A program made the translations under genes and the position numbers. From NCBI GenBank assembly GCA_021730945.1, contig JAKFYH010000029.1, positions 1-64,000 on the forward strand: 64,000 bases of DNA, in the 5' to 3' direction. Position 1 is the stretch's first letter, and each line of letters begins with the position of its first letter. Positions 1-64,000 of this stretch are shown here, one piece after another. The notes beneath the pieces are model-generated. The model did not search any database. It was not told the origin of the DNA and saw only the letters and a list, made by a program, of their open reading frames with translations. Source of the stretch: Acidobacteriota bacterium (GTDB taxonomy: Bacteria; Acidobacteriota; Vicinamibacteria; Vicinamibacterales; UBA2999).

Positions 1-243
1 GGCCTGACCCGCCCCCTCCAACACGAGCACCACCTGGCCCGGCTTCAGCTTGTCGCCGGCTTTGGCCTTGATCTCTTTCACGGTGCCGGCCACGTCGGAC
101 GGCACTTCGATGGTGGCCTTGTCGGTTTCCAGTTCCACGATGGGCTGGTCGACCGCGATGGTGTCGCCAACCTTGACCAGTACCTTGAGGACGTCGCCCT
201 GGGCGACGCCATCACCGAGATTCGGAAGAATGAAATCGGCCAC
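1..243 (-). CDS. aceF: Dihydrolipoamide acetyltransferase (PDH E2), N-terminal fragment
   Basis: This is the first 81 codons of the E2 subunit of pyruvate dehydrogenase; the gene runs off the left edge of the window. The translated part is one biotinyl/lipoyl domain. It begins MADFILPNLGDG and carries the lipoylation motif ETDKA, with the modified lysine at about residue 42. The GTG start at 243 lies 2 bases after the aceE stop, so E1 and E2 are almost certainly co-transcribed and translationally coupled. In the family the lipoyl arm shuttles acetyl groups between E1, the E2 catalytic core and E3. The catalytic core and any further lipoyl domains are outside the window. A 2-oxoglutarate or branched-chain E2 would share this domain, but the adjacent homodimeric E1 points to pyruvate. 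Confidence 0.88.
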   Translation of the reverse strand, partial: MADFILPNLGDGVAQGDVLKVLVKVGDTIAVDQPIVELETDKATIEVPSDVAGTVKEIKAKAGDKLKPGQVVLVLEGAGQA

Positions 244-245
244 GT

Positions 246-2924
<2,679 letters not shown>

Positions 2925-3225
2925 GGCCGACTATTACCTTCCTTATAGGAGCAGACTTTCCCGTCGTTTGGATAACCGAACCATTTTAGCGGGACTGGGG
3001 GGTAAAGGAAAGCGCCTGGACGGCCCGAACGGCTTGTAACCTGTTGCCACGCCTACACATGAGCCGTTCTCACCCCCCTGTTCTCTCGGCCATTCGAACC
3101 GCCATCATTAGCCGCAATCGCTGGCCCTGCCTCCGGCGCCGCTGCCGGGAGGCCGGCCGCGTGAAGCGGGCCACCTGCCGAAACGACCCCGGGCGGCGGA
3201 ACGTGAGAGGTACAATTTTCGCTGG
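2925..3225. other. Divergent promoter region between aceE and a membrane protein gene
   Basis: These 301 bases separate two divergently transcribed genes and contain no credible gene; the short frames here lack family features. On the plus strand a TACAAT box (3211-3216) sits only about 10 bases before the ATG at 3226 and just after GAGAGG (3205-3210), so the downstream gene may have a very short or absent leader. On the minus strand AGGAAGG precedes aceE. I see no rho-independent terminator, tRNA or riboswitch. Confidence 0.5.
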
Positions 3226-4560
3226 ATGACGACGCCGCGACTGCGCCTGGCCATCGCCGCGGCGTTCTTCACCTACATCCTCGCCGTCCGCACCTGGGAC
3301 ATCACCGGCACCTTCCTGATGCTCGGCGATCAAATCCGCGATTGGACGGTGGCGCTCGGCGGTTGGCGCGACTTACCGCTGGCCGGCCCGCCGAGCCTGG
3401 CGGGCGGCCGAACACTCGGCCCGATTTTCTACTGGCTGCTCTGGCTCGGCCGCGTCATGGCCGGCCCCTTCACCGACAACCTGCCCCACACCGGCGGCAT
3501 CATCGTCGCGGTACTGCAATCAGCAGGAGACACCTGCCTGCTGTGGGTGTTGATGACGCGGGTGCCGGTCTCGCTGGCGCTCGCGATCTCGCTGTTTGCC
3601 GTCTCGGCGCCGTTCGACCTCGGATTGTCGGCGGTGATCTGGAACCCGCCGGTCGCGGCGGCGCTCGCCAAAATCGCCATGGCGCTGGTACTCACGCTCG
3701 GCAGCGAGCCGCCACACTGGCGGATCGGCGTGACCGCGGCGGTGGCGTGGATGGCGTTGCAGGCGCACTCCACGGGCGCGTTTGTGGGGGTCCCGGTCCT
3801 GGCGGCGCTCGTCGCCGTCCCCCTGGTGGGCCGCCAATGGCGGCGCGCACTCCAGGTGGCGCTCCTGGTGAGCGTGGTGGTGATCGGCCTGCAGGTTCCC
3901 TACTTCGTGGCGCAGGCCCGCGACCTCGGCACGCCGCTCGCGCCCACGGTAGTGATCGACAGCTTCGCGCAGGCCTCGTCCCTTGACGTCGGCAAGAGCT
4001 TTTCGATGGTGGTCGATACCACCGGCGACCTGCTGGTGCGGCAGATGGGCACGTGGACGTTCCGTCTGCCGACCCTCTTCGTGCTGGCGATCGTGTTGGT
4101 GTCGTGGCGCCGCGACCTCCCGCTGCTGGCGGTGTCGGCCGGCTGCCTGGCCACCGCCGTGGCGTTGTTTGCCACCTGGACCCGGCCCTACGACAGCTAT
4201 TGGTTCCTGACGCTGACCACACCGATGGCCCTCACTTACGGCCTCTCGATCGCCGCCATCCCGCGGCCGCGCGTGGTCCAGGGCGCCGGCCTGGTGCTGC
4301 TCGCGGTCGTGGTGGCGCTGCAGCCGGCGCGGATCGCGCAATCGAAGTTGAGCTTCAAGTATCCGGAGTATCGCGCCATGCTGGTGGGCTCGCGGCAATT
4401 GGCGGTGCAGGCGCCGGTGCTGCGTGACATCCGCGTGACCTTCGCGGTCCATCCGTCGATGGACAAGTATTTTATCTACACCATCCTTGGCGGGCGCATG
4501 GACGCCACCGCGGCGCAGACCGCCTTCATCGAGGCCGACGGCCGCGTCAGGATTGAGTAG
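3226..4560 (+). CDS. Polytopic membrane protein, possible GT-C type glycosyltransferase
   Basis: This 444-residue protein is hydrophobic along most of its length, with about ten predicted membrane spans. It starts with a short signal-anchor (residues 1-25), followed by a first loop containing LGDQIRDW. An acidic residue in the first extracytoplasmic loop is a feature of GT-C (PMT/ArnT-like) glycosyltransferases, and the overall shape fits that fold, but I see no family-specific motif. The final 60 residues look like a small soluble tail. The last 14 bases overlap the convergent sensor gene on the other strand. Function is inferred only from architecture; an uncharacterised membrane protein is equally possible. 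Confidence 0.6.
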   Translation: MTTPRLRLAIAAAFFTYILAVRTWDITGTFLMLGDQIRDWTVALGGWRDLPLAGPPSLAGGRTLGPIFYWLLWLGRVMAGPFTDNLPHTGGIIVAVLQSAGDTCLLWVLMTRVPVSLALAISLFAVSAPFDLGLSAVIWNPPVAAALAKIAMALVLTLGSEPPHWRIGVTAAVAWMALQAHSTGAFVGVPVLAALVAVPLVGRQWRRALQVALLVSVVVIGLQVPYFVAQARDLGTPLAPTVVIDSFAQASSLDVGKSFSMVVDTTGDLLVRQMGTWTFRLPTLFVLAIVLVSWRRDLPLLAVSAGCLATAVALFATWTRPYDSYWFLTLTTPMALTYGLSIAAIPRPRVVQGAGLVLLAVVVALQPARIAQSKLSFKYPEYRAMLVGSRQLAVQAPVLRDIRVTFAVHPSMDKYFIYTILGGRMDATAAQTAFIEADGRVRIE

Positions 4561-6478
4561 GGGCGGCGCGCGGCACCAGCGTGGCGGCGCGCTGGCCTTC
4601 ATACCCCGCCAGCGTGAGCGCGACCAGGTTGGCCATGGCGACGGCAAAGGTCTGCTCGTCGTGCGTCCACCGGCGCACCCGCAGGGTGTGCTCGCAGCAC
4701 AGCACGCCGATCACGCCACCGCGCAGCCGGATCACGGCGTCCATCATCGAGGTAATGCCCCGGGGAGTGAGGTAGCCCTCCGCAAATTCCATGGTTCGCG
4801 GATCGCGGTGCGCGTCGTCGGCCGCCAGGACATCCGCCTCGGTCAGCGCCTGGAAGTAGGCGGGGTTATCGCCGGCGGCGATCTCCGCTCGCGCTGAGTG
4901 GCAATTGGCCCCGCGTTCATACAGGTCAAGGCAGTAGATGCCGGTACGTTCCGGGTTATAGCGCCAGATACTGACCCGCTCGACATCGAGCGTGCGTGAG
5001 GCCACCTCCGTCAGTTGCTGGAAGGCCCGATTGAGCGAAGGCTCGTCCTTGGGCGGGGCGCTGGTGGCGAGTTGAATCAGCGCGCTGCGTTGGCGCTGGT
5101 AGCGCTGTTCTTCACTCAGTCGGTTGTGTTCGGCCGCCCGGCTGCTGGTGATGTCCTGGATACTGCCGACCATGCGCAGCGGCGCACCATCGGGTCCATA
5201 GTCGATGCGCGCCCGGCTGTGCACCCAGCGTTCGGACTTGTCCGACGAGTGGACGATGCGGTACTGGCAGTCGAAGTTGCCGCGGGCAGCGAGGGCCTGC
5301 TGGTAGCGGGCCGTCACCTCGTCACGGTCGGCCGGGTGCACCACCTCAAGCCATCCGGCGCCAGTGCGAGGGTGATTCGGGCCGAGACCGAGCACGCGGT
5401 CGAGGTTGTCGGAACTCCTGAGTGCATCGGACGGAATATCGAGCACGAAGCTGCCCAACTCGCCGACGGCTTCGGCTTCGCGCAGCAGTTCAGCGTTCTC
5501 AAGAATCGACTCGTACAGACCCCGGAACTGCTGCGCCTGCCGTTGCCGATAGAACGCCGCGACACCGCCAGCGCCGCCAAGGATCAGCAGCGCGATCAGG
5601 ATGACCGCCACGCCGGCGCGATAGCGGGCTTCGGCCCACACCTCATCGGCGTCAAGCTTGGCCACCAGGTACCAATCTGAGTCTGACACCGGCCGGATGT
5701 CGGCGAGCACCTGCACGCCACGATAGTCGGGCCCCTCGGTGATGCCAGTCGTGCCGAGGACCGCCTGCACCGTGGCCAACTCGGTGTGCGTGATCGGTTC
5801 GCGAATGGTCAAGGCGCTGCCCGGCCGATGGCGCATCTCATTGAGAAACACCACCTCGTCTCCGTCGCGCCGGACCAGGATGGTTTCGGCGGTGCGGCTC
5901 GGAATCGGCCAGGCCTGGAGCATGGGGAACAGCAGTTCCTGGGCATCCGTGCGCAGCACGACCACGGCGAGCGGCACACCGCGGCCATCTCGCACCGCGG
6001 CCGCGGTGTCAACGTAGACGCGGCCGTCGTCGGCGCGGAAGGGCGCGCCCATGACGGCGGCAGAGCCGGCGAGTGCGTCGCGGGCGGTCGGCAACTGATC
6101 CGGAGAGGGCGCACGCGGCTGCCGGCCGACGGTCAGCATCGGCTTGCCCTCGCCGGTGAGCACGTACGACGCGGTATAGCCATAAGTCTCGGCACCGGTG
6201 GTCAGGACCAGCCGTGTGGCATCGAGGTTGGCGGCGGGATCACCCGAGTGGGCGATGAGATCGCGGCGCACGGACGGGGCGCGCGACAACGCCTCGGCGT
6301 GGTCGAGACGCGTCTGCCTCCAGAGCTGGACCTGATCGGCTTTCAGGGTCCCGATGGCGGCGATCGCCTCGTGGCGCTCTTCGCGAATCTGGAGAGACTC
6401 CGAGCTGTAGTAGCCATAGGTCAACGCCGCCAGGGCCACCACCCCCGCGACAATCAGCCCGGTCCATCGGCCCAGCAT
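4547..6478 (-). CDS. Membrane sensor with Cache-like, PAS and GAF domains and no output domain
   Basis: The 643-residue protein has an N-terminal membrane span (about 8-25), a periplasmic Cache-like sensing region (about 40-280) and a second span (about 290-312, VILIALLILGGAGGVAAF). These are followed by a PAS/PAC domain (about 335-450, ending MVGSIQDITSSRAAE) and a GAF domain (about 465-625, with GVIGVLCCEHT). Proteins of this layout normally end in a histidine kinase, GGDEF or methyl-accepting module. Here the reading frame stops about 18 residues after the GAF domain, and its end overlaps the convergent membrane-protein gene by 14 bases. It is either a truncated sensor or one that signals through a partner. 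No response regulator is adjacent. Confidence 0.8.
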   Translation of the reverse strand: MLGRWTGLIVAGVVALAALTYGYYSSESLQIREERHEAIAAIGTLKADQVQLWRQTRLDHAEALSRAPSVRRDLIAHSGDPAANLDATRLVLTTGAETYGYTASYVLTGEGKPMLTVGRQPRAPSPDQLPTARDALAGSAAVMGAPFRADDGRVYVDTAAAVRDGRGVPLAVVVLRTDAQELLFPMLQAWPIPSRTAETILVRRDGDEVVFLNEMRHRPGSALTIREPITHTELATVQAVLGTTGITEGPDYRGVQVLADIRPVSDSDWYLVAKLDADEVWAEARYRAGVAVILIALLILGGAGGVAAFYRQRQAQQFRGLYESILENAELLREAEAVGELGSFVLDIPSDALRSSDNLDRVLGLGPNHPRTGAGWLEVVHPADRDEVTARYQQALAARGNFDCQYRIVHSSDKSERWVHSRARIDYGPDGAPLRMVGSIQDITSSRAAEHNRLSEEQRYQRQRSALIQLATSAPPKDEPSLNRAFQQLTEVASRTLDVERVSIWRYNPERTGIYCLDLYERGANCHSARAEIAAGDNPAYFQALTEADVLAADDAHRDPRTMEFAEGYLTPRGITSMMDAVIRLRGGVIGVLCCEHTLRVRRWTHDEQTFAVAMANLVALTLAGYEGQRAATLVPRAAPTQS

Positions 6479-6552
6479 CGCAGTACTTTACTCCGCCTGT
6501 GACCGCGCGGTTACCGGCGCAATCGTCTGGCGGCGGAACGGGCCGAGCCGGG

Positions 6553-7719
6553 TCAAAACGATCCACCCGCGCCACCGCCGCCCGACCGGCCGCCACCGCC
6601 CACGGGCGGCGCCGGTGCGGACGAAGCAACCGGCGGGCCGGTCTGAAGTGTTGACACCATGGCGAGACGGCCAAGGGCGGCCTTGTCGGACTCGAGCAGG
6701 CGAGAGGCCGTGTAGCCGTGGAGCATTCCCTGCGGTCCTGAAGCCAGCCACCGCCGCACCACGATCGCCACTGCCATGAGCATGACGCCCAGGACGATCG
6801 GATCCCATTCGTGACGCGGCGAGCCGAGATACGCCTTGTTCGACAGCACGGTCGCCAGCACGGCGGCCATCGCGACCAGCCGCAACGGCCGCTCCCTTCC
6901 GCGCAGCGCCAGCCACAGGCCAGCCACCGGCAACACCCAGATCGCGGCGTAGGAAATCCAGTACGGCGCTGAGGTGCGATCGACGCGGCTGATCGGGCCA
7001 GACGCCACCAGGTTCACCAGCAGGTAGATGCCCAGCCAGGCCGCCGCCTCGATCACGGTCAGGGAATCGCCGGGATGCTCGTCGCCAGGATCGCGACGGG
7101 CCCAACGTGCCGCGACCGCGACCGCTGCCAGCAGCCCCACTGCCGCTGCCCGCTGCACCAACTCGGTGCCACCGGCGCCCAACGCCGGGCCGAACTGAAA
7201 CGGCAGCGCCGCCAGCGCCACCACGGCGAGCACGGCCGCATAGACGTAGCCAAAGTGAAAGTACAAGGCCGACAGCATGACGGCGCCGACACCAAGGCCC
7301 ACGGGTAGGGGCCAGTCTCCGCTGTCAGACACCAGCAGCGCGGCGCCGATCGCGACCAGCGCCGCTGCGCTAAGCGCCACCACTTCTTCAACACCGAAGC
7401 GATACAGGTTGTACTGCCGCACCAACCACGACGCCAAGCCGAAGGCGGCCGCGCCCGAGACCAGGCAAAATGCCGCCGCCGCGCGCTCGTCTGACAGTCC
7501 CACGGCGAGCGCGATCAGGCCGAACGCCGACTGCACGATGATCCCGCCGAAGACAAACAGGGTGATGCGCAGGAACTTGTTGGTGCGGCGCAGGTCCACG
7601 GCCAGGTGCGGCTTCACGATCTCGCGCTGCTCGGGCGTCAACAGGCCCGAGGCGGTCCAGTCGTCCACCAGGCGGGCCGTGCGCATGGCGCGTTCGTCCT
7701 CAGGGCGATAAGCGCTCAC
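6553..7719 (-). CDS. DUF2157-like membrane protein with glycine-rich C-terminus
   Basis: The 388-residue protein starts with a soluble segment of about 45 residues (LVDDWTASGLLTPEQREIVK), which resembles the short N-terminal helix region of DUF2157 proteins. About ten membrane helices follow. It ends in a flexible tail made almost only of Gly, Ser and Arg (GGGGRSGGGGAGGSF), a tail type also seen on some TPM-domain membrane proteins. Its ATG overlaps the stop of the upstream paralogue by 4 bases (ATGA), so the two are translationally coupled and probably form a pair. No enzymatic motif is visible. The function of this family is not established. Confidence 0.7.
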   Translation of the reverse strand: MSAYRPEDERAMRTARLVDDWTASGLLTPEQREIVKPHLAVDLRRTNKFLRITLFVFGGIIVQSAFGLIALAVGLSDERAAAAFCLVSGAAAFGLASWLVRQYNLYRFGVEEVVALSAAALVAIGAALLVSDSGDWPLPVGLGVGAVMLSALYFHFGYVYAAVLAVVALAALPFQFGPALGAGGTELVQRAAAVGLLAAVAVAARWARRDPGDEHPGDSLTVIEAAAWLGIYLLVNLVASGPISRVDRTSAPYWISYAAIWVLPVAGLWLALRGRERPLRLVAMAAVLATVLSNKAYLGSPRHEWDPIVLGVMLMAVAIVVRRWLASGPQGMLHGYTASRLLESDKAALGRLAMVSTLQTGPPVASSAPAPPVGGGGRSGGGGAGGSF

Positions 7720-8669
7720 TCGTCCCGTCCAAACCGGCGGGCCATCGCCACCAGGACCACCAGCACCAGCGTGCCGGTGACGATGCCATAGGCGAAGATG
7801 GCGAACGGGTCATGAATGTGCGGGACCAGCCTGGCGGTGACCGCGCCGTAGCTGTACAAGGTGCCGTAGGTGACAAACGCGAACTGCCGGTGACCAATCC
7901 CGAGCGCAACGAGCGCCGCGCAGACCGACAGGAGCAGGCCGAGATACACCAGGCCCAGCGATGGCTCCGCGATCCCCGAGGCGAGCGCCACCAGGACCAC
8001 GTTGGCGGCCAGGTGCAGGTAGACATCGAGAAAGTGCGGCTTGATGCCCTGGCGATAGAGCCCGGCGCCGAGGCCGGCCACCAGCGTGCCGTAGACCAGG
8101 GCCGCGGCCCGCAAGGGGTCGGCGGCAATCACGTCAAGACCGCTGATGCCGAGGCCCAGCCATCCCGCCAGCGAGGACAAGGCCAGCGACAGCACAAACC
8201 GGTTGTCGAAGCGATACGCCAGCCCGCCAAAGAGCACGCTGACCACCAACAGGTGGTGATGCCAGTTGTCGAGCAGGTGGAAGCGGTACTCGATGAAGCC
8301 AATCTCCGCCGACAGCACGAGGCAGCCCAGGTACAGAACGTAGTCCAGCACCAGGTTGGGCGACTCCACCTCGGCATCGGCGTAGGGCGCGGCCTTGGCG
8401 AAACAGTAGTAGAACGCGGCCGCGACGATCAGTGAGAACAGCGCCAGGATCGCCGCGTCGCCGAGGTGCGCGACATACGCGCGCATCGTCCAGCCCAGGC
8501 CGCCGACAAACGACAGCACGCCCAGGTACAGCAGCGCGCTCAGCTCGAGGTGGACCGACACCCGCTCGCGGCGAACAAGCGCGCTCAGCAGATCGTGCTG
8601 GGCCTGGGTGATCGTGCCAACGGCCGCCCACTCCTCCAGCCGTTCGAGCGTGGTCACCCGAGAACCCAT
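7716..8669 (-). CDS. DUF2157-family membrane protein
   Basis: The 317-residue protein has a soluble N-terminus (LERLEEWAAVGTITQAQHDL), characteristic of the DUF2157 domain, and about nine membrane spans after it. The ATG at 8669 lies inside the end of the upstream dehydratase gene. A GTG at 8657 overlaps that gene's TGA as GTGA and gives a protein 4 residues shorter. Because the other junctions in this operon also overlap by 4 bases, the GTG start is the more likely one. The downstream gene is a longer member of the same type. A membrane role is all the sequence supports. Confidence 0.72.
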   Translation of the reverse strand: MGSRVTTLERLEEWAAVGTITQAQHDLLSALVRRERVSVHLELSALLYLGVLSFVGGLGWTMRAYVAHLGDAAILALFSLIVAAAFYYCFAKAAPYADAEVESPNLVLDYVLYLGCLVLSAEIGFIEYRFHLLDNWHHHLLVVSVLFGGLAYRFDNRFVLSLALSSLAGWLGLGISGLDVIAADPLRAAALVYGTLVAGLGAGLYRQGIKPHFLDVYLHLAANVVLVALASGIAEPSLGLVYLGLLLSVCAALVALGIGHRQFAFVTYGTLYSYGAVTARLVPHIHDPFAIFAYGIVTGTLVLVVLVAMARRFGRDE

Positions 8670-9616
8670 TTCAGCCTGGCGTGATCAAGGTTGCCGCCGC
8701 TCATGACGCACGCCACGCGCTGGCCCTGGAGTTGGTCCCGCAGCTTCATGGCCGCCGCCAGCGACGCCGACCCGGCGCCTTCGGCCAGGTTGTGCGTGGC
8801 GCGCAGGGCCAGCCGCACGCCTTCGGCCAGTTCCTCTTCCGTCAAGAGGATGAAGTCATCCAGGTGTTGCTTCAGGATGCCAAACGTCAAGTCGAAGGTC
8901 ACGCGGGTCGCGACGCCCTCGGCGAACGTGTTTGCCGATTCACCGACAACACGTTCGCGGCCACGCCACGACTGTTCGACCGCCGGCGCGTTGGCCGCGC
9001 CCACGCCGATAATGCGGGTCTTGGCGCCGAGCGCGTTGCGCACGGTAATCAAGCCACACGCACCCGACCCGCCGCCGATCGCCACCAGCACGACATCAAC
9101 CGCCGGCAGGTGCTCGAACACCTCCAGGCCATAGGTGCCGACCCCGGCAATCAGCAGCGGTTCGTTGGCCGAATGCACGTAGCGGGCGCCGGTCTCGGCC
9201 GCGCGCTGCTCGCAGCATTCCCGCGCTTCATCGAAGTCCTTCCCGACTTCCTCCACCGTCGCACCGTAGGCGCGGATGGCGGCGTTCTTCTCGGGATTGT
9301 TGCCCACCGGCACGAACACCGTGCACGCGACACCATGGAGGCGCGCCGCCAGGCCAATCGACTGCCCATGGTTGCCGGTACTGGCGGTGACGATGCCGCG
9401 GGCCCGCTCGTCCGGGGTCAGCGATGCCACCAGGTTCAGGCCGCCGCGCACCTTGAAGGCGCCGGTCGGGTTATGGTTTTCGTGCTTCACCCAGACCGAC
9501 AGGCCGGTGGCCTGATCGAGCAGCGGGTGCTTGAGCAGCGGCGAGGGTAGCAGGTGCGGCGCGATCCGTTCGCGCGCGGCGTAAATGTCATTCAAGGTCG
9601 GTGGTGTCATCGTCAT
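8654..9616 (-). CDS. PLP-dependent threonine/serine dehydratase
   Basis: The 320-residue protein is a fold-type II PLP enzyme of the catabolic threonine/serine dehydratase and racemase group. The Schiff-base lysine lies in NPTGAFKVRGG (about residue 52). The phosphate-binding loop is GGGSGACG (about 175), and STGNHGQS binds the substrate carboxylate. The usual reaction is conversion of L-threonine to 2-oxobutanoate or L-serine to pyruvate, with ammonia release. There is no C-terminal ACT-like regulatory domain, so it is not the isoleucine-feedback IlvA form. ATG starts at 9616 and 9610 both exist. The first overlaps the upstream phosphodiesterase stop by 4 bases. Serine racemase or threo-3-hydroxyaspartate dehydratase activity cannot be excluded. 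Confidence 0.85.
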   Translation of the reverse strand: MTMTPPTLNDIYAARERIAPHLLPSPLLKHPLLDQATGLSVWVKHENHNPTGAFKVRGGLNLVASLTPDERARGIVTASTGNHGQSIGLAARLHGVACTVFVPVGNNPEKNAAIRAYGATVEEVGKDFDEARECCEQRAAETGARYVHSANEPLLIAGVGTYGLEVFEHLPAVDVVLVAIGGGSGACGLITVRNALGAKTRIIGVGAANAPAVEQSWRGRERVVGESANTFAEGVATRVTFDLTFGILKQHLDDFILLTEEELAEGVRLALRATHNLAEGAGSASLAAAMKLRDQLQGQRVACVMSGGNLDHARLKWVLG

Positions 9617-10473
9617 TCGTTGGCTTGGCGCTGGTTATACCACGCGGCATTCACGGCGACGGCGATGTCCGGCCGGTCGGAAATCACGCCGTCGACACCC
9701 CAGTCCAGCAAGCGCACGATGTCGGGCTCCTCGTTGACCACCCACACCTGGATCACCTGCCCCTCGTTGTGCACCTGGTCGACAAACGCCGGCGTCACGA
9801 CTCGCAGGCGGCCGGCGCGTTCGGGGACCTGGAACGCCACGTAGGGTCGCGGCCCCATCCACGGCCAGCGCACCCACGAGCGGTGCAGCGCCCAGCGCGC
9901 CTCCGGCTGCGAGGCGCTGGTGACGATTTCGGGAAATTGCTCGCGCAGCGCGACAATCGAGCGCTGGTGAAACGAGCCGACACAGACACGCTCGACCGCG
10001 CCGGCCTTGCGGACGTCGGCGGCCACCGCCCGTGCCAACTCGGGTTCGCTGCCCTTCATCTCGATGATCACGCGGGTGTCGGGATGCCGCGCCAGCACCG
10101 CCGCCAGCGTCGGCACGCCAATGCCCTGGCCGCGAAACGGATGCTGACCGTCGCGCGCGAAATGAAAGCCGGCGTCAACCCGGGCGAGCGCCTCGGCGGT
10201 CAGCGTCCGAACCAGGCCGCGGCCGTCGGTGGTGCGTTCCAGCGTCTTGTCGTGAATCACGACCGGCACGCCGTCGGCCGACAGTTGCACGTCGATCTCG
10301 AGACCATCAGCGCCCAGCGCCAAACCGTGGTCGAGCGCCGGCATGGTATTCTCCGGCGCCAGCCGCGCCCCGCCCCGGTGCGCAAACACCAGGGGACGAG
10401 CCGAGCGAAAGACGGGCACGCGCACGCGAGCATGTTCGCATGCCTCGCGACGAACCGGAAGGAGGCGAGGCAT
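9613..10473 (-). CDS. Glycerophosphodiester phosphodiesterase
   Basis: This is a GDPD-family TIM-barrel enzyme that hydrolyses glycerophosphodiesters to glycerol 3-phosphate and an alcohol. It shows the HRGG metal/substrate motif with APENT just after it, then LEIDVQLSADGVPVVIHD, which carries the acidic ligands and second histidine. WVVNEEPDIVRLLDWGVDGV near the end is also typical. I place the start at the ATG at 10473 (286 residues); a GTG at 10425 is the alternative. The open frame extends to 10575, but that part is antisense to the next gene and lacks family similarity. It lacks a clear signal peptide, so a cytoplasmic role is likely. It overlaps the dehydratase gene by 4 bases. Confidence 0.87.
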   Translation of the reverse strand: MPRLLPVRREACEHARVRVPVFRSARPLVFAHRGGARLAPENTMPALDHGLALGADGLEIDVQLSADGVPVVIHDKTLERTTDGRGLVRTLTAEALARVDAGFHFARDGQHPFRGQGIGVPTLAAVLARHPDTRVIIEMKGSEPELARAVAADVRKAGAVERVCVGSFHQRSIVALREQFPEIVTSASQPEARWALHRSWVRWPWMGPRPYVAFQVPERAGRLRVVTPAFVDQVHNEGQVIQVWVVNEEPDIVRLLDWGVDGVISDRPDIAVAVNAAWYNQRQANE

Positions 10474-10491
10474 ATACTTCACGCCGTGCGC

Positions 10492-11286
10492 ATGTTCGAG
10501 ATGCTGGGCGCCCTGGCCGTGACCGTGTTGCCGCGCCGGCATTGGGACCGGTTCGATGGGCTGCCTCTGCACCACCTGGCGCCGGTCTCCGGCCTCCTCA
10601 CCATGGTGGCCGGCGCCGCGCTCGGCATCCGCGGCTACTTCAACTACCTGGCGCTCATGTCCGGTTCGTCCGCCGCCTCCATCCTCGACATCTCACAGAT
10701 GCAGGTGGACGCCCGCCTCCCGGAGTCGGCCGCCGTCAGCGCGGTGCCGGCGGCCTTGTGGCTGGTGGCACCAGTGGCGTTTGCGTTCTTCACGCCGGCA
10801 GGTCTTTTCGCCGTCTACCTGGTGGCCAGCGGCTGGTTCAGGGCCGCGTCGTGGTGGGTCGCCTCACCCCATGGCGATCCGCTGCTGACCCTCATCGATA
10901 CCCTGCTCCACCGCCGCCGCGCCGCGGCGGCGGCGCGGGCGACGCAGCGCGAGCGAACCGACGCCGAGGGCGCCGACGAACCCGACCGGCGATATTCAGG
11001 CGCATGGGCCGGGCTACCCGGAGCGGACTTCGTGATCGTCGCCGCCCGCCGCAAGCCGGACTGGACCGCCGGCACTTTTGTCATCACGCCTGATGGATGG
11101 TTCACGCTCGGCGAACCCGCCGACCGCCGGCTGCCGCCGGGCCTGCGCACGATCTATCCATTGATTGCGTTGACCACGCTTGATGCCTTGCGCAAGGGCG
11201 TTTCCTACCAATTGCCGCCGCTGCGGACCACGCCGCCACGCCGGGGCAGCGGGACCGAGGAACCGTCGCGAGCGCCGGGCGAGTGA
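10492..11286 (+). CDS. Membrane-anchored protein of unknown function
   Basis: This 264-residue protein starts at the ATG at 10492, or two codons earlier at a GTG; GGAGGCGAGG at 10461-10470 is the nearest purine-rich stretch. The frame is open much further upstream, but that part is antisense to the phosphodiesterase gene and is not coding. The N-terminal half has three or four hydrophobic segments (about 35-55, 85-105, 110-130), then a basic Arg/Ala-rich linker. The C-terminal half is soluble and begins near PGADFVIVAARRKPDW. I do not recognise a family. The gene stops 10 bases before the AAA+ ATPase gene, so the two are probably co-transcribed. Confidence 0.6.
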   Translation: MFEMLGALAVTVLPRRHWDRFDGLPLHHLAPVSGLLTMVAGAALGIRGYFNYLALMSGSSAASILDISQMQVDARLPESAAVSAVPAALWLVAPVAFAFFTPAGLFAVYLVASGWFRAASWWVASPHGDPLLTLIDTLLHRRRAAAAARATQRERTDAEGADEPDRRYSGAWAGLPGADFVIVAARRKPDWTAGTFVITPDGWFTLGEPADRRLPPGLRTIYPLIALTTLDALRKGVSYQLPPLRTTPPRRGSGTEEPSRAPGE

Positions 11287-11296
11287 TAATAGGAAC

Positions 11297-12817
11297 ATGT
11301 CGTCCCCGCCCCGTCTTGACACCCTTGGACAATTGAAAGCCGCGGTCGCGCGCGGCGACGTGCGCCGCCGCCCCGTGCGCGATGAAGTGCGCGACAACCT
11401 GGCCGAGCGCCTCCGCCGCAAGCAAACGCTGTTTCCCGGCGTAATCGGGTACGACGAGACCGTCGTGCCGCAACTGGTCAATGCCGTGCTGGCCAAACAC
11501 CATTTCATCCTGCTCGGCCTGCGCGGCCAGGCCAAGACCCGGATCCTGCGCGCCCTCACCACCTTGCTCGACGAATGGCTGCCGGTGATTCCGGGGAGCG
11601 AGATCAACGACGATCCGATGGCTCCGCTGTCAGCATTCGGACAGGCCAAGGTCAGGGCCGAAGGCGACGACATGCCCATCCGCTGGCTGGGCCGCGATGT
11701 GCGCTATGTCGAGAAGCTGGCAACGCCCGACGTCACCATCGCCGACATGATCGGCGACATCGATCCGATCAAGGCGGCGAGGGGCGGCCTGCAACTGGGC
11801 AGCGAGCTGTCGATGCACTTCGGCCTGCTACCGCGCGCCAACCGCGGCATCTTCGCCATCAACGAACTACCCGACCTGGCCGGCAAGATCCAGGTGGGGC
11901 TGTTCAACATCCTGCAGGAAGGCGACGTCCAGATTAAGGGCTATCCCGTCCGCCTGCCGCTCGACGTGATGATCGCGTTCACCGCCAATCCGGAGGACTA
12001 CACGGCACGCGGCAAGATCATCACGCCGCTCAAGGACCGCATTGGCGCCGAGATTCGCACCCACTACATGCACAACCGCGCCGATGCGATTGCCATCACC
12101 GAACAGGAAGCCTGGGTCGAACGCGGCGGCGCCATCGAAGTGCCTCACTTCGTGCGCGAAGTGGTGGAGGAAATCGCCTTCCAGGCCCGCGGCGAACGCA
12201 AGGTCGACAAGCGCTCGGGGGTCAGCCAACGCCTGCCAATCAGCGTGCTCGAGACCACGGTGTCGAACGCCGAGCGCCGCGCCCTGGCGAGCGGCGAGAC
12301 GCCGACCGTGACCCGCGTGACCGACATTTACGCGGCGCTGCCGTCGATGACCGGCAAGTTCGAGCTGGAATACGAAGGCGAACTGAAGGGCGCCGACCAG
12401 GTGGCACGCGACCTGGTTCGTGCCGCCGTGTCGCAGGTATTCGACGGCTACGTCCGCGACAGCGACCTGAAGCCGGTAATCGAGTGGTTCGACCTCGGCG
12501 GCGCACTCAGCCTGTCCGACACCACCTCGTCGGCCGACATGGTGGCGCAGGCCAGGGGCGTGCAGGGCCTGATCGAACTGGCCCACCTCGTGGGCATCGC
12601 CCCCGACGCCGCCGTGCCGGTACTGGCTGCCGGCATCGACTTCGCCCTCGAGGGCATGTGCGCGCAGAAAAAGATTAGCCGCAGCGACGAGCGCGGTTAT
12701 TTCGGCGCCGAACCCGTCCGGCGTCCGCAGCCGCCGCAGTCGCGCACCCCGGTGTTGACGCCGGATGATGACGACGACAGTCCGACGGGCAAGAAGAAGA
12801 AACGGTATTACAACTGA
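11297..12817 (+). CDS. ChlI/MoxR-like AAA+ ATPase
   Basis: This 506-residue ATPase belongs to the helix-2-insert AAA+ clade, close to magnesium-chelatase subunit I. The P-loop is GLRGQAKT (residues 74-81). The Walker B region reads GIFAINELPDL, with Asn where ChlI has Asp. It is followed by LFNILQEGDVQIKGYPVRLP and the sensor region AFTANPEDYTARGKIITPLK. I chose the ATG at 11297, preceded by AGGA, rather than the longer open frame. The VWA-domain gene follows 66 bases downstream, which reproduces the common pairing of such ATPases with VWA proteins. No CobN/ChlH subunit or tetrapyrrole gene is nearby, so a chaperone or metal-insertion-like remodelling role is more plausible than chlorophyll synthesis. 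Confidence 0.85.
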   Translation: MSSPPRLDTLGQLKAAVARGDVRRRPVRDEVRDNLAERLRRKQTLFPGVIGYDETVVPQLVNAVLAKHHFILLGLRGQAKTRILRALTTLLDEWLPVIPGSEINDDPMAPLSAFGQAKVRAEGDDMPIRWLGRDVRYVEKLATPDVTIADMIGDIDPIKAARGGLQLGSELSMHFGLLPRANRGIFAINELPDLAGKIQVGLFNILQEGDVQIKGYPVRLPLDVMIAFTANPEDYTARGKIITPLKDRIGAEIRTHYMHNRADAIAITEQEAWVERGGAIEVPHFVREVVEEIAFQARGERKVDKRSGVSQRLPISVLETTVSNAERRALASGETPTVTRVTDIYAALPSMTGKFELEYEGELKGADQVARDLVRAAVSQVFDGYVRDSDLKPVIEWFDLGGALSLSDTTSSADMVAQARGVQGLIELAHLVGIAPDAAVPVLAAGIDFALEGMCAQKKISRSDERGYFGAEPVRRPQPPQSRTPVLTPDDDDDSPTGKKKKRYYN

Positions 12818-12876
12818 GGCGATGGCTGAAGCCATCGCCCTCCGAACGTTCGTAGAGCGACGGCTTTAGCCGTCGC
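12818..12876. repeat. Paired REP-like palindromes (BIME-like element)
   Basis: Two near-perfect hairpins occupy the gap between the ATPase and VWA genes. Hairpin A (12818-12839) has stem GGCGATGGC with a TGAA loop. Hairpin B (12857-12876) has stem GCGACGGC with a TTTA loop. Between them lies CCTCCGAACGTTCG, itself containing a 10-base palindrome at 12843-12852. Read on the opposite strand, hairpin B resembles hairpin A, so this is an inverted pair like a BIME. Related single units occur at 13513, 15472 and 61543. Confidence 0.8.
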
Positions 12877-12883
12877 TAAGACC

Positions 12884-14194
12884 ATGAAATACAAATATAC
12901 GAAGTACGTGCCCAACCTGCTCGACGACCTCGACATGGACGAGCTCATGTCGAAGTTGTCGGACCTGCTGATGTCGAGCGGGTTTGGCAACCCGCGCGAC
13001 ACCGGCGACGACAGCGACCGCACCATGCAGGCGTTGCACGATGCCATTCTCGAGGCGCTCTTTAACGGCGGCGTGCTGCCCGAGGACACGCTGGAGAAGA
13101 TGTTCGGCGACCAGGCCGAAGGCAGCGAGCAGCAGATGCGGGACCAACTCGAGCAGCTGATCCAGCAGATCATCGAGCGCATGAAAGAGTCGGGGTACAT
13201 CACCGCTCCGCCCGATCTCGACCCCGAGAAGGCGCGCCGCGCCCAGGGCGGCGGCCCCGGCGAGGGCGAGCCGGGCGAGGTGAAGTTCGAGGTCACCGAC
13301 AAGGCGCTCGATTTCCTCGGCTATCGCGCCCTGCGCGATCTGCTGGGGTCATCAGGGCATAGCAGCACGGGCCGCCACGACACCCGCGACCTGTCCACCG
13401 GCATCGAAACCAGCGGCGCGCCGAAGCCGTACGAGTTCGGCGACGTGATGAACATCGACGCCACGGCGACCATCCTGAATGCCGTTCAGCGAAACGCCGA
13501 CGAAGCTGAAGCGGCCGGGGCTGAAGCCCCGGCCCTCCAAACGTCGGTCAACAGGTCCGGCATTGATATCGACTACTCCGACCTGATGGTCGCCCAGGGC
13601 GAGTACCAGAGTTCCTGCGCCACCGTGCTGATGCTCGATTGCAGCCACAGCATGATTCTCTACGGCGAAGATCGGTTCACGCCGGCCAAGCGGGTGGCCA
13701 TGGCCCTGTCACACCTGATCAGGACCCAGTATCCCGGCGACACGCTGCACGCCGTGCTCTTCCACGACAGCGCCGAGGAGATTCCGCTGCGGGAACTGGG
13801 CCGCGTGCGCGTGGGCCCGTACTACACCAACACCCGCGAAGGCCTGAAGGTGGCGCGCCGCATTCTCGAGCGGCAACGCAAGGACATGCGGCAGATCATC
13901 ATGATCACCGACGGCAAGCCGTCGGCGCTGACCCAGGCCGACGGCAGCATTTACAAGAACCCGTTCGGCCTCGACCCGTTCGTGATCGGCGAGACCCTGT
14001 CGGAAGTATCGGCGTGCGCGAAGGCCGGGATCATGATCAACACGTTCATGCTGGCGCGCGATTACGATCTGGTGGCGTTTGTCCGCCGCGTCGCCAGGAT
14101 GTGCCGCGGCAAGGCGTACTTCACGACGCCCTACACGCTGGGGGAGTACGTGCTGATGGACTACATGGACAAGAAGACCAAGACGATTCACTGA
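12884..14194 (+). CDS. VWA-domain protein, partner of the upstream AAA+ ATPase
   Basis: The 436-residue protein has a helical, charged N-terminal half (residues 1-150, including [19 protein letters not shown]). Its C-terminal von Willebrand A domain has the metal-site motif DCSHS at about residue 252, and later TNTREGLK and [10 protein letters not shown] supply the rest of the MIDAS. Such proteins pair with MoxR/ChlI-like ATPases and act as substrate or partner binders. Residues around 205-222 ([16 protein letters not shown]) are encoded by an in-frame REP-like palindrome at 13513-13549, an insertion outside the conserved domain. The ATG at 12884 follows the REP pair and has no strong ribosome-binding site, so translation may depend on coupling. 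Confidence 0.83.
13513..13549 (+). repeat. REP-like palindrome embedded in frame in a coding sequence
   Basis: A 22-base palindrome (13513-13534) with arms GGCCGGGGC and loop TGAA is followed by CCTCCAAACGTCGG. It matches the intergenic unit at 12818 in loop, trailing CCTCC and the AACGT stretch. The element lies inside the VWA gene without breaking the frame and encodes [12 protein letters not shown], in a segment just before the VWA domain. Confidence 0.75.
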
Positions 14195-14228
14195 GCCAGT
14201 CGGGAGTCGGGAGTCGATTCACTGCCTT

Positions 14229-14870
14229 ATGTTTCCAAGTTCACTGCCAATCTTTCCGCTGCCGACGGTCGTGCTGTTTCCGAACGTCTTCCTGCCGCTG
14301 CACATCTTCGAGCCGCGCTATCGGCAGATGACGGCCGATGCCCTGGCGGGCGACCGCTTGATCGGCATGGTGTTGCTGCGGCCCGGCCACCAGGCCGACA
14401 CCACCGACGAGCGGCCACCGGTGTACGTGACGGGTTGCACGGGACTGATCACCCACGCGGAGCGGCTGGACGAGGGCCGGTTCAACCTGGTGCTCCGGGG
14501 CCTCGAGAAGTTCACCATGCACGGCGAAGAGGATCCGGCGAACGGCCGGCTCTACCGGCGGGCCCTCATCACGCCGATTGACGAAACCATGGCCGCGGCT
14601 GACCGCGGCCCCTTGAAGCAGTGCCGCCACCGGCTCGAGGAACTACTGGAGCCGATCTTCGAAGGCACCATGGCCAGCCGGTTGCCGCAGAATATGCCGG
14701 ACGAGGACCTGGTCAACGCCCTGGCGCAGTACCTGGACTTTGACCCGATCGAAAAACAGGCACTGCTGGAGCGGATGGGCCCCCTCGCCCGCTGCCGGTC
14801 GATGATCGAGTTGCTGGAGATGAAGGCGCTCTTGAAGCACGCCACCGGCGACGCCGGGATGCGGCACTGA
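14229..14870 (+). CDS. Lon N-terminal (substrate-binding) domain protein
   Basis: The 213-residue protein is a stand-alone LON-SB domain. It opens with LPIFPLPTVVLFPNVFLPLH, followed by IFEPRYRQM, the classic signature of this PUA-like domain. There is no ATPase or protease part, which is normal for this small family. In Lon the domain binds substrates; the role of stand-alone versions is not settled. The start ATG at 14229 follows the VWA gene by 34 bases, and the same transcript may include it. The C-terminal helix region (PIEKQALLERMGPLARCRSM) fits the family. Confidence 0.87.
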   Translation: MFPSSLPIFPLPTVVLFPNVFLPLHIFEPRYRQMTADALAGDRLIGMVLLRPGHQADTTDERPPVYVTGCTGLITHAERLDEGRFNLVLRGLEKFTMHGEEDPANGRLYRRALITPIDETMAAADRGPLKQCRHRLEELLEPIFEGTMASRLPQNMPDEDLVNALAQYLDFDPIEKQALLERMGPLARCRSMIELLEMKALLKHATGDAGMRH

Positions 14871-15271
14871 AGGCGCCGGCACCAGTGCATCGTACGCACC
14901 AAGGTGCCTAGGGTGCGTACGGTGCCTGGGGTGCCAAAGGGTAGGTGCCGGTGCCAGTGCGTTACAGCCCGACGGAGCTGATCGACGATCGCGTTCACCA
15001 GCGGAGCCTCATGGCGCTATCGGCCGCCGTTTGGTGCAACGCAATGTTGGCGTACCTCATGCGCGAATCGACTGGTTGCAGAATGGATGGGTCAACTGGC
15101 AATTCTCAAGCCCGCCACTGCCAGGTCGTCGCGGAAGGCTGGTCAGCACAACAGCCTCAAGCTTGCGTGAATCCTAACCTGAACCGTCTCAGCTTGGCGT
15201 GATTTCGCAGTGTTCTGCCACCAATGCCGGCCACTCGCCGTCGGGTGGAGCGCGAGCGTAGCCCGGCGGGA

Positions 15272-15322
15272 GTCGGGGCGACCGATCTTTGTTTGAACAG
15301 AGGGCATCAACAGCGCCCCGAC
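15272..15322. terminator. Stem-loop in convergent intergenic region
   Basis: A 9-base GC-rich stem, GTCGGGGCG paired with CGCCCCGAC, encloses a 33-base AT-richer loop. The outer flanks GCCCG/CGGGC can extend the stem with bulges. There is no following T-run. Its position after the convergent Lon-N and S1 genes suggests a termination or RNA-stability role. Confidence 0.35.
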
Positions 15323-15340
15323 GGGCAGGTTACTTACAGA

Positions 15341-15390
15341 CAACTCGCCGCGAAGGCACGGAGCAACCGTCGGGTCCGAGCGGCGAGTTG
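15341..15390. repeat. Perfect 11-base inverted repeat
   Basis: CAACTCGCCGC and GCGGCGAGTTG are separated by 28 bases. It lies directly next to another stem-loop and upstream of a REP-like hairpin. No family is recognised. Confidence 0.5.
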
Positions 15391-15471
15391 ACAGCCGTGC
15401 GAAGCGAGCGCGGAAGCCGATGGCGAGAGGCCTCGGTCGGCCAGCGCCCGATGGCTTCGGAAGCGACAGTC

Positions 15472-15491
15472 GGCCGCACTAAAGTGCGGCC
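15472..15491. repeat. REP-like palindrome
   Basis: A 20-base perfect palindrome has arms GGCCGCACT around TAAA-type centre AA and is followed by CCAC. It has the same core (CACTAAAGTG) as the element at 61543 and lies 12 bases from the end of the S1-domain gene, where it may act as a 3-prime-end stabiliser or terminator. Confidence 0.6.
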
Positions 15492-15503
15492 CCACTTCTG
15501 TGC

Positions 15504-16682
15504 CTACTTCTTGAGCGCGCCGCGAAGCTGATCGGCGAGCGAACCGATGCCGCCGGACGGCGCGGCGACCTGGCGCTCCCGGTACTCGCGGACTTCGTCC
15601 ACCTTCTTGCCGTCGCGAATCTCGGCGCCATCCTGAACCATGCCGACGCCGATGCGCTTCTTGTCGACGTCAATGGCGAGAATTTCGAACGGCGCGCTCT
15701 GCCCCACCGCGATCGACTGCGACCAGGCATCGGCGCGGCCGCTGGGCGCAAAGGTCGAGAAGTGCGCCAGCGCCTCGACCCCGGGCTCGAGCTCGACAAA
15801 CGCCCCGAAGTCGGCAATCCGCGTGATGCGGCCCGTCTTGACCTGCCCCACTTCGTAGCTCGACGCGGCAGCGACCCACGGGTCGGCCAGCAGTTGCTTG
15901 AGGCCGAGCGAGATGCGCTCACCGTCGTTATCGACGCGCAGGACGCGAACCGTAATCTCCTCGCCAACCTTGACGATGGACGATGGGTCGGTGACGCGCG
16001 ACCAGCCCATTTCGGACACGTGCAGCAGTCCCTGCACACCGGCGCCGAGATCGACGAACGCACCAAACTCCCGCACCGATGCCACGCGGCCGGTGATGGT
16101 CGCGCCGACGGCGAGCGAACTGCGTAGCGCCACGGCGCCGGCCTTTTGCTCGTCCTCGAGCAGGGCGCGACGGGAAACGACCAGGTTCTTGCCGCCGTCC
16201 TTGAACTCGATGATGCGAAAGCTGTAAGTGTGGCCGGCATGCTGCGCCGGGTCGGCGCTCCGCACGGTGTCGATCTGCGAGAACGGGCAGAAGCCGCGCT
16301 GGCCGGCCACCCGCACCTCGTAGCCGCCCTTCACCTCGCGCTCGACCTTGCCTTCAACCGGCAAGCCCGCGCGGAAGGCATCCTCGAGCTGCCGCAGCGA
16401 GGCCGCGCCCTTGATGCCCTTGCGCGACAAGGTGATGCCGCCCACGGTGTTGACCACGATTGCCTGGATGCGATCGCCCACCGCGAACTCGAGGTCGTTC
16501 TCGTGATCCTTCAGGTCGGCCGTCTCGATCACCGCCTCGCCCTTGCCGCCGACGTTCACCAGCGAGGTGTCCGGGCCAATCGCGACGATCGTCCCGTCGA
16601 TAGCCTGGCCCCTGGAAAAGCGCCGGGTCTTGACCGACGCTTCGAACATGGCAGCAAAATCTTCAACTTCCGGATCACTCAC
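15504..16682 (-). CDS. S1 RNA-binding domain protein (ribosomal protein S1-like)
   Basis: The protein has 392 residues from the GTG at 16682. I prefer this start over the upstream ATG because GGAGG lies 9 bases before it. It contains four S1 OB-fold repeats (about 18-85, 100-170, 183-255, 268-340). The third and fourth are most canonical, with VREFGAFVDLGAGVQGLLHV and RIADFGAFVELEPGVEALAH. S1 proteins bind single-stranded RNA on the ribosome or in mRNA turnover. Housekeeping S1 usually has five or six repeats, so this shorter form may be a paralogue or an S1-like accessory factor. It follows two DUF4159 genes with a 79-base gap. Confidence 0.87.
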   Translation of the reverse strand: MSDPEVEDFAAMFEASVKTRRFSRGQAIDGTIVAIGPDTSLVNVGGKGEAVIETADLKDHENDLEFAVGDRIQAIVVNTVGGITLSRKGIKGAASLRQLEDAFRAGLPVEGKVEREVKGGYEVRVAGQRGFCPFSQIDTVRSADPAQHAGHTYSFRIIEFKDGGKNLVVSRRALLEDEQKAGAVALRSSLAVGATITGRVASVREFGAFVDLGAGVQGLLHVSEMGWSRVTDPSSIVKVGEEITVRVLRVDNDGERISLGLKQLLADPWVAAASSYEVGQVKTGRITRIADFGAFVELEPGVEALAHFSTFAPSGRADAWSQSIAVGQSAPFEILAIDVDKKRIGVGMVQDGAEIRDGKKVDEVREYRERQVAAPSGGIGSLADQLRGALKK

Positions 16683-16761
16683 GGCGCACTCCTCCGACCA
16701 TTGTAAGGGGGACAACAGTCCATGGTACTTCGAGGCGTGGCAGGCCTTTGAGGAATCTGGA

Positions 16762-17592
16762 TCAGTGGGTCAAGCCGTACAGGACGACATCGATGCCGAC
16801 GGCATAGCCCTGGGGGGAGAAGCTGAGAAAGAACTGGGGATCCTCGGCTTCGCGCTCCCAGGCATCGGAGATGTCGGTATTGTGGGTCATCACTACCATC
16901 AACCGGCCATGTTGGTCGGCAATGCCGCGGAAGTGCGGTTCGGCGCTCAGTTCATAGCGTTCCGACGTGGTGCCGCTCCCCCGCCAGAAATTGATCGACG
17001 GGATTTGCGGCAGGTCGGCGAACTCGAACATTGTCCGCCGAATGGGGTGGTCCAGCCCCAAATCGCGGATCGGGAACTGCCCTGGCGGCAGCACCTTGCT
17101 GATCTGCGCGACCCAGTTGTCCCACGCGTATGGCCCCCAGAAATCGTCCACCCACAGGAAGCCGCCCTTCAGCAGGTAGTTGCGCAGGATTTCGGCCTCC
17201 GCATCGCTGAAGAAGGCCGTGCCGACGTCGGTGGCGTCCAGGAACGGGCACTGGAACAGCAGCGGATCGGCAATCCGCAGGGTGAAGTGGCTGGGACGTC
17301 CGTCGGGTTGGCGGCTGATCGTGACCTTGGTCAACTCGGCGAGGCGGGTGCTGAAATTGATGTCGGCATCCCAATAGTCGGTCGACCATCCCGAGCCGCC
17401 GGCCTCGCGGCGATCGCTGGTGTACATCAGTCGGCAGAAGTTGAACCCGCCATCGAAACCGGTCGCGGTCGGGTAGCGCGGCGGGTACCGGCCGCCGCCG
17501 CGGCCGCGGAAGCCGCCCCACTGCTCCTGCGCCGAGGCCACACTGGCGGCCAGGATGAGGGCGACGACAAAGGCGCGAACCAGGCGAGTCAT
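16762..17592 (-). CDS. DUF4159 secreted protein (copy 1)
   Basis: The 276-residue protein has an N-terminal signal peptide (RAFVVALILAASVASAQ, cleavage near residue 21) and a Gly/Arg-rich stretch GGFRGRGGGRYPPR. A DUF4159 domain follows from about residue 45 to the end. Family landmarks are FCRLMYTSDR, KGGFLWVDDFWGPYAW, MTHNTDISDAWERE and a C-terminal Gly-Tyr-Ala segment. The fold resembles class I glutamine-amidotransferase-like (ThuA-like) domains, but catalytic residues are not evident. The gene begins one base after the neighbouring paralogue at 17594, so it is the last DUF4159 gene of the MoxR/DUF58/DUF4175 operon. Function unknown; periplasmic. Confidence 0.85.
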   Translation of the reverse strand: MTRLVRAFVVALILAASVASAQEQWGGFRGRGGGRYPPRYPTATGFDGGFNFCRLMYTSDRREAGGSGWSTDYWDADINFSTRLAELTKVTISRQPDGRPSHFTLRIADPLLFQCPFLDATDVGTAFFSDAEAEILRNYLLKGGFLWVDDFWGPYAWDNWVAQISKVLPPGQFPIRDLGLDHPIRRTMFEFADLPQIPSINFWRGSGTTSERYELSAEPHFRGIADQHGRLMVVMTHNTDISDAWEREAEDPQFFLSFSPQGYAVGIDVVLYGLTH

Positions 17593-17593
17593 C

Positions 17594-18436
17594 TCAGTGC
17601 GTCATCGCGTAGAGCAGCGAGTTGAGCCCGACCGCGTAGCCGTTGGGCGAGAACTGGAAGAAGTATCGCGGGTCTTCGCCTTCCCGTTCCCACGAATCGG
17701 CGATGTCGGTGTTGTGGGTCATCAGCACCATGACGCGGTCGTGGGCGTCGGTGATCGCCGCCATGTGCGCGCCGGCACTGTCGTCGCCCATCTCGGAAGT
17801 CTCGCCGCCGCTGCCGCGCCAGAAGTTGATCGACGGCACTTGCGGAATCTCCGCGACCGGAAACAGCGTGCGGAAAATGGCGTGGTCGGGCGGCAGGTCC
17901 TTGATCGGAAACTGGCCCGGCGGCAGCACCTTGGCAATTTCACTGGCGAACGATTCCCAGGCGTAGGTGCCCCAGAAGTCGTCCACCCACAGGAAGCCGC
18001 CCTTGTCGAGATATTCGCGCAGGCGCGTGGCGTCATCGACCGAGAACCCCGCGCTGCCGGGGTCGGAGGCAATCACAATCGGGCACTGAAACAGCGCATC
18101 GTCGGTGGGCCGCACGACCAGGTGCACCGGCTGGCGGGCGCCGTCGAAGGCCACCGTGGTCTTGGTCAATTCGGAGAGACGGATCGACAGGTTGATCTCG
18201 GCGTAGGGATAATCGGTGCCCCATCCCATGCCGAGATTCTGCTGGCGCACCTGGGTGTACATCAACCGGCAGATGTGGAACTTGCCGTCGCGGTCGGCGT
18301 CGGTCGCCAGGCGCGGCGGCGCACCCGACTCGCTGCCAAACCGGCCACGACCACCGCGGAACCCGCGCTGCGCCTCTGCCAGCGAACCGGCCAGCAGAAA
18401 GGCAACGACCAGGGCCGCGGTTAGGCGACGGGTCAT
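17594..18436 (-). CDS. DUF4159 secreted protein (copy 2)
   Basis: The 280-residue protein has a signal peptide (LTAALVVAFLLAGSLAEAQ), an FRGGRGRFG linker and a DUF4159 domain. It shares the landmarks ICRLMYTQVR, KGGFLWVDDFWGTYAWE and LMTHNTDIADSWERE with the next gene downstream, and the two look like a tandem duplication. Its start overlaps the stop of the DUF4175 gene by 4 bases (ATGA), which indicates translational coupling. The tight coupling to a large membrane-anchored coiled-coil protein suggests the two act together in the periplasm. No enzymatic residues can be assigned. Confidence 0.86.
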   Translation of the reverse strand: MTRRLTAALVVAFLLAGSLAEAQRGFRGGRGRFGSESGAPPRLATDADRDGKFHICRLMYTQVRQQNLGMGWGTDYPYAEINLSIRLSELTKTTVAFDGARQPVHLVVRPTDDALFQCPIVIASDPGSAGFSVDDATRLREYLDKGGFLWVDDFWGTYAWESFASEIAKVLPPGQFPIKDLPPDHAIFRTLFPVAEIPQVPSINFWRGSGGETSEMGDDSAGAHMAAITDAHDRVMVLMTHNTDIADSWEREGEDPRYFFQFSPNGYAVGLNSLLYAMTH

Positions 18437-21400
18437 TGACGCGGTTTCTGCCTCGACAACGACCGGTAGTACTCCTCGACCAGCGCCTTGAACTCCGCCG
18501 GGACTTCATCGGAGCCGTTCACGAGCGCACGGTCGGTCTCGTCGCCGACCTTGCGGCGCAACCCGTACTCGAACCGCTTCATGCCCTCGGCGACAAAGGT
18601 CTGCAGCCGCTCGAGCTCGGCCACATCCTGGTAGACGCGCTCGGAGTCGAGTTCGCGCAGCCGCTTCATGATCTCGTCAAGTTCCTTCGGATCGATGTTC
18701 TGCTCGCGCAACATGTTGCGCAGTTCCTGGCCCTGCTGCGCCCATCGGCGCGCCTCGCCGCGGAACTGGCGGATGTCGTCGGCCGTGAAGCGGCCCGGGC
18801 TGCGATCGCTGCCGTCCCACCCGCCGTCGCCGAAGCCGCCGGTGGTGGCCCGGCCGCCCAGGTCTTCGCGACCACCGGCATTGCGGTTGCCGCCGGAGCG
18901 GTCGCCGCCGCCACCCTGCTGGCCACCTTGACCCTGTTGCCCGCTTTGGCCCTGGCCCTGGCCTTGACCCTCTTTACCGGACTGGCCCTGACCCTGGCCC
19001 TGCCCCTGACCTTCCTTGCCGGACTGGCCTTGGCCTTCCTTACCGGCCTGGCCTTCCTTGCCAGACTGACCTTGCTGCCCTTCTTTCCCCGCCTGGCCCT
19101 GCTGACCGTCCTTGCCGGCCTGGCCTTGCTGGCGCGAGCGCTCGGCCATGCGCTGGCCCATGGAGTCCATGCCGCGGGCAAGTTCACGCGCCTTGTCGAG
19201 CGCCTCGGTGCTGCGGTCGCGGCCTTGCTGGCCCACCGTGGTGGCCGCGTCATTCAACTTGTTGCGCAACGCTTCGATGTTGGCGCCGATCTCCTCCTCG
19301 AAGTTGCGCGCGTACTGTTCGGGCGCGCCCGAACCAAGCAGGCTCTTCGAATAGCGGATCTTTTCCTTCACCTTGTTGTCGCGAATGCCGTTGGCGGCTT
19401 CCGACAGCTTGCGGGCGGTGTCTTTCGCATCGCGGGTCTGCTCGCCAACCATGCGATCGAGCTGCTTCTCGAGGCTCGCCACCTTGTTCTCGAGCGCGTC
19501 CTTGCGCTGGCCGAGCCGCTGGGCCTGCTGCAGGCGATCGGGCCCCGCCTGCGGCAAGCCGCGCGCGTCGGCGGCAATGTCCAGCTGCTCTTCGGCAATC
19601 TCCTGCGCCTGGCGCTGCGCTTCACGCACATCGCGTTCGCCGCGGGCGGCCTGGTTGCCGGTCAACTGACGCTGCGCTTCACGCAGCCGATCGGCAGCGG
19701 CGGCGGCCTGGCCGGCCGCCGAGGGATCGCCCTTGGCCGCGGCGCGCTTCATCGCGTCGGCGGCGCTGCGCAACTGCCGTGCGGTATCGGCGAGGTCCTG
19801 TCGTTGCTGATCGCGTGACAGCTTCTCCAACTGGCGCGCGGCTTCCTCGGCCTGTTCGGCCAGGGCGCGCTGCAGGTCGCCGCCCCCGCCGCCGGCCGAC
19901 TGGCCCGCGGCCTGGCGCCGTTGGCGTTCGATTTCCTGTTCCTGCCGGCGCGCCAGTTCCTTCAGCTTCTCGGCCAGCTCGTCGATCTGCTGATCCTGTT
20001 GCGAAGACGAGGCCTGCTGGTTGGTCTCGTACTGGTTGGCCATCTTGTCCATTTCCATCTTGAACAAGTCGGCCAGGTCTTCCGCGATCGAGCCGGCGCC
20101 GCCGCCACCGCCACCACCGCCGGCCTGACGGCCGGTCTGCACCTGCAGTTCAAACTCTTCTTCGGCCTGCTGCAGGAACTGCAACGCCAGGTTCTCGGGC
20201 GGCAGCGCGCCGTCGGGCTTCTGCGCCTGCAACTGCTTCTCGGCCAGCGTCATCTGCTCGGCCGCCTTCGGCAGCAGCTCGGCAATCTTCTTGAACGACG
20301 GATCGGAGACCACCAGGCGGCTATTCATCCGCTCGACCAGGCCGTTCACCTGATCGCGCAGCTTGCTCTGGGCGAGGGTCAGCACCACCATGTCGGCGCG
20401 AAACTTGTCGGCCTTGATGGTCTTGCGATCGCGTTGGATGTTGAACGTGCCGGAAATGATCTGGCGCTGCTGCTGCGACAGCGCACCCACTTCCTGGCCG
20501 CCGCCCCCGCCGCCACCGCCGCCGCCGCCCGCCATCGAGGTGGCCGGCTTGAAGTTCTTGTCGAACGGCCGGATGCGCAGGAAGAAGATGTCGCTGGTCG
20601 CTTCCTTGGCCCCGGCAATCGCGTCGTTGTCGGTCGCCTTGGCGTAGTACGACAGCGAGTCGCCGGCCTTCACGCCCAGCTCTTCCATGTAGAAGGTATG
20701 ACCGGCGGTCACTTCCGCCACTGGCCGCGCGCCGTCGAACAGGCGCACCGATTTCTCGGGCCCGCCGTTGACCGAATAGACCAACTGCAGGTTCTTCACC
20801 GCATAGTCATCGTCGGCCTGCGCCTCGATGAAGAACTCCTGCACGGGCGTGGCGTCGGTGTCGCGGCCGGGCTTCGACAGCTTCACGGTCGGCGCCAGAT
20901 CCGACAGCAGGTCCACCGTGTACTGCGGTGAAGCGGGCAGCCGGTCGCCACCGGCCGAGTCCAGTTCGACGTGATAGAAGCCGTCGTGCTGCGCCTTGAA
21001 CTGCGCGGTCAGGGTGCCATCGGCATTGGCCGTCAGGGGCACGCTCTCGCCCGCCTTCGCGGCCGAAGGCCGCTTCGCCGAGACCTCGCCGGAGCTCGCC
21101 GCCTCAGGAGCGAGCGAAGGCGGGCTGAGGACAATCCGTCCGCCGTTCGACGCCATGGTCGGCGTGATGATGAGGCGGACGTCGGTGCCCTTCAGCACGG
21201 CGACGTCACCACCATCCTCGATCTTGCGCGGTTCGAGGCCGGTGTAGGCGGGATAGGTGTATTCGAGGTCGAGCTTCTTCACATACGGCAGTTCGACCAC
21301 GTTCAACTTGAACACCGGCGATCGCACACCGGCCGCCTCGACGACGTAGTCGAGCGGTTCGGCGAGGTCGAACAGCATGCCTTCGTAGCTGCCGTTCTCG

Positions 21401-22131
21401 GCCTTGACCATCGGCACCCGGTCGAACGCCGACTGCGAGGCCTTGCGAATCAGGATGGTGGCGTCGGCCGCATCAAAGCCGGAGATGGTCGCGTTGATCA
21501 TCTGGTCGGCGCCCTTCGGCACCTTGGCGTTGCCCGGCGTGACCGCAATCCGGTACGGCGCCGCCGCCTCGACATCGCGCGAGATGTCGAACAGCGCCGA
21601 CAGCGTGTGACGCAGGTAGGCAGGCCCCAACGTGAACACCGCGAAGGCGGCCACGGCGATGCCGCCGCTCACCCAGGCGTAGCGCAGCATCGAGTCGCGT
21701 TCGATGCGCTGGCCCTCCTGGATGTCGTGCACCCGCTCAATGGCGTTCTCGACCAGGCGGCGAATCAGTTCCGGCGACCAGTCGCCAGGGCGCTCCGACG
21801 CCTCCATGGCGCTCAGGATGGTGGAGTCGAGCGACGGCTCGTGCTCCTCGATGTAGAGCGCAACCTGATCGTCGGACACCTTGCGCGACAGCGGCCGGGC
21901 AAAGAACCAGGCGCCGGCGGCGACCAGCACCAGGCCGGTGGCGATGCGGAACCAGAAGATCGCCGAGGGGGTGAACTTGAGCGCCTCCAGGGCGTAGGCG
22001 ATCGCGAGCAGGGCGAGCACGCCGGCGATCAGGAAACCGACAGCGCCGCGCAGGGCCAGCTTGAGGCGCCACCGGCGCCGGACCTGCCGCACGACTTCCA
22101 GCAACTGCGCGCGGGGATTAGGCTCGCCCAT
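18433..22131 (-). CDS. DUF4175-type large membrane/coiled-coil protein
   Basis: The 1232-residue protein has two N-terminal membrane helices (about 28-48 and 55-78) and a third near 152-172. An extracytoplasmic Ig-like/beta region (about 190-530) follows, and then a Gln/Glu/Ala-rich coiled-coil from about 560 to 1010. Residues of about 1015-1105 are a low-complexity run of Gly-Gln-Ser-Lys-Glu repeats (for example GQSGKEGQGQ). A folded end with WAQQGQELRNMLREQNI closes the protein. The order matches DUF4175 proteins found beside MoxR, DUF58 and BatA genes. Family function is unknown; the layout suggests an envelope scaffold or stress-linked complex. The gene ends coupled to a DUF4159 gene. Confidence 0.82.
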   Translation of the reverse strand: MGEPNPRAQLLEVVRQVRRRWRLKLALRGAVGFLIAGVLALLAIAYALEALKFTPSAIFWFRIATGLVLVAAGAWFFARPLSRKVSDDQVALYIEEHEPSLDSTILSAMEASERPGDWSPELIRRLVENAIERVHDIQEGQRIERDSMLRYAWVSGGIAVAAFAVFTLGPAYLRHTLSALFDISRDVEAAAPYRIAVTPGNAKVPKGADQMINATISGFDAADATILIRKASQSAFDRVPMVKAENGSYEGMLFDLAEPLDYVVEAAGVRSPVFKLNVVELPYVKKLDLEYTYPAYTGLEPRKIEDGGDVAVLKGTDVRLIITPTMASNGGRIVLSPPSLAPEAASSGEVSAKRPSAAKAGESVPLTANADGTLTAQFKAQHDGFYHVELDSAGGDRLPASPQYTVDLLSDLAPTVKLSKPGRDTDATPVQEFFIEAQADDDYAVKNLQLVYSVNGGPEKSVRLFDGARPVAEVTAGHTFYMEELGVKAGDSLSYYAKATDNDAIAGAKEATSDIFFLRIRPFDKNFKPATSMAGGGGGGGGGGGQEVGALSQQQRQIISGTFNIQRDRKTIKADKFRADMVVLTLAQSKLRDQVNGLVERMNSRLVVSDPSFKKIAELLPKAAEQMTLAEKQLQAQKPDGALPPENLALQFLQQAEEEFELQVQTGRQAGGGGGGGGAGSIAEDLADLFKMEMDKMANQYETNQQASSSQQDQQIDELAEKLKELARRQEQEIERQRRQAAGQSAGGGGGDLQRALAEQAEEAARQLEKLSRDQQRQDLADTARQLRSAADAMKRAAAKGDPSAAGQAAAAADRLREAQRQLTGNQAARGERDVREAQRQAQEIAEEQLDIAADARGLPQAGPDRLQQAQRLGQRKDALENKVASLEKQLDRMVGEQTRDAKDTARKLSEAANGIRDNKVKEKIRYSKSLLGSGAPEQYARNFEEEIGANIEALRNKLNDAATTVGQQGRDRSTEALDKARELARGMDSMGQRMAERSRQQGQAGKDGQQGQAGKEGQQGQSGKEGQAGKEGQGQSGKEGQGQGQGQGQSGKEGQGQGQGQSGQQGQGGQQGGGGDRSGGNRNAGGREDLGGRATTGGFGDGGWDGSDRSPGRFTADDIRQFRGEARRWAQQGQELRNMLREQNIDPKELDEIMKRLRELDSERVYQDVAELERLQTFVAEGMKRFEYGLRRKVGDETDRALVNGSDEVPAEFKALVEEYYRSLSRQKPRQ
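18930..19135 (-). repeat. Low-complexity coding repeat (Gly-Gln-Lys-Glu)
   Basis: This part of the DUF4175 gene is an imperfect tandem repeat of 12- to 21-base units encoding GQSGKEGQ-type motifs. The alternating collagen-like Gly spacing is irregular, so it is not a true collagen triplet. Length variation between strains is likely. Confidence 0.7.
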
Positions 22132-22188
22132 CTACGGCTTCTCCGATGTTGGGCCACCCCGTTGGCGGGTGGCCATGGTTCAGGCATC

Positions 22189-24372
22189 TCACCGCGCGGC
22201 GCGCGACAGTCGCTGGGCCAGCACGGTTTCCGCAATCAAGAGCAGGATACCTGCGAACAACAGATACCACCAGACCCGTTGGGCCAGTTCCTGGGCCGCA
22301 TCAGGTAAGACGTCCTGGGCCCCGGCCGGGCCGGCCACGCCGTTGCCGGTCACGCCGGCCACCAGTTCCTTCGGGTCCATGCGATCGAGGTTTGACTCAG
22401 ACAAGCTCACGTTCGCCGCCGCAACCACGACGGGGCCGGGCTCCCGGCCGGCGGCACGGACCTCGTAGAAGCCCTGCTCGGTCAACTCCAACGCCGACAC
22501 AGAATTATCAGGGGCCGCAGATGGCACAGATGACGCCGGACCATCCGGGGCCGCAGATGACACAGATGACGCAGACAGATCACGGCGCTGCCCTGAGGGG
22601 GTCAGGACCGTGCGGCTGAGGTTGGCCCGCGACGCGGTGGTGGTTGCACCAGCGGCCACCTCCGCGGCGTTGATGTCGAGCACCTCGCCAATCGTCAAGT
22701 ACGCGGGCTGCTCGCGAAAGCCCGACAGGTGCCGGCCCAACTGGTGGATGAACGGCAGGAACACGGGCTTGAGGGCCAGGTCGTTCCAGCCGAGGTCGAA
22801 GGTCGACGCAAACATCACCACGCGGCCGCGGCCCATGGCCTTCTCGACCAGCGCCGGTTCGCCGGTATCGAAGCGCGCGAGTACGGTGGCGCCGGCCGCG
22901 GCCTTGAGCCCGCGATAGGAGTAGAACCGCGCGGTGGTGAAATCGCCGCTGCGCGGCGCGCGGAACGGCTCGAACACCGCATGGCCGTAGTCCATCCCGC
23001 TCAGCTTGGCCGGCGCGCCGCGCGTCCGATCCACCGGCGCCGCAATCACGGCGGGCAGCCACGCCTCGCGGGCCGCCGGCCACGACGCCCTCGGCCCCAG
23101 CGCCATCAGCAACCCGCCGCCGCCTTCGACAAACGTCACCAACTTGGCCGCGGTCGCCTCGGGCACGGCGACGTCGTTCAGGATCAGCAACCGGGCGCGA
23201 CCGGCGGCATCGCCGGCCAGCGCCTCCACCGACTGCAGGGTGGTTTCGAAGCGTGGCGCCTGGCCGATGGCCAGTGCCCCCGACAAATACAGATTCGCCT
23301 CGCTCCGATTGCCCTGCGTGACCACGGTCACCGGCACCGGCGCGCTCGGTGTGATCACGAAGTTGAACACGTTGTCGCGCGCGAGCGCGTCGATCGAGGA
23401 CGACACCGGGGCGACGCCGGTCTGCACCGAGACGCCCTTGGGGACGTCGGTGCCCAGCCGCACCGTGGCGCGGGTCACGGTGGCCGCGATCGAGACCGGC
23501 GCAAACGTCACCGTGGCCGAGGCGTTGCCGGCGACATTGAGCGTCAGTGTCTGGACGATGCGGCCGTCCATTTCGAGTTGCACCGGCACCGCGCTGGCCG
23601 CGGCAGCGGTGCGATTGAGCACACCGGCCGTGACCGTCACCCGCTCGGGCTGCCCGGCGTCACGCGTCCGCAACAGGGTCGCCGGCGTCAGCGCCAGACT
23701 GGGACCCGACGCCCCTTCGACCACGGCGGTGGAGATCATGGTGCCGCCCGGCAATCGCAGCGTGTCGTCGGGCTGCCAGCCGCCGCGCTGAAAGTCCGAC
23801 ACCACGATTACTTCCCGGCGCGGCAACATCGATTCGGCGAGCAGGCTGCCGGCCAGCTTCAGCGCCGGCCCGTACTTGGTCCCGCCAGGGCCGGGAGCGG
23901 CGGCGTTGATCTCGGCGACCGCGCGCGATCGGTCCGGCGTTAGGCGCAAGGCGACTTCGGCGGTGTCGGCGAACAACACGACCGACACCCGATCGGCGGC
24001 CGTGGCACTGGCAATCGCCTCACCGGCCACGCGCTGGGCTCTCGACCACATGTCGCCATAGCCCATGCTGTACGAGCGATCCAGCAACACCACGATGTCG
24101 CGGGCGCCGCCGACCGCGGCGGCGACATCCGACCCGCGCAGGAACGGCCGGGCAAACGCCGCCACGATCAGCGCCAGCGCCGCCAGCCGCAGGGCCAGCA
24201 GCAGCCAGTCGCGGATGCGGCGCTTCTGCACCGACTCGTAAGGAATCTTGCGCAGGAACATCAGCGAGGGAAACGCCACCACCGACTTGCGCTCGCGCTG
24301 GGTCAGGTGCACGAGCACCGGGATGGCGAGTGCGGCGAGGCCCAGCAGGAACAGCGGCGTCAGAAACGACAC
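22189..24372 (-). CDS. BatA-domain/VWA membrane protein
   Basis: The 727-residue protein starts with the BatA (aerotolerance N-terminal) module: membrane helix, PVLVHLTQRERKSVVAFPSL, then a second helix LLLALRLAALALIVAAFARP. A VWA domain follows with MIDAS DRSYSMGYGD (about residue 92). The middle is a beta-rich region with a GATase-like part (residues about 370-560, GGGLLMALGPRASW). The C-terminal membrane span is VWWYLLFAGILLLIAETVL. Residues around 615-640 (SSAAPDGPASSVPSAAPDNS) are encoded by copies of the dispersed 9-base repeat. The stop of the DUF58 gene lies 3 bases before the start. Part of the MoxR operon. Confidence 0.84.
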   Translation of the reverse strand: MSFLTPLFLLGLAALAIPVLVHLTQRERKSVVAFPSLMFLRKIPYESVQKRRIRDWLLLALRLAALALIVAAFARPFLRGSDVAAAVGGARDIVVLLDRSYSMGYGDMWSRAQRVAGEAIASATAADRVSVVLFADTAEVALRLTPDRSRAVAEINAAAPGPGGTKYGPALKLAGSLLAESMLPRREVIVVSDFQRGGWQPDDTLRLPGGTMISTAVVEGASGPSLALTPATLLRTRDAGQPERVTVTAGVLNRTAAAASAVPVQLEMDGRIVQTLTLNVAGNASATVTFAPVSIAATVTRATVRLGTDVPKGVSVQTGVAPVSSSIDALARDNVFNFVITPSAPVPVTVVTQGNRSEANLYLSGALAIGQAPRFETTLQSVEALAGDAAGRARLLILNDVAVPEATAAKLVTFVEGGGGLLMALGPRASWPAAREAWLPAVIAAPVDRTRGAPAKLSGMDYGHAVFEPFRAPRSGDFTTARFYSYRGLKAAAGATVLARFDTGEPALVEKAMGRGRVVMFASTFDLGWNDLALKPVFLPFIHQLGRHLSGFREQPAYLTIGEVLDINAAEVAAGATTTASRANLSRTVLTPSGQRRDLSASSVSSAAPDGPASSVPSAAPDNSVSALELTEQGFYEVRAAGREPGPVVVAAANVSLSESNLDRMDPKELVAGVTGNGVAGPAGAQDVLPDAAQELAQRVWWYLLFAGILLLIAETVLAQRLSRAAR
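22511..22581 (-). repeat. Dispersed 9-bp repeat inside the BatA/VWA gene
   Basis: Two blocks of the CAGATGACR-type repeat (GGGCCGCAGATG followed by ACACAGATGACGCAGA) lie inside the coding sequence. They are read on the minus strand as a Ser/Ala/Pro/Asp-rich linker between the beta-rich part and the C-terminal membrane segment. The same repeat occurs between genes at 30511-30696 and at 51838-51867. Confidence 0.75.
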
Positions 24373-24375
24373 GGG

Positions 24376-25283
24376 CTACCTGGTCCTCGACATGCGTTCG
24401 CGCATCGACAGGAAGCGGAACAGTGCGTAATCGAGCGGCTGGCTGGTGTTGAGCAGCATGTAGTCGATCTGTTGTTGCGACGCCCGGGTGGTCAGCGCCT
24501 CAATGTGCGCGGCCACCAGCGCGCGGTACTGATCCGCCAGCGCCGACGGCACGATCGGAATCTGCTCGCCGCTCTCGATGTCTTCGAAGCTGGACGGCTC
24601 GACAAACGCGAAGTCGACCTCCTGCGGATCGAGCACGTGAAAGAGCACGACATCGTTGCCGCGAAACCGCAGCAGCCCCACGGCATCGAAAATCTCCTCC
24701 GGCTCGGCGTAGAAGTCGGAAATCACGACGATGATGCCGCGGCGGCCAAAATGCTCGGCCAGCCGCTTGAGCGGCGCCACCAGGTGGCCCGGTTTCTCGG
24801 CCCTGGCGCGGTCGAGCGTATGCAGCACCACATCCATGTGCTTGGCCGACGGCGGCACGTGATCGACGACCTGCTCATCGAAGGTCACCAGGCCCACGCG
24901 GTCGCGCTGCTGATTGGCGAGGTAGGTCAGGCAGGCGGCCAGCGTCTTGGCGTAGTCGAGCTTCGAGATCTTCTCGCCAAACCCCATCGACTTCGAGATG
25001 TCGAGCAGCACGGCGAAATTGGCGTTCGAGTCGGCCTCGAATTCCTTGATGTAGAACTTGTCGGTGCGCGCGTAGACGCGCCAGTCGACGCGCCGGATAT
25101 CGTCGCCGGCGACATACCCACGGTGCTCGGCGAAATCGACCGACGCGCCAAAAAACGGCGACCGGTGGGTGCCGTTGATCAGGCCATCCACCACCATCTT
25201 GGCGACCATCTCCAGATTGCCGATGCGCGCCAGCACCGTCGGGTCGACGAAGCGCGCGCCCGGGATGGGTTGATGCACGGACA

Positions 25284-25284
<1 letters not shown>
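24376..25284 (-). CDS. DUF58 domain protein
   Basis: The 302-residue protein carries the DUF58 signature (DDIRRVDWRVYARTDKFYIK, about residues 62-81), followed by a VWA-like core with LLDISKSMGFGE (about 93-104) and VISDFY near 190. The GTG start shares one base with the MoxR stop (TAGTG). DUF58 proteins are the standard partners of MoxR ATPases. They lack membrane segments here, so the protein is cytoplasmic or peripheral. The biochemical role is not established, but binding of a client or of the neighbouring VWA proteins is the general idea for the family. Confidence 0.9.
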
Positions 25285-26306
<1,022 letters not shown>

Positions 26307-26335
26307 GGAGGCTCCCTTCACTGCACTTGACGTCA

Positions 26336-26372
26336 AACTTTCAACTGTCAACTTTCAACTGTCAACTTCCGG
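26336..26372. repeat. TTTCAACTGTCAAC direct repeats
   Basis: Three or four copies of a 7- to 14-base AACTTTC/AACTGTC motif lie between MoxR and the upstream DUF4159 gene. A related CAACTTTCAACTCTTC stretch occurs at 62676-62701. The tract lies upstream of the MoxR start; no function can be read from it. Confidence 0.6.
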
Positions 26373-26374
26373 CG

Positions 26375-27166
26375 TCAGTGCGTCATCGCATAGATGACGT
26401 AGTTGACACCAAACTTGTAGGCTTCGTTCGACAAATCCACCGGCACATAGCCGGTATCGGAAAACTCCCACATCTCGCCAAGGTCGTGGTTGTAATTAGC
26501 CACCGCCAGTAACCGCCTGGCCGGGTCATTGTCCTCGAACAGCCCGGTCCACTCGGCCGGGCCGTAGTAGCCCTCGACGTCGAGCGAGTTGATCTCGAAA
26601 AACGAATGAAAGATCGGGTGGCTCGCGTCGAGCGGCTGCCACCGCGCGTCGGGCAGCACCCGGCGCATCTGGACGACCAGGTTGTCGCGATGGTTCTCGC
26701 GGAAGTCGTCGAAGATGATGAAGCCGCCCTTCTGCAGGTAGCCCCGCAGGCCGTCGGCCTCGGCCTCGCTCAGCGTCCAGAACCCGGGCTCCGACATATA
26801 GACCAGCGGAAACATCGCCATCTCCGGATCGTCGAGCGTACGGATGTTGCCCTGATCGATGACCGTCCGCGTGAGGGTCAGCTCCGACAGGATCTTCGTG
26901 AAATGAAAATCGGCACGGGGAAAGTCATGCGCCCAGGGCGGCTCGCGCCGCATCATGCGCAGATCGCCGCCGCCGTACTGCAGCCGCGTGAACACGAACC
27001 GGCCATCGTAGTCGGCCTTGACCGCTTCGATCACCGGCGCTGACCGCCGCTGGCGCCCGCCGCGGAAATCCTGCCCGGCGTCGGCCAGGGTGCCGGCGGC
27101 CGGGGCCGCGGCCGCTGCCACGGCCAGGGCGGACGCCGCGAGCAGGCTACGCGAGGCCGACAACAC
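26375..27166 (-). CDS. DUF4159 secreted protein (copy 3)
   Basis: The 263-residue protein has a signal peptide (SLLAASALAVAAAAAPAAG) and a DUF4159 domain. Landmarks are FVFTRLQYGG, KGGFIIFDDFRENHRDN and NYNHDLGEMWEFSDTG. It is clearly more diverged than the two tandem copies at 16762-18436; the second landmark is FDDFRENH instead of VDDFWG. The start (GTG) lies inside the last 20 bases of the upstream VWA gene. Its place at the head of the operon, between the VWA and MoxR genes, argues for a distinct role from the other two copies. Confidence 0.84.
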   Translation of the reverse strand: MLSASRSLLAASALAVAAAAAPAAGTLADAGQDFRGGRQRRSAPVIEAVKADYDGRFVFTRLQYGGGDLRMMRREPPWAHDFPRADFHFTKILSELTLTRTVIDQGNIRTLDDPEMAMFPLVYMSEPGFWTLSEAEADGLRGYLQKGGFIIFDDFRENHRDNLVVQMRRVLPDARWQPLDASHPIFHSFFEINSLDVEGYYGPAEWTGLFEDNDPARRLLAVANYNHDLGEMWEFSDTGYVPVDLSNEAYKFGVNYVIYAMTH

Positions 27167-29426
27167 GGCGGTACCCCCATTCAGCCGACAGCAGGCCGAC
27201 CAGCAGCATCAGCACGATCGGCATGTGCCACAAATCATGTTCTTCGACCGTGGTCACGCCGCGTCCGGTGTAGCGCAGATCGTCGGCCAGCGTCGTCGTG
27301 CCGGCCGCCTGGTAGTAGCGCCCGCCGGTTTCCTCGGCGATGCGCCGCAAGGTCGCCGCGTGCATGGTGGCATCGAAGAACTCGGCCTCGCCCGGCGCGG
27401 CGCGAAAGTGCGTCACCGTGGTGCCAATGGGCTTGCCGGCGCGGGTGGCCTGCAACCTGGCTTCATACCAGCCCGGCACGGTCGTCGGGACCGCGACCGA
27501 GTACTGACCGGCGTGCTCGCCGTCCCACGACAGCGGCAAATCCGAGATGACGCCGTCGGGACCGGTGACGGTGGCGGTCACGATCGCGTCGTTCAGCTCG
27601 ACAAAGGAGGGATCGACCACGTTGACCACGAGCGTCGCGGACTCACCGGGCTCGACACGCTCGGTGGTGAGCCCAGGCTCCACTTGATCCGGCACGGCAT
27701 CGACGACCGAGCGCAGCAACTGCCGCCAGTAATTCTCGTGGGTCATGTCCTCGACGGGAATGCTGGCGTGCATCTGCCACACCCACGAGTCTTGCGGCAG
27801 GAACGCGAACGACTTGCCGCGGCCGTAGCGCTGGAACGCCAGCATCGGCCGCTCGGCGCGCGATTCGTCGGTGCCGTTCAACAACACCGTCGCACCCGGC
27901 TTGACCGCGTCGACGCGGTTCACCGCGGTGATGCCCGGCAGCGTATTCCAGCGCTCGGCCGACGCCGCCTCGGTCGCGCCCAGTTGAGTGACGGCGGTGG
28001 CGCTGCCGGCACGCGTCGGTTTCACCGTGAGGCGCGAAACGGTATCCCTGGCCTGCACCCTGGTGCGGTCCAGCACCACCGGCAGCACGTCGGCCACGGC
28101 GGTCCCGGCGTAGCCGCCTTCGGCAAATGCGCGTGGGCCGCCCAGGGCCAGCAGGCCGCCACCGCGCAGGTCGACGAACTCCGAGATCATTCGCAGCTGA
28201 TCGCCGGTGAACGCGCCGGCCTCGATGCTGCCGAGAATCAGGCCGCGGTAGGCGAACAGTTCCTCGCGCGTCTTGGGAAAGCCCGCCGCCAGTTCATCCG
28301 GAGAATCGACACCCAGGCGCAGGTACTTATTGTCGGCGGTGCGCTGCAACACCGTGAGCGTCAGGTTGTTGTCGTCCTTGATGGCGCGGCCGATGAACTT
28401 CATCTCCCAACGCGGCTCGCCCTCGAAGTAAAGCACCTTCTCCTTGCGGTCACGCACGTCGATCAGCGCCTCGCGCGCGTTGTTCTCGGTGACCAGCTCG
28501 CCGGGCTGAGGCGACACGCGGAAGCGCAGCACGCGCGGACCGGCTTCGGTCACGGTGAAGCGCACCGGAATGGACGCCGGCGTCCCCGCGTCCGGGAGGA
28601 TGACGGTCTGCGTGCTGACCAGCGTGCCCTCATCCTCGACGTCGAGTGTGATCTGCTGGCCGTCGAAGCCCGACTGCGACAGCACCACATCCACCATCAG
28701 CGTGGTGCCCTTGAGCGTGGTCTTGGGCGTGGTGATGCGGCCGACCTGGATGTCCTTGGACAGTTGTTCCTCGCCCACCCCGACCGTGAACACGGGCAGG
28801 CCCTCGGCCTTCAGCCCGAGCAACGCGTCGCCCAGCGCGGCATCGGCGGTGTCGGCGCCGTCGCTGACCATGACCAGCCCGGCCACCGGCAGGCCGGCCA
28901 GTTCCTGCCGCACGCCGGATAGCGCCGCCCCCAGCCGTGTCTGCGAGCCGGCAAACGCGAGGCCGCCCTCCCCGGTCGTCCGCGCCGGCGCCGATGAGAA
29001 GCGGAACGTGCGCACCGTGAAGCGCTCCGACAACGCCTTCAGCAACGGGGCGTCGGGCGCGGTGAGCTGTTCGGTGATGAACGCCGAACGCGGCTGGCCG
29101 TTGTGGTCGGCAATCTGCATGCTGCGCGAGTCGTCCAGCAGCACGCCGAGGAAGTTCTGCTGGGCCACCGCGGCCTTGACCACCAGCAGCGGGCGGAACA
29201 GGCAGACCAGGATAATGGCCAGCAAGGTGATGCGGATCGCAGCCAGCGCCATGCGGTCGCGCGGCCGGCCGCGCCCCGAGCGATAGGCCGACAGCGTCAG
29301 TCCGACCGCCACCAGCACCGCGACGGCAGCCACGTACGAGCCCGTGGAGGCGGCGAAGCGAAATTCCCCCTGGCTGAAGACCACCGGGGAGAGTTCGAAG
29401 AAGAACTTAAACAGGGCGTCGAACAC
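27147..29426 (-). CDS. Membrane VWA / GATase-like protein at the head of the MoxR operon
   Basis: The 759-residue protein has membrane spans at about 28-48 and 60-80. A VWA-type domain with LLDDSRSMQIAD follows (about residue 97). Then come Ig-like beta regions, a glutamine-amidotransferase-like segment around 400-540 (FAYRGLILGSIEAG, DLRGGGLLALGGPRAFAEGG), and a final membrane helix near the C-terminus (MPIVLMLLVGLLSAEWGYR). This architecture is common in Acidobacteriota and Planctomycetota beside MoxR/DUF58 genes. It is the first gene of the operon, and 62 bases separate it from the divergent PhzF gene, where the promoter must lie. No catalytic Cys nucleophile is visible in the GATase-like part. 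Confidence 0.8.
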   Translation of the reverse strand: MFDALFKFFFELSPVVFSQGEFRFAASTGSYVAAVAVLVAVGLTLSAYRSGRGRPRDRMALAAIRITLLAIILVCLFRPLLVVKAAVAQQNFLGVLLDDSRSMQIADHNGQPRSAFITEQLTAPDAPLLKALSERFTVRTFRFSSAPARTTGEGGLAFAGSQTRLGAALSGVRQELAGLPVAGLVMVSDGADTADAALGDALLGLKAEGLPVFTVGVGEEQLSKDIQVGRITTPKTTLKGTTLMVDVVLSQSGFDGQQITLDVEDEGTLVSTQTVILPDAGTPASIPVRFTVTEAGPRVLRFRVSPQPGELVTENNAREALIDVRDRKEKVLYFEGEPRWEMKFIGRAIKDDNNLTLTVLQRTADNKYLRLGVDSPDELAAGFPKTREELFAYRGLILGSIEAGAFTGDQLRMISEFVDLRGGGLLALGGPRAFAEGGYAGTAVADVLPVVLDRTRVQARDTVSRLTVKPTRAGSATAVTQLGATEAASAERWNTLPGITAVNRVDAVKPGATVLLNGTDESRAERPMLAFQRYGRGKSFAFLPQDSWVWQMHASIPVEDMTHENYWRQLLRSVVDAVPDQVEPGLTTERVEPGESATLVVNVVDPSFVELNDAIVTATVTGPDGVISDLPLSWDGEHAGQYSVAVPTTVPGWYEARLQATRAGKPIGTTVTHFRAAPGEAEFFDATMHAATLRRIAEETGGRYYQAAGTTTLADDLRYTGRGVTTVEEHDLWHMPIVLMLLVGLLSAEWGYRRVVGLA

Positions 29427-29488
29427 TAATAACTCGGATTCTACTTCTAACTTGGGCGCGACCCAGTCATTGCTCTACGCTAGGCGGC

Positions 29489-30496
29489 ATGAGACTGCTT
29501 ACCCGCCGCTCCTGGATGAGCCTGTCGGCCGCCGCTTTCCCGGCCATGGCCCTGCCCCGCGCCGTCCAGCCCCAACCGATCAGACGCCCCATCGTCACCA
29601 ACGGCCGCCGCTATCTCCACTACGACGTCTTCACCCAGACGCCGCTCACCGGCAATCAACTGGCGGTTTTCACCGACCCGTCGGGCCTGACCGCGGCCCA
29701 GATGCAGGCGATGACGCGCGAAACCAAGTTCTCTGAATGCACCTTCGTCCAGCCGGCCGAACGGGCCGGCACCGACGTGCGGCTGCGCATCTTCGGACCC
29801 GCCAACGAAATGCAGTTCGCCGGTCATCCCGTGATCGGCTCCGCCTTCGCGCTGGCCGACGATGGCGTGATCGCGGCAGGGAGAAAGGACTTCACCTTTG
29901 GCCTGGGGATTGGCCCCACCCTGGTCGAGCTGGAATGGCAGGGCGACCGGCTGCAATTCGCGTGGATGACGCAACAGAAGCCGGTGTTCGGCCCCACCTT
30001 CGCCGCGCCGGCGCCACTGGCCGCGGCGCTCGGCCTCGACAGCTCGGCGCTCGCCCCCGGACTGCTGCCCCAGGAGGTCTCGTGCGGCTCGCCGTTCATG
30101 TTCGTGCCGCTCGTGTCGCGGGCCGCCGTCGATCAGGCCGTGGTGGACACGCGTGCTGTCGCGGCTGCCTTCGAGGCGGCCAAGCTGACGCGCCGCGGCC
30201 TGTTCATCTTCTCGACCGAGCCCGGCGCGGACGGCGCCACGTGCTATAGCCGCATGATGGGCGCCAACGAGGACCCGGCCACCGGATCGGCGAGCGGGCC
30301 GCTTGGCTGCTATCTCGTGAAACACGGACTGGTGGCCGCCGGCCAGGCCGGCGCCATGGTCAGCGCGCAGGGCGTGAAGATGGGCCGCCCCAGCCGCATC
30401 CACATCAGACTGGATGTCGTCGCCGGTGACATTACTCGCGTGCGCGTCGGCGGGACCAGCGTCCTTGTCGGCGAAGGCCAACTCAGATCGTCCTGA
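29489..30496 (+). CDS. PhzF-family isomerase-like protein with an export signal
   Basis: The 335-residue protein shows the PhzF signature: HYDVFTQTPLTGNQLAVF, the catalytic glutamate in FSECTFV, FAGHPVIGSAFAL and NEDPATGSASGPLGCYL. PhzF enzymes fold as diaminopimelate-epimerase-like dimers and isomerise dihydro-hydroxyanthranilate or related substrates; most members are of unknown substrate. Unusually, about 35 extra residues precede the domain, with RRSWMSLSAAAFPAMALPRA, resembling a Tat-type signal. No phenazine genes are near. The gene is divergent from the MoxR operon. Confidence 0.82.
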   Translation: MRLLTRRSWMSLSAAAFPAMALPRAVQPQPIRRPIVTNGRRYLHYDVFTQTPLTGNQLAVFTDPSGLTAAQMQAMTRETKFSECTFVQPAERAGTDVRLRIFGPANEMQFAGHPVIGSAFALADDGVIAAGRKDFTFGLGIGPTLVELEWQGDRLQFAWMTQQKPVFGPTFAAPAPLAAALGLDSSALAPGLLPQEVSCGSPFMFVPLVSRAAVDQAVVDTRAVAAAFEAAKLTRRGLFIFSTEPGADGATCYSRMMGANEDPATGSASGPLGCYLVKHGLVAAGQAGAMVSAQGVKMGRPSRIHIRLDVVAGDITRVRVGGTSVLVGEGQLRSS

Positions 30497-30510
30497 CCCG
30501 CGCGTCAGTC

Positions 30511-30696
30511 GGGCCACAGATGACGCAGATGACGCAGATACACGCCCGACCCGCGGGTCGAGCCGCCGTTTGGCGGCGCGCTCTCCCCCGCCAATCTGTG
30601 ACTAATCGGTGCCTAATCTGCGGCCGCTTCGGATCTGTGTCATCTGTGTCATCTGCGGCCCTGGGTGAGACGTGTCATCTGCGTCATCTGCGGCCC
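30511..30696. repeat. Inverted blocks of the dispersed 9-bp repeat
   Basis: On the left (30511-30540) the unit GACGCAGAT is repeated after GGGCCACA. On the right (30632-30696) the opposite orientation occurs twice (ATCTGTGTC and ATCTGCGTC units ending CTGCGGCC). The blocks can form a long imperfect hairpin around a GC-rich core with CGACCCGCGGGTCG. Degenerate units (CTAATCTGCGG) lie between. The tract occupies most of the gap between the PhzF and aminotransferase genes. No coding signal is seen. Confidence 0.8.
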
Positions 30697-30760
30697 CCGT
30701 CGACTCGGCGAGCGCTGGCGCCCTCACCTCGCTCAGGGCGGGCTGGTGATAGACTCGGAC

Positions 30761-31822
30761 ATGCTCGCTACTTCCATCCCTGTCTCTAAAACCTCTGCGT
30801 CGCGGCTGACGCCGGAACTCCGCGACAAATCTGCGTTCGGTGCGGTCTTCAGCGATCACATGCTGGTGGCCGACTATGCGAACGGCACCTGGGGCGACCC
30901 GAAGATCGTGCCCTATGGCGCCCAGATGATGGCCGCGGCCCCGGCCGTGGCGCACTACGGCCAGGGCATCTTCGAGGGCTTCAAGGCGTTTCCGCGATCC
31001 GGCGGCGGCGCGGTGCTGTTTCGCCCCGATGCCAACCACGCCCGCATGAACCGAACGTGCCAGCGCATGGCGATGCCAGAGATTCCGGCGTCGATCTTCA
31101 TCGACGGCACGGCCGCCCTGGTGCAGCTCGATCGCAACTGGATCCCTGAAAGCGACGGCGCGGCGCTCTACATTCGTCCGGTGATGTTCGCCACCGGCGA
31201 GCCGCTCGGCGTGCGGCCGTCCGATACCTTCCGCTTCATTATTGAGACCTGCCCGAGCGGGCCGTATTTCTCCGGCGCCGTGGATCTGATCGCGGAAGAC
31301 GTCTACGTGCGCGCGTTCCCGGGCGGCACCGGCGCCGCCAAGTGCGGCGGCAACTATGCCGGCAGCATGCTCGCCTCGCTCGAGGCGCAGAAGAAGGGCT
31401 TCCACAACGTGCTGTGGCTCGACGGCATCGAGCGCAAGTGGGTGGAGGAAGCCGGCCTGATGAACGTGGTCTTCGTGATCGGCGGCACCGTGGTCACGCC
31501 CCCGCTCGGCGGCACTATTCTTCCGGGCATTACGCGCGACAGCGTGCTGACCCTGCTGCGCGACATGAAGGTGCCGGTCGAAGAGCGCCGCATCTCGATC
31601 GACGAAGTGTTCGAGGCACACGCCGCCGGCCGGCTCGACGGCGCGGCAGGAGTTGGCACGGCGGCGGTGATTGCGCCGCTGGGGCGCCTGCGTCACAAAG
31701 ATCGCGAGATCACCGTCAAGCCGATGGCGCCCGATTCCGTTCTGGCCAGGGTGGGCGCCGAACTCGAAGGCATCCGCTCGGGCCGCCTGGCCGACCGTCA
31801 CGGGTGGCTGCTGGCGATTTAG
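30761..31822 (+). CDS. ilvE: Branched-chain amino acid aminotransferase
   Basis: The 353-residue fold-type IV PLP aminotransferase transfers the amino group of Val, Leu or Ile to 2-oxoglutarate. The catalytic lysine is in GGTGAAKCGGNYAGSM, and the late motifs GLMNVVFV, LPGITRDSV and AAGVGTAAVIAP match the long BCAT subgroup. I use the ATG at 30761; the open frame extends 32 codons upstream into the dispersed repeat and is not typical of the family. A GTG at 30746 is another option. It stands alone, without other ilv genes in the window. Confidence 0.92.
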   Translation: MLATSIPVSKTSASRLTPELRDKSAFGAVFSDHMLVADYANGTWGDPKIVPYGAQMMAAAPAVAHYGQGIFEGFKAFPRSGGGAVLFRPDANHARMNRTCQRMAMPEIPASIFIDGTAALVQLDRNWIPESDGAALYIRPVMFATGEPLGVRPSDTFRFIIETCPSGPYFSGAVDLIAEDVYVRAFPGGTGAAKCGGNYAGSMLASLEAQKKGFHNVLWLDGIERKWVEEAGLMNVVFVIGGTVVTPPLGGTILPGITRDSVLTLLRDMKVPVEERRISIDEVFEAHAAGRLDGAAGVGTAAVIAPLGRLRHKDREITVKPMAPDSVLARVGAELEGIRSGRLADRHGWLLAI

Positions 31823-31829
31823 GTCCTGC

Positions 31830-31880
31830 GTCCTGGGTCCTCAGTCCTCAGTCCTGGGCTCAGGACTCGGGACCCAGGAC
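31830..31880. terminator. Bidirectional hairpin between ilvE and ypdA
   Basis: An 11-base perfect inverted repeat, GTCCTGGGTCC (31830-31840) and GGACCCAGGAC (31870-31880), with further pairing of internal CAGTCCT-type repeats, fills the 61-base gap between two convergent genes. It consists of tandem TCCTCAG-like units, so it belongs to the repeat-rich spacers and may also act as a two-way terminator. Confidence 0.55.
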
Positions 31881-31883
31881 CCC

Positions 31884-32882
31884 TTATTGGCGAGCGGCCA
31901 GCGTCTTGGCGATCATCTCGCCGTGGAAGCGGCCGTTCTCTATAAACACGGTGCCGGTCTTCTTCCCCGCGACCTGCCCGCCCGCGACGAACAGCCCGGG
32001 CACGTTTGATTCGTAGGTCTGGGCATCAAGCCTGGGCTCCAGCGTCTCGGCATTGATTTCAACTCCCACCCGCCGCATGAAGTCCGGATCGGCGCGATAG
32101 CCGGTCAAGAGCAGCACGCCTTCGGCCGGCAGCGTCTGGCCGGTATCGAGCACGACCTCGGTCGGGCGAATCTCGACGATGTTCGCGTTGAAGTGGGCGG
32201 CGATCGAACCTTCCTTGACCCGGTTCTCGATGTCGGGCTTGACCCAGTACTTGATCGAGTCGCCGAACGCGGCGCCGCGATGCACGATCGTGACGTGGCC
32301 ACCGGCGCGGTGGATCTCGAGCGCCGCTTCGGCCGCCGAGTTCTTGCCGCCGACAATCACCACGCGCTGCCGGTAATAGGGGTGCGCTTCCTTGTAGAAG
32401 TGCGAGACATGCGGCAGGTCTTCCCCTGGGATATTCAACATGACCGGCGCACCGTAGTACCCCATGGCCAAGACCACGTTGCGGGCTTCGCGCACCCGCG
32501 TCACCCCGCGCACAGTGCGCGTGTGCACCAGAAACAGACTGGTCACGCCGGCCTCGGCGGCGGCCTCGGCAGAGGCGGCCTCCACTTCCGTCACCTCTTC
32601 GAACAGCGAGACCTGCAACTGAAAGGTGTCGACCACCTTCCGGTAGTACTGCAGCGCCTCGGCCCGCGTCGGTTTGTCGTACGGCGTCGTGAGCGGAATG
32701 CCGCCAATCTCGAGCAGCTCGGGCGTAGTGAAGAACACCATGTTGAGGGGAAACCGGGCGATGCCGTCCACCAACGAGCCCTTTTCAAGCACCAGGTAGT
32801 CGAGACCGAAATGTTTGGCAGCGATGGCGGTGGCCAGGCCCGAGGGCCCGGCGCCGACGATGACGACGTCGCGAATGGACAT
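31884..32882 (-). CDS. ypdA: YpdA-family bacillithiol-disulfide reductase-like flavoprotein
   Basis: The 332-residue protein has an N-terminal FAD-binding motif VIVGAGPSGLATAIAAK and a second nucleotide-binding motif VVIVGGKNSAAEAALEI (about residue 172). It lacks a CxxC redox pair, as YpdA/Bdr proteins do. The family uses NADPH to reduce bacillithiol disulfide. I start at the ATG at 32882; the frame is open 118 codons further, but that part is antisense to the repeat and signal-peptide region of the next gene. This hints that the organism uses bacillithiol, but no bsh biosynthesis genes are in the window. A ferredoxin-NADP reductase of similar fold is the alternative. Confidence 0.78.
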   Translation of the reverse strand: MSIRDVVIVGAGPSGLATAIAAKHFGLDYLVLEKGSLVDGIARFPLNMVFFTTPELLEIGGIPLTTPYDKPTRAEALQYYRKVVDTFQLQVSLFEEVTEVEAASAEAAAEAGVTSLFLVHTRTVRGVTRVREARNVVLAMGYYGAPVMLNIPGEDLPHVSHFYKEAHPYYRQRVVIVGGKNSAAEAALEIHRAGGHVTIVHRGAAFGDSIKYWVKPDIENRVKEGSIAAHFNANIVEIRPTEVVLDTGQTLPAEGVLLLTGYRADPDFMRRVGVEINAETLEPRLDAQTYESNVPGLFVAGGQVAGKKTGTVFIENGRFHGEMIAKTLAARQ

Positions 32883-32931
32883 GCCCGATGATTGTAACTT
32901 CACGTGTAGACTACCGGCCGTGGAGTGACCT

Positions 32932-35763
32932 ATGCGCGTCGTAACTTGTGTCGCGTTGGCCAGTGGGTTCCTGTCTGCGTTATCTGCGTTATCTGCGTCA
33001 TCTGCGGCATCTGCGGCACCTGCGGCACAACAGACCGGCGCGCCGCAATCGGTGTTCCGGGCCGGCGTCGAGCTGGTCAGCGTCGATGTCACCGCCCTCG
33101 ACGGCAACGGCCGCCAGGTCACCGACCTGGCCGCTACTGACTTCACGGTCGAGGTGGACGGCGACCTTCGCCAGGTAGTCTCGGCCGAATATGTGCGTTC
33201 GGTTGACCCGCTCCGCGTGATCGGCGCGCCGCGCAAGGTCGCCGCCGCGCCCGACGAGACCTACTTCACGTCGAACGCCAAGGGCGCGCCGAGCGGCCGG
33301 CTGATCCTGCTGCTGATCGATCAAGGCAACATCCGCACCGGCGCCGCCCGCGCCGCCATGAACAGCGCCAAGAAATTCGTCGACACGCTGACCCCCGAAG
33401 ACCGCGTGGCGGTGGTCGCCGTGCCGGGTCCGGGCGAGCTGGTGGACTTCACCACCAATCACGATCAAGTGCGGGAGGCCTTGCTACGAGTCGTCGGCAG
33501 CGCCGACCCGCTCACCGGCCGCTTCAACCTCAGTGTCAGCGAAGCGCTGGCTATCTACACGCGCAACAATCTCCAATTGGCGGTCGAAACGATCGCCCGG
33601 GAGTGCGGCGCGCTGTCGCCGGCCAACTTCGAGCGTTGCGAGCGCGAAGTCGAACAGGACGCCGCGCAGATGGCGGCGGAAATCCGGCAGCGCACCGACG
33701 CCTCGGTCCGCGGCATGCTCGCGGTGTTCAAGGGCATGGCCGGCGTCGAGGGGCCCAAGTCGGTGGTGATGGTGTCGGAAGGCCTGGTCTTCGAGGGAAT
33801 CGGCGGCGAAACCGACCTGCTGGCGTCGGCGGCCGCCGACGCCCGCGCCACGCTCGACGTGCTGTTGCTCGATGTGCCGCCGATCGATGTCGCGCAGCGC
33901 GAGCGTCCCAACACGCCACGCGAAGACCGCGCCTTGCAGGTCACCGGGCTCGAGATGCTGGCCGGCGCCGCGCGGGGGTCGCTGTATCGCATCAACACCA
34001 CCGCCGAGTACGCCTTCGACCGCATCTCGCGGGCAATCGACGGCTTCTACCTGCTCGGCGTCGAATCGCGTCCCGACGATCGCAACGGCCGCCGCCATGG
34101 CATCTCGGTCAAGACCGCACGCCGCGGCGTCACCATTCGATCGCGACGCAGCTTCCTCACCTCGGTGTCCGCCAAGGCGACGACGCCGGCCGACGCGGTG
34201 ACGCGGGCGTTGAAGTCGCTGCTGCCGATCAACGACCTGCCGCTGAAGGTGGCGACCTGGACCTACAAGGAACCGGGCACCTCACGCGTCCGCGTGCTGG
34301 TCGCCGCCGAGGTGGAACGGCTGGCCGATCAGCCGCTCGACTACACCGCCGGCATGTTGCTGGTGAACAAGGCCGGCCGCGGCCTGGCGCCGCCGGTCGG
34401 ACCGCGCACGCTCACCGCGAAGACCGGCGATCCCGGCACGGCGGTGTTCTCGGTCTCGATCGCGATCGATCCCGGCGAGTACCGGCTGATCCTGTCGATG
34501 GCCGACAGCGAAGGGCGGGTCGGCAGCGTCTCGCGGCTGGTCACGGCGTGGCAATTGGACGGCCCCGCTCTTTCGATCGGCGATCTGATCGTGGGAGCCT
34601 CGAACGATGGCGCGGCCACCGCGATCGTGCCGGCCATCGAACCGGCGATCGGCGGCGGCCAGATGGCGGCGCTGGTCGAGATCTACGGCACGGCCGCGCA
34701 GTTGACCGGCGTCGAGGCCACACTGGAGATCCTGTCGCACGAGGACGCCGCACCACTGGCGAGTGTCCCCATGCACATCGCCGCCGGCCCGGCGCCGGAG
34801 ATTCTCGCCGGCAGCGCCCAGTTCGCCACCACCGCGCTGCCGCCCGGCCGCTACCTGGCGCGCAGCACCATCCGCCAGGGCGGCAAGGCGCAGGGTCACA
34901 TGATCCGGCCGTTCCGCATCCTCACTGGCACGCCGTCGCTGACCGACGGCGCACCGGCCGCGGCCTCGGGCGGCGCGATGCCGGCCGAGATGGTGATGGT
35001 GCTGCGCGGCGGCGTCGCCAACTTCGATCGCAAGGAACTGCTCACGCCGGCGGCGCTGACGCCGGTGTTCGCGGCCGCCGAGGCGCGCGCGACCGCGTCA
35101 AAGGCCGCGGTGAAGGAGGCGCGCGGTGGCGACCTGGGATCGGCGGCCATGACCGCGCTTGGCGACGGCGACCAGGCGCTGGCGGCGTTCCTCAAGGGTT
35201 TGGAACTCTTGCAGGCCACGCAACTGGATAAGGCTGCCGTGCAATTCCAAAGCGCCATGCAAAGCGCCCCCACCTTCCTGCCGGCGCGGCTCTATCTTGG
35301 CGCCGTCCTCGCCGAGGCCAACCGCCACGGCGATGCCGCCGGACTGCTGCAAAGCGCCGCCGGTTCCCCGCCGAACGCCGCCGCCGCACGGCTGGCTGGC
35401 GAGGAGTGGATTAAGGCCGGGCAACCGGCGTTGGCGATTGCGCCGCTGGAACTGGCGGTGCAGCAACCCGGCGCCGATCCGCGCGCGAGCAAGCTCCTGG
35501 GGTTGGCCTACGTCCTTGGTGGACGCGCGGCCGACGCGGTGGCCACACTGACGCCGTATCTCGAGAACCATCCAACGGATCATGCGGCGCAACTCGCGGC
35601 GATCTTCGGCATCTACATGCGTCACCTGGGAGTGCCACAGCCGGCGACGCTGGCTGTGGACCAGGCGAACATGGCCAAGTGGTCGAAGGCCTACACCGCG
35701 TCCAAGGGCGCGATGCAGCCGCTCGTGGCCGCCTGGGTCGCGCACGTGCGGGGCTTGAAGTAG
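32932..35763 (+). CDS. Secreted acidobacterial VWFA-related protein with C-terminal TPRs
   Basis: The 943-residue protein has a signal peptide, then the VWFA-related domain found mainly in Acidobacteriota. The domain starts FRAGVELVSVDVTALDGNGR and includes DFTVEVDGDLR, LILLLIDQGNIR and VVMVSEGLVFEG. It is followed by a beta-rich middle and, from about residue 740, several TPR-like helical repeats (LQATQLDKAAVQFQSAMQ, FLPARLYLGAVLAEANRHGD). Residues 15-32 of the signal peptide are encoded by six copies of a 9-base repeat. The role is probably extracellular or periplasmic protein binding; no enzymatic residues are seen. Confidence 0.87.
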   Translation: MRVVTCVALASGFLSALSALSASSAASAAPAAQQTGAPQSVFRAGVELVSVDVTALDGNGRQVTDLAATDFTVEVDGDLRQVVSAEYVRSVDPLRVIGAPRKVAAAPDETYFTSNAKGAPSGRLILLLIDQGNIRTGAARAAMNSAKKFVDTLTPEDRVAVVAVPGPGELVDFTTNHDQVREALLRVVGSADPLTGRFNLSVSEALAIYTRNNLQLAVETIARECGALSPANFERCEREVEQDAAQMAAEIRQRTDASVRGMLAVFKGMAGVEGPKSVVMVSEGLVFEGIGGETDLLASAAADARATLDVLLLDVPPIDVAQRERPNTPREDRALQVTGLEMLAGAARGSLYRINTTAEYAFDRISRAIDGFYLLGVESRPDDRNGRRHGISVKTARRGVTIRSRRSFLTSVSAKATTPADAVTRALKSLLPINDLPLKVATWTYKEPGTSRVRVLVAAEVERLADQPLDYTAGMLLVNKAGRGLAPPVGPRTLTAKTGDPGTAVFSVSIAIDPGEYRLILSMADSEGRVGSVSRLVTAWQLDGPALSIGDLIVGASNDGAATAIVPAIEPAIGGGQMAALVEIYGTAAQLTGVEATLEILSHEDAAPLASVPMHIAAGPAPEILAGSAQFATTALPPGRYLARSTIRQGGKAQGHMIRPFRILTGTPSLTDGAPAAASGGAMPAEMVMVLRGGVANFDRKELLTPAALTPVFAAAEARATASKAAVKEARGGDLGSAAMTALGDGDQALAAFLKGLELLQATQLDKAAVQFQSAMQSAPTFLPARLYLGAVLAEANRHGDAAGLLQSAAGSPPNAAAARLAGEEWIKAGQPALAIAPLELAVQQPGADPRASKLLGLAYVLGGRAADAVATLTPYLENHPTDHAAQLAAIFGIYMRHLGVPQPATLAVDQANMAKWSKAYTASKGAMQPLVAAWVAHVRGLK
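32974..33027 (+). repeat. Six tandem 9-bp repeats encoding part of a signal peptide
   Basis: Six contiguous units TCTGCGTTA, TCTGCGTTA, TCTGCGTCA, TCTGCGGCA, TCTGCGGCA, CCTGCGGCA run in frame with the VWFA gene. They encode residues 15-32 (Ser-Ala-Leu/Ser/Ala triplets), providing the hydrophobic end and the Ala-x-Ala cleavage region of the leader. The same unit is non-coding at 30632-30696 and 51838-51867. Confidence 0.85.
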
Positions 35764-35872
35764 GGCGGCGCTGCGCGCCGTGGGGCTCGGGCGCGTCGCG
35801 CCCTCGTGGGAGTCGCTCGCGATCGCTCGCTCCTGGGGGCTGCCCCACGAGGCGCGCCAGCGCCGAGCCCTA
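35761..35872. terminator. Long hairpin between convergent genes
   Basis: An extended inverted repeat pairs TAGGGC-GGCGCTG-CGCGCC plus GTGGGGC (35761-35786) with GCCCCAC and GGCGCGCCAGCGCCGAGCCCTA (35842-35872), with small bulges. It includes the stop codon of the VWFA gene and precedes the convergent aminotransferase end. The interior holds further GCGATCGC-type symmetry. It likely terminates both transcripts or stabilises their 3-prime ends. Confidence 0.6.
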
Positions 35873-35905
35873 CAAGAGGCGAAGCCGCGAGCCCCACGGT
35901 GGGCG

Positions 35906-37213
35906 CTAGCCCACCGCCTGGTCCGTGATCGACAGCCCCTTGTCGATAATCGCAAACGCCTCGGCCAGCTCGGCCTCGGTAATGCACAGCGGCGGGTTGG
36001 TGAAAAACGTGTTCCACCGCACGAAAGTGTAGAGGCCCTCGTCGCGGAAGAACTTGCCAAGCGCCGCCATCTCGGGCGAGCCGCCGTTATACGGCGCCAT
36101 CGGTTCCCTGGTCGTGCGGTTGCGAATCAGTTCGAAGATGCCGAACAGGCCGATGTTACGGACGGCGCCGACACACGGATGCTTGGCCTTGAGTTCGACC
36201 ATCATCTTCCCCATCACCACGCCCATCGCCTTGGCGCGCTCAATCAGGTCGTCTTCCTCGTAGACCGCGAGCGTGGCGAGCGCGGCGGCACAGCCGAGCG
36301 GATGGCTGTTGTAGGTCAGGCCGCCAAACAGCACCTTCTGCTGGAAGTGATCGGCGATCCCCTGCCGCACGCCGACCGCGCCGAGTGGCACGTAGGCGCT
36401 CGTCAGGCCCTTGGCCATGGTGATGATGTCGGGGACGATCTTCCAGTGATCGACCGCAAACCACGCCCCGGTCCGGCCGAAGCCGGACATCACTTCGTCG
36501 GCGATCAGCATGATGCCGTGCTTGTCACAGAGCGCGCGGACGCCTTCGAGGTAGCCGTCGGGCGGAATCAGGATGCCGTTGGTGCCGGTCACGGTCTCGA
36601 GAATGAATCCCGCGATCGTCTGCGGGCCCTCCATCATGATGATCTCCTCGAGGATCGCCAGCGCCGCCTCGGCGGTGTCCGAACCGCGCTCCACGCCGTG
36701 GTAGTGATGCGGCACCCGGACAACGCCGGGAATGCCCGGTTCAGCGGCCCATCGCCGCGGATCGCTGGTCAACGTGAGCGCGCCGGCCGTGCCGCCGTGA
36801 TACGAACGATAGCGGGTGAGGATCTTGTGACGACCCGTGTACATCCGCGCAATGCGAATGGCGTTTTCCGCCGCTTCGGCGCCGCCGTTGGTGAAGAAGA
36901 ACACGTTGATGTCGCCCGGGCAAATCTCGGCCAGCTTCTGCCCCAGCCGGGCCCGCGGCTCGGTCGCCATGAACGGGTTGGCATAGGCGAGGGTGGCCGC
37001 CTGGTCCTGGATCGCCTTGATCACGCGGGCATCGCCGTGGCCGATGTTGACGCACATCAACTGGCTGTTGAAGTCGATGAACCGCTTGCCTTCCGGCGTC
37101 CAGAAGTAAATGCCCTTCGCTTTCGCGACGGGAATGGGATCGACATTCGCCTGCGCTGACCACTCGTAGAGCGAGTGCTGTTTCGACAGCGCCACCATTT
37201 CTTGTCCGGTCAT
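35906..37213 (-). CDS. Class III PLP aminotransferase
   Basis: The 435-residue protein is a class III (omega) aminotransferase. It has the PLP lysine in DIITMAKGLTSAYVPLG, the cofactor aspartate in MLIADEVMSGFGRTG, and NGGAEAAENAIRIAR and RYRSYHGGT for phosphate binding. Full length is normal for the family. The LMCVNIGHGDARVIKAI and HHYHGVERG segments resemble taurine-, beta-alanine- or putrescine-type aminotransferases, but the substrate cannot be fixed by eye. An M20 hydrolase, ureohydrolase and class I aminotransferase are close by, which suggests amine or amino-acid catabolism. Confidence 0.87.
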   Translation of the reverse strand: MTGQEMVALSKQHSLYEWSAQANVDPIPVAKAKGIYFWTPEGKRFIDFNSQLMCVNIGHGDARVIKAIQDQAATLAYANPFMATEPRARLGQKLAEICPGDINVFFFTNGGAEAAENAIRIARMYTGRHKILTRYRSYHGGTAGALTLTSDPRRWAAEPGIPGVVRVPHHYHGVERGSDTAEAALAILEEIIMMEGPQTIAGFILETVTGTNGILIPPDGYLEGVRALCDKHGIMLIADEVMSGFGRTGAWFAVDHWKIVPDIITMAKGLTSAYVPLGAVGVRQGIADHFQQKVLFGGLTYNSHPLGCAAALATLAVYEEDDLIERAKAMGVVMGKMMVELKAKHPCVGAVRNIGLFGIFELIRNRTTREPMAPYNGGSPEMAALGKFFRDEGLYTFVRWNTFFTNPPLCITEAELAEAFAIIDKGLSITDQAVG

Positions 37214-37445
37214 AAATCCTCGCTAAATCTGTAACAACACACATTGACGAATGATGGATCGCCAGATTTGGCGACTGTTTGGTGAATTCGCCATTGTCGA
37301 TTGGGTGACTCCATCGGGTGAATGCCGATTGCGGTCGTGAGTCGGGCGTCTCGCATTGGCCGACCAATCTCTAAATCGTCAATTCTCCGATCGATTCACG
37401 CAATCGCCAATTCCCCAATCACCAAACAGTCGCTAAGTCTGTCGA
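37214..37445. other. AT-richer spacer with CGCCAAT/GATTGGCG motifs
   Basis: This 232-base gap between two minus-strand genes contains repeated, partly inverted motifs such as AATCGCCAGATTTGGCGA and CGCCATTGTCGATTGG on the left, and CAATCGCCAATTCCCCAATC on the right. ACTGTTTGGTGA on the left is mirrored by TCACCAAACAGT (37427-37438 region). It belongs to the repeat-rich spacers of this genome. A promoter for the class III aminotransferase gene is expected here, but I cannot place its boxes. Confidence 0.45.
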
Positions 37446-38717
37446 TCACTCATTTGTCAATTTCAACACCGCGAGCGCGAGCACCTTTGTCGCGGTCAGG
37501 ATATCAGCGAGCTCACAGAACTCATCCGGCTGATGCGCCATCGCCAGCTCGCCGGGCCCGTAGGCCACGCAGTGCGGCACGCCGGCGATGCGCGCCACGT
37601 GCTTCTGGTCGTAGGTGCCCGGGCTGGCCACGAGCGACGCCGGCCGGCCGGCGACCCGGGCGATTGCGGCGGTCAGCGCGCCAATCACCGGCGCATCTTC
37701 CGGCGCCCGCGTCGGCTCCACGATCATCCGGTCCTCGATCGTGAAACGGACATCCGGCATCCGCGCCTGCGCCCGGGCGACGAGCGCGACGATCTCAGCG
37801 CGCGTCCGGTCCAGGCCCTCCTCCAACAGGAAGCGGCGGTCAAAGACGGCGCGGCAGCGATCGGCCACGCACGGGCTCGGCGTGTCGTCCACCGGCTGGC
37901 CGCCATCGATCCCGTTGATGTTAATGGTCGCCCGCCGCGACCCCTCCGGCACCACCGGCATCGTGGTGATGCGGCCGGCCAGGACGGGCCCCAGTTCGTC
38001 GCGGACCAGGTCGAGCAGGTGCGACATGCCCTCGATCGCGCTGACGCCCAGATACGGCATGCTGCCGTGGGCAATGCGGCCCTCGGCCACTACTTCGAAC
38101 CAATAGACGCCGCGGTGGCCGACGCAGATGCGGTCAACGCCGAACGGCTCGGGAATAATCACGCACTTGGTGCGCTCACGCGACAGCCAACGGTTCTCGG
38201 CCAGCCAGGCCACCCCGGCAAAGCCGCCGCTCTCTTCATCCACCGTGCCGCTGATCTCGATGGGCGCGCCGTGCGCCACACCGGCGCGCCGAATGGCCGC
38301 CGCCGCAAACACCGCTGCCGCCAGACCCGCCTTCATGTCGCACGACCCGCGGCCATAGAGGCGGCCATCGGCCACCTCCCCGCCGAATGGATCGCGCGTC
38401 CAACCCTGGCCGGCCGGGACGACATCGAAGTGGCCGTTGAGATGAATGGCCGGTCCCTTGGCCGTGCCCTCGTGACGGCCGACAACGTTGATGCGGGGAT
38501 AGCGGGAGGTGTGCTCCACCTTGCCGACCGCGGGCAGCAGCTGTACGTCCGCACCATGGGCCCGCAGTTGATCGCCAATGGCATTCGCGCACGCCTCGTA
38601 CTCCTCGCCGGGCGGGTTCACGGTGGGAATGCGAACCAGCCGCGACGCAAAATCAACAATCTCGTCGGCAGCGCGATCGACTTCAGCGAGAACGCGGTCG
38701 GTGTCGGAGACAGGCAC
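37446..38717 (-). CDS. M20 family metallohydrolase (ArgE/DapE-like)
   Basis: The protein has 423 residues from the GTG at 38717. The open frame continues to 38864, but that part is only the 18-base repeat read as Gly-Thr-Ser-Cys-Arg-Glu. Zinc-site motifs are HLNGHFDVVPAG, GRGSCDMKAG, GTVDEESGGF and a C-terminal GPGELAMAHQPDEF. M20 enzymes hydrolyse N-acyl amino acids or dipeptides; this one looks most like acetylornithine/succinyl-diaminopimelate deacylases. The dimerisation domain (about 190-300) is intact. Regulation by the upstream repeat array is possible, because it covers the region where a promoter should be. Confidence 0.87.
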   Translation of the reverse strand: MPVSDTDRVLAEVDRAADEIVDFASRLVRIPTVNPPGEEYEACANAIGDQLRAHGADVQLLPAVGKVEHTSRYPRINVVGRHEGTAKGPAIHLNGHFDVVPAGQGWTRDPFGGEVADGRLYGRGSCDMKAGLAAAVFAAAAIRRAGVAHGAPIEISGTVDEESGGFAGVAWLAENRWLSRERTKCVIIPEPFGVDRICVGHRGVYWFEVVAEGRIAHGSMPYLGVSAIEGMSHLLDLVRDELGPVLAGRITTMPVVPEGSRRATININGIDGGQPVDDTPSPCVADRCRAVFDRRFLLEEGLDRTRAEIVALVARAQARMPDVRFTIEDRMIVEPTRAPEDAPVIGALTAAIARVAGRPASLVASPGTYDQKHVARIAGVPHCVAYGPGELAMAHQPDEFCELADILTATKVLALAVLKLTNE

Positions 38718-38729
38718 GATGGGAATGTT

Positions 38730-38865
38730 ATCCCGACCAGCAATGCCCTCCCGACAAGAAGTGCCCTCCCGACAAGAAGTGCCCTCCCGACAAGAAGTGC
38801 CCTCCCGACAAGAAGTGCCCTCCCGACAAGAAGTGCCCTCCCGATAAGAAGTGCCTCCCGGCAAG
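38730..38865. repeat. 18-bp tandem repeat array (left copy)
   Basis: Six units of GTGCCCTCCCGACAAGAA (the first with A in place of the initial G, the last with GATAAG) run from 38743 to 38850. They are preceded by ATCCCGACCAGC and followed by a shortened unit GTGCCTCCCGGCAAG. The array fills the gap between the divergent M20 hydrolase and SDR genes. A second array with the same unit and the same flanks lies at 41692-41791. The units are contiguous with no spacers. Confidence 0.9.
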
Positions 38866-38877
38866 TATCATGTAGGC

Positions 38878-39657
38878 ATGTTTCGACTGGACGGCAAGAC
38901 TATCGCAGTGATCGGCGCGGGTTCGGGTATTGGGCAAGCCGTGGCGCTCGGCGTGGCCCAACAGGGCGGCCATACTCTCTGCCTCGACATCAACCCCGTC
39001 AACGCGACCGCGACGGCGGACCTCATTGGCAAGGCCGGCGGCTCGGCAGCGGCGGGCGCGATTGATATCGCCGATGAAGTCTCGGTGCGCGACGCACTCG
39101 CGGACGCGCTGCGCGGTCGCGGCGGTCTCGACGGGCTGGTGTGCACACCCGCCATCAACGTTCGCAAGACCATCCTGACGTACACGGGCGAGGAGTTCGA
39201 CCGCGTGGTGCGCGTTAACCTGCGCGGCAACTTCAACGTGCTGCAGGCGGCTGGCCATCTGATGGTGCAACAGAAGTCTGGCAGCATCGTGTTGTTCTCG
39301 TCGATCCGCTCGCTGGTGACCGAACCCGGGCAATCGGTCTACTCCATGACGAAGGCCGGCATCGTGCAACTGGTGCGCACCGCCGCCACCGAGTGGGGCC
39401 AGCTGGGCGTGCGGGTCAACGCCGTCGGTCCGGGCGTGATCGAAACGCCGCTCACGGCGCCAATCAAGGCGCAGCCGGCGTGGTACCAGGCCTACGCCGA
39501 CAAGACGCCGATGAAGCGCTGGGCCCAGGCGTCCGAGATGGCTGGCCCCACGGTGTTCCTGCTGTCGGACGCGGCCAGCTACGTGACCGGCACCATCCTG
39601 TTCGCCGATGGCGGCTGGCTGGCCAACGACGGGCGATTTACGCCGCCGGGGATGTAG
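38878..39657 (+). CDS. Short-chain dehydrogenase/reductase
   Basis: The protein has 259 residues from the ATG at 38878. The cofactor motif is VIGAGSGIGQAVALG (about residues 9-23). The catalytic Ser lies in VLFSSIRS and the Tyr/Lys pair in YSMTKAG (about 156-162). The end motif AASYVTGTILFADGGWLAND is typical of classical SDRs that reduce or oxidise sugars, ketones or acyl chains with NAD(P)H. The substrate cannot be told. The start is preceded by the 18-base array, and the first nine codons of the longer frame come from it. The next gene follows after a GGTGCT repeat. Confidence 0.9.
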   Translation: MFRLDGKTIAVIGAGSGIGQAVALGVAQQGGHTLCLDINPVNATATADLIGKAGGSAAAGAIDIADEVSVRDALADALRGRGGLDGLVCTPAINVRKTILTYTGEEFDRVVRVNLRGNFNVLQAAGHLMVQQKSGSIVLFSSIRSLVTEPGQSVYSMTKAGIVQLVRTAATEWGQLGVRVNAVGPGVIETPLTAPIKAQPAWYQAYADKTPMKRWAQASEMAGPTVFLLSDAASYVTGTILFADGGWLANDGRFTPPGM

Positions 39658-39712
39658 GGTGCTCGGGTGCTAGGGTGCTCGGGTGCCAGGGTGCTGAAGT
39701 GCTAGGGTGCAC
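39657..39712 (+). repeat. GGGTGCTC/GGGTGCTA tandem repeat
   Basis: Six or seven imperfect 8- to 9-base units (GGGTGCTC, GGGTGCTA, GGGTGCCA, AAGTGCTA, GGGTGCAC) fill the gap between the SDR and ureohydrolase genes. The last unit supplies the GTG start codon of the ureohydrolase. Confidence 0.75.
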
Positions 39713-40519
39713 ATCGTGACGAGGCCGCAGTTGGTGGGCGTGCCCTACGACGCCAGTTCATCGTTTCTGCGTGGTTCAGCGGCGGCGCCGCCGCTCATTC
39801 GCCAGGCGATCTGGAGTCCGGCCGGCAATTCCTACACCGAGAACGGCGCCGACCTGGCGGGACTGACCGATGCCGGCGATCTCGCCCTGTCCGACGTGCC
39901 GGAACTGGCGCGCGGGCAGATTGAGATGGGGGTGGGTGCGTTGCTGGCCGGTGGGTTCCAGCCCATCGCTCTGGGCGGCGACCACTCCATCACCTATCCG
40001 ATTCTGCGCGCCATCACCGCCGAACGGCCGACGCTGACCATCCTGCACATCGACGCGCACGGCGATCTCTATGACCACTTCGAAGGCGACTGCTATTCAC
40101 ACGCCTGTCCGTTTGCCCGCATCCTCGAAGAGTGCGCGGGCGTCCGGCTGGTGCAGGTCGGCATTCGCACGCTCACCCCGCATCAACGGGCGCAACTGGC
40201 GCGATTCGATGTCCGCTGCATCGAGATGCATCACTTCGCCGCCGGCCGGCGGCCGGCCGTCGACGGCCCGGTCTACCTGTCGGTCGACCTGGACGGCCTG
40301 GATCCGGCGTTCGCGCCCGGCGTGTCACATCGCGAACCGGGCGGCCTGACCGTACGCGAAGTGCTCACCATGATTCACCAGCTCACCGGCACCATCGTCG
40401 GCGCCGACGTCGTCGAGTACAACCCGGCCCAGGACGTGGGCGGCATGACGGCGACGGTCGCGGCCAAGGTGGTGCGGGAGATCGCCGGACAGATGATGCT
40501 GGGACCGGTGGTGAAGTAG
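39707..40519 (+). CDS. Ureohydrolase, agmatinase/arginase family
   Basis: The 270-residue protein has the dimanganese-site motifs of the family: LGGDHSITYP, ILHIDAHGDLYD and VYLSVDLDGLDPAFAPG. These enzymes hydrolyse the guanidino group of agmatine, arginine, proclavaminate or guanidino acids to urea and an amine. The HxAHxD-type pattern and length fit agmatinase-like SpeB, but substrate assignment needs the specificity loop. GTG starts at 39707 and 39716 are both possible; no canonical ribosome-binding site is seen, because the repeat runs up to the start. The class I aminotransferase follows 3 bases after the stop. Confidence 0.86.
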   Translation: MHIVTRPQLVGVPYDASSSFLRGSAAAPPLIRQAIWSPAGNSYTENGADLAGLTDAGDLALSDVPELARGQIEMGVGALLAGGFQPIALGGDHSITYPILRAITAERPTLTILHIDAHGDLYDHFEGDCYSHACPFARILEECAGVRLVQVGIRTLTPHQRAQLARFDVRCIEMHHFAAGRRPAVDGPVYLSVDLDGLDPAFAPGVSHREPGGLTVREVLTMIHQLTGTIVGADVVEYNPAQDVGGMTATVAAKVVREIAGQMMLGPVVK

Positions 40520-40522
40520 GAC

Positions 40523-41692
40523 GTGGTGCGTTACACGCGAGAACTGTTCGGGGTCGCCGAATCGCCGATGGTGCGGATTGCCACCGCGGCCGAGGCCATG
40601 CCCGGCGCGATCAAGCTGTGCTACGGCGAGTCCGACCTGCCAACACCGGCCTTTATCGGCGAGGCGGCCGACCAGGCCGTCAAGGCCGGCCACACCTGCT
40701 ACACCCACACCGCCGGCACGCCCGAGCTGCGCGAGGCGATTGCCGCCAAGGTGCACCAACTCCACGGCGTGACCTATCGTCCGCCGGAAATCATGGCGAC
40801 GGTGGGCGCCTCGATGGCGATCTACGCAGCCATTCGCGCCTTCGTCGGTCACGGCGACAATGCCGTCATCATCTCTCCGACCTACGCGATCTTCGCCAAC
40901 GGCGTGACCATGGCCGGCGGCGAGGCGCGGCTGGTGCCACTGGCACGCGAGGGCCCCCGCTTTCAGCTCGATCTCGATCGCGTCCGAGGCGCCATCGACG
41001 CCGGCACGCGCATGCTGATCGTCAACAGCCCGTCGAACCCGACCGGCTGGATGATCAGTGTCGCCGAGCAACAGGCGCTCGTCGAGTTGGCCGAACGTCA
41101 CGACCTGGTGGTACTGGCCGATGAAGTCTACGAACGGCTGGTGTACGGCGACGCGGCACCGCCGGCGGCGCCGTCATTTGCCCGGGTGGCGGCCAACCGC
41201 GAGCGGCTCATCGTCGCTAACAGCTTTTCGAAGACCTACAACATGACCGGCTGGCGGCTCGGCTGGGCCCAGGCGAGCGAAGCGACCATCAAGGTGATGT
41301 ACAAGGCCGTGGAGTTCATGACCTCGAACCCATCGGCGATGGTGCAGCAGGCGGGGATCGTCGCGCTACGAGACGGCGAATCCTACCTCGCGGACCTTCG
41401 CGCGCACTACGCACGCCAGCGGGCCGCGGTCATCGCGACCCTGTCGAACCTGCCCGGCGTGTCGCTGCCTGAAGTGCAAGGGGCGTTCTACGCCTTTCCA
41501 CGGATTGCCGGACTCACCGACTCCGCAGCTTTTTGTACCGAGTTGTTGAGAGAGACCGGCCTGGCGATTGCGCCGGGAGCCGGCTTCGGCGACGGTGGCG
41601 AGGGCTACGTGAGAATGTGCTTCGCCGCCAGCGAGGCGACCGTGGGCGAGGCGCTGACACGACTCTCGAATTGGCTGACCCGTCGAGAGTGA
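40523..41692 (+). CDS. Class I PLP aminotransferase
   Basis: The 389-residue protein has the AspC-superfamily signatures: VNSPSNPTGWM, VVLADEVYERLVYGD and the PLP lysine in VANSFSKTYNMTGWRLGW (about residue 237). An arginine binding the substrate carboxylate is expected in EGYVRMCFA. Bacterial members act on aspartate, alanine, aromatic amino acids or methionine. The GTG start comes 3 bases after the ureohydrolase stop, with AGTAGGAC as a possible ribosome-binding site, so the two genes are coupled. The TGA stop lies at the first base of the second 18-base array. Confidence 0.9.
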   Translation: MVRYTRELFGVAESPMVRIATAAEAMPGAIKLCYGESDLPTPAFIGEAADQAVKAGHTCYTHTAGTPELREAIAAKVHQLHGVTYRPPEIMATVGASMAIYAAIRAFVGHGDNAVIISPTYAIFANGVTMAGGEARLVPLAREGPRFQLDLDRVRGAIDAGTRMLIVNSPSNPTGWMISVAEQQALVELAERHDLVVLADEVYERLVYGDAAPPAAPSFARVAANRERLIVANSFSKTYNMTGWRLGWAQASEATIKVMYKAVEFMTSNPSAMVQQAGIVALRDGESYLADLRAHYARQRAAVIATLSNLPGVSLPEVQGAFYAFPRIAGLTDSAAFCTELLRETGLAIAPGAGFGDGGEGYVRMCFAASEATVGEALTRLSNWLTRRE

Positions 41693-41791
41693 TCCCGACC
41701 AGCCGTGCCCTCCCGACAAGAGGTGCCCTCCCGACAAGAAGTGCCCTCCCGACAAGAGGTGCCCTCCCGTCTGGAAGGCACCTCCCGGCAG
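41692..41791. repeat. 18-bp tandem repeat array (right copy)
   Basis: ATCCCGACCAGC is followed by three good units of GTGCCCTCCCGACAAGAG/A (41705-41758), a decayed fourth unit ending TCTGGAA, and a closing GGCACCTCCCGGCAG. It matches the left array at 38730 in unit, order and both flanks, but has fewer copies. It lies between the convergent aminotransferase and TPR genes. Confidence 0.9.
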
Positions 41792-41798
41792 GTTCACT

Positions 41799-43430
41799 TT
41801 ACTTCGCCATCTTGCGTGCGTACTGCAGCTCGGGCCGCTCGGTGCCGGCGTCCTTGCAAATCTCGACGATCTGCCTGTAGTAGCCCTTGGCCTTGGCGGT
41901 CTGCTTGGCGGCTTCGGCCGCCTTGCCGGCGCCGTAGAGCGCGAGGAACCGGTTGGGTTCCTTCTTGGTGACGGCTTCGAACGCGACGAGCGCCTCCCGG
42001 GCCTTGCCGTCTTCGAGCAGCATGAATCCGTACAGTTCGCGGGCCGGGGCCAGCGGACCCGGTGTGACGGCGGACTTGTCGGTCTTGTCCTCGGCGTCGG
42101 CCACCGCGGCCATGGCGGCCAGGCCCTCGGCCTTCTTGCCCTCGGCAAACATCACCCAGGCTTCGGCACCGCGGCGCTGGATGTCGACTTGTTCGGTCCA
42201 GTAGGCGTCCTTCATCTCGATTTCACGATCGCGCAGCGCGGCCAGTCGCGCGATGTCGGCGGCCGCTTCGGCCGGCTTGCCCGAGCGGGCGAAACCGATG
42301 GCGCGGGCAAAGTGCGTGATGGCTTCGGTGTACGGCGTGTTCGGCGCCGGCATGGCCTTGAGCGCAGTGGCTTCGGCCCACTGGCTGCGTTCCATCGCAT
42401 AGCGCGCGGGAATGGCGGCCAGCGCGAAGGTGTTGGCACCGGGTGCGCCGGCGGCACCAGGACCGGCGGCGGCCTTGCCCGCGACCGACATCGCATGGTC
42501 GACCACGCTCTTCGCCTGGGCGTCCATGCCCATCTGCAGGTAGGCATAGGTCATGTAGTCGCGCGCGTGGAGGCCCTCGCCGAGCCCACCGCCGCTCTTC
42601 TCAGCCTCATCGGCCGAGCGGATGTTGGTGCCCACCGATTCCTTCCACTCGCCGACGCGGGTGAAGGTGTGCGACGGCATGTGCAGCGCGTGCGGCACCG
42701 ACGGCGCGATGTCGGCATAGGCACGGGCCGCCGGCAGAGCCTTGGCAGCCAGGGCCGGCACGTCATAGGCGTGGATGATGTAGTGCGCCAGGCCGGGGTG
42801 ATTCGGGTTGCGCTTGTACAACGGCTCCAGCACTTCGGCCGCCTTCAGGTTCTGCGCGAAGGTCTTGTCGGTGGGCAGCGCCGTCTGCGCGATCGCCAGT
42901 GCCCAGAAGATGCGCGCTTCCATGTCGTTCTTGTTCAAGCTGGCCACCATCTCGGTGGCGCCTTCGTAGGCCACGACGCGGGCGCGCTGCGTGGTCACAT
43001 CCGCGCTCGAGAAGAGCCCGGCCACCGCATCGAGGTAGCCCTTTTCGCGCGCCGTCGGGCTGCCGGTGGCAAGGCCCTTCTCGATCACGGCTTTGCCAGT
43101 GGCAATGGTCTGCGGTGAACGCTGGCCGGCAAACGGGTTGCCCCAGTACGTGAGTGCGATACCCCAATAGGCAATGGCGCACTGGGGATCTTTCTTCAAC
43201 ACGCCTTCAAACAACGCCCGCGCCTCGGGAAACCAGAACGAGTGCAGCTCGGCCACGGCGAGGTTGAAGTCGTCCTTGACCGAGGGGTTGCAGGAGGTTT
43301 CGAAGTTGACCGTGCCGGCCTTGATGGCGCCGGGCGTGGGGGCATGCTGGTGCTGCTCGGCTTGTGCCCACGCCGGCGACGCCGACGCGAGCCCCAGACA
43401 CACGCAACACACGGTAATCAGTCGCTTCAT
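41799..43430 (-). CDS. Secreted TPR-repeat protein
   Basis: The protein has 543 residues from the ATG at 43430, which has GGAG 6 bases upstream; ATGs at 43442, 43436 and 43433 are less well placed. The signal peptide is RLITVCCVCLGLASASPAWA, then a His-rich EQHQHAPTPG. The rest is helical with TPR-like repeats: AELHSFWFPEARALFEGVLK, PQCAIAYWGIALTYWGNPFA, NHPGLAHYIIHAYDVP and later copies. It resembles the common tetratricopeptide proteins of soil bacteria that carry the HAPSHTF-like motif (here HMPSHTFTRVGEW). Function unknown; the export signal places it in the periplasm. Confidence 0.84.
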   Translation of the reverse strand: MKRLITVCCVCLGLASASPAWAQAEQHQHAPTPGAIKAGTVNFETSCNPSVKDDFNLAVAELHSFWFPEARALFEGVLKKDPQCAIAYWGIALTYWGNPFAGQRSPQTIATGKAVIEKGLATGSPTAREKGYLDAVAGLFSSADVTTQRARVVAYEGATEMVASLNKNDMEARIFWALAIAQTALPTDKTFAQNLKAAEVLEPLYKRNPNHPGLAHYIIHAYDVPALAAKALPAARAYADIAPSVPHALHMPSHTFTRVGEWKESVGTNIRSADEAEKSGGGLGEGLHARDYMTYAYLQMGMDAQAKSVVDHAMSVAGKAAAGPGAAGAPGANTFALAAIPARYAMERSQWAEATALKAMPAPNTPYTEAITHFARAIGFARSGKPAEAAADIARLAALRDREIEMKDAYWTEQVDIQRRGAEAWVMFAEGKKAEGLAAMAAVADAEDKTDKSAVTPGPLAPARELYGFMLLEDGKAREALVAFEAVTKKEPNRFLALYGAGKAAEAAKQTAKAKGYYRQIVEICKDAGTERPELQYARKMAK

Positions 43431-43678
43431 CATCATCTCCATGATCTGCCGACGGCCGGGTCGGTCATTCGCTGTGAGTATACGGGTTCAATCGCGGACC
43501 GATGTTGTCGGAATTTGGCCATTCGCTCCGGCCGGCGCCCATTCGCACCGGCTTTCCGCCCACTCCCTGATCGCCGTGCAAACACCGGCAAATGACCCGT
43601 AAGATACAGTGGAGTCAAACACTTACGGGCCGTGTGTTGACCGAACGCCGACCACGCCCGTCGAGAGCAGGAGCGCCC
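43431..43678. other. Divergent promoter region upstream of the radical SAM gene
   Basis: This 248-base gap lies between the secreted TPR gene and the radical SAM gene. It is slightly less GC-rich than its neighbours. TAAGATACA near 43601-43609 could be part of a promoter, and CAGGAG at 43668-43673 is the ribosome-binding site of the downstream gene. No known riboswitch or operator is recognised. Confidence 0.4.
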
Positions 43679-45757
<2,079 letters not shown>

Positions 45758-45765
45758 CCACCGAG

Positions 45766-45822
45766 AGCCACCGAGGACACCGAGTCAACGCTTTCTCTGC
45801 GTCCTCGGTGTCCTCGGTGGCT
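45766..45822. repeat. 19-bp perfect inverted repeat
   Basis: The arms (45766-45784 and 45804-45822) pair over all 19 bases and consist of CACCGAGGA-type 9-base units; the loop TCAACGCTTTCTCTGCGTC is 19 bases. It follows the radical SAM stop by 8 bases and precedes the DUF485 gene, so it may terminate or stabilise the first transcript. There is no T-run, and its arms are built of tandem units, like the other repeats in this window. Confidence 0.75.
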
Positions 45823-45836
45823 TATGATGACGGCGC

Positions 45837-46127
45837 ATGAGCGACTCGGCCTCTCGCCTCGTCACGCTGTCGGCCGCCCGCTGGCGGCTCTCCATCCTGC
45901 TCACCGCGGCCATGACCCTCATCTACGTCGGCTTCATCCTGCTGGTGGCCTTCAACAAGGAGCTGCTCGGCACGGTGCTGGTTCCGGGTTTGAGCGTGGG
46001 CATCCTGCTGGGCGTGCTCGTGATTGTGGCGGCCTGGCTGCTGATCATGGTCTACGTGCGATGGACTAACGCCAACTATGACGTGGCCGTCGCCGAGATC
46101 CGCCGCGCGCACCAGGAGGGCCGCTGA
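45837..46127 (+). CDS. DUF485 membrane protein
   Basis: The 96-residue protein has two membrane helices (about 24-45 and 58-80) separated by a short loop, the layout of DUF485. These small proteins are nearly always encoded just before a cation/acetate symporter (as yjcH before actP). The last base is shared with the start of the symporter gene (TGATG junction), so the two are translationally coupled. It is probably an accessory subunit of the transporter. Its exact role is not established. Confidence 0.88.
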   Translation: MSDSASRLVTLSAARWRLSILLTAAMTLIYVGFILLVAFNKELLGTVLVPGLSVGILLGVLVIVAAWLLIMVYVRWTNANYDVAVAEIRRAHQEGR

Positions 46128-47668
46128 TGGGACAGGCCGGCCAGCCCAACATCATCGCGATGTCGGGCTTCATCATCTTCATCATCCTGTCCCTCGTCAT
46201 CACCTGGTTCGCGGCGCGCCGCACACACAACACCAAGGACTTCTACGCCGCCGGCGGCTCAGTGACCGCGCTGCAGAACGGGCTGGCGCTCGCCGGCGAC
46301 TACATGAGCGCGGCCAGCTTCCTGGGCATCGCCGGGCTGGTGGCGCTGTCGGGGTTTGACGGCCTGATTTACTCCATCGGGTTCCTGGTCGGCTGGCCGG
46401 TCGTGGTCTGCCTGATTGCCGAGCCGTTGCGCAATCTTGGCCGCTACACCTTCAGCGACGTGGTGGCATTCCGGCTGCGGCAACGGCCGGTGCGCGTAGC
46501 CTCGGCGGCCGGCAGCCTGGCGGTGATCGCCTTCTACCTGATCGCGCAAATGGTCGGCGCCGGCAACCTCATTCGCCTGCTGTTTGGACTCGACTACGAA
46601 GTTGCCGTCGCCATCGTCGGCGTGGTGATGCTGGCCTATGTGCTGTTCGGCGGCATGATCGCCACCACCTGGGTGCAGATTGTGAAGGCCGTGTTGCTGC
46701 TCTCGGGGGCGACGATGCTGGCGGTGATGGTGCTGGCCCAGTTCTCGTTCAATCCGCTGGCGCTCTTCGCGGCCGCCGCCGAGCAGTACGGGCCCAGCGT
46801 GCTGGCCCCGGGCCGGCTGGTTTCGGATCCGGTCGACGCGATCTCGCTCGGCCTGGCGTTGATGTTCGGCACCGCCGGCCTGCCCCACATCCTGATGCGG
46901 TTCTACACCGTGCCCGACGGCCGTACGGCGCGCGTGTCGGTTGCCTACGCCACCGCGATCATCGGCATTTTCTACCTGCTGACATTCGTCCTCGGCTTCG
47001 GCGCGATGGTGCTGGTGGGCCAGACCGCCATCCGCGGCGTCGATGCCGGCGGCAACATGGCAGCGCCGCTACTGGCCGAAGTGGTTGGGGGACAGGCGTT
47101 CCTCGGGTTTATCGCCGCCGTCGCCTTTGCCACCATCCTGGCCGTGGTCGCCGGGCTGACCCTGGCCGGCGCGGCGGCGCTGTCGCATGATATCTACGTC
47201 AACGCCTTCCGCCACGGTCATGCCCCGGAGAAGGAACAGTTGCTGGTGGCCCGCGCCGCCACCATCGTGCTGGCACTGCTGTCGATCGGCCTGGGCATTG
47301 CGTTCAAGGGCCAGAACGTCGCCTACATGGTCGGGCTGGCGTTCGCCATTGCCGCCAGCGCCAATTTCCCGGCGCTGATCCTGTCGATGTTCTGGAAACC
47401 GTTCACCACGCGCGGGGCACAGGCGTCGATTCTGTTCGGCACCGTGGCCACGCTCGGGTTGATCTGGATGTCGCCGGCGATTCAGGTCGACCTGCTGAAG
47501 CACACCACGGCCTATTTCCCCTACCGCAACCCGGGCCTGTTCACCATCCCGCTGTCGTTCATCATCGGCATTCTGGTCTCGTGGGCGGCTCCCGAACCCT
47601 CGGCGTTGGCCGGCTTCGCCAAGCTCGAACAGCAAATCCATTTCGGCGCGGCAGACGACGCCGAGTAA
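46127..47668 (+). CDS. Sodium/solute symporter, acetate permease-like
   Basis: The 513-residue protein has about 13 membrane helices and belongs to the solute:sodium symporter family. FYAAGGSVTALQNGLALAGDYMSAASFLGI near residue 42 is the family signature of ActP-type transporters. Later GTAGLPHILMRFYTVPDGR and FAKLEQQIHFG also match. Together with the coupled DUF485 gene this strongly suggests uptake of acetate or a similar short carboxylate driven by a cation gradient. The stop overlaps the next ATG by one base. Confidence 0.88.
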   Translation: MGQAGQPNIIAMSGFIIFIILSLVITWFAARRTHNTKDFYAAGGSVTALQNGLALAGDYMSAASFLGIAGLVALSGFDGLIYSIGFLVGWPVVVCLIAEPLRNLGRYTFSDVVAFRLRQRPVRVASAAGSLAVIAFYLIAQMVGAGNLIRLLFGLDYEVAVAIVGVVMLAYVLFGGMIATTWVQIVKAVLLLSGATMLAVMVLAQFSFNPLALFAAAAEQYGPSVLAPGRLVSDPVDAISLGLALMFGTAGLPHILMRFYTVPDGRTARVSVAYATAIIGIFYLLTFVLGFGAMVLVGQTAIRGVDAGGNMAAPLLAEVVGGQAFLGFIAAVAFATILAVVAGLTLAGAAALSHDIYVNAFRHGHAPEKEQLLVARAATIVLALLSIGLGIAFKGQNVAYMVGLAFAIAASANFPALILSMFWKPFTTRGAQASILFGTVATLGLIWMSPAIQVDLLKHTTAYFPYRNPGLFTIPLSFIIGILVSWAAPEPSALAGFAKLEQQIHFGAADDAE

Positions 47669-48225
47669 TGCGGCACCAGCGCCTCCGCTACGTGTCGCTC
47701 GTGATCTGGCTGGCCGTGGTCTCGGCGGCGCTCTACATGTACTTCTTCGAGCGCACCTTTATCGAGGTCCACCTGGAGGATGCCTTTGGCGTCGGCGCGG
47801 TGATCGCCGCCGGCATCTACCTTGCGCTGGGCGCGGTGCGGGCGTTCACGCTGGTGCCGGCCACCTTCATGCTGGTTGTCGGCATGCCGTTCTTCCAGCC
47901 CTGGCCCCTGTTCCTGCTGACCCTGGCCGGTATCGTCATCACCTCGGCACTTTTCTACTGGTTCTCCGAGGCGCTGCAGTTCAATGAGGAGTTCGAGCGC
48001 AAGTATCCGGCGCAGATCGCGCAGATTCGGCGCGCACTCGAGCGGCACCAGTTGCCCATCATCATCGGCTGGAGCTTCTTCCCCCTGGTGCCGACCGACC
48101 TGATTTGCTACGTGTGCGGCGCCTTGAAGATCGATTTCAAGAAGACGCTGTTCGGTGTGGCGCTCGGAGAAGGCGCGATCTGCGCCATCTACATTTACTT
48201 CGGCGACTACCTGCTGCGGTCCTGA
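47668..48225 (+). CDS. VTT-domain (TVP38/DedA-like) membrane protein
   Basis: The 185-residue protein has about five hydrophobic segments and the VTT-domain features: ALGAVRAFTLVPATFMLVVG, FYWFSEALQFNEEFERKYP and GWSFFPLVPTDLICYVCGAL. TVP38/DedA-like proteins are linked to membrane lipid handling. The ATG at 47668 overlaps the symporter stop (TAATG); the frame is open further, but the overlap start is the natural one. It is thus the third gene of the operon. Its position beside a transporter does not fix its role. Confidence 0.78.
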   Translation: MRHQRLRYVSLVIWLAVVSAALYMYFFERTFIEVHLEDAFGVGAVIAAGIYLALGAVRAFTLVPATFMLVVGMPFFQPWPLFLLTLAGIVITSALFYWFSEALQFNEEFERKYPAQIAQIRRALERHQLPIIIGWSFFPLVPTDLICYVCGALKIDFKKTLFGVALGEGAICAIYIYFGDYLLRS

Positions 48226-48253
48226 CCCGGGCCGCGCCAGGGCCCGCGCGTGG

Positions 48254-49519
48254 TCATCGGCCGGACAGCACGCTGGCGAGGCGATCCACGCCGACCGCTC
48301 CCGTTTGCTTTGACACCGCGGCAAAACAGAGACGCATGAACCCCGGTTCCTCGATGCGACACGCCGAACCGGGCGTGAGATTCACGTTGGCCTCGTCGAG
48401 GATCCGGCGCCACAGGGCGTCCTCGGCCTCCCACGTCGGTGCCGTGAGGTATCGACGCAGGTCAATCAGGAGGAAGAAGCCCGCCTCCGACGGCAGGTAG
48501 GGAATGCCGGCCTGTTCCAGGCGGGCGGTGATCGAACGGTAGGCGTCACCGAGGCGGGCGGACATGGTGGCGGCATACTTGTCCACCCACGCGTCATCAG
48601 ACACCATCTGGCCCAGCATGAACTGGGTGTCGCCGGAGACGCAGGCCCAGTACGCGAGCGCCTCCGTGGCGGCCATCACGTCTCGGTTCTCGGTGATCAG
48701 CGTCCCGCACCGCAGGCCACTGGCGGCGAAGTCCTTGCTGAAGGCCCAGACGATGTGGAGGTAGTCACCAAGCGAGGGCCGCAGGGCCGCGATGCTGGTA
48801 AACGGCGTCGGTCCGAACACCGACAGGGCGTAGACCTCGTCAAAGACGACGTGGATGCCGGCGGCCTCCGTGAATCGCAGAATCGCTTCGAGTTCAGCCG
48901 GCGGGTAGACGGTGCCGAGCGGGTTGTTCGGCGTCGTGAACAGCAGGGCGCGGACGGGCCTGGTCGCCGCGGCCAGTGCGCGATCGAGCGCCTCAGGCGT
49001 AAGCCGAAAGTCCTCGTTTCGCTTGGTGTGAACCGGGATGATGGCGAGCTCGTTGCGGGTCTCGAGGTCGAGCCAAAAGCCCGCGTAGCTCGGAGTCGGC
49101 ACCAGGATCGCATCACCGGGATCGGCAAGAGCATGGAAGAGAATCTCGAGCACCGAGCCGGCGCCGGCCAGCGCTGCCACCTGCTCAGGCAGGATCTGCC
49201 GGCCACAGACGTGGCGGCCCAGGAAGCGCGCGAGTTGTTGCTTGAACTCTGGGGCGCCGGTCATCGACTGGTAGCCGAGCCAGCGCGCGGTGACGTCGCG
49301 GCTTTCTGCCATCTTGGCCTGTAGCAAGTCGAATACCAGGCCGTTCTCGGCGACACAGAATGGGATGTAGCCGTCCGGCCGCGACCGAGCGTCATACGGA
49401 GTGGCCGACCGCTCACCGTGAACCCGGAAATACTCCGGGGTTGGCGATGCGTGCGCCAGCCGGTGACCGCGGCTGGACAGACCGTGGTCAGGCAACAAAA
49501 GCCGATCGCGCATGCTCAC
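48254..49519 (-). CDS. ACC synthase-like class I/II aminotransferase
   Basis: The 421-residue PLP enzyme resembles 1-aminocyclopropane-1-carboxylate synthases and their fungal and bacterial relatives. IPFCVAENGLVFDLLQAKM recalls the NPDG-IQMGLAEN region of ACC synthases. The PLP lysine lies in WAFSKDFAASGLRCG, and LFTTPNNPLGTVYPP and VVFDEVYALSVFG supply the cofactor contacts. In plants the reaction is S-adenosylmethionine to ACC; bacterial relatives often work as aminotransferases or C-S/beta-eliminases. It overlaps the upstream glycosyltransferase gene by 4 bases, which is an unusual neighbour. Confidence 0.8.
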   Translation of the reverse strand: MSMRDRLLLPDHGLSSRGHRLAHASPTPEYFRVHGERSATPYDARSRPDGYIPFCVAENGLVFDLLQAKMAESRDVTARWLGYQSMTGAPEFKQQLARFLGRHVCGRQILPEQVAALAGAGSVLEILFHALADPGDAILVPTPSYAGFWLDLETRNELAIIPVHTKRNEDFRLTPEALDRALAAATRPVRALLFTTPNNPLGTVYPPAELEAILRFTEAAGIHVVFDEVYALSVFGPTPFTSIAALRPSLGDYLHIVWAFSKDFAASGLRCGTLITENRDVMAATEALAYWACVSGDTQFMLGQMVSDDAWVDKYAATMSARLGDAYRSITARLEQAGIPYLPSEAGFFLLIDLRRYLTAPTWEAEDALWRRILDEANVNLTPGSACRIEEPGFMRLCFAAVSKQTGAVGVDRLASVLSGR

Positions 49520-51060
49520 CGTCCTCGCCTGCTATTCTCGGTCGCGTACGCTTCGCCCGCCAAGTAGCGGGCGCGATCGGCCGGATCGAAGATGCGGGCC
49601 TGGCCGCCGATATTGAATCGCGGCGGCCAATCGAGCGCACCGAGCGCGGAATGGCCGCGGAAACGATCGCGAAACTCCGCCTCTTCACGCCGCTCGACGA
49701 GGATGTAGGGCGTTTGTCCCTCTGCGGTCAGCCATTCCACCGCGCGATCGAGCCAGGCCGGATCGAGTGAGTCCCACAACACCGCTTCGCGGCCTGCGTG
49801 ATAACGCACGCTGCCGCTCTGCCACACCGTGAGGAGGACGGCATTGGCCGGCAGCCGCTGGTCCACCAGCGCGGCCGTTTCCCGGTAGCGGCCCTCAAGA
49901 CCCTGCAGCGCCAACACGTCGCGCGCGCCGGCCGTCTGCACTCCCATCAACGCCAGGACGACCGTGCCAATCGCGGCCACACCACGCATGCGCGCGCGAT
50001 CGGCGGCCTGGGCCGCCACGCTGCAAGCCACCACCAGCGTGGCCACCAGCGCGGGGATCAGGAATCGCAGGTACCACCATTCGGGATAGGGTCGATACAA
50101 CAGATAGACGGCGGCCGCAGCGCCTGCAAACGCCAACAGGCCGATCGCCAGGCGCCTGGCCTCGCCGGTCAGCACGAACGGCGCGGCGAGCGCCACGAGC
50201 GGAAACACCGTCTGGGTTTGGTAGAGCGCGCTGCCGTAATTCGACAAGTTGGCGCCGGCGTGCGACAGGCTGAACAGCTCCCCGACTTCGCCATAGCCGC
50301 TGCCGGCGATGCTGCCATAGAGCACGTGATTCAGCCACAGCCACGCCGCTACACCGGGAACGGCGGCCGCCATGAGCACCGCTGTGCCACGCAGGCCACG
50401 GTCCGGCCGCCACGCGCAGGCCGCCACCAGGAACGCCAACGGCGCCAGGTTTGGCCGGACCAGAATCGCAAGACCGACGACCACGCCACAAGCAACCGGA
50501 CGCGACATCAGTGCGAGCGCCGCCATCCACAACGCCGCCGTCGCGATGTCGTTCATCGGCTGCACCACCTGGAACAGGACGATTGGGCTTGAGGCAGTGA
50601 GGACCGCCGCAGCGACGCCGGCCAGGCCGCCCGCCAGGCGATGGGCCAGCACGAAGGCACACCACACCAGCACGAACGCGGCCATCGGGGTCGCCGCGAA
50701 CACGCCGTCGGGGCCGCCGACGGCAAAAAGCGGCGCCATCAACACTGCGTAGCCAGGCGCACAGACCGGCGAGGCAGCATCAGACCTGACCGGAGAAGGG
50801 ATGAAACCGCCCGGCGCCAGCGTCCGCGACGCATCGGGCCACGGCGCCGCCTCGACGAGCCGGCTCGATGGCTGCCACTGGCCGGTGCCGAACGCTTCAG
50901 CCATCAAGGCATAGCAGGAAGAATCCGACCCACCCACGGCGCGCGTGCCACGGGTCACACCGAACGCCGCCAAGGCGAGCGCGACCGCCAGTGCCAGCAC
51001 GGCCGGCACGAGACCGGCACGAAGGCCGCGCCGCCCGGACCATCGGGCCAACTGGTTCAT
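49516..51060 (-). CDS. GT39-like membrane glycosyltransferase
   Basis: The 514-residue polytopic protein has about eleven membrane helices and a C-terminal soluble domain of about 130 residues. The first large loop carries acidic residues (SDSSCYALMAEAFGTGQWQP), and the layout matches ArnT/PMT (GT39/GT83) enzymes that use polyprenyl-phosphate sugars. The next gene upstream encodes a GT2 enzyme of the dolichyl-phosphate-mannose synthase type, which could supply such a donor. The two genes overlap by 4 bases. Acceptor and sugar are not known. Confidence 0.72.
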   Translation of the reverse strand: MNQLARWSGRRGLRAGLVPAVLALAVALALAAFGVTRGTRAVGGSDSSCYALMAEAFGTGQWQPSSRLVEAAPWPDASRTLAPGGFIPSPVRSDAASPVCAPGYAVLMAPLFAVGGPDGVFAATPMAAFVLVWCAFVLAHRLAGGLAGVAAAVLTASSPIVLFQVVQPMNDIATAALWMAALALMSRPVACGVVVGLAILVRPNLAPLAFLVAACAWRPDRGLRGTAVLMAAAVPGVAAWLWLNHVLYGSIAGSGYGEVGELFSLSHAGANLSNYGSALYQTQTVFPLVALAAPFVLTGEARRLAIGLLAFAGAAAAVYLLYRPYPEWWYLRFLIPALVATLVVACSVAAQAADRARMRGVAAIGTVVLALMGVQTAGARDVLALQGLEGRYRETAALVDQRLPANAVLLTVWQSGSVRYHAGREAVLWDSLDPAWLDRAVEWLTAEGQTPYILVERREEAEFRDRFRGHSALGALDWPPRFNIGGQARIFDPADRARYLAGEAYATENSRRGR

Positions 51061-51749
51061 CGGGAAAAACGGTACTTGATCAGCACCTGGATCGCGCGCA
51101 CGCCGTCGCGCCAGCCGATCTTCTTGCCTTGCGCACGGCTGCGGGGTTCAAACCGGACCGGCAGTTCGACAATGGCGTGACCATCGCGCAACAGCTTGGC
51201 GGAAATCTCCGGCTCGATGTCGAACCGGTTGCACTCCAGGTTCAGGCCGCGCGCCAGGTCGGTGGCCATCACCTTGTAACAAGTCTCCATGTCGGTCAGG
51301 CGTCCGCCAAACAGGAGGTTGGTCACACCGGTCAGCACCTGGTTGGCGACAATCGACAACCACGGCGCATCAGGCCGCCCGGCCAGGAAGCGCGACCCGT
51401 AGACCACCCGGGTCCGGCCGTCCAGGATCGGCTGCACCAGCGCTGCCAGTTGCGCGGGGTCGAGCTCGAGGTCGGCGTCCTGGATGGCGACAATCGTGCC
51501 GGTGGCCTGCGCGAACCCGGTGCGAATGGCGCTGCCCTTGCCGGCATTCTTCTCGGCATGAATGATCCGCAGTTGCGGCCGGGCCGTCAGCCGGTCGAGT
51601 ACCTGCCGGGTGCCATCGGTCGAACCATCGTTGACAACCAGGATCTCGCGCGGCGCCGGCAGGTCGATCGCCAGCAGGCGCTCGATGACTTCGGCCACGG
51701 TCCGCGCCTCGTTGTAAACAGGAACGACGATGGAAATGAGGGGCGGCAC
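51057..51749 (-). CDS. GT2 glycosyltransferase, polyprenyl-phosphate sugar synthase type
   Basis: The 230-residue protein is a GT-A fold family 2 enzyme: ISIVVPVYNEARTVAEVIER at the N-terminus, NDGSTDGT and the metal-binding IQDADLELDP (about residue 93), and SRFLAGRPDAPW. It lacks C-terminal membrane spans, like the smallest dolichyl-phosphate-mannose synthases. It probably transfers a sugar from a nucleotide donor to a polyprenyl phosphate for use by the downstream GT39-like gene. The GTG start at 51749 lies inside a GGGGATC repeat and has no ribosome-binding site of the usual kind. The gene is the first of a three-gene overlapping operon. Confidence 0.84.
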   Translation of the reverse strand: MPPLISIVVPVYNEARTVAEVIERLLAIDLPAPREILVVNDGSTDGTRQVLDRLTARPQLRIIHAEKNAGKGSAIRTGFAQATGTIVAIQDADLELDPAQLAALVQPILDGRTRVVYGSRFLAGRPDAPWLSIVANQVLTGVTNLLFGGRLTDMETCYKVMATDLARGLNLECNRFDIEPEISAKLLRDGHAIVELPVRFEPRSRAQGKKIGWRDGVRAIQVLIKYRFSR

Positions 51750-51754
51750 GTCGG

Positions 51755-51801
51755 GGATCAGGGATCGGGGATCGGGGATCAGGGTTCGGGGATCAGGGAT
51801 T
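51755..51801. repeat. GGGGATCAGGGATC tandem repeat
   Basis: Six imperfect 7- to 8-base units of GGGATCA/GGGATCG sit just upstream of the GT2 start codon, between it and the end of the convergently placed tail of the acyltransferase. No known function. Confidence 0.7.
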
Positions 51802-51817
51802 GTTCACGGTCAGGAAA

Positions 51818-52579
51818 TCAGAAGAACCCGACGGCAGCATCTGTGTCATCTGCGTCATCTGTGGCCCTTGATCTAGGTTCTATCTTACGCGCAGGAATAC
51901 CGGCATAGATAGCAGATCCTTCGAGCGTCGAACCCTTGAGCACGACGCTCAGAGCGCCAATCTGGCACTTCTCGCCGGCCTCGACATTGATGCCCACCAT
52001 GCTGCCCAGGCCGACGGTGACAAAGCGGCCGAGCCGGACCGGGCCGGTCTTGACCATGCCGGCCTCGACGGTATGTCCCGACAGGTGCACGCTCTCGCCA
52101 ATCACGACGCCGTCGCCAAACTCCAGCATGTTGTGATCGGAGATCGACAGGCTGTTGATGTGCACGCCGCGGCCGATGCGGGCGCCGTTCCAGCGCATGT
52201 ACAGGGTCCACAAGGCCGACGCCCGAAAGAAGGTGCCGACAAACACGCGCACGATGTGCGTCGACACCATGTAGCGCACCCAGTCGAGCAGCGGCCATTC
52301 GAGGTCGCGCAGCTTCCAGGCGCCGTTGGCGGCCGTCCGCCAGCCGCAGACCCGCGTCGATAGCGCCGACAGCGCCACCAGGACAATCGCGAACAACAGG
52401 TAGGCCGGCACCAGGGTGGTGGCGACAATCGCCGGCCGAATGAATGCCGGGACGCTCCAGGTCAGGGTCCAGGTCCAGAAATAGAAGGCCGGCAGCACCG
52501 ACAGGCCGAACACCAGGCTCTGCACCACGAACATGGTCAACACCGTCCACGCCACTCGGCCGGCTTGCGCGGGAGTCAC
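51818..52579 (-). CDS. Membrane-anchored left-handed beta-helix acyltransferase
   Basis: The protein has 253 residues from the GTG at 52579; the long upstream frame is antisense to the next gene. Two N-terminal membrane helices (about 15-40 and 46-68) are followed by a hexapeptide-repeat (LbetaH) domain: GRGVHINSLSISDHNMLEFG, GESVHLSGHTVEAGM and a closing AIYAGIPARKIEP. This is typical of CoA- or ACP-dependent O-acetyltransferases. The last about 16 residues (RATDDADDTDAAVGFF) are encoded by the dispersed 9-base repeat and are not part of the fold. It is divergent from the hydrolase gene. Confidence 0.8.
   Translation of the reverse strand: MTPAQAGRVAWTVLTMFVVQSLVFGLSVLPAFYFWTWTLTWSVPAFIRPAIVATTLVPAYLLFAIVLVALSALSTRVCGWRTAANGAWKLRDLEWPLLDWVRYMVSTHIVRVFVGTFFRASALWTLYMRWNGARIGRGVHINSLSISDHNMLEFGDGVVIGESVHLSGHTVEAGMVKTGPVRLGRFVTVGLGSMVGINVEAGEKCQIGALSVVLKGSTLEGSAIYAGIPARKIEPRSRATDDADDTDAAVGFF
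51838..51867 (-). repeat. Dispersed 9-bp repeat forming the 3-prime end of a gene
   Basis: Three units (ATCTGTGTC, ATCTGCGTC, ATCTGTGGC) are read on the minus strand as the Asp/Ala-rich tail of the acyltransferase. The repeat lies 18 bases from its stop codon. Confidence 0.8.
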
Positions 52580-52603
52580 GGCGAGAAGGTAGCATAAGCA
52601 TTG

Positions 52604-53317
52604 ATGGCCGCGCCGAAAGAGCCCCTGGTACTCGTACCCGGCATCGATGGCACCGGCCTCCTGTTCTACCGGCAGGTCCCCGGCCTCGAGGCCAGGTTCA
52701 CCGTGACCACGACCCGGCTGCGTGACGAGGCGGGGTCGATGGATGAACTGGTCGCCGACCTGCATCGCTCGGTCTCGGCGGCGGCGGACGGCCCCGTCAC
52801 CCTGCTGGGCGAGTCGTTCGGCGGCGCGCTGGCCCTCAGCTATGCCCTCGCCCACCCCGACCGGGTCGGCCGGCTGGTAATCCTCAACTCCTTCGCGCAC
52901 TTCGGATCGCCGGGCCGCCTGTGGCTTGGCTATCACCTGCTGCGCGCCACGCCGTGGGGCATGATGCGGCTGGTGCGGCAACTGAACGGCCGCCGGATGC
53001 ACTCGCCCGGCACCGACCCGGAGGAGATCCGCCACTTCCTCGAACTGATGCAGCACACCACTCGCGCGGGTTACCTGTCGCGGCTTCAGATTCTGCGCGG
53101 CTACGACCTTCGCGACCGGTTGCCGGCGATTCAGGCGCCGGTCTTGTACCTGGCCGCCGACCGTGATGTGCTGGTCCCCTCGGTGGACCAGGCGCGCTTG
53201 ATGACGTCGCTGACGCCACGTGCCAGCATGCGGATACTCGAAGGCCACGGCCACAGCTGCCTGATCGCCCCGGGCCTTGACCTGTCGGCTATCCTCGACG
53301 AGTGGCTCACCGAATGA
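52604..53317 (+). CDS. Alpha/beta hydrolase
   Basis: The protein has 237 residues from the ATG at 52604 (a TTG one codon earlier is possible). The catalytic triad is visible as GESFGGA (Ser, about residue 68), AADRDVLVPS (Asp, about 187) and EGHGHSCL (His, about 213), with the oxyanion strand VLVPGIDGTG near the start. It likely hydrolyses an ester or thioester. The stop overlaps the next ATG by 4 bases (ATGA), coupling it to a CoA-transferase-like gene. Confidence 0.85.
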   Translation: MAAPKEPLVLVPGIDGTGLLFYRQVPGLEARFTVTTTRLRDEAGSMDELVADLHRSVSAAADGPVTLLGESFGGALALSYALAHPDRVGRLVILNSFAHFGSPGRLWLGYHLLRATPWGMMRLVRQLNGRRMHSPGTDPEEIRHFLELMQHTTRAGYLSRLQILRGYDLRDRLPAIQAPVLYLAADRDVLVPSVDQARLMTSLTPRASMRILEGHGHSCLIAPGLDLSAILDEWLTE

Positions 53318-54108
53318 CGATCGTCACCATGGCCCAGAACGTGCCCGGGCCGGTTGCCGTGGCGCGCCTGGCCGCCGCCGGCGCCGTCGTGACCAAGATC
53401 GAGGCGCCGTGGGGCGATCCGCTCGAAGGGCTGTGCAAGCCGTGGTACGACGAGCTTCACGCCGGCATTGCCGTGATCCGCCTCGACTTGAAGACCGGCG
53501 ACGGGATCCGGTCGCTCACCGACCTGCTCGGGTCCGCCGATGTGTTCATGGCGAGTCACCGGCCGTCCGCCTTACTCCGGCTGGGCCTCGATGCTCCGGC
53601 GTTGTCGCGGCGCTACCCCTTGCTGCGCCACCTGAACATCGTCGGCGACACCGCGCACCCGGATGAGGCCGGGCACGACCTGACCTACGTCGCGAAAGCC
53701 GGGCTGCTGCAGGACCGGCTGCCGGCCACGCTGCTGGCGGACCTGATGGGCGCCGAGCGGGTCCACTCGGCGATCGTCGAGATGATGCATCACGGGCCCG
53801 GCGGGCAGCGTGTTGTCGGGCTGTTCGATGCGCTGGAGACGCTCACCGCGCCACTGCGGCACGGGCTGACCGCACCGGGTGGCGCGCTTGGCGGGGGCAA
53901 CCCGGCCTACGGCGTCTATGCGGCGCAGGACGCCTTCATCGCCGTTGGCGCGCTCGAGCCGCACTTTCGCGCCCGCTTGTATGGGGCGCTTGGCCTCGCT
54001 GACGGCGCCTCGCTCTCGCAAGTCTTCGCGACCAAGCGGGCCGCCGATTGGGAGGCGTGGGCCACGGCGCTCGATATTCCGCTCAAGGCTGTCAGAGCCG
54101 CCGATTGA
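53314..54108 (+). CDS. Short family III CoA-transferase-like protein
   Basis: This 264-residue protein shows family III (CaiB/BaiF) features: VAVARLAAAGAVVTKIEAPWGDPL at the N-terminus, AGHDLTYVAKAGLL (about residue 118) and LLADLMGAERVHSAIVEMM with the conserved Asp. The family usually has 350-400 residues; here the region for the second half of the intertwined fold is shortened. It keeps the N-terminal CoA-binding part and the LPP-type catalytic area but lacks about 100 residues. Either a compact paralogue or a decayed copy is possible. The ATG at 53314 overlaps the hydrolase stop. A racemase-type role (as alpha-methylacyl-CoA racemase) is the other option. Confidence 0.68.
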   Translation: MTIVTMAQNVPGPVAVARLAAAGAVVTKIEAPWGDPLEGLCKPWYDELHAGIAVIRLDLKTGDGIRSLTDLLGSADVFMASHRPSALLRLGLDAPALSRRYPLLRHLNIVGDTAHPDEAGHDLTYVAKAGLLQDRLPATLLADLMGAERVHSAIVEMMHHGPGGQRVVGLFDALETLTAPLRHGLTAPGGALGGGNPAYGVYAAQDAFIAVGALEPHFRARLYGALGLADGASLSQVFATKRAADWEAWATALDIPLKAVRAAD

Positions 54109-54166
54109 CCAGGACCGAACAGCCGCCGATTGATCCAAGACTTAACAGCCGCAGACAGGCACACCT
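54109..54166 (+). repeat. Direct repeat AGCCGCCGATTGA
   Basis: The spacer contains two copies of AGCCGCCGATTGAYC about 25 bases apart, and a third partial AACAGCCGCAGAC; the first copy includes the stop codon of the CoA-transferase-like gene. It separates that gene from the decarboxylase gene by 58 bases. Confidence 0.6.
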
Positions 54167-55546
54167 ATGTCATCGAATGATCCACTCAAGGCCGCGTACG
54201 ATCACGCCACCCGTTTCATGAGTGAGGCCGGACAACGGCACGTGGGCGCGCGCGCCACTCGTGAGGAACTGCTCGACGCGCTGGGTGGGCCGCTGCCAGC
54301 GGGGCCCACCGATCCGGCGGAGGTCATCAATCACCTGGCGCTGGCGGCCGACCCGGGTCTCGTCGCCACCATCGGCCCGCGCTACTTCGGTTTTGTCACC
54401 GGCGGATCGGTGCCGGTGACGGTCGCCGCCGACTGGCTGGTGAGTTCGTGGGACCAGAACGCCTGCCTCTTTGTCACCTCACCGGCGGCGTCGGTCATGG
54501 AGGACGTGGTTTCGTCGTGGATCGTCGACCTCCTGGGCTTGCCAGCCAGGGCCGGCGTGGGTTTCGTCACCGGTTGCCACATGGCGAACTTCACCTGCCT
54601 GGCCGCCGCCCGTCATGAAGTGCTGCACCGCGCCGGATGGAATGTCGAGACCCGGGGCCTGCGGGGCGCGCCGCGGGTGCGGGTGCTGGTGGGCGGCGAG
54701 GTGCACGTCTCGGCGGTCGGCGCCCTGCGCTATCTCGGATTTGGCAGCGACGAATTGGAGACCGTGCCGGTCGATGACCAGGGGCGCATGCGCGCCGATG
54801 CGCTGCGACGGCAATTGGGCGATGGCCGCGGGCCGATGATTGTGTGCGCCCAGGTCGGCAACGTCAGTACGGGCGCCAGCGATCCGGTCGCCGACATCAT
54901 CGCGATGGCGCATGCGTGCGGGGCGTGGGTCCATGTCGACGGCGCCTTTGGCTTGTGGGCCGCGGCGGTGCCGGAGCTGCGCGCGCAGGTCCACGGCATC
55001 GACGGCGCCGACTCGTGGGCGACCGACGCGCACAAGTGGCTGAATGTGCCGTACGACTCGGGCCTGGCGATCGTCGCCGACACGGCGCCGTTGCGCGCGG
55101 CGATGGGCATGAAGGCGTCCTACCTGCAGCGGGGCGACGATGAGGAGCGGATCGGGATGGACTGGGCGCCCGAGTCATCGCGCCGGGCGCGGGTGGTCCC
55201 GCTCTACGCGCTGTTGCGCGCGCTCGGCCGCGACGGCATCGCCGGCATCGTCCGCCGCAACTGCGCGCTGGCGCGCCGCATGGCCGCGCGGCTGGCGGCG
55301 GCGCCGGGGGTCACCCTGCTCAATGAGGTGCCGCTCAACCAGGTGCTGGTGCAGTTTCGGGATGACCAGACGACCACCGCCGTGATCGCCCGCATTCAGG
55401 CCGAGGGCACGTGCTGGGCGGGCGGAGCGTTCTGGCAGGGGAAGCAGGCCATGCGCATTGCCGTATCGAACTGGTCGACGACCGAAGCGGACATCGATCG
55501 CTCGGCCGAGGCGATGCTGGCGTGCTACCGCGCTACGGTTTCTTGA
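54167..55546 (+). CDS. Group II PLP-dependent amino-acid decarboxylase
   Basis: The 459-residue protein belongs to the aromatic-L-amino-acid/glutamate decarboxylase group. The PLP lysine is in SWATDAHKWLNVPYDSG (about residue 291), with VHVDGAFGLW before it and TSPAASVMEDVVSSWIVDLL in the N-terminal half. It catalyses decarboxylation of an amino acid to an amine; substrates in bacteria include tyrosine, tryptophan, 2,4-diaminobutyrate and others. The 3-prime end overlaps the convergent secreted-protein gene by 14 bases. The hydrolase and CoA-transferase-like genes upstream may be in the same transcript. Confidence 0.86.
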   Translation: MSSNDPLKAAYDHATRFMSEAGQRHVGARATREELLDALGGPLPAGPTDPAEVINHLALAADPGLVATIGPRYFGFVTGGSVPVTVAADWLVSSWDQNACLFVTSPAASVMEDVVSSWIVDLLGLPARAGVGFVTGCHMANFTCLAAARHEVLHRAGWNVETRGLRGAPRVRVLVGGEVHVSAVGALRYLGFGSDELETVPVDDQGRMRADALRRQLGDGRGPMIVCAQVGNVSTGASDPVADIIAMAHACGAWVHVDGAFGLWAAAVPELRAQVHGIDGADSWATDAHKWLNVPYDSGLAIVADTAPLRAAMGMKASYLQRGDDEERIGMDWAPESSRRARVVPLYALLRALGRDGIAGIVRRNCALARRMAARLAAAPGVTLLNEVPLNQVLVQFRDDQTTTAVIARIQAEGTCWAGGAFWQGKQAMRIAVSNWSTTEADIDRSAEAMLACYRATVS

Positions 55547-56225
55547 CCGGGGCCTTCTTGGGCGCCGGGCCCGGGGTGAATTCCAGCATCACGTTGCTGA
55601 TGGTCGCGATCGGCCGGCCCGCGGCGGCGAAGTTGTCGGTGCCGTCGGGCCGCATGACCGTGAGCTTCTCGCCCAGCACCGACACCTGACCTTCAATCGC
55701 GGCGGGGAGCGTCATGGTGATGAACTCGTCGCCGGTGGGCGCGACCGCCTTGACCCCGCCGGGACCGGCCCCGCCGCTGATGCGGTCGAATAAGTCCGCG
55801 TCGGTACGAAACTCGCTCTGCACGATCGCCCGTTCGATCAGCGTGTTATCCATCGACAGCACGCCGACGGTCGCGGTGTACTTGCGATAGGCCTGCTTCT
55901 GCTTGATGAGCTCGGCTGAATAGGTGTGCCGGGCGTGGAGTTCGAACATCAGCTTCACGGGCCCGCGATGCGGCGGCACGGTGATCAGGATGCCCTCGAG
56001 CGGATCGCGCGAGGTGAGCACGTCGCAAAAGCGGCGCCCGGTGGCGACGCCGCGGCCCAGTTCGGCCGGGCACTGCAACTCGGCCTGAATGCGCGAGATG
56101 ATCGGCGGCGCCACCTTTCTGGCGGCCGGGGCTTTCTTGGGTGTGGTCTTGCGGGTCTGTGCGTCGAGCGACGGGGTGAAGATGAGGCCAACGCACAGAA
56201 GAGCCAGCATCACGCGCATGACCAA
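55533..56225 (-). CDS. Secreted protein of unknown function
   Basis: The 230-residue protein has a signal peptide (MLALLCVGLIFTPSLDAQ), a basic Lys/Pro/Ala linker (KTTPKKAPAARKVAPP), a soluble beta-rich domain and a closing Lys/Pro tail (PGPAPKKAPVKKP). A single cysteine pair (Cys52, Cys67 region) might form a disulfide. I do not recognise a family. The start may be either of two nearby ATGs (56225 or 56219). The end overlaps the decarboxylase gene on the other strand. Confidence 0.62.
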   Translation of the reverse strand: MVMRVMLALLCVGLIFTPSLDAQTRKTTPKKAPAARKVAPPIISRIQAELQCPAELGRGVATGRRFCDVLTSRDPLEGILITVPPHRGPVKLMFELHARHTYSAELIKQKQAYRKYTATVGVLSMDNTLIERAIVQSEFRTDADLFDRISGGAGPGGVKAVAPTGDEFITMTLPAAIEGQVSVLGEKLTVMRPDGTDNFAAAGRPIATISNVMLEFTPGPAPKKAPVKKP

Positions 56226-56289
56226 TTATAAGCAGGAGTCCAGGAGATGAAGCGCATTGAATTCTCCTGCTCCTTTAATCTCCGGCGCC

Positions 56290-56979
56290 TCACTCGTCGT
56301 GATCGTGGGTATGGTGCGGAATCGGCATGCCGGTCACAGAAAAGGTGCCGCTCCTGAGCTTCAACAGTTCGAGGAACTCCATGCGCGTGCGTGCCTGCTC
56401 CCGGAACGCCCCGAGCATGGCGCTGGTAATCGTGTAGGAGTTCTGCTTTTCCACGCCGCGCATGGACATGCACAAGTGGGTGCCTTCGCACACGACCGCC
56501 ACGCCGAGGGGCTTAATCTTCTCGGTGATGGTCTCGGCGATTTGATTGGTCATCCGCTCCTGCAACTGCAGGCGGCGGGCGAAAATGTCCACCAGGCGCG
56601 GGATCTTGCTGAGGCCGATCACGCGCTTGTTCGGGATGTAGGCAACGTGGCACTTGCCGAAGAACGGCAGCAGGTGATGCTCGCACAGGCTGTAGAAGTC
56701 GATGTCGCGGACAATCACCATCTCGCTATAATCGACGGTGAACAAGGCGCCGTTCAGCACCTCATCCACGTCCGCCTGGTAGCCGCTCGTGAGAAACCGC
56801 AACGCCTTATCGACCCGCCGCGGCGTCTTGACCAACCCCTCGCGGGTGGGGTCTTCGCCGAGCTCGATCAGCAAGCGCTGGATCAGATCCTGCATCTGGT
56901 TATTGTATATCTCGGCTTGCGGCGTCACCGGGACGACGGTTTCTGGGGCCATGCCATCCTTGGATGCAGCGGCCGCCAT
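56290..56979 (-). CDS. folE: GTP cyclohydrolase I
   Basis: The 229-residue protein catalyses the first step of folate/pterin synthesis, from GTP to 7,8-dihydroneopterin triphosphate. Zinc ligands are in [14 protein letters not shown] (Cys and His) and [11 protein letters not shown] (Cys). [15 protein letters not shown] and [20 protein letters not shown] are also classic. Possible ATG starts are at 56979, 56952 and 56895; the family core begins near the last of these. The 5-prime end overlaps the divergent TPR gene, whose ATG at 56951 lies in the same CATG as the 56952 start. Confidence 0.93.
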
Positions 56980-57652
56980 CCAGGTTCCAAACGGCGACCC
57001 GGACGCGCTCTACCGGGACCGCGAGCAGCTGAACAGCGCGCAGCAGGCCACCGAAATCTGGGCCGCACGCCTGGCTGCCAATCCGATGGACTTCACCTCG
57101 GCCTATCGCCTGGCGCAGGCGCGCTACTGGCTGGGGACCAACGGACTGCCGGAGGCGCAACGCAAGGCCGCCTTGGAGGCCGGCATCGCCGCCGCGCGGG
57201 CCGCCATGGCCATCGACCAGGGCCGGCCCGAGGGTCACTTCTGGCTGGCCGCCAACATGGGCGCACTGGCCGAATCGTTTGGCTTGCGGCAAGGCATCAA
57301 GTACCGCGGGCAGATTCGCGATGCGCTCGAACGGACCCTGGCCATCGATCCGGCCTTTCTGCAGGGCTCGGCCGACCGCGCGCTGGGCCGCTGGTATTTC
57401 AAGGTGCCCGGCCTGTTCGGGGGCAGCAACCAGAAATCCGAGGCACACCTCCGCAAGGCCCTCACCTACAATCCCCAAAGCGTGATCTCATACATCTTCC
57501 TGGGCGATACGCTCGCCGACATGGGGCGGAAGGACGACGCCCGTCGGGCCTATCAGGCCGCCATCGACGCGCCGTTGGACCCGGACTGGACCCCTGAGGA
57601 CCGGCGCTTCAAGGCCCAGGCCAGGCAGTTGCTGCAACGACTGTCGCGCTGA
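56951..57652 (+). CDS. TPR-like protein of the TRAP-associated TatT type
   Basis: The protein has 233 residues from the ATG at 56951. The helical repeats ([60 protein letters not shown]) and the signature [20 protein letters not shown] resemble TatT, a TPR-like protein linked to TRAP-family uptake in some bacteria. TatT-like proteins are normally exported. Here a hydrophobic stretch with Ser-Ala-Cys lies upstream in frame, antisense to folE, so the true start may be further up. Six bases separate the stop from the histidine kinase gene. Confidence 0.6.
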
Positions 57653-57658
57653 CGCTGC

Positions 57659-59503
57659 ATGAGCAGATCAGACGACACCCTGTTCTCCCTCGACCCCGAG
57701 CAATCGCGGCGCGCGCAGTACCGGCGCGGCTACGCGCTGAACGTCATCCAGATTCCGGCCATGCGGGTCATTGGCTTTGCCATGATGACCCTGGCGGCAT
57801 TCCTCTACGACCTCAACCTGCCTGAGTTTCCGCGGGCCGGCATCCTCACCCTGCTGGCCATCAACCTGGGCTACACGCTGGCCGCGCTGGCGGTGGTCCG
57901 GCTGCTCTACGACCGCGTCGGCCGATTCGACCTGACGCTGCTGTTCCTGCACCTCGACGTGGTGATGTGGCTGTTCACCATGCACCACGTCGGCGCCGCC
58001 GATCAGCTGTTCGCCTTCTTCCTGCTGGTCCGTGTCGGCGACCAGGTCGGTTTCGGGTTCCGTCGCGCGTTCTACTTCAACCATGTCGTCGTCGCCACCT
58101 ACCTGGGGTACCTGGCATGGCTGGCCTGGGGCACCGGCGCCGGCATCGCGTGGGAAGCACACCTGTATGTCGCCGCCACGCTCTACGCAATTGGCACCTA
58201 CATCGCCATCACCGGCATCGCGATCGAATCGCTGCGCAAGCGTTCCAGTGCGGTGGTCCGCCAGGCCCGTGACCTGCTGGTCCAGCTCGAGAAACGGACG
58301 GCGGAACTGGGCGCCCAGGCGCTCGAACTCGAGCAGGCCAAGGTGCAGGCCGAGGGCGCCAGCCAGGCCAAGTCGGCGTTTCTGGCGACGATGAGCCACG
58401 AAATCCGCACGCCAATGAACGGCGTGATCGGCATGACCAGCCTGCTGCTCGACACGCCGCTCAATCCGCAACAGCGCGAGTTCACGGAAACCATCCGCCA
58501 GAGCGGCCAGAACCTGCTGGTGATCATCAACGACATCCTGGACTTCTCCAAGGTCGAGTCCGGCACCGTGACACTGGCGCGGGCGCCGTTCGCCGTGACC
58601 GACGCCGTGACACGCAGCGTCGATCTGCTGGCGCCGCAGGCGCGGGAGAAGTCAATCGCGCTGGAATGCACGATCGACCCCGGAGTGCCGGCGCGGGTGC
58701 TCGGTGATGCCGAGCGCCTGCGGCAGGTCTTGATCAACCTGATCGCCAACGCCATCAAGTTCACCGACCACGGTCAGGTGCGCGTGTCGGTTGCGGTGGC
58801 CCCGCCGGCCGGCGAGGCACCGGTCACGCTGACATTCTCGGTGGCCGACAGCGGCATCGGCATTCCCGCCGAGGTCCAGGACCTGCTGTTCCGGCCGTTC
58901 TCGCAGGTGGATAGCGGCATAGCCCGCCGCTACGGCGGCACCGGCCTGGGACTGGCGATCAGCAAGCGGCTGGTCACGGCCATGGGCGGACGCATCTGGG
59001 TGGAGAGCCGGGCCGGCGAGGGGGCTCGTTTCAGTTTCACGCTGCCGACCGAAGCGGTGCCGGAGGTGGCCGAACCGCAGGCCGTGGAGATTTCGCCTTT
59101 CGACCCGGCACTGGGCCAACGCGTGCCGCTCCGCATCCTGCTGGCCGAAGACAACGCCGTCAATCGGCGAGTGGCCCTGGCCATGCTCCAGCGTTTCGGC
59201 TACCAGGCCGACGTCGCCGCCAACGGTCTGGAAGCGCTCGCGGCGGTCAAGCGCCAGGCCTACGACCTGGTGTTGATGGACATCCAGATGCCCGAGATGG
59301 ACGGGCTCGAAACCACGCGGTCCATCGTGGCGCTCGGCCCGGGCGCGGCGCGGCCGCGGATCATCGGCCTCAGCGCCAATGCCATGACCGAAGACGTGCA
59401 GGCGGCGCGGTCGGCGGGCATGGACGACTACCTGTCCAAGCCCATCACGCCGGCCGGCCTGCGCGAGATGCTGGTCAAGTGGGGGTCGGCTCCGGCTACT
59501 TAG
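57659..59503 (+). CDS. Hybrid histidine kinase with receiver domain
   Basis: The 614-residue protein has six membrane helices in its N-terminal sensor part (about 35-185) and a coiled-coil linker. A HisKA domain follows (phospho-acceptor in [10 protein letters not shown], about residue 246), then a HATPase_c domain ([29 protein letters not shown]) and a C-terminal receiver domain with the acceptor aspartate in [13 protein letters not shown] (about residue 542). No output domain follows, so the phosphate must pass on to another protein. It lies 6 bases after the TPR gene and ends overlapping the 3-hydroxyacyl-CoA dehydrogenase gene by 8 bases. The stimulus is unknown. Confidence 0.93.
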
Positions 59504-60353
59504 CCGGGTAGTCGTAGAAGCCCTTGCCCGACTTCTTGCCGAGGTGTCCGGCCAGCACCATCCGCTTCAAGAGCGGCGGCGGCGCAAAGCGGGTCTCGCG
59601 GAATTCCTCGAACATGATGTTGGCGATGTAAAACGTGGTGTCGAGGCCGACGAAGTCGAGCAAGGTGAAGGGCCCCATCGGATAGCCGCACCCGAGCTTC
59701 ATGCCGTTGTCGATGTCCTCGACCGTCCCCAGGCCGTCCTCGAGGCAGCGGATGGCATCGAGCAGGTACGGCACGAGCAGGCGATTGACGATGAAACCGC
59801 CGCGATCCGGTGCGGTGACAGGCTCCTTGCCAATCGCCCGCGCAAACGCCATCAACGCGTCGTGCGTCTCCTGGCTGGTGGCGAGCGCCCGGATCACCTC
59901 CACCAGCTTCATCAGCGGCACCGGATTGAAGAAGTGCAGGCCGGCCACCTTGTCGGGCCGCTTGGTCGCCGCGCCGAGTTCGGTGATGCAGAGCGATGAG
60001 GTGTTCGAGGCAATCAGGCAGTGCGCGCCGACCACCGCTTCGACCTGGGCGTAAGCCTGTTTCTTGATCTCGACGTTCTCAATAATCGCCTCGATGATCA
60101 GATCGCAGTCCTTGAGGTCGGCGTACGCAGTGGCCCCGGTCAGATTGGCCAGCACCGTGGCCTTCTGCTCGGGCGTGACCTTGCCCTTCTCGATGCCACC
60201 AGTCAGGAACTTGTCGATGCGGCCGAGTCCCTTCTTGAGGATGTCTTCGTTCACTTCCAGGACGTAGGTCTTGAACCCGGCCGCGGCCGAGATCTGCGCA
60301 ATGCCCGCGCCCATCAACCCACACCCCAACACACCCACGGTCTTGATTGCCAT
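59496..60353 (-). CDS. 3-hydroxybutyryl-CoA dehydrogenase
   Basis: The protein has 285 residues from the ATG at 60353. The NAD-binding motif is [14 protein letters not shown] (about 7-20). The conserved [11 protein letters not shown], then [15 protein letters not shown] with the catalytic His/Glu pair, and the C-terminal dimer domain ([18 protein letters not shown]) match the short stand-alone HBD form. It interconverts (S)-3-hydroxybutanoyl-CoA and acetoacetyl-CoA. The stop TAA of the upstream thiolase overlaps its ATG by one base, so acetoacetyl-CoA produced by the thiolase is a likely substrate. Beta-oxidation is the alternative direction. Confidence 0.92.
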
Positions 60354-61534
60354 TACAGTGCCTCCACGATCATCGCGATGCCCTGGCCGCCGCCGATGCA
60401 GGCCGAGGCGACGCCGTATTTCTTGCCGCGACGGCGCAGTTCGAGCAGCAGCGTCAGCAGGATGCGGGCGCCGCTGGCGCCGAGCGGATGGCCGAGCGCA
60501 ATCGCGCCGCCGTTGACGTTCACCTTGTCGCGGTCGAGGCCGAGTTGCTTCTCGCACGACAGATACTGCGCGGCGAAGGCCTCGTTGATCTCGATCAGGT
60601 CGAGGTCGGCGAGCGCGAGGCCAGCCGTGTCCAGCGCCTTGCGAATCGACGGCACCGGCCCCATCCCCATCAGGGTCGGATCCACGCCCACGGTCGCCCA
60701 CGACACGATGCGGCCAAGCGGCGCCAGGCCGCGCGCCTTGACCGCGGCCTCACCGGCAATCACCAGCGCCGCGGCGCCATCGACGATGCCGCTGGCATTG
60801 CCGGCGGTGACCACGCCGTCCTTCTTGAACGCGGCCGGCAGCTTGGCCAGGATTTCCATCGTGGTCTCGGGTCGCAGGTGGTCGTCCTGCTCGACCAGGG
60901 TCGCGCCCTTGCGGGTCTTGATTTCCACCGGCACCACTTCGTCCTTCATGATCCCGGACGTCCAGGCCTGGTGCGCCCGCTGCTGGCTGCGCAAGGCGTA
61001 GGCGTCGGCCTCCTCGCGGGTGATGCCGTATTTGACGGCGCAGTTCTCGGCGGTGATCGCCATCGAGCAGCCGGCATAGGGATCGGTGAGGCCTTCCCAC
61101 AGCCAGTCTTCGAGCTTGCCCTGGCCCAGCTTGAAGCCCGAGCGCGCGCCGCGAATGACATGCGGCACCTGGCTCATGTTCTCCATGCCGCCGGCCAGCA
61201 CCATGCCGGCTTCTTCCAACTGGATGTGCTGGGCGCCGCTCAGCACGGCCTGGATGCCGGATCCGCACAGGCGGTTCACGGTCAGCGCCGGCACGCCGAT
61301 TGGCACGCCGGCCTTGAGGCCGACATGACGTCCGCCGTAATGGGCATCAACACTGCTCTGCTGCACGTTGCCGAATACGACGTGATCGATCCACTCCGGC
61401 ATCACACCGGTCCGATCGAAGGCGCCTTTGGACGCGGCGGCGGCGAGGTCGATCGCCGAGACGTCCTTGAGGGCGCCAACATGCTGGGTCATCGGCGTCC
61501 GCGCGCCGCCGAGAATGAAAACGTTCTTTGCCAT
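60353..61534 (-). CDS. Acetyl-CoA acetyltransferase (thiolase), copy 1
   Basis: The 393-residue protein has the thiolase active sites: the acyl-accepting Cys in VNRLCGSGIQAV (about residue 90), GGAIALGHPLGASGAR with the catalytic His, and the second Cys in ACIGGGQG near the C-terminus. It condenses two acetyl-CoA to acetoacetyl-CoA or cleaves 3-ketoacyl-CoA. The gene is coupled to the dehydrogenase by TAATG. A second thiolase of the same length lies 1.2 kb upstream in the same operon, so the two may differ in chain-length preference. Confidence 0.94.
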   Translation of the reverse strand: MAKNVFILGGARTPMTQHVGALKDVSAIDLAAAASKGAFDRTGVMPEWIDHVVFGNVQQSSVDAHYGGRHVGLKAGVPIGVPALTVNRLCGSGIQAVLSGAQHIQLEEAGMVLAGGMENMSQVPHVIRGARSGFKLGQGKLEDWLWEGLTDPYAGCSMAITAENCAVKYGITREEADAYALRSQQRAHQAWTSGIMKDEVVPVEIKTRKGATLVEQDDHLRPETTMEILAKLPAAFKKDGVVTAGNASGIVDGAAALVIAGEAAVKARGLAPLGRIVSWATVGVDPTLMGMGPVPSIRKALDTAGLALADLDLIEINEAFAAQYLSCEKQLGLDRDKVNVNGGAIALGHPLGASGARILLTLLLELRRRGKKYGVASACIGGGQGIAMIVEAL

Positions 61535-61542
61535 AATTTATC

Positions 61543-61562
61543 GGCGGCACTAAAGTGCCGCC
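61543..61562. repeat. REP-like palindrome
   Basis: A 20-base perfect palindrome with arms GGCGGCACT and centre AA (core CACTAAAGTG) is followed by CTCCGGGA. It shares its core with the element at 15472 and the trailing CTCC with the pair at 12818. It lies between the LeuB-type dehydrogenase and thiolase genes, 8 bases upstream of the latter. Confidence 0.7.
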
Positions 61563-61584
61563 CTCCGGGACAACTTCTCTCGTC

Positions 61585-62634
61585 CTAGTTCTGAATTCGC
61601 TTCGCGATCCAATCGCCGACCTCGCGCGTGCCGAGCCGGCCGCCAATATCTGCCGTGGTCTGATCTTCGACGATCGCCGCTTCCACCGCGCGCTCGATGG
61701 CCCTGGCCTCGTCAACGGCGCCCAGCGTCTCCAGCATCAACGCCGACGACAGGATGGCGCCCATCGGGTTGGCCACGTTCTTTCCCGCCAGCGGTGGCGC
61801 CGAGCCGTGGACCGGTTCGAATAACGAGGTCTTGCCCGGGTGAATGTTGCCCGAGGCCGCCATGCCGAGCCCGCCCTGCAGCGCGCCGCCGATGTCGGTG
61901 ACGATGTCGCCGAACAGGTTGTTGGTGACGATCACCTGATACTGGCCGGGATCCTTCACGAGGAACATGGCCAGGGCGTCAATGTATTGATGCGTGGCGG
62001 TGACGGCCGGGTACTCGGCCGCCACTTGCTTGTAGACGCGCTGCCACAGGGCGTGCCCCTGCTGCATGACGTTGCTCTTGTCGGCCATGCAGACCTTCGT
62101 CAGGCCGTTCGCCACGGCATATTCAAAGGCGTGACGAATGATGCGATTGACACCCTTGAAGGTGTTGACCTCTTCCTGGATGGCCACTTCGTCGGCCGTC
62201 CCCGCCTTGAAGCGGCCACCGACACTGACATACGCGCCTTCGGTATTTTCGCGGAACACCACAAAGTTGATGTCCTTGCGGCCGCGATCTTTCAGAGGGC
62301 ACAGGCGATCGTCGAGCAGCCGGACCGGACGGTAGTTCACGTACAGGTCGAGCTCGAAGCGGGTGCCGAGCAGGATATCGCGGGCATGCTTGTTGTCGCC
62401 CACCCGCGGGTCGCCCAGCGCGCCGACGAAGATGGCCTGGAACTGGTCGCGCAGCATCTGGTAGCCGTTGGCCGGCAGCGTCTCGCCGGTCGCCAGGTAG
62501 TGATCGGCGCTCCACGGCAAATGCACCAAATCGAACGTCCGGCCAAACACTTCGCCAACCGCGCGTAGCACCTTGACGGCTTCCGCCGTCACGTCCTTGC
62601 CGATGCCGTCGCCGGGAATAACTGCGATTCTCAT
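61585..62634 (-). CDS. Isopropylmalate/isocitrate dehydrogenase family protein
   Basis: The 349-residue protein is a beta-decarboxylating dehydrogenase: MRIAVIPGDGIGKDVTAEAV at the start, FRENTEGAYVSVGGRF for substrate binding, and TNNLFGDIVTDIGGALQGG with NAD/metal ligands. HPGKTSLFEPVHGSAP closes the signature. The usual choice is LeuB (3-isopropylmalate), but no leu genes are near. The position inside a thiolase/HBD operon is odd, so tartrate, 3-methylmalate or isocitrate specificity should be considered. The gene is flanked by repeat spacers on both sides. Confidence 0.85.
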   Translation of the reverse strand: MRIAVIPGDGIGKDVTAEAVKVLRAVGEVFGRTFDLVHLPWSADHYLATGETLPANGYQMLRDQFQAIFVGALGDPRVGDNKHARDILLGTRFELDLYVNYRPVRLLDDRLCPLKDRGRKDINFVVFRENTEGAYVSVGGRFKAGTADEVAIQEEVNTFKGVNRIIRHAFEYAVANGLTKVCMADKSNVMQQGHALWQRVYKQVAAEYPAVTATHQYIDALAMFLVKDPGQYQVIVTNNLFGDIVTDIGGALQGGLGMAASGNIHPGKTSLFEPVHGSAPPLAGKNVANPMGAILSSALMLETLGAVDEARAIERAVEAAIVEDQTTADIGGRLGTREVGDWIAKRIQN

Positions 62635-62639
62635 AGGTC

Positions 62640-62701
62640 TTTAAAAACTGAAACTGAAACTAAAACTGAAACTCCCAACTTTCAACTCTTCAACTTTCAA
62701 C
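62640..62701. repeat. AACTGA/AACTTTC short tandem repeats
   Basis: The gap between the two upstream genes of this operon contains five copies of GAAACT/AAAACT followed by CAACTTTCAACT-type units. The AACTTTC part also occurs at 26336-26372. It is AT-rich compared with its surroundings. Confidence 0.7.
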
Positions 62702-63918
62702 TAACAGATTTCTATCGCCACGGCCATGCCCATGCCGCCGCTCACACACAGGGTGGCGAGGCCGCGCTTCTGCCCGCGCCGCAGCAACTCGTGCAGCAGG
62801 GTCACGATAATGCGCGCGCCGGTGCAGCCGATGGGGTGGCCAAGGGCAATGGCGCCGCCGTTGACGTTCAGTTTCGCCGACGGGATTGGCACGTCCTTCA
62901 GCACGGCCAGAACCTGCGCCGCAAACGCTTCGTTGATCTCGACCAGATCGAAGTCATCGATGCCGAGGCCGGTGCGCTGCTCCAGCTTCGCGATGGCCGG
63001 CACCGGACCAATCCCCATGAGACGCGGATCGACACCGGCACTGGCCCAGCCGACGATGCGCGCGAGCGGCTGCAGGCCGCGTGCCTCAGCAAACGCCGCT
63101 GAGGCGAGGACCAGCGCCGCGGCGCCGTCGGTAATTCCTGACGCCGCGCCGGCCGTGATGATGCCGTCGTGACCCTCGACCGTCGGAAACACCAGCGGCA
63201 GCTTGCTCAGGGCCTCCATCGTCGACCCTGGCCGCGGGTGTTCGTCGACGGCGAACTCGGTGGACTTGCCGCGCTCGGTGATGGTCACTGGCGCGATCTC
63301 GCGGTCGAAGTAGCCGGCCTGCTGCGCCGCTTCGGCCTTGCGCTGGCTGTCGAGGGCAAAGGCGTCGGACTGCTCGCGGGTGATGCCGTATTGACGCGCC
63401 AGCACCTCCGCGGTCTCGCCCATGATCAGGCCGGACAGCGGATCCTGGAAGCCGTCGCGATACATGGCGTCGACGAACGAGAAGTGGCCCATCTTGTGCC
63501 CCCACCGCGCGTCAGCGGCGTCGACGAGGTAGGGGACGCGGCTCATGTTCTCGATGCCACCGGCGAGGACCACATCCGACTCGCCGAGCAGGATGCTCTG
63601 GGCGCCAGACGCCACCGCTTGCATACCCCCGGCGCACGCCTTGTTGATGGTGTAGGCCGGCGCGGCGTCCGGCACGCCGGCGCGATGGCCGACCTGGCGC
63701 GCCGGGTTGGGACCCACGCCGGCGGGCCGGCCGTGTCCCATCAGTACTTCCTGGATGTCGGCGGCCGCGACACCGGCGCGCCGCAGCGCGGCCCGAGCCG
63801 CCACGGCGCCGAGCTCGGCGGCGTGGACGTCCCGAAGGGCCCCGCCGAACCTGCCAATTGGGGTCCGGGCGGCACCAAGAATCACGACTTGTTGAGCTGG
63901 GGCCTCGGTGGGGGGCAT
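62701..63918 (-). CDS. Acetyl-CoA acyltransferase (thiolase), copy 2
   Basis: The 405-residue thiolase has the active-site Cys in INKACAGGMQAV (about residue 95), GGAIALGHPIGCTGAR with the catalytic His, and CVSGGMGMAVAIE for the second Cys. It differs from copy 1 around the first Cys (ACAGG versus LCGSG), suggesting another substrate range. The ATG at 63918 has no Shine-Dalgarno sequence but follows a T-rich stretch, and a TAGAAT box ends about 9 bases upstream, so the message may be leaderless. This is the first gene of the thiolase operon in the window. Confidence 0.92.
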   Translation of the reverse strand: MPPTEAPAQQVVILGAARTPIGRFGGALRDVHAAELGAVAARAALRRAGVAAADIQEVLMGHGRPAGVGPNPARQVGHRAGVPDAAPAYTINKACAGGMQAVASGAQSILLGESDVVLAGGIENMSRVPYLVDAADARWGHKMGHFSFVDAMYRDGFQDPLSGLIMGETAEVLARQYGITREQSDAFALDSQRKAEAAQQAGYFDREIAPVTITERGKSTEFAVDEHPRPGSTMEALSKLPLVFPTVEGHDGIITAGAASGITDGAAALVLASAAFAEARGLQPLARIVGWASAGVDPRLMGIGPVPAIAKLEQRTGLGIDDFDLVEINEAFAAQVLAVLKDVPIPSAKLNVNGGAIALGHPIGCTGARIIVTLLHELLRRGQKRGLATLCVSGGMGMAVAIEIC

Positions 63919-63935
63919 GGAAAAAAGATTCTATC

Positions 63936-63950
63936 AAACGAACGTTCAAA
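63936..63950. promoter_or_regulatory. Possible operator with GAACGTTC palindrome
   Basis: An 8-base palindrome GAACGTTC (63940-63947), with weaker flanking symmetry, lies 22 bases upstream of the thiolase start and beside a possible TAGAAT box. Palindromes of this type are bound by TetR-family regulators that control fatty-acid and acyl-CoA genes. No such regulator gene is visible in the window, and the site is short, so this is a suggestion only. Confidence 0.35.
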
Positions 63951-64000
63951 AAAGCCCAGTAAATCCGGGGCAAATCACGGATCGTGACTGTGGCCTGGCC
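63951..64000. other. Upstream region at the window edge
   Basis: The last 50 bases hold no complete gene. They should contain the rest of the promoter for the thiolase operon; the edge of the window prevents further description. Confidence 0.4.

Follow-up and report, generated by a model that had tools for sequence, protein, structure and literature searches.

The array of 9-bp repeats in the leader of a VWA-domain protein gene from an Acidobacteriota genome is probably a single arm of a palindromic element that is dispersed between genes. This arm would have landed in frame in the unconstrained stretch that follows the leader's hydrophobic core and precedes the mature VWA domain. The unusual leader is thus likely to be an instance of a broader spread of the repeat, and not a signal built for secretion. 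All positions refer to the window, the whole stretch of 64,000 nucleotides that was analysed. The gene and its surroundings contain the following features.

31884-32882, minus strand: FAD/NAD-dependent reductase gene, divergent neighbour and synteny marker (PF13738, 245 bits)
32922-32925, plus strand: GGAG, likely ribosome-binding site, 6 nt 5' of the ATG (direct reading)
32932-35763, plus strand: gene for a 943-aa secreted-type VWA-domain protein whose C-terminal part is TPR-like (profile matches)
32932-32973, plus strand: residues 1-14 (MRVVTCVALASGFL), n-region and hydrophobic core, 5' of the array
32974-33027, plus strand: in-frame array, a single arm, residues 15-32 (SAL SAL SAS SAA SAA PAA)

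The array reads TCTGCGTTA TCTGCGTTA TCTGCGTCA TCTGCGGCA TCTGCGGCA CCTGCGGCA, with a GTCA end in the third unit and a CCT start in the sixth. Its frame is that of the ATG at 32932, and it codes for residues 15-32 of MRVVTCVALASGFLSALSALSASSAASAAPAAQQ. TRF found a period of 9 and 5.7 copies, and the sequence and TRF thus agree with the first-pass annotation, which had described six 9-bp units placed exactly in frame. Three TCTG[CT]G hexamers spaced 9 bp apart occur seven times in the window and not once in any of 100 dinucleotide-preserving shuffles. Genome-wide, the pattern of a 9-bp pair has 319 matches and its reversed control none. The leader array is therefore not a product of chance, and the repeat is found elsewhere in the genome, as the annotation's reading supposed. 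A hairpin role for the array was ruled out by an RNA fold z of 0.13.

TIGR03436 (acidobact_VWFA) scores 87.6 bits on the 943-aa protein against a cut-off of 81.25, and PF14559 (TPR_19) scores 24.4 bits, slightly below its cut-off of 25. The ATG at 32932 is the earliest possible start, with an in-frame TGA at 32926-32928. Genes were predicted with a simple codon-usage script, which starts the VWA gene at 33052, after the array. This choice, and the caution voiced in PMC3733652 that many NH2-terminal REPs may be extragenic, would fit an untranslated array that lies as an upstream element ahead of a real start further downstream. We regard this as very improbable, since GGAG precedes the ATG at 32932, the position matches the starts of the signal-peptide-like leaders of relatives, and a start at 33052 would give no leader. 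By eye, reductase-start-like sequence is also present upstream of the relatives L010-L017. Inverted halves of a GTCCTGG-type heptamer repeat lie at 31823-31890, between an aminotransferase gene and the reductase gene.

The leader, which contains several A-x-A motifs, has a composition that fits a putative Sec/SPase I signal peptide (basic n-region, hydrophobic core, A-x-A). Its core (residues 3-13) lies ahead of the array, and its maximum 11-residue hydropathy is slightly weaker than that of eight relatives (2.13 vs 2.42-2.97). Relatives were sampled as one genome per species. The best matches in 25 other genomes (34-80 % identical) gave 26 loci, our own included, for the 9-bp pair; nine leaders (our own and L010-L017) were aligned, and L018 (partial), L032 (start missing), L037 and L038 were set aside from the leader comparison. 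The pair was absent from all 25 other loci between 350 bp upstream of the match and 200 bp into it. The residues ahead of the conserved VFR[AT]G number 40 in our protein and 29, 28, 33, 26, 34, 40, 25 and 44 in L010-L017. The stretch is thus shorter, at 25-34 residues, in six of the eight relatives, all of which lack the pair, but it reaches 40 in one and 44 in another. The 40-residue leader of L015 owes its length to another repeat, heptamers of the CCCAAG type that encode PSPKPQVPSPKPQ.

At the junction, AVLASASFLSA of L010 corresponds by eye to VALASGFLSA of our leader. The ancestral LSA|Q site is visible in L010 and L011, and the first two codons of the array (SA) coincide with the SA of FLSA|Q. 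MAFFT put the gap elsewhere than this by-eye junction. On the by-eye reading, TCTGCG of the first unit would be the SA of the ancestral site, and the further units would have been added after it. An ordinary leader would remain without those units, because the core is upstream and SA falls on the ancestral site. The proposal of the first-pass annotation, that a repeat was captured as a secretion leader and that the unit number could tune this leader, draws on the fact that the array covers residues 15-32 with many A-x-A sites, and on another gene, described below, in which the repeat seemingly gives the start codon and n-region. Given the core ahead of the array and the ordinary array-free leaders of relatives, we consider it distinctly unlikely. 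Capture itself is supported to the extent that an intergenic repeat was taken into the leader frame at one of the 26 loci, our own; that the array would itself be the export signal is not supported by these sequences.

The same junction bears on whether the array grew locally, as a microsatellite, from an Ala/Ser-rich c-region and only converged with the dispersed repeat. TTCCTGTCGGCG in L010 is one base apart from TTCCTGTCTGCG in our leader, an insert in a BatA-like gene of the window also begins at CTGTCTGCG, and pure 9-bp units are prone to slippage. Because the flanks have diverged and no clean empty site was found, the array may have been born at a pre-existing CTGTC[T/G]GCG. We nevertheless think local growth unlikely, as the Ser codons of the leader array are those of the element (TCT in five of six, TCA in one) and unlike the TCG and AGC favoured by genes in the window, and several internal copies in other genes bear the element end GGCCCTGG, translated AALG.

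A gap upstream of the related gene in L010, L011, L013, L014 and L015 contains, by eye, heptamers that differ by species (GGGTCCC, GGGAGTC, GGGCTCC, GGGCTAC and GGGGCTT). Different heptamers in the same gap indicate that this spot changes repeat family between species. Elsewhere in the window, 6-8-bp repeats were seen at 26336-26368, 39655-39710, 51754-51800 and 62645-62702, and two arrays of an 18-bp unit, TCCCGACAAGA[A/G]GTGCCC, at 38731-38865 and 41693-41769 (94 and 91 percent matched).

The 9-bp unit is part of a palindromic element that is dispersed between genes, and it lies in the arms of this element. Compact copies are about 60-110 bp long, for example ACCGCAGATGACGCAGATGCCGCAGAT..ATCTGCGAAATCTGCGTCATCTGCGGT. 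Three copies in the window other than the leader array are relevant.

22498-22575, minus strand: in-frame copy in a BatA-like VWA gene (22189-24372, minus strand), peptide SASSVSSAAPDGPASSVPSAAP
30511-30696, no strand assigned: expanded palindromic copy between two genes, a minus-type arm followed by a plus-type arm (sequence)
51840-51863, plus strand: copy where a gene predicted on the minus strand (51818-53254) has its 3' end; it encodes ATDDADDTDAAVGFF and a stop

The first-pass annotation had called the unit non-coding elsewhere in the window, which holds for the copy at 30511-30696 and fails for the coding copies at 22498-22575 and 51840-51863. Compact palindromes occur in distant Acidobacteriota families, often directly past a stop codon in the stretches read. 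Single-stranded DNA folding was applied to eight copies; six came from such families, and the other two from assemblies labelled Caulobacteraceae and Chloroflexi. All eight gave z between -6.9 and -11.1 with none of 200 shuffles as good. Their stems are long, with an outer helix of 12-23 bp that continues inwards. Folded in the same way, the copy at 30511-30696 gave z -5.0, again with 0/200 shuffles as good. In the own genome the arms are approximately CCAGGGCCGCAGATGACACAGATGACGCAGA in tandem with a locus-specific spacer, in most of ten stretches inspected. The largest array (L048:1816-3067) is two-armed, has 62 units by the stricter count or 76 by the looser one, and occupies about 1.25 kb between two divergent genes. 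The minus-type arm came first in the two-armed copies read, and no fixed orientation relative to neighbouring genes was seen among 80 arrays of the window and 60 stretches. The history of the element looks like insertion followed by local duplication.

Compact copies have MITE-like traits: they are short, have terminal inverted repeats and are without a gene of their own. Among the loci of relatives, whose flanks have diverged, none offered an exact empty site with clean junctions. No transposase could be linked to the repeat. Counts of Y1 (RAYT-type) transposases did not follow repeat presence in 19 genomes; G220 has repeats and no Y1 gene, and G004 has five Y1 genes and no repeats. An ORF between distant arms was considered as the parent transposase and rejected, the 133-aa ORF of L181 being PD-(D/E)XK nuclease-like. 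No Rfam family reaches its gathering score within 29000-36500. Viral contigs gave no exact match to one 26-bp pattern, and with the low-complexity filter on, blastn gave no match for one 91-bp palindromic copy in plasmids or for one 201-bp copy in phages.

The pattern ATCTGCGTNATCTGCG was present in 35 of 396 genomes and 18 of 210 genera of a phylum sample, abundant in some genomes and absent from their sisters, and its NN form in 20 of 43 genomes of the family. When named genomes were scanned for one 27-bp pattern, 23 stretches matched, 15 in Acidobacteriota assemblies and the rest in assemblies labelled Symbiobacteriaceae (four), Verrucomicrobia, Caulobacteraceae, Chloroflexi and Bacteroides (one each). 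Since all 23 are metagenome-assembled, contamination is possible.

Arrays were read in the window and in the 60 stretches, which surround listed matches and cover a part of the 319. Of 80 arrays, 25 overlap predicted genes by at least 15 bp and 55 were called intergenic, the leader array among them because the simple caller starts its gene late. Fourteen of the 25 lie at gene ends (nine N-terminal, five C-terminal) and 11 are internal. Leaders are thus not special among the insertion sites; the internal copies, for example in UvrA and ParA, also count against a repeat captured for secretion. Family scans identified as hosts UvrA, ParA, GltD (glutamate synthase small subunit), a COX1-type oxidase, STT3 and DUF1015 proteins, and further NuoF-like, NuoG/formate dehydrogenase-like, HupE-like and BatA-like VWA proteins; one more is weakly like DNA polymerase IV. 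SASSASSAALGK is an example of an insert peptide.

The insert sites are length-variable in alignments. The ParA insert is missing from 11 of 12 aligned relatives and is shorter in L115 (G006); L127 (partial) and L128 (distant) were left out of this alignment. The DUF1015 insert of about 50 residues is missing from 14/14 aligned relatives, one of which, L137, has a short Ser/Ala stretch, and the Ser-Ala array of the BatA-like protein is missing from all nine aligned relatives (L227 and L228, at 36 % identity, were omitted). UvrA is a less clean case, its loop varying in all 14 relatives, with DDADDTD in L100 and L105 and a Ser/Ala stretch in L104. PDB relatives of UvrA, ParA and GltD are without the insert stretch in the alignments shown. 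Two DUF1015 relatives, L134 and L135, carry the peptides AEGRRQK and AEGNRDK in the same loop, which resemble a 7-bp repeat read in three frames. A second genus (G036, 20 stretches) provided ten internal cases, four at gene ends and ten intergenic arrays. One internal case is in UvrA, directly ahead of the interaction domain, and another is in an acyltransferase, where it separates the lipoyl domain from an E3-binding match that stays below its cut-off; one host gene of G036 is weakly predicted.

The coding copies are biased in reading frame, spacing and codons. Internal units of the own genome are read as Ser-Ala-x in 88 of 104 cases and as Ala-Asp-Asp in 11, and the other four frames share five. 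In G036 the frames are Ser-Ala-x (51 of 73), Ala-Asp-Asp (11), Leu-Arg-His (6) and Gln-Met-Thr (5). For the spacing and frame counts, 12 internal arrays were used, with the leader array set as genic by hand. Spacings other than 9 bp are divisible by three in 35/40 cases within genes vs 67/157 between genes (Fisher p 2.6e-7); the five exceptions within genes are long gaps of 28-67 bp that may involve unrelated hexamers. In the internal arrays of nine genes, a set without ParA, GltD and the leader, 134 of 148 serines are encoded by TCT or TCA. These codons are otherwise rare, with 85 of 944 in the predicted genes of the window. From these signatures, it is most likely that the Ser/Ala segments were made by element DNA and not by codon-by-codon selection for Ser and Ala, and that selection then kept the fitting ones.

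The repeat may also provide starts of genes. The gene of a PF01042 protein with a signal-peptide-like leader (L084/L207) begins MTQMTQIPRVLAVLAVVFAAAPAAAQKIERINPPG, in which MTQMTQI is encoded by repeat DNA. Its relative in G005 (L208) begins MRVAFILAVLFTAQTAAAQKIERINPPG, and the protein starts MRVAFILAV vs MTQMTQIPRV in the own genome. Start codon and n-region of this gene thus seem to come from the repeat, which makes it a better case for a captured leader than the VWA gene, but translation might begin at a GTG slightly downstream. Five more predicted N-termini read MTQMTQ or MTQITQ from the repeat (L046:5696, L049:1575, L051:12243, L070:2025 and L096:2008).

Inserts of this kind are already known, among them Rickettsia palindromic elements (RPEs) and intragenic REPs including uvrA insertions. 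RPEs are dispersed palindromes of 100-150 bp found in frame in unrelated metabolic and housekeeping genes, and the parts they encode are reported in solvent-exposed places (PMC3767692, PMC10969869). The present element shares the in-frame position within unrelated genes of these classes, but it belongs to another sequence family, with a 9-bp unit in tandem arms, mostly Ser-Ala-x products and a home in Acidobacteriota. GTAG- and CGTC-tagged REPs are mostly intergenic, often near 3' ends, with some in frame in genes, among them uvrA of Thioalkalivibrio and O. terrae, as dimers or clusters that code for 20-30 or 43-82 aa (PMC3733652). Here too copies are mainly intergenic with some in-frame genic ones, and uvrA is among the hosts. 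The CGTC type is without a linked transposase, and RPE-4/RPE-6 is a CGTC-tagged REP whose stem of 8-9 bp carries CGTC at one end and has a loop of 4-5 nt (PMC3733652). Stems and loops are longer in the eight folded copies of our element, although CGTC occurs within its arms, and no GTAG terminus was seen by eye in the printed copies. PARCEL (palindromic amphipathic repeat coding elements), a 25-residue amphipathic motif in ORFs without assigned functions, is likewise a patchy, coding palindromic tandem repeat, partly in membrane-targeted proteins (PMC2996958); the products of the present element are instead Ser/Ala or Asp/Ala spacers, and its hosts include known housekeeping proteins. The heptameric repeats of Xanthomonas and Nostoc have a 7-bp G-rich unit dispersed mainly between genes (PMC4692102), a similar short-unit, chiefly intergenic dispersal with a different unit, and such heptamers beside the relatives of the VWA gene are another family. 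Searches of the open-access literature, which leaves subscription papers uncovered, found no report of this family by exact repeat strings or, among the matches listed, by Acidobacteria repeats. The element looks like a further family of in-frame palindromic inserts, in Acidobacteriota.

Copies of the element would arrive by some transposition or recombination, and most insertions into genes would be lost. Survivors would have a total length that is a multiple of three, would be read as Ser-Ala-x or, from the opposite strand, as Ala-Asp-Asp, and would be located where length can vary, in a loop, linker or leader. With a unit of 9 bp, any subsequent slippage would stay in frame. At the VWA gene, the array would lengthen the Ser/Ala c-region and linker and offer many candidate A-x-A sites, without being the export signal itself. 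A bolder proposal, which we put forward tentatively and consider possible rather than likely, is that a mobile palindrome of 9-bp units acts as a genome-wide, frame-safe spacer generator: its arms would insert and then grow or shrink in steps of three residues, give Ser/Ala or Asp/Ala linkers according to orientation, provide start codons (ATGACGCAG) where the palindrome abuts a gene, and have repeatedly lengthened loops of the same proteins (UvrA in at least two genera) and leaders of secreted proteins.

Rickettsia and some REP-rich bacteria are the best-known hosts of in-frame palindromic inserts. A simple reason why such inserts would be tolerated here is that the unit length is divisible by three and that two of the frames are harmless. 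Ser/Ala-rich low-complexity inserts and MTQMTQ starts in the annotation of these genomes may be repeat DNA. With such a family one could test how non-coding repeats turn into protein linkers and leaders, at what rate spacers change in length, and whether DNA-repair and partition proteins such as UvrA and ParA bear such inserts without loss.
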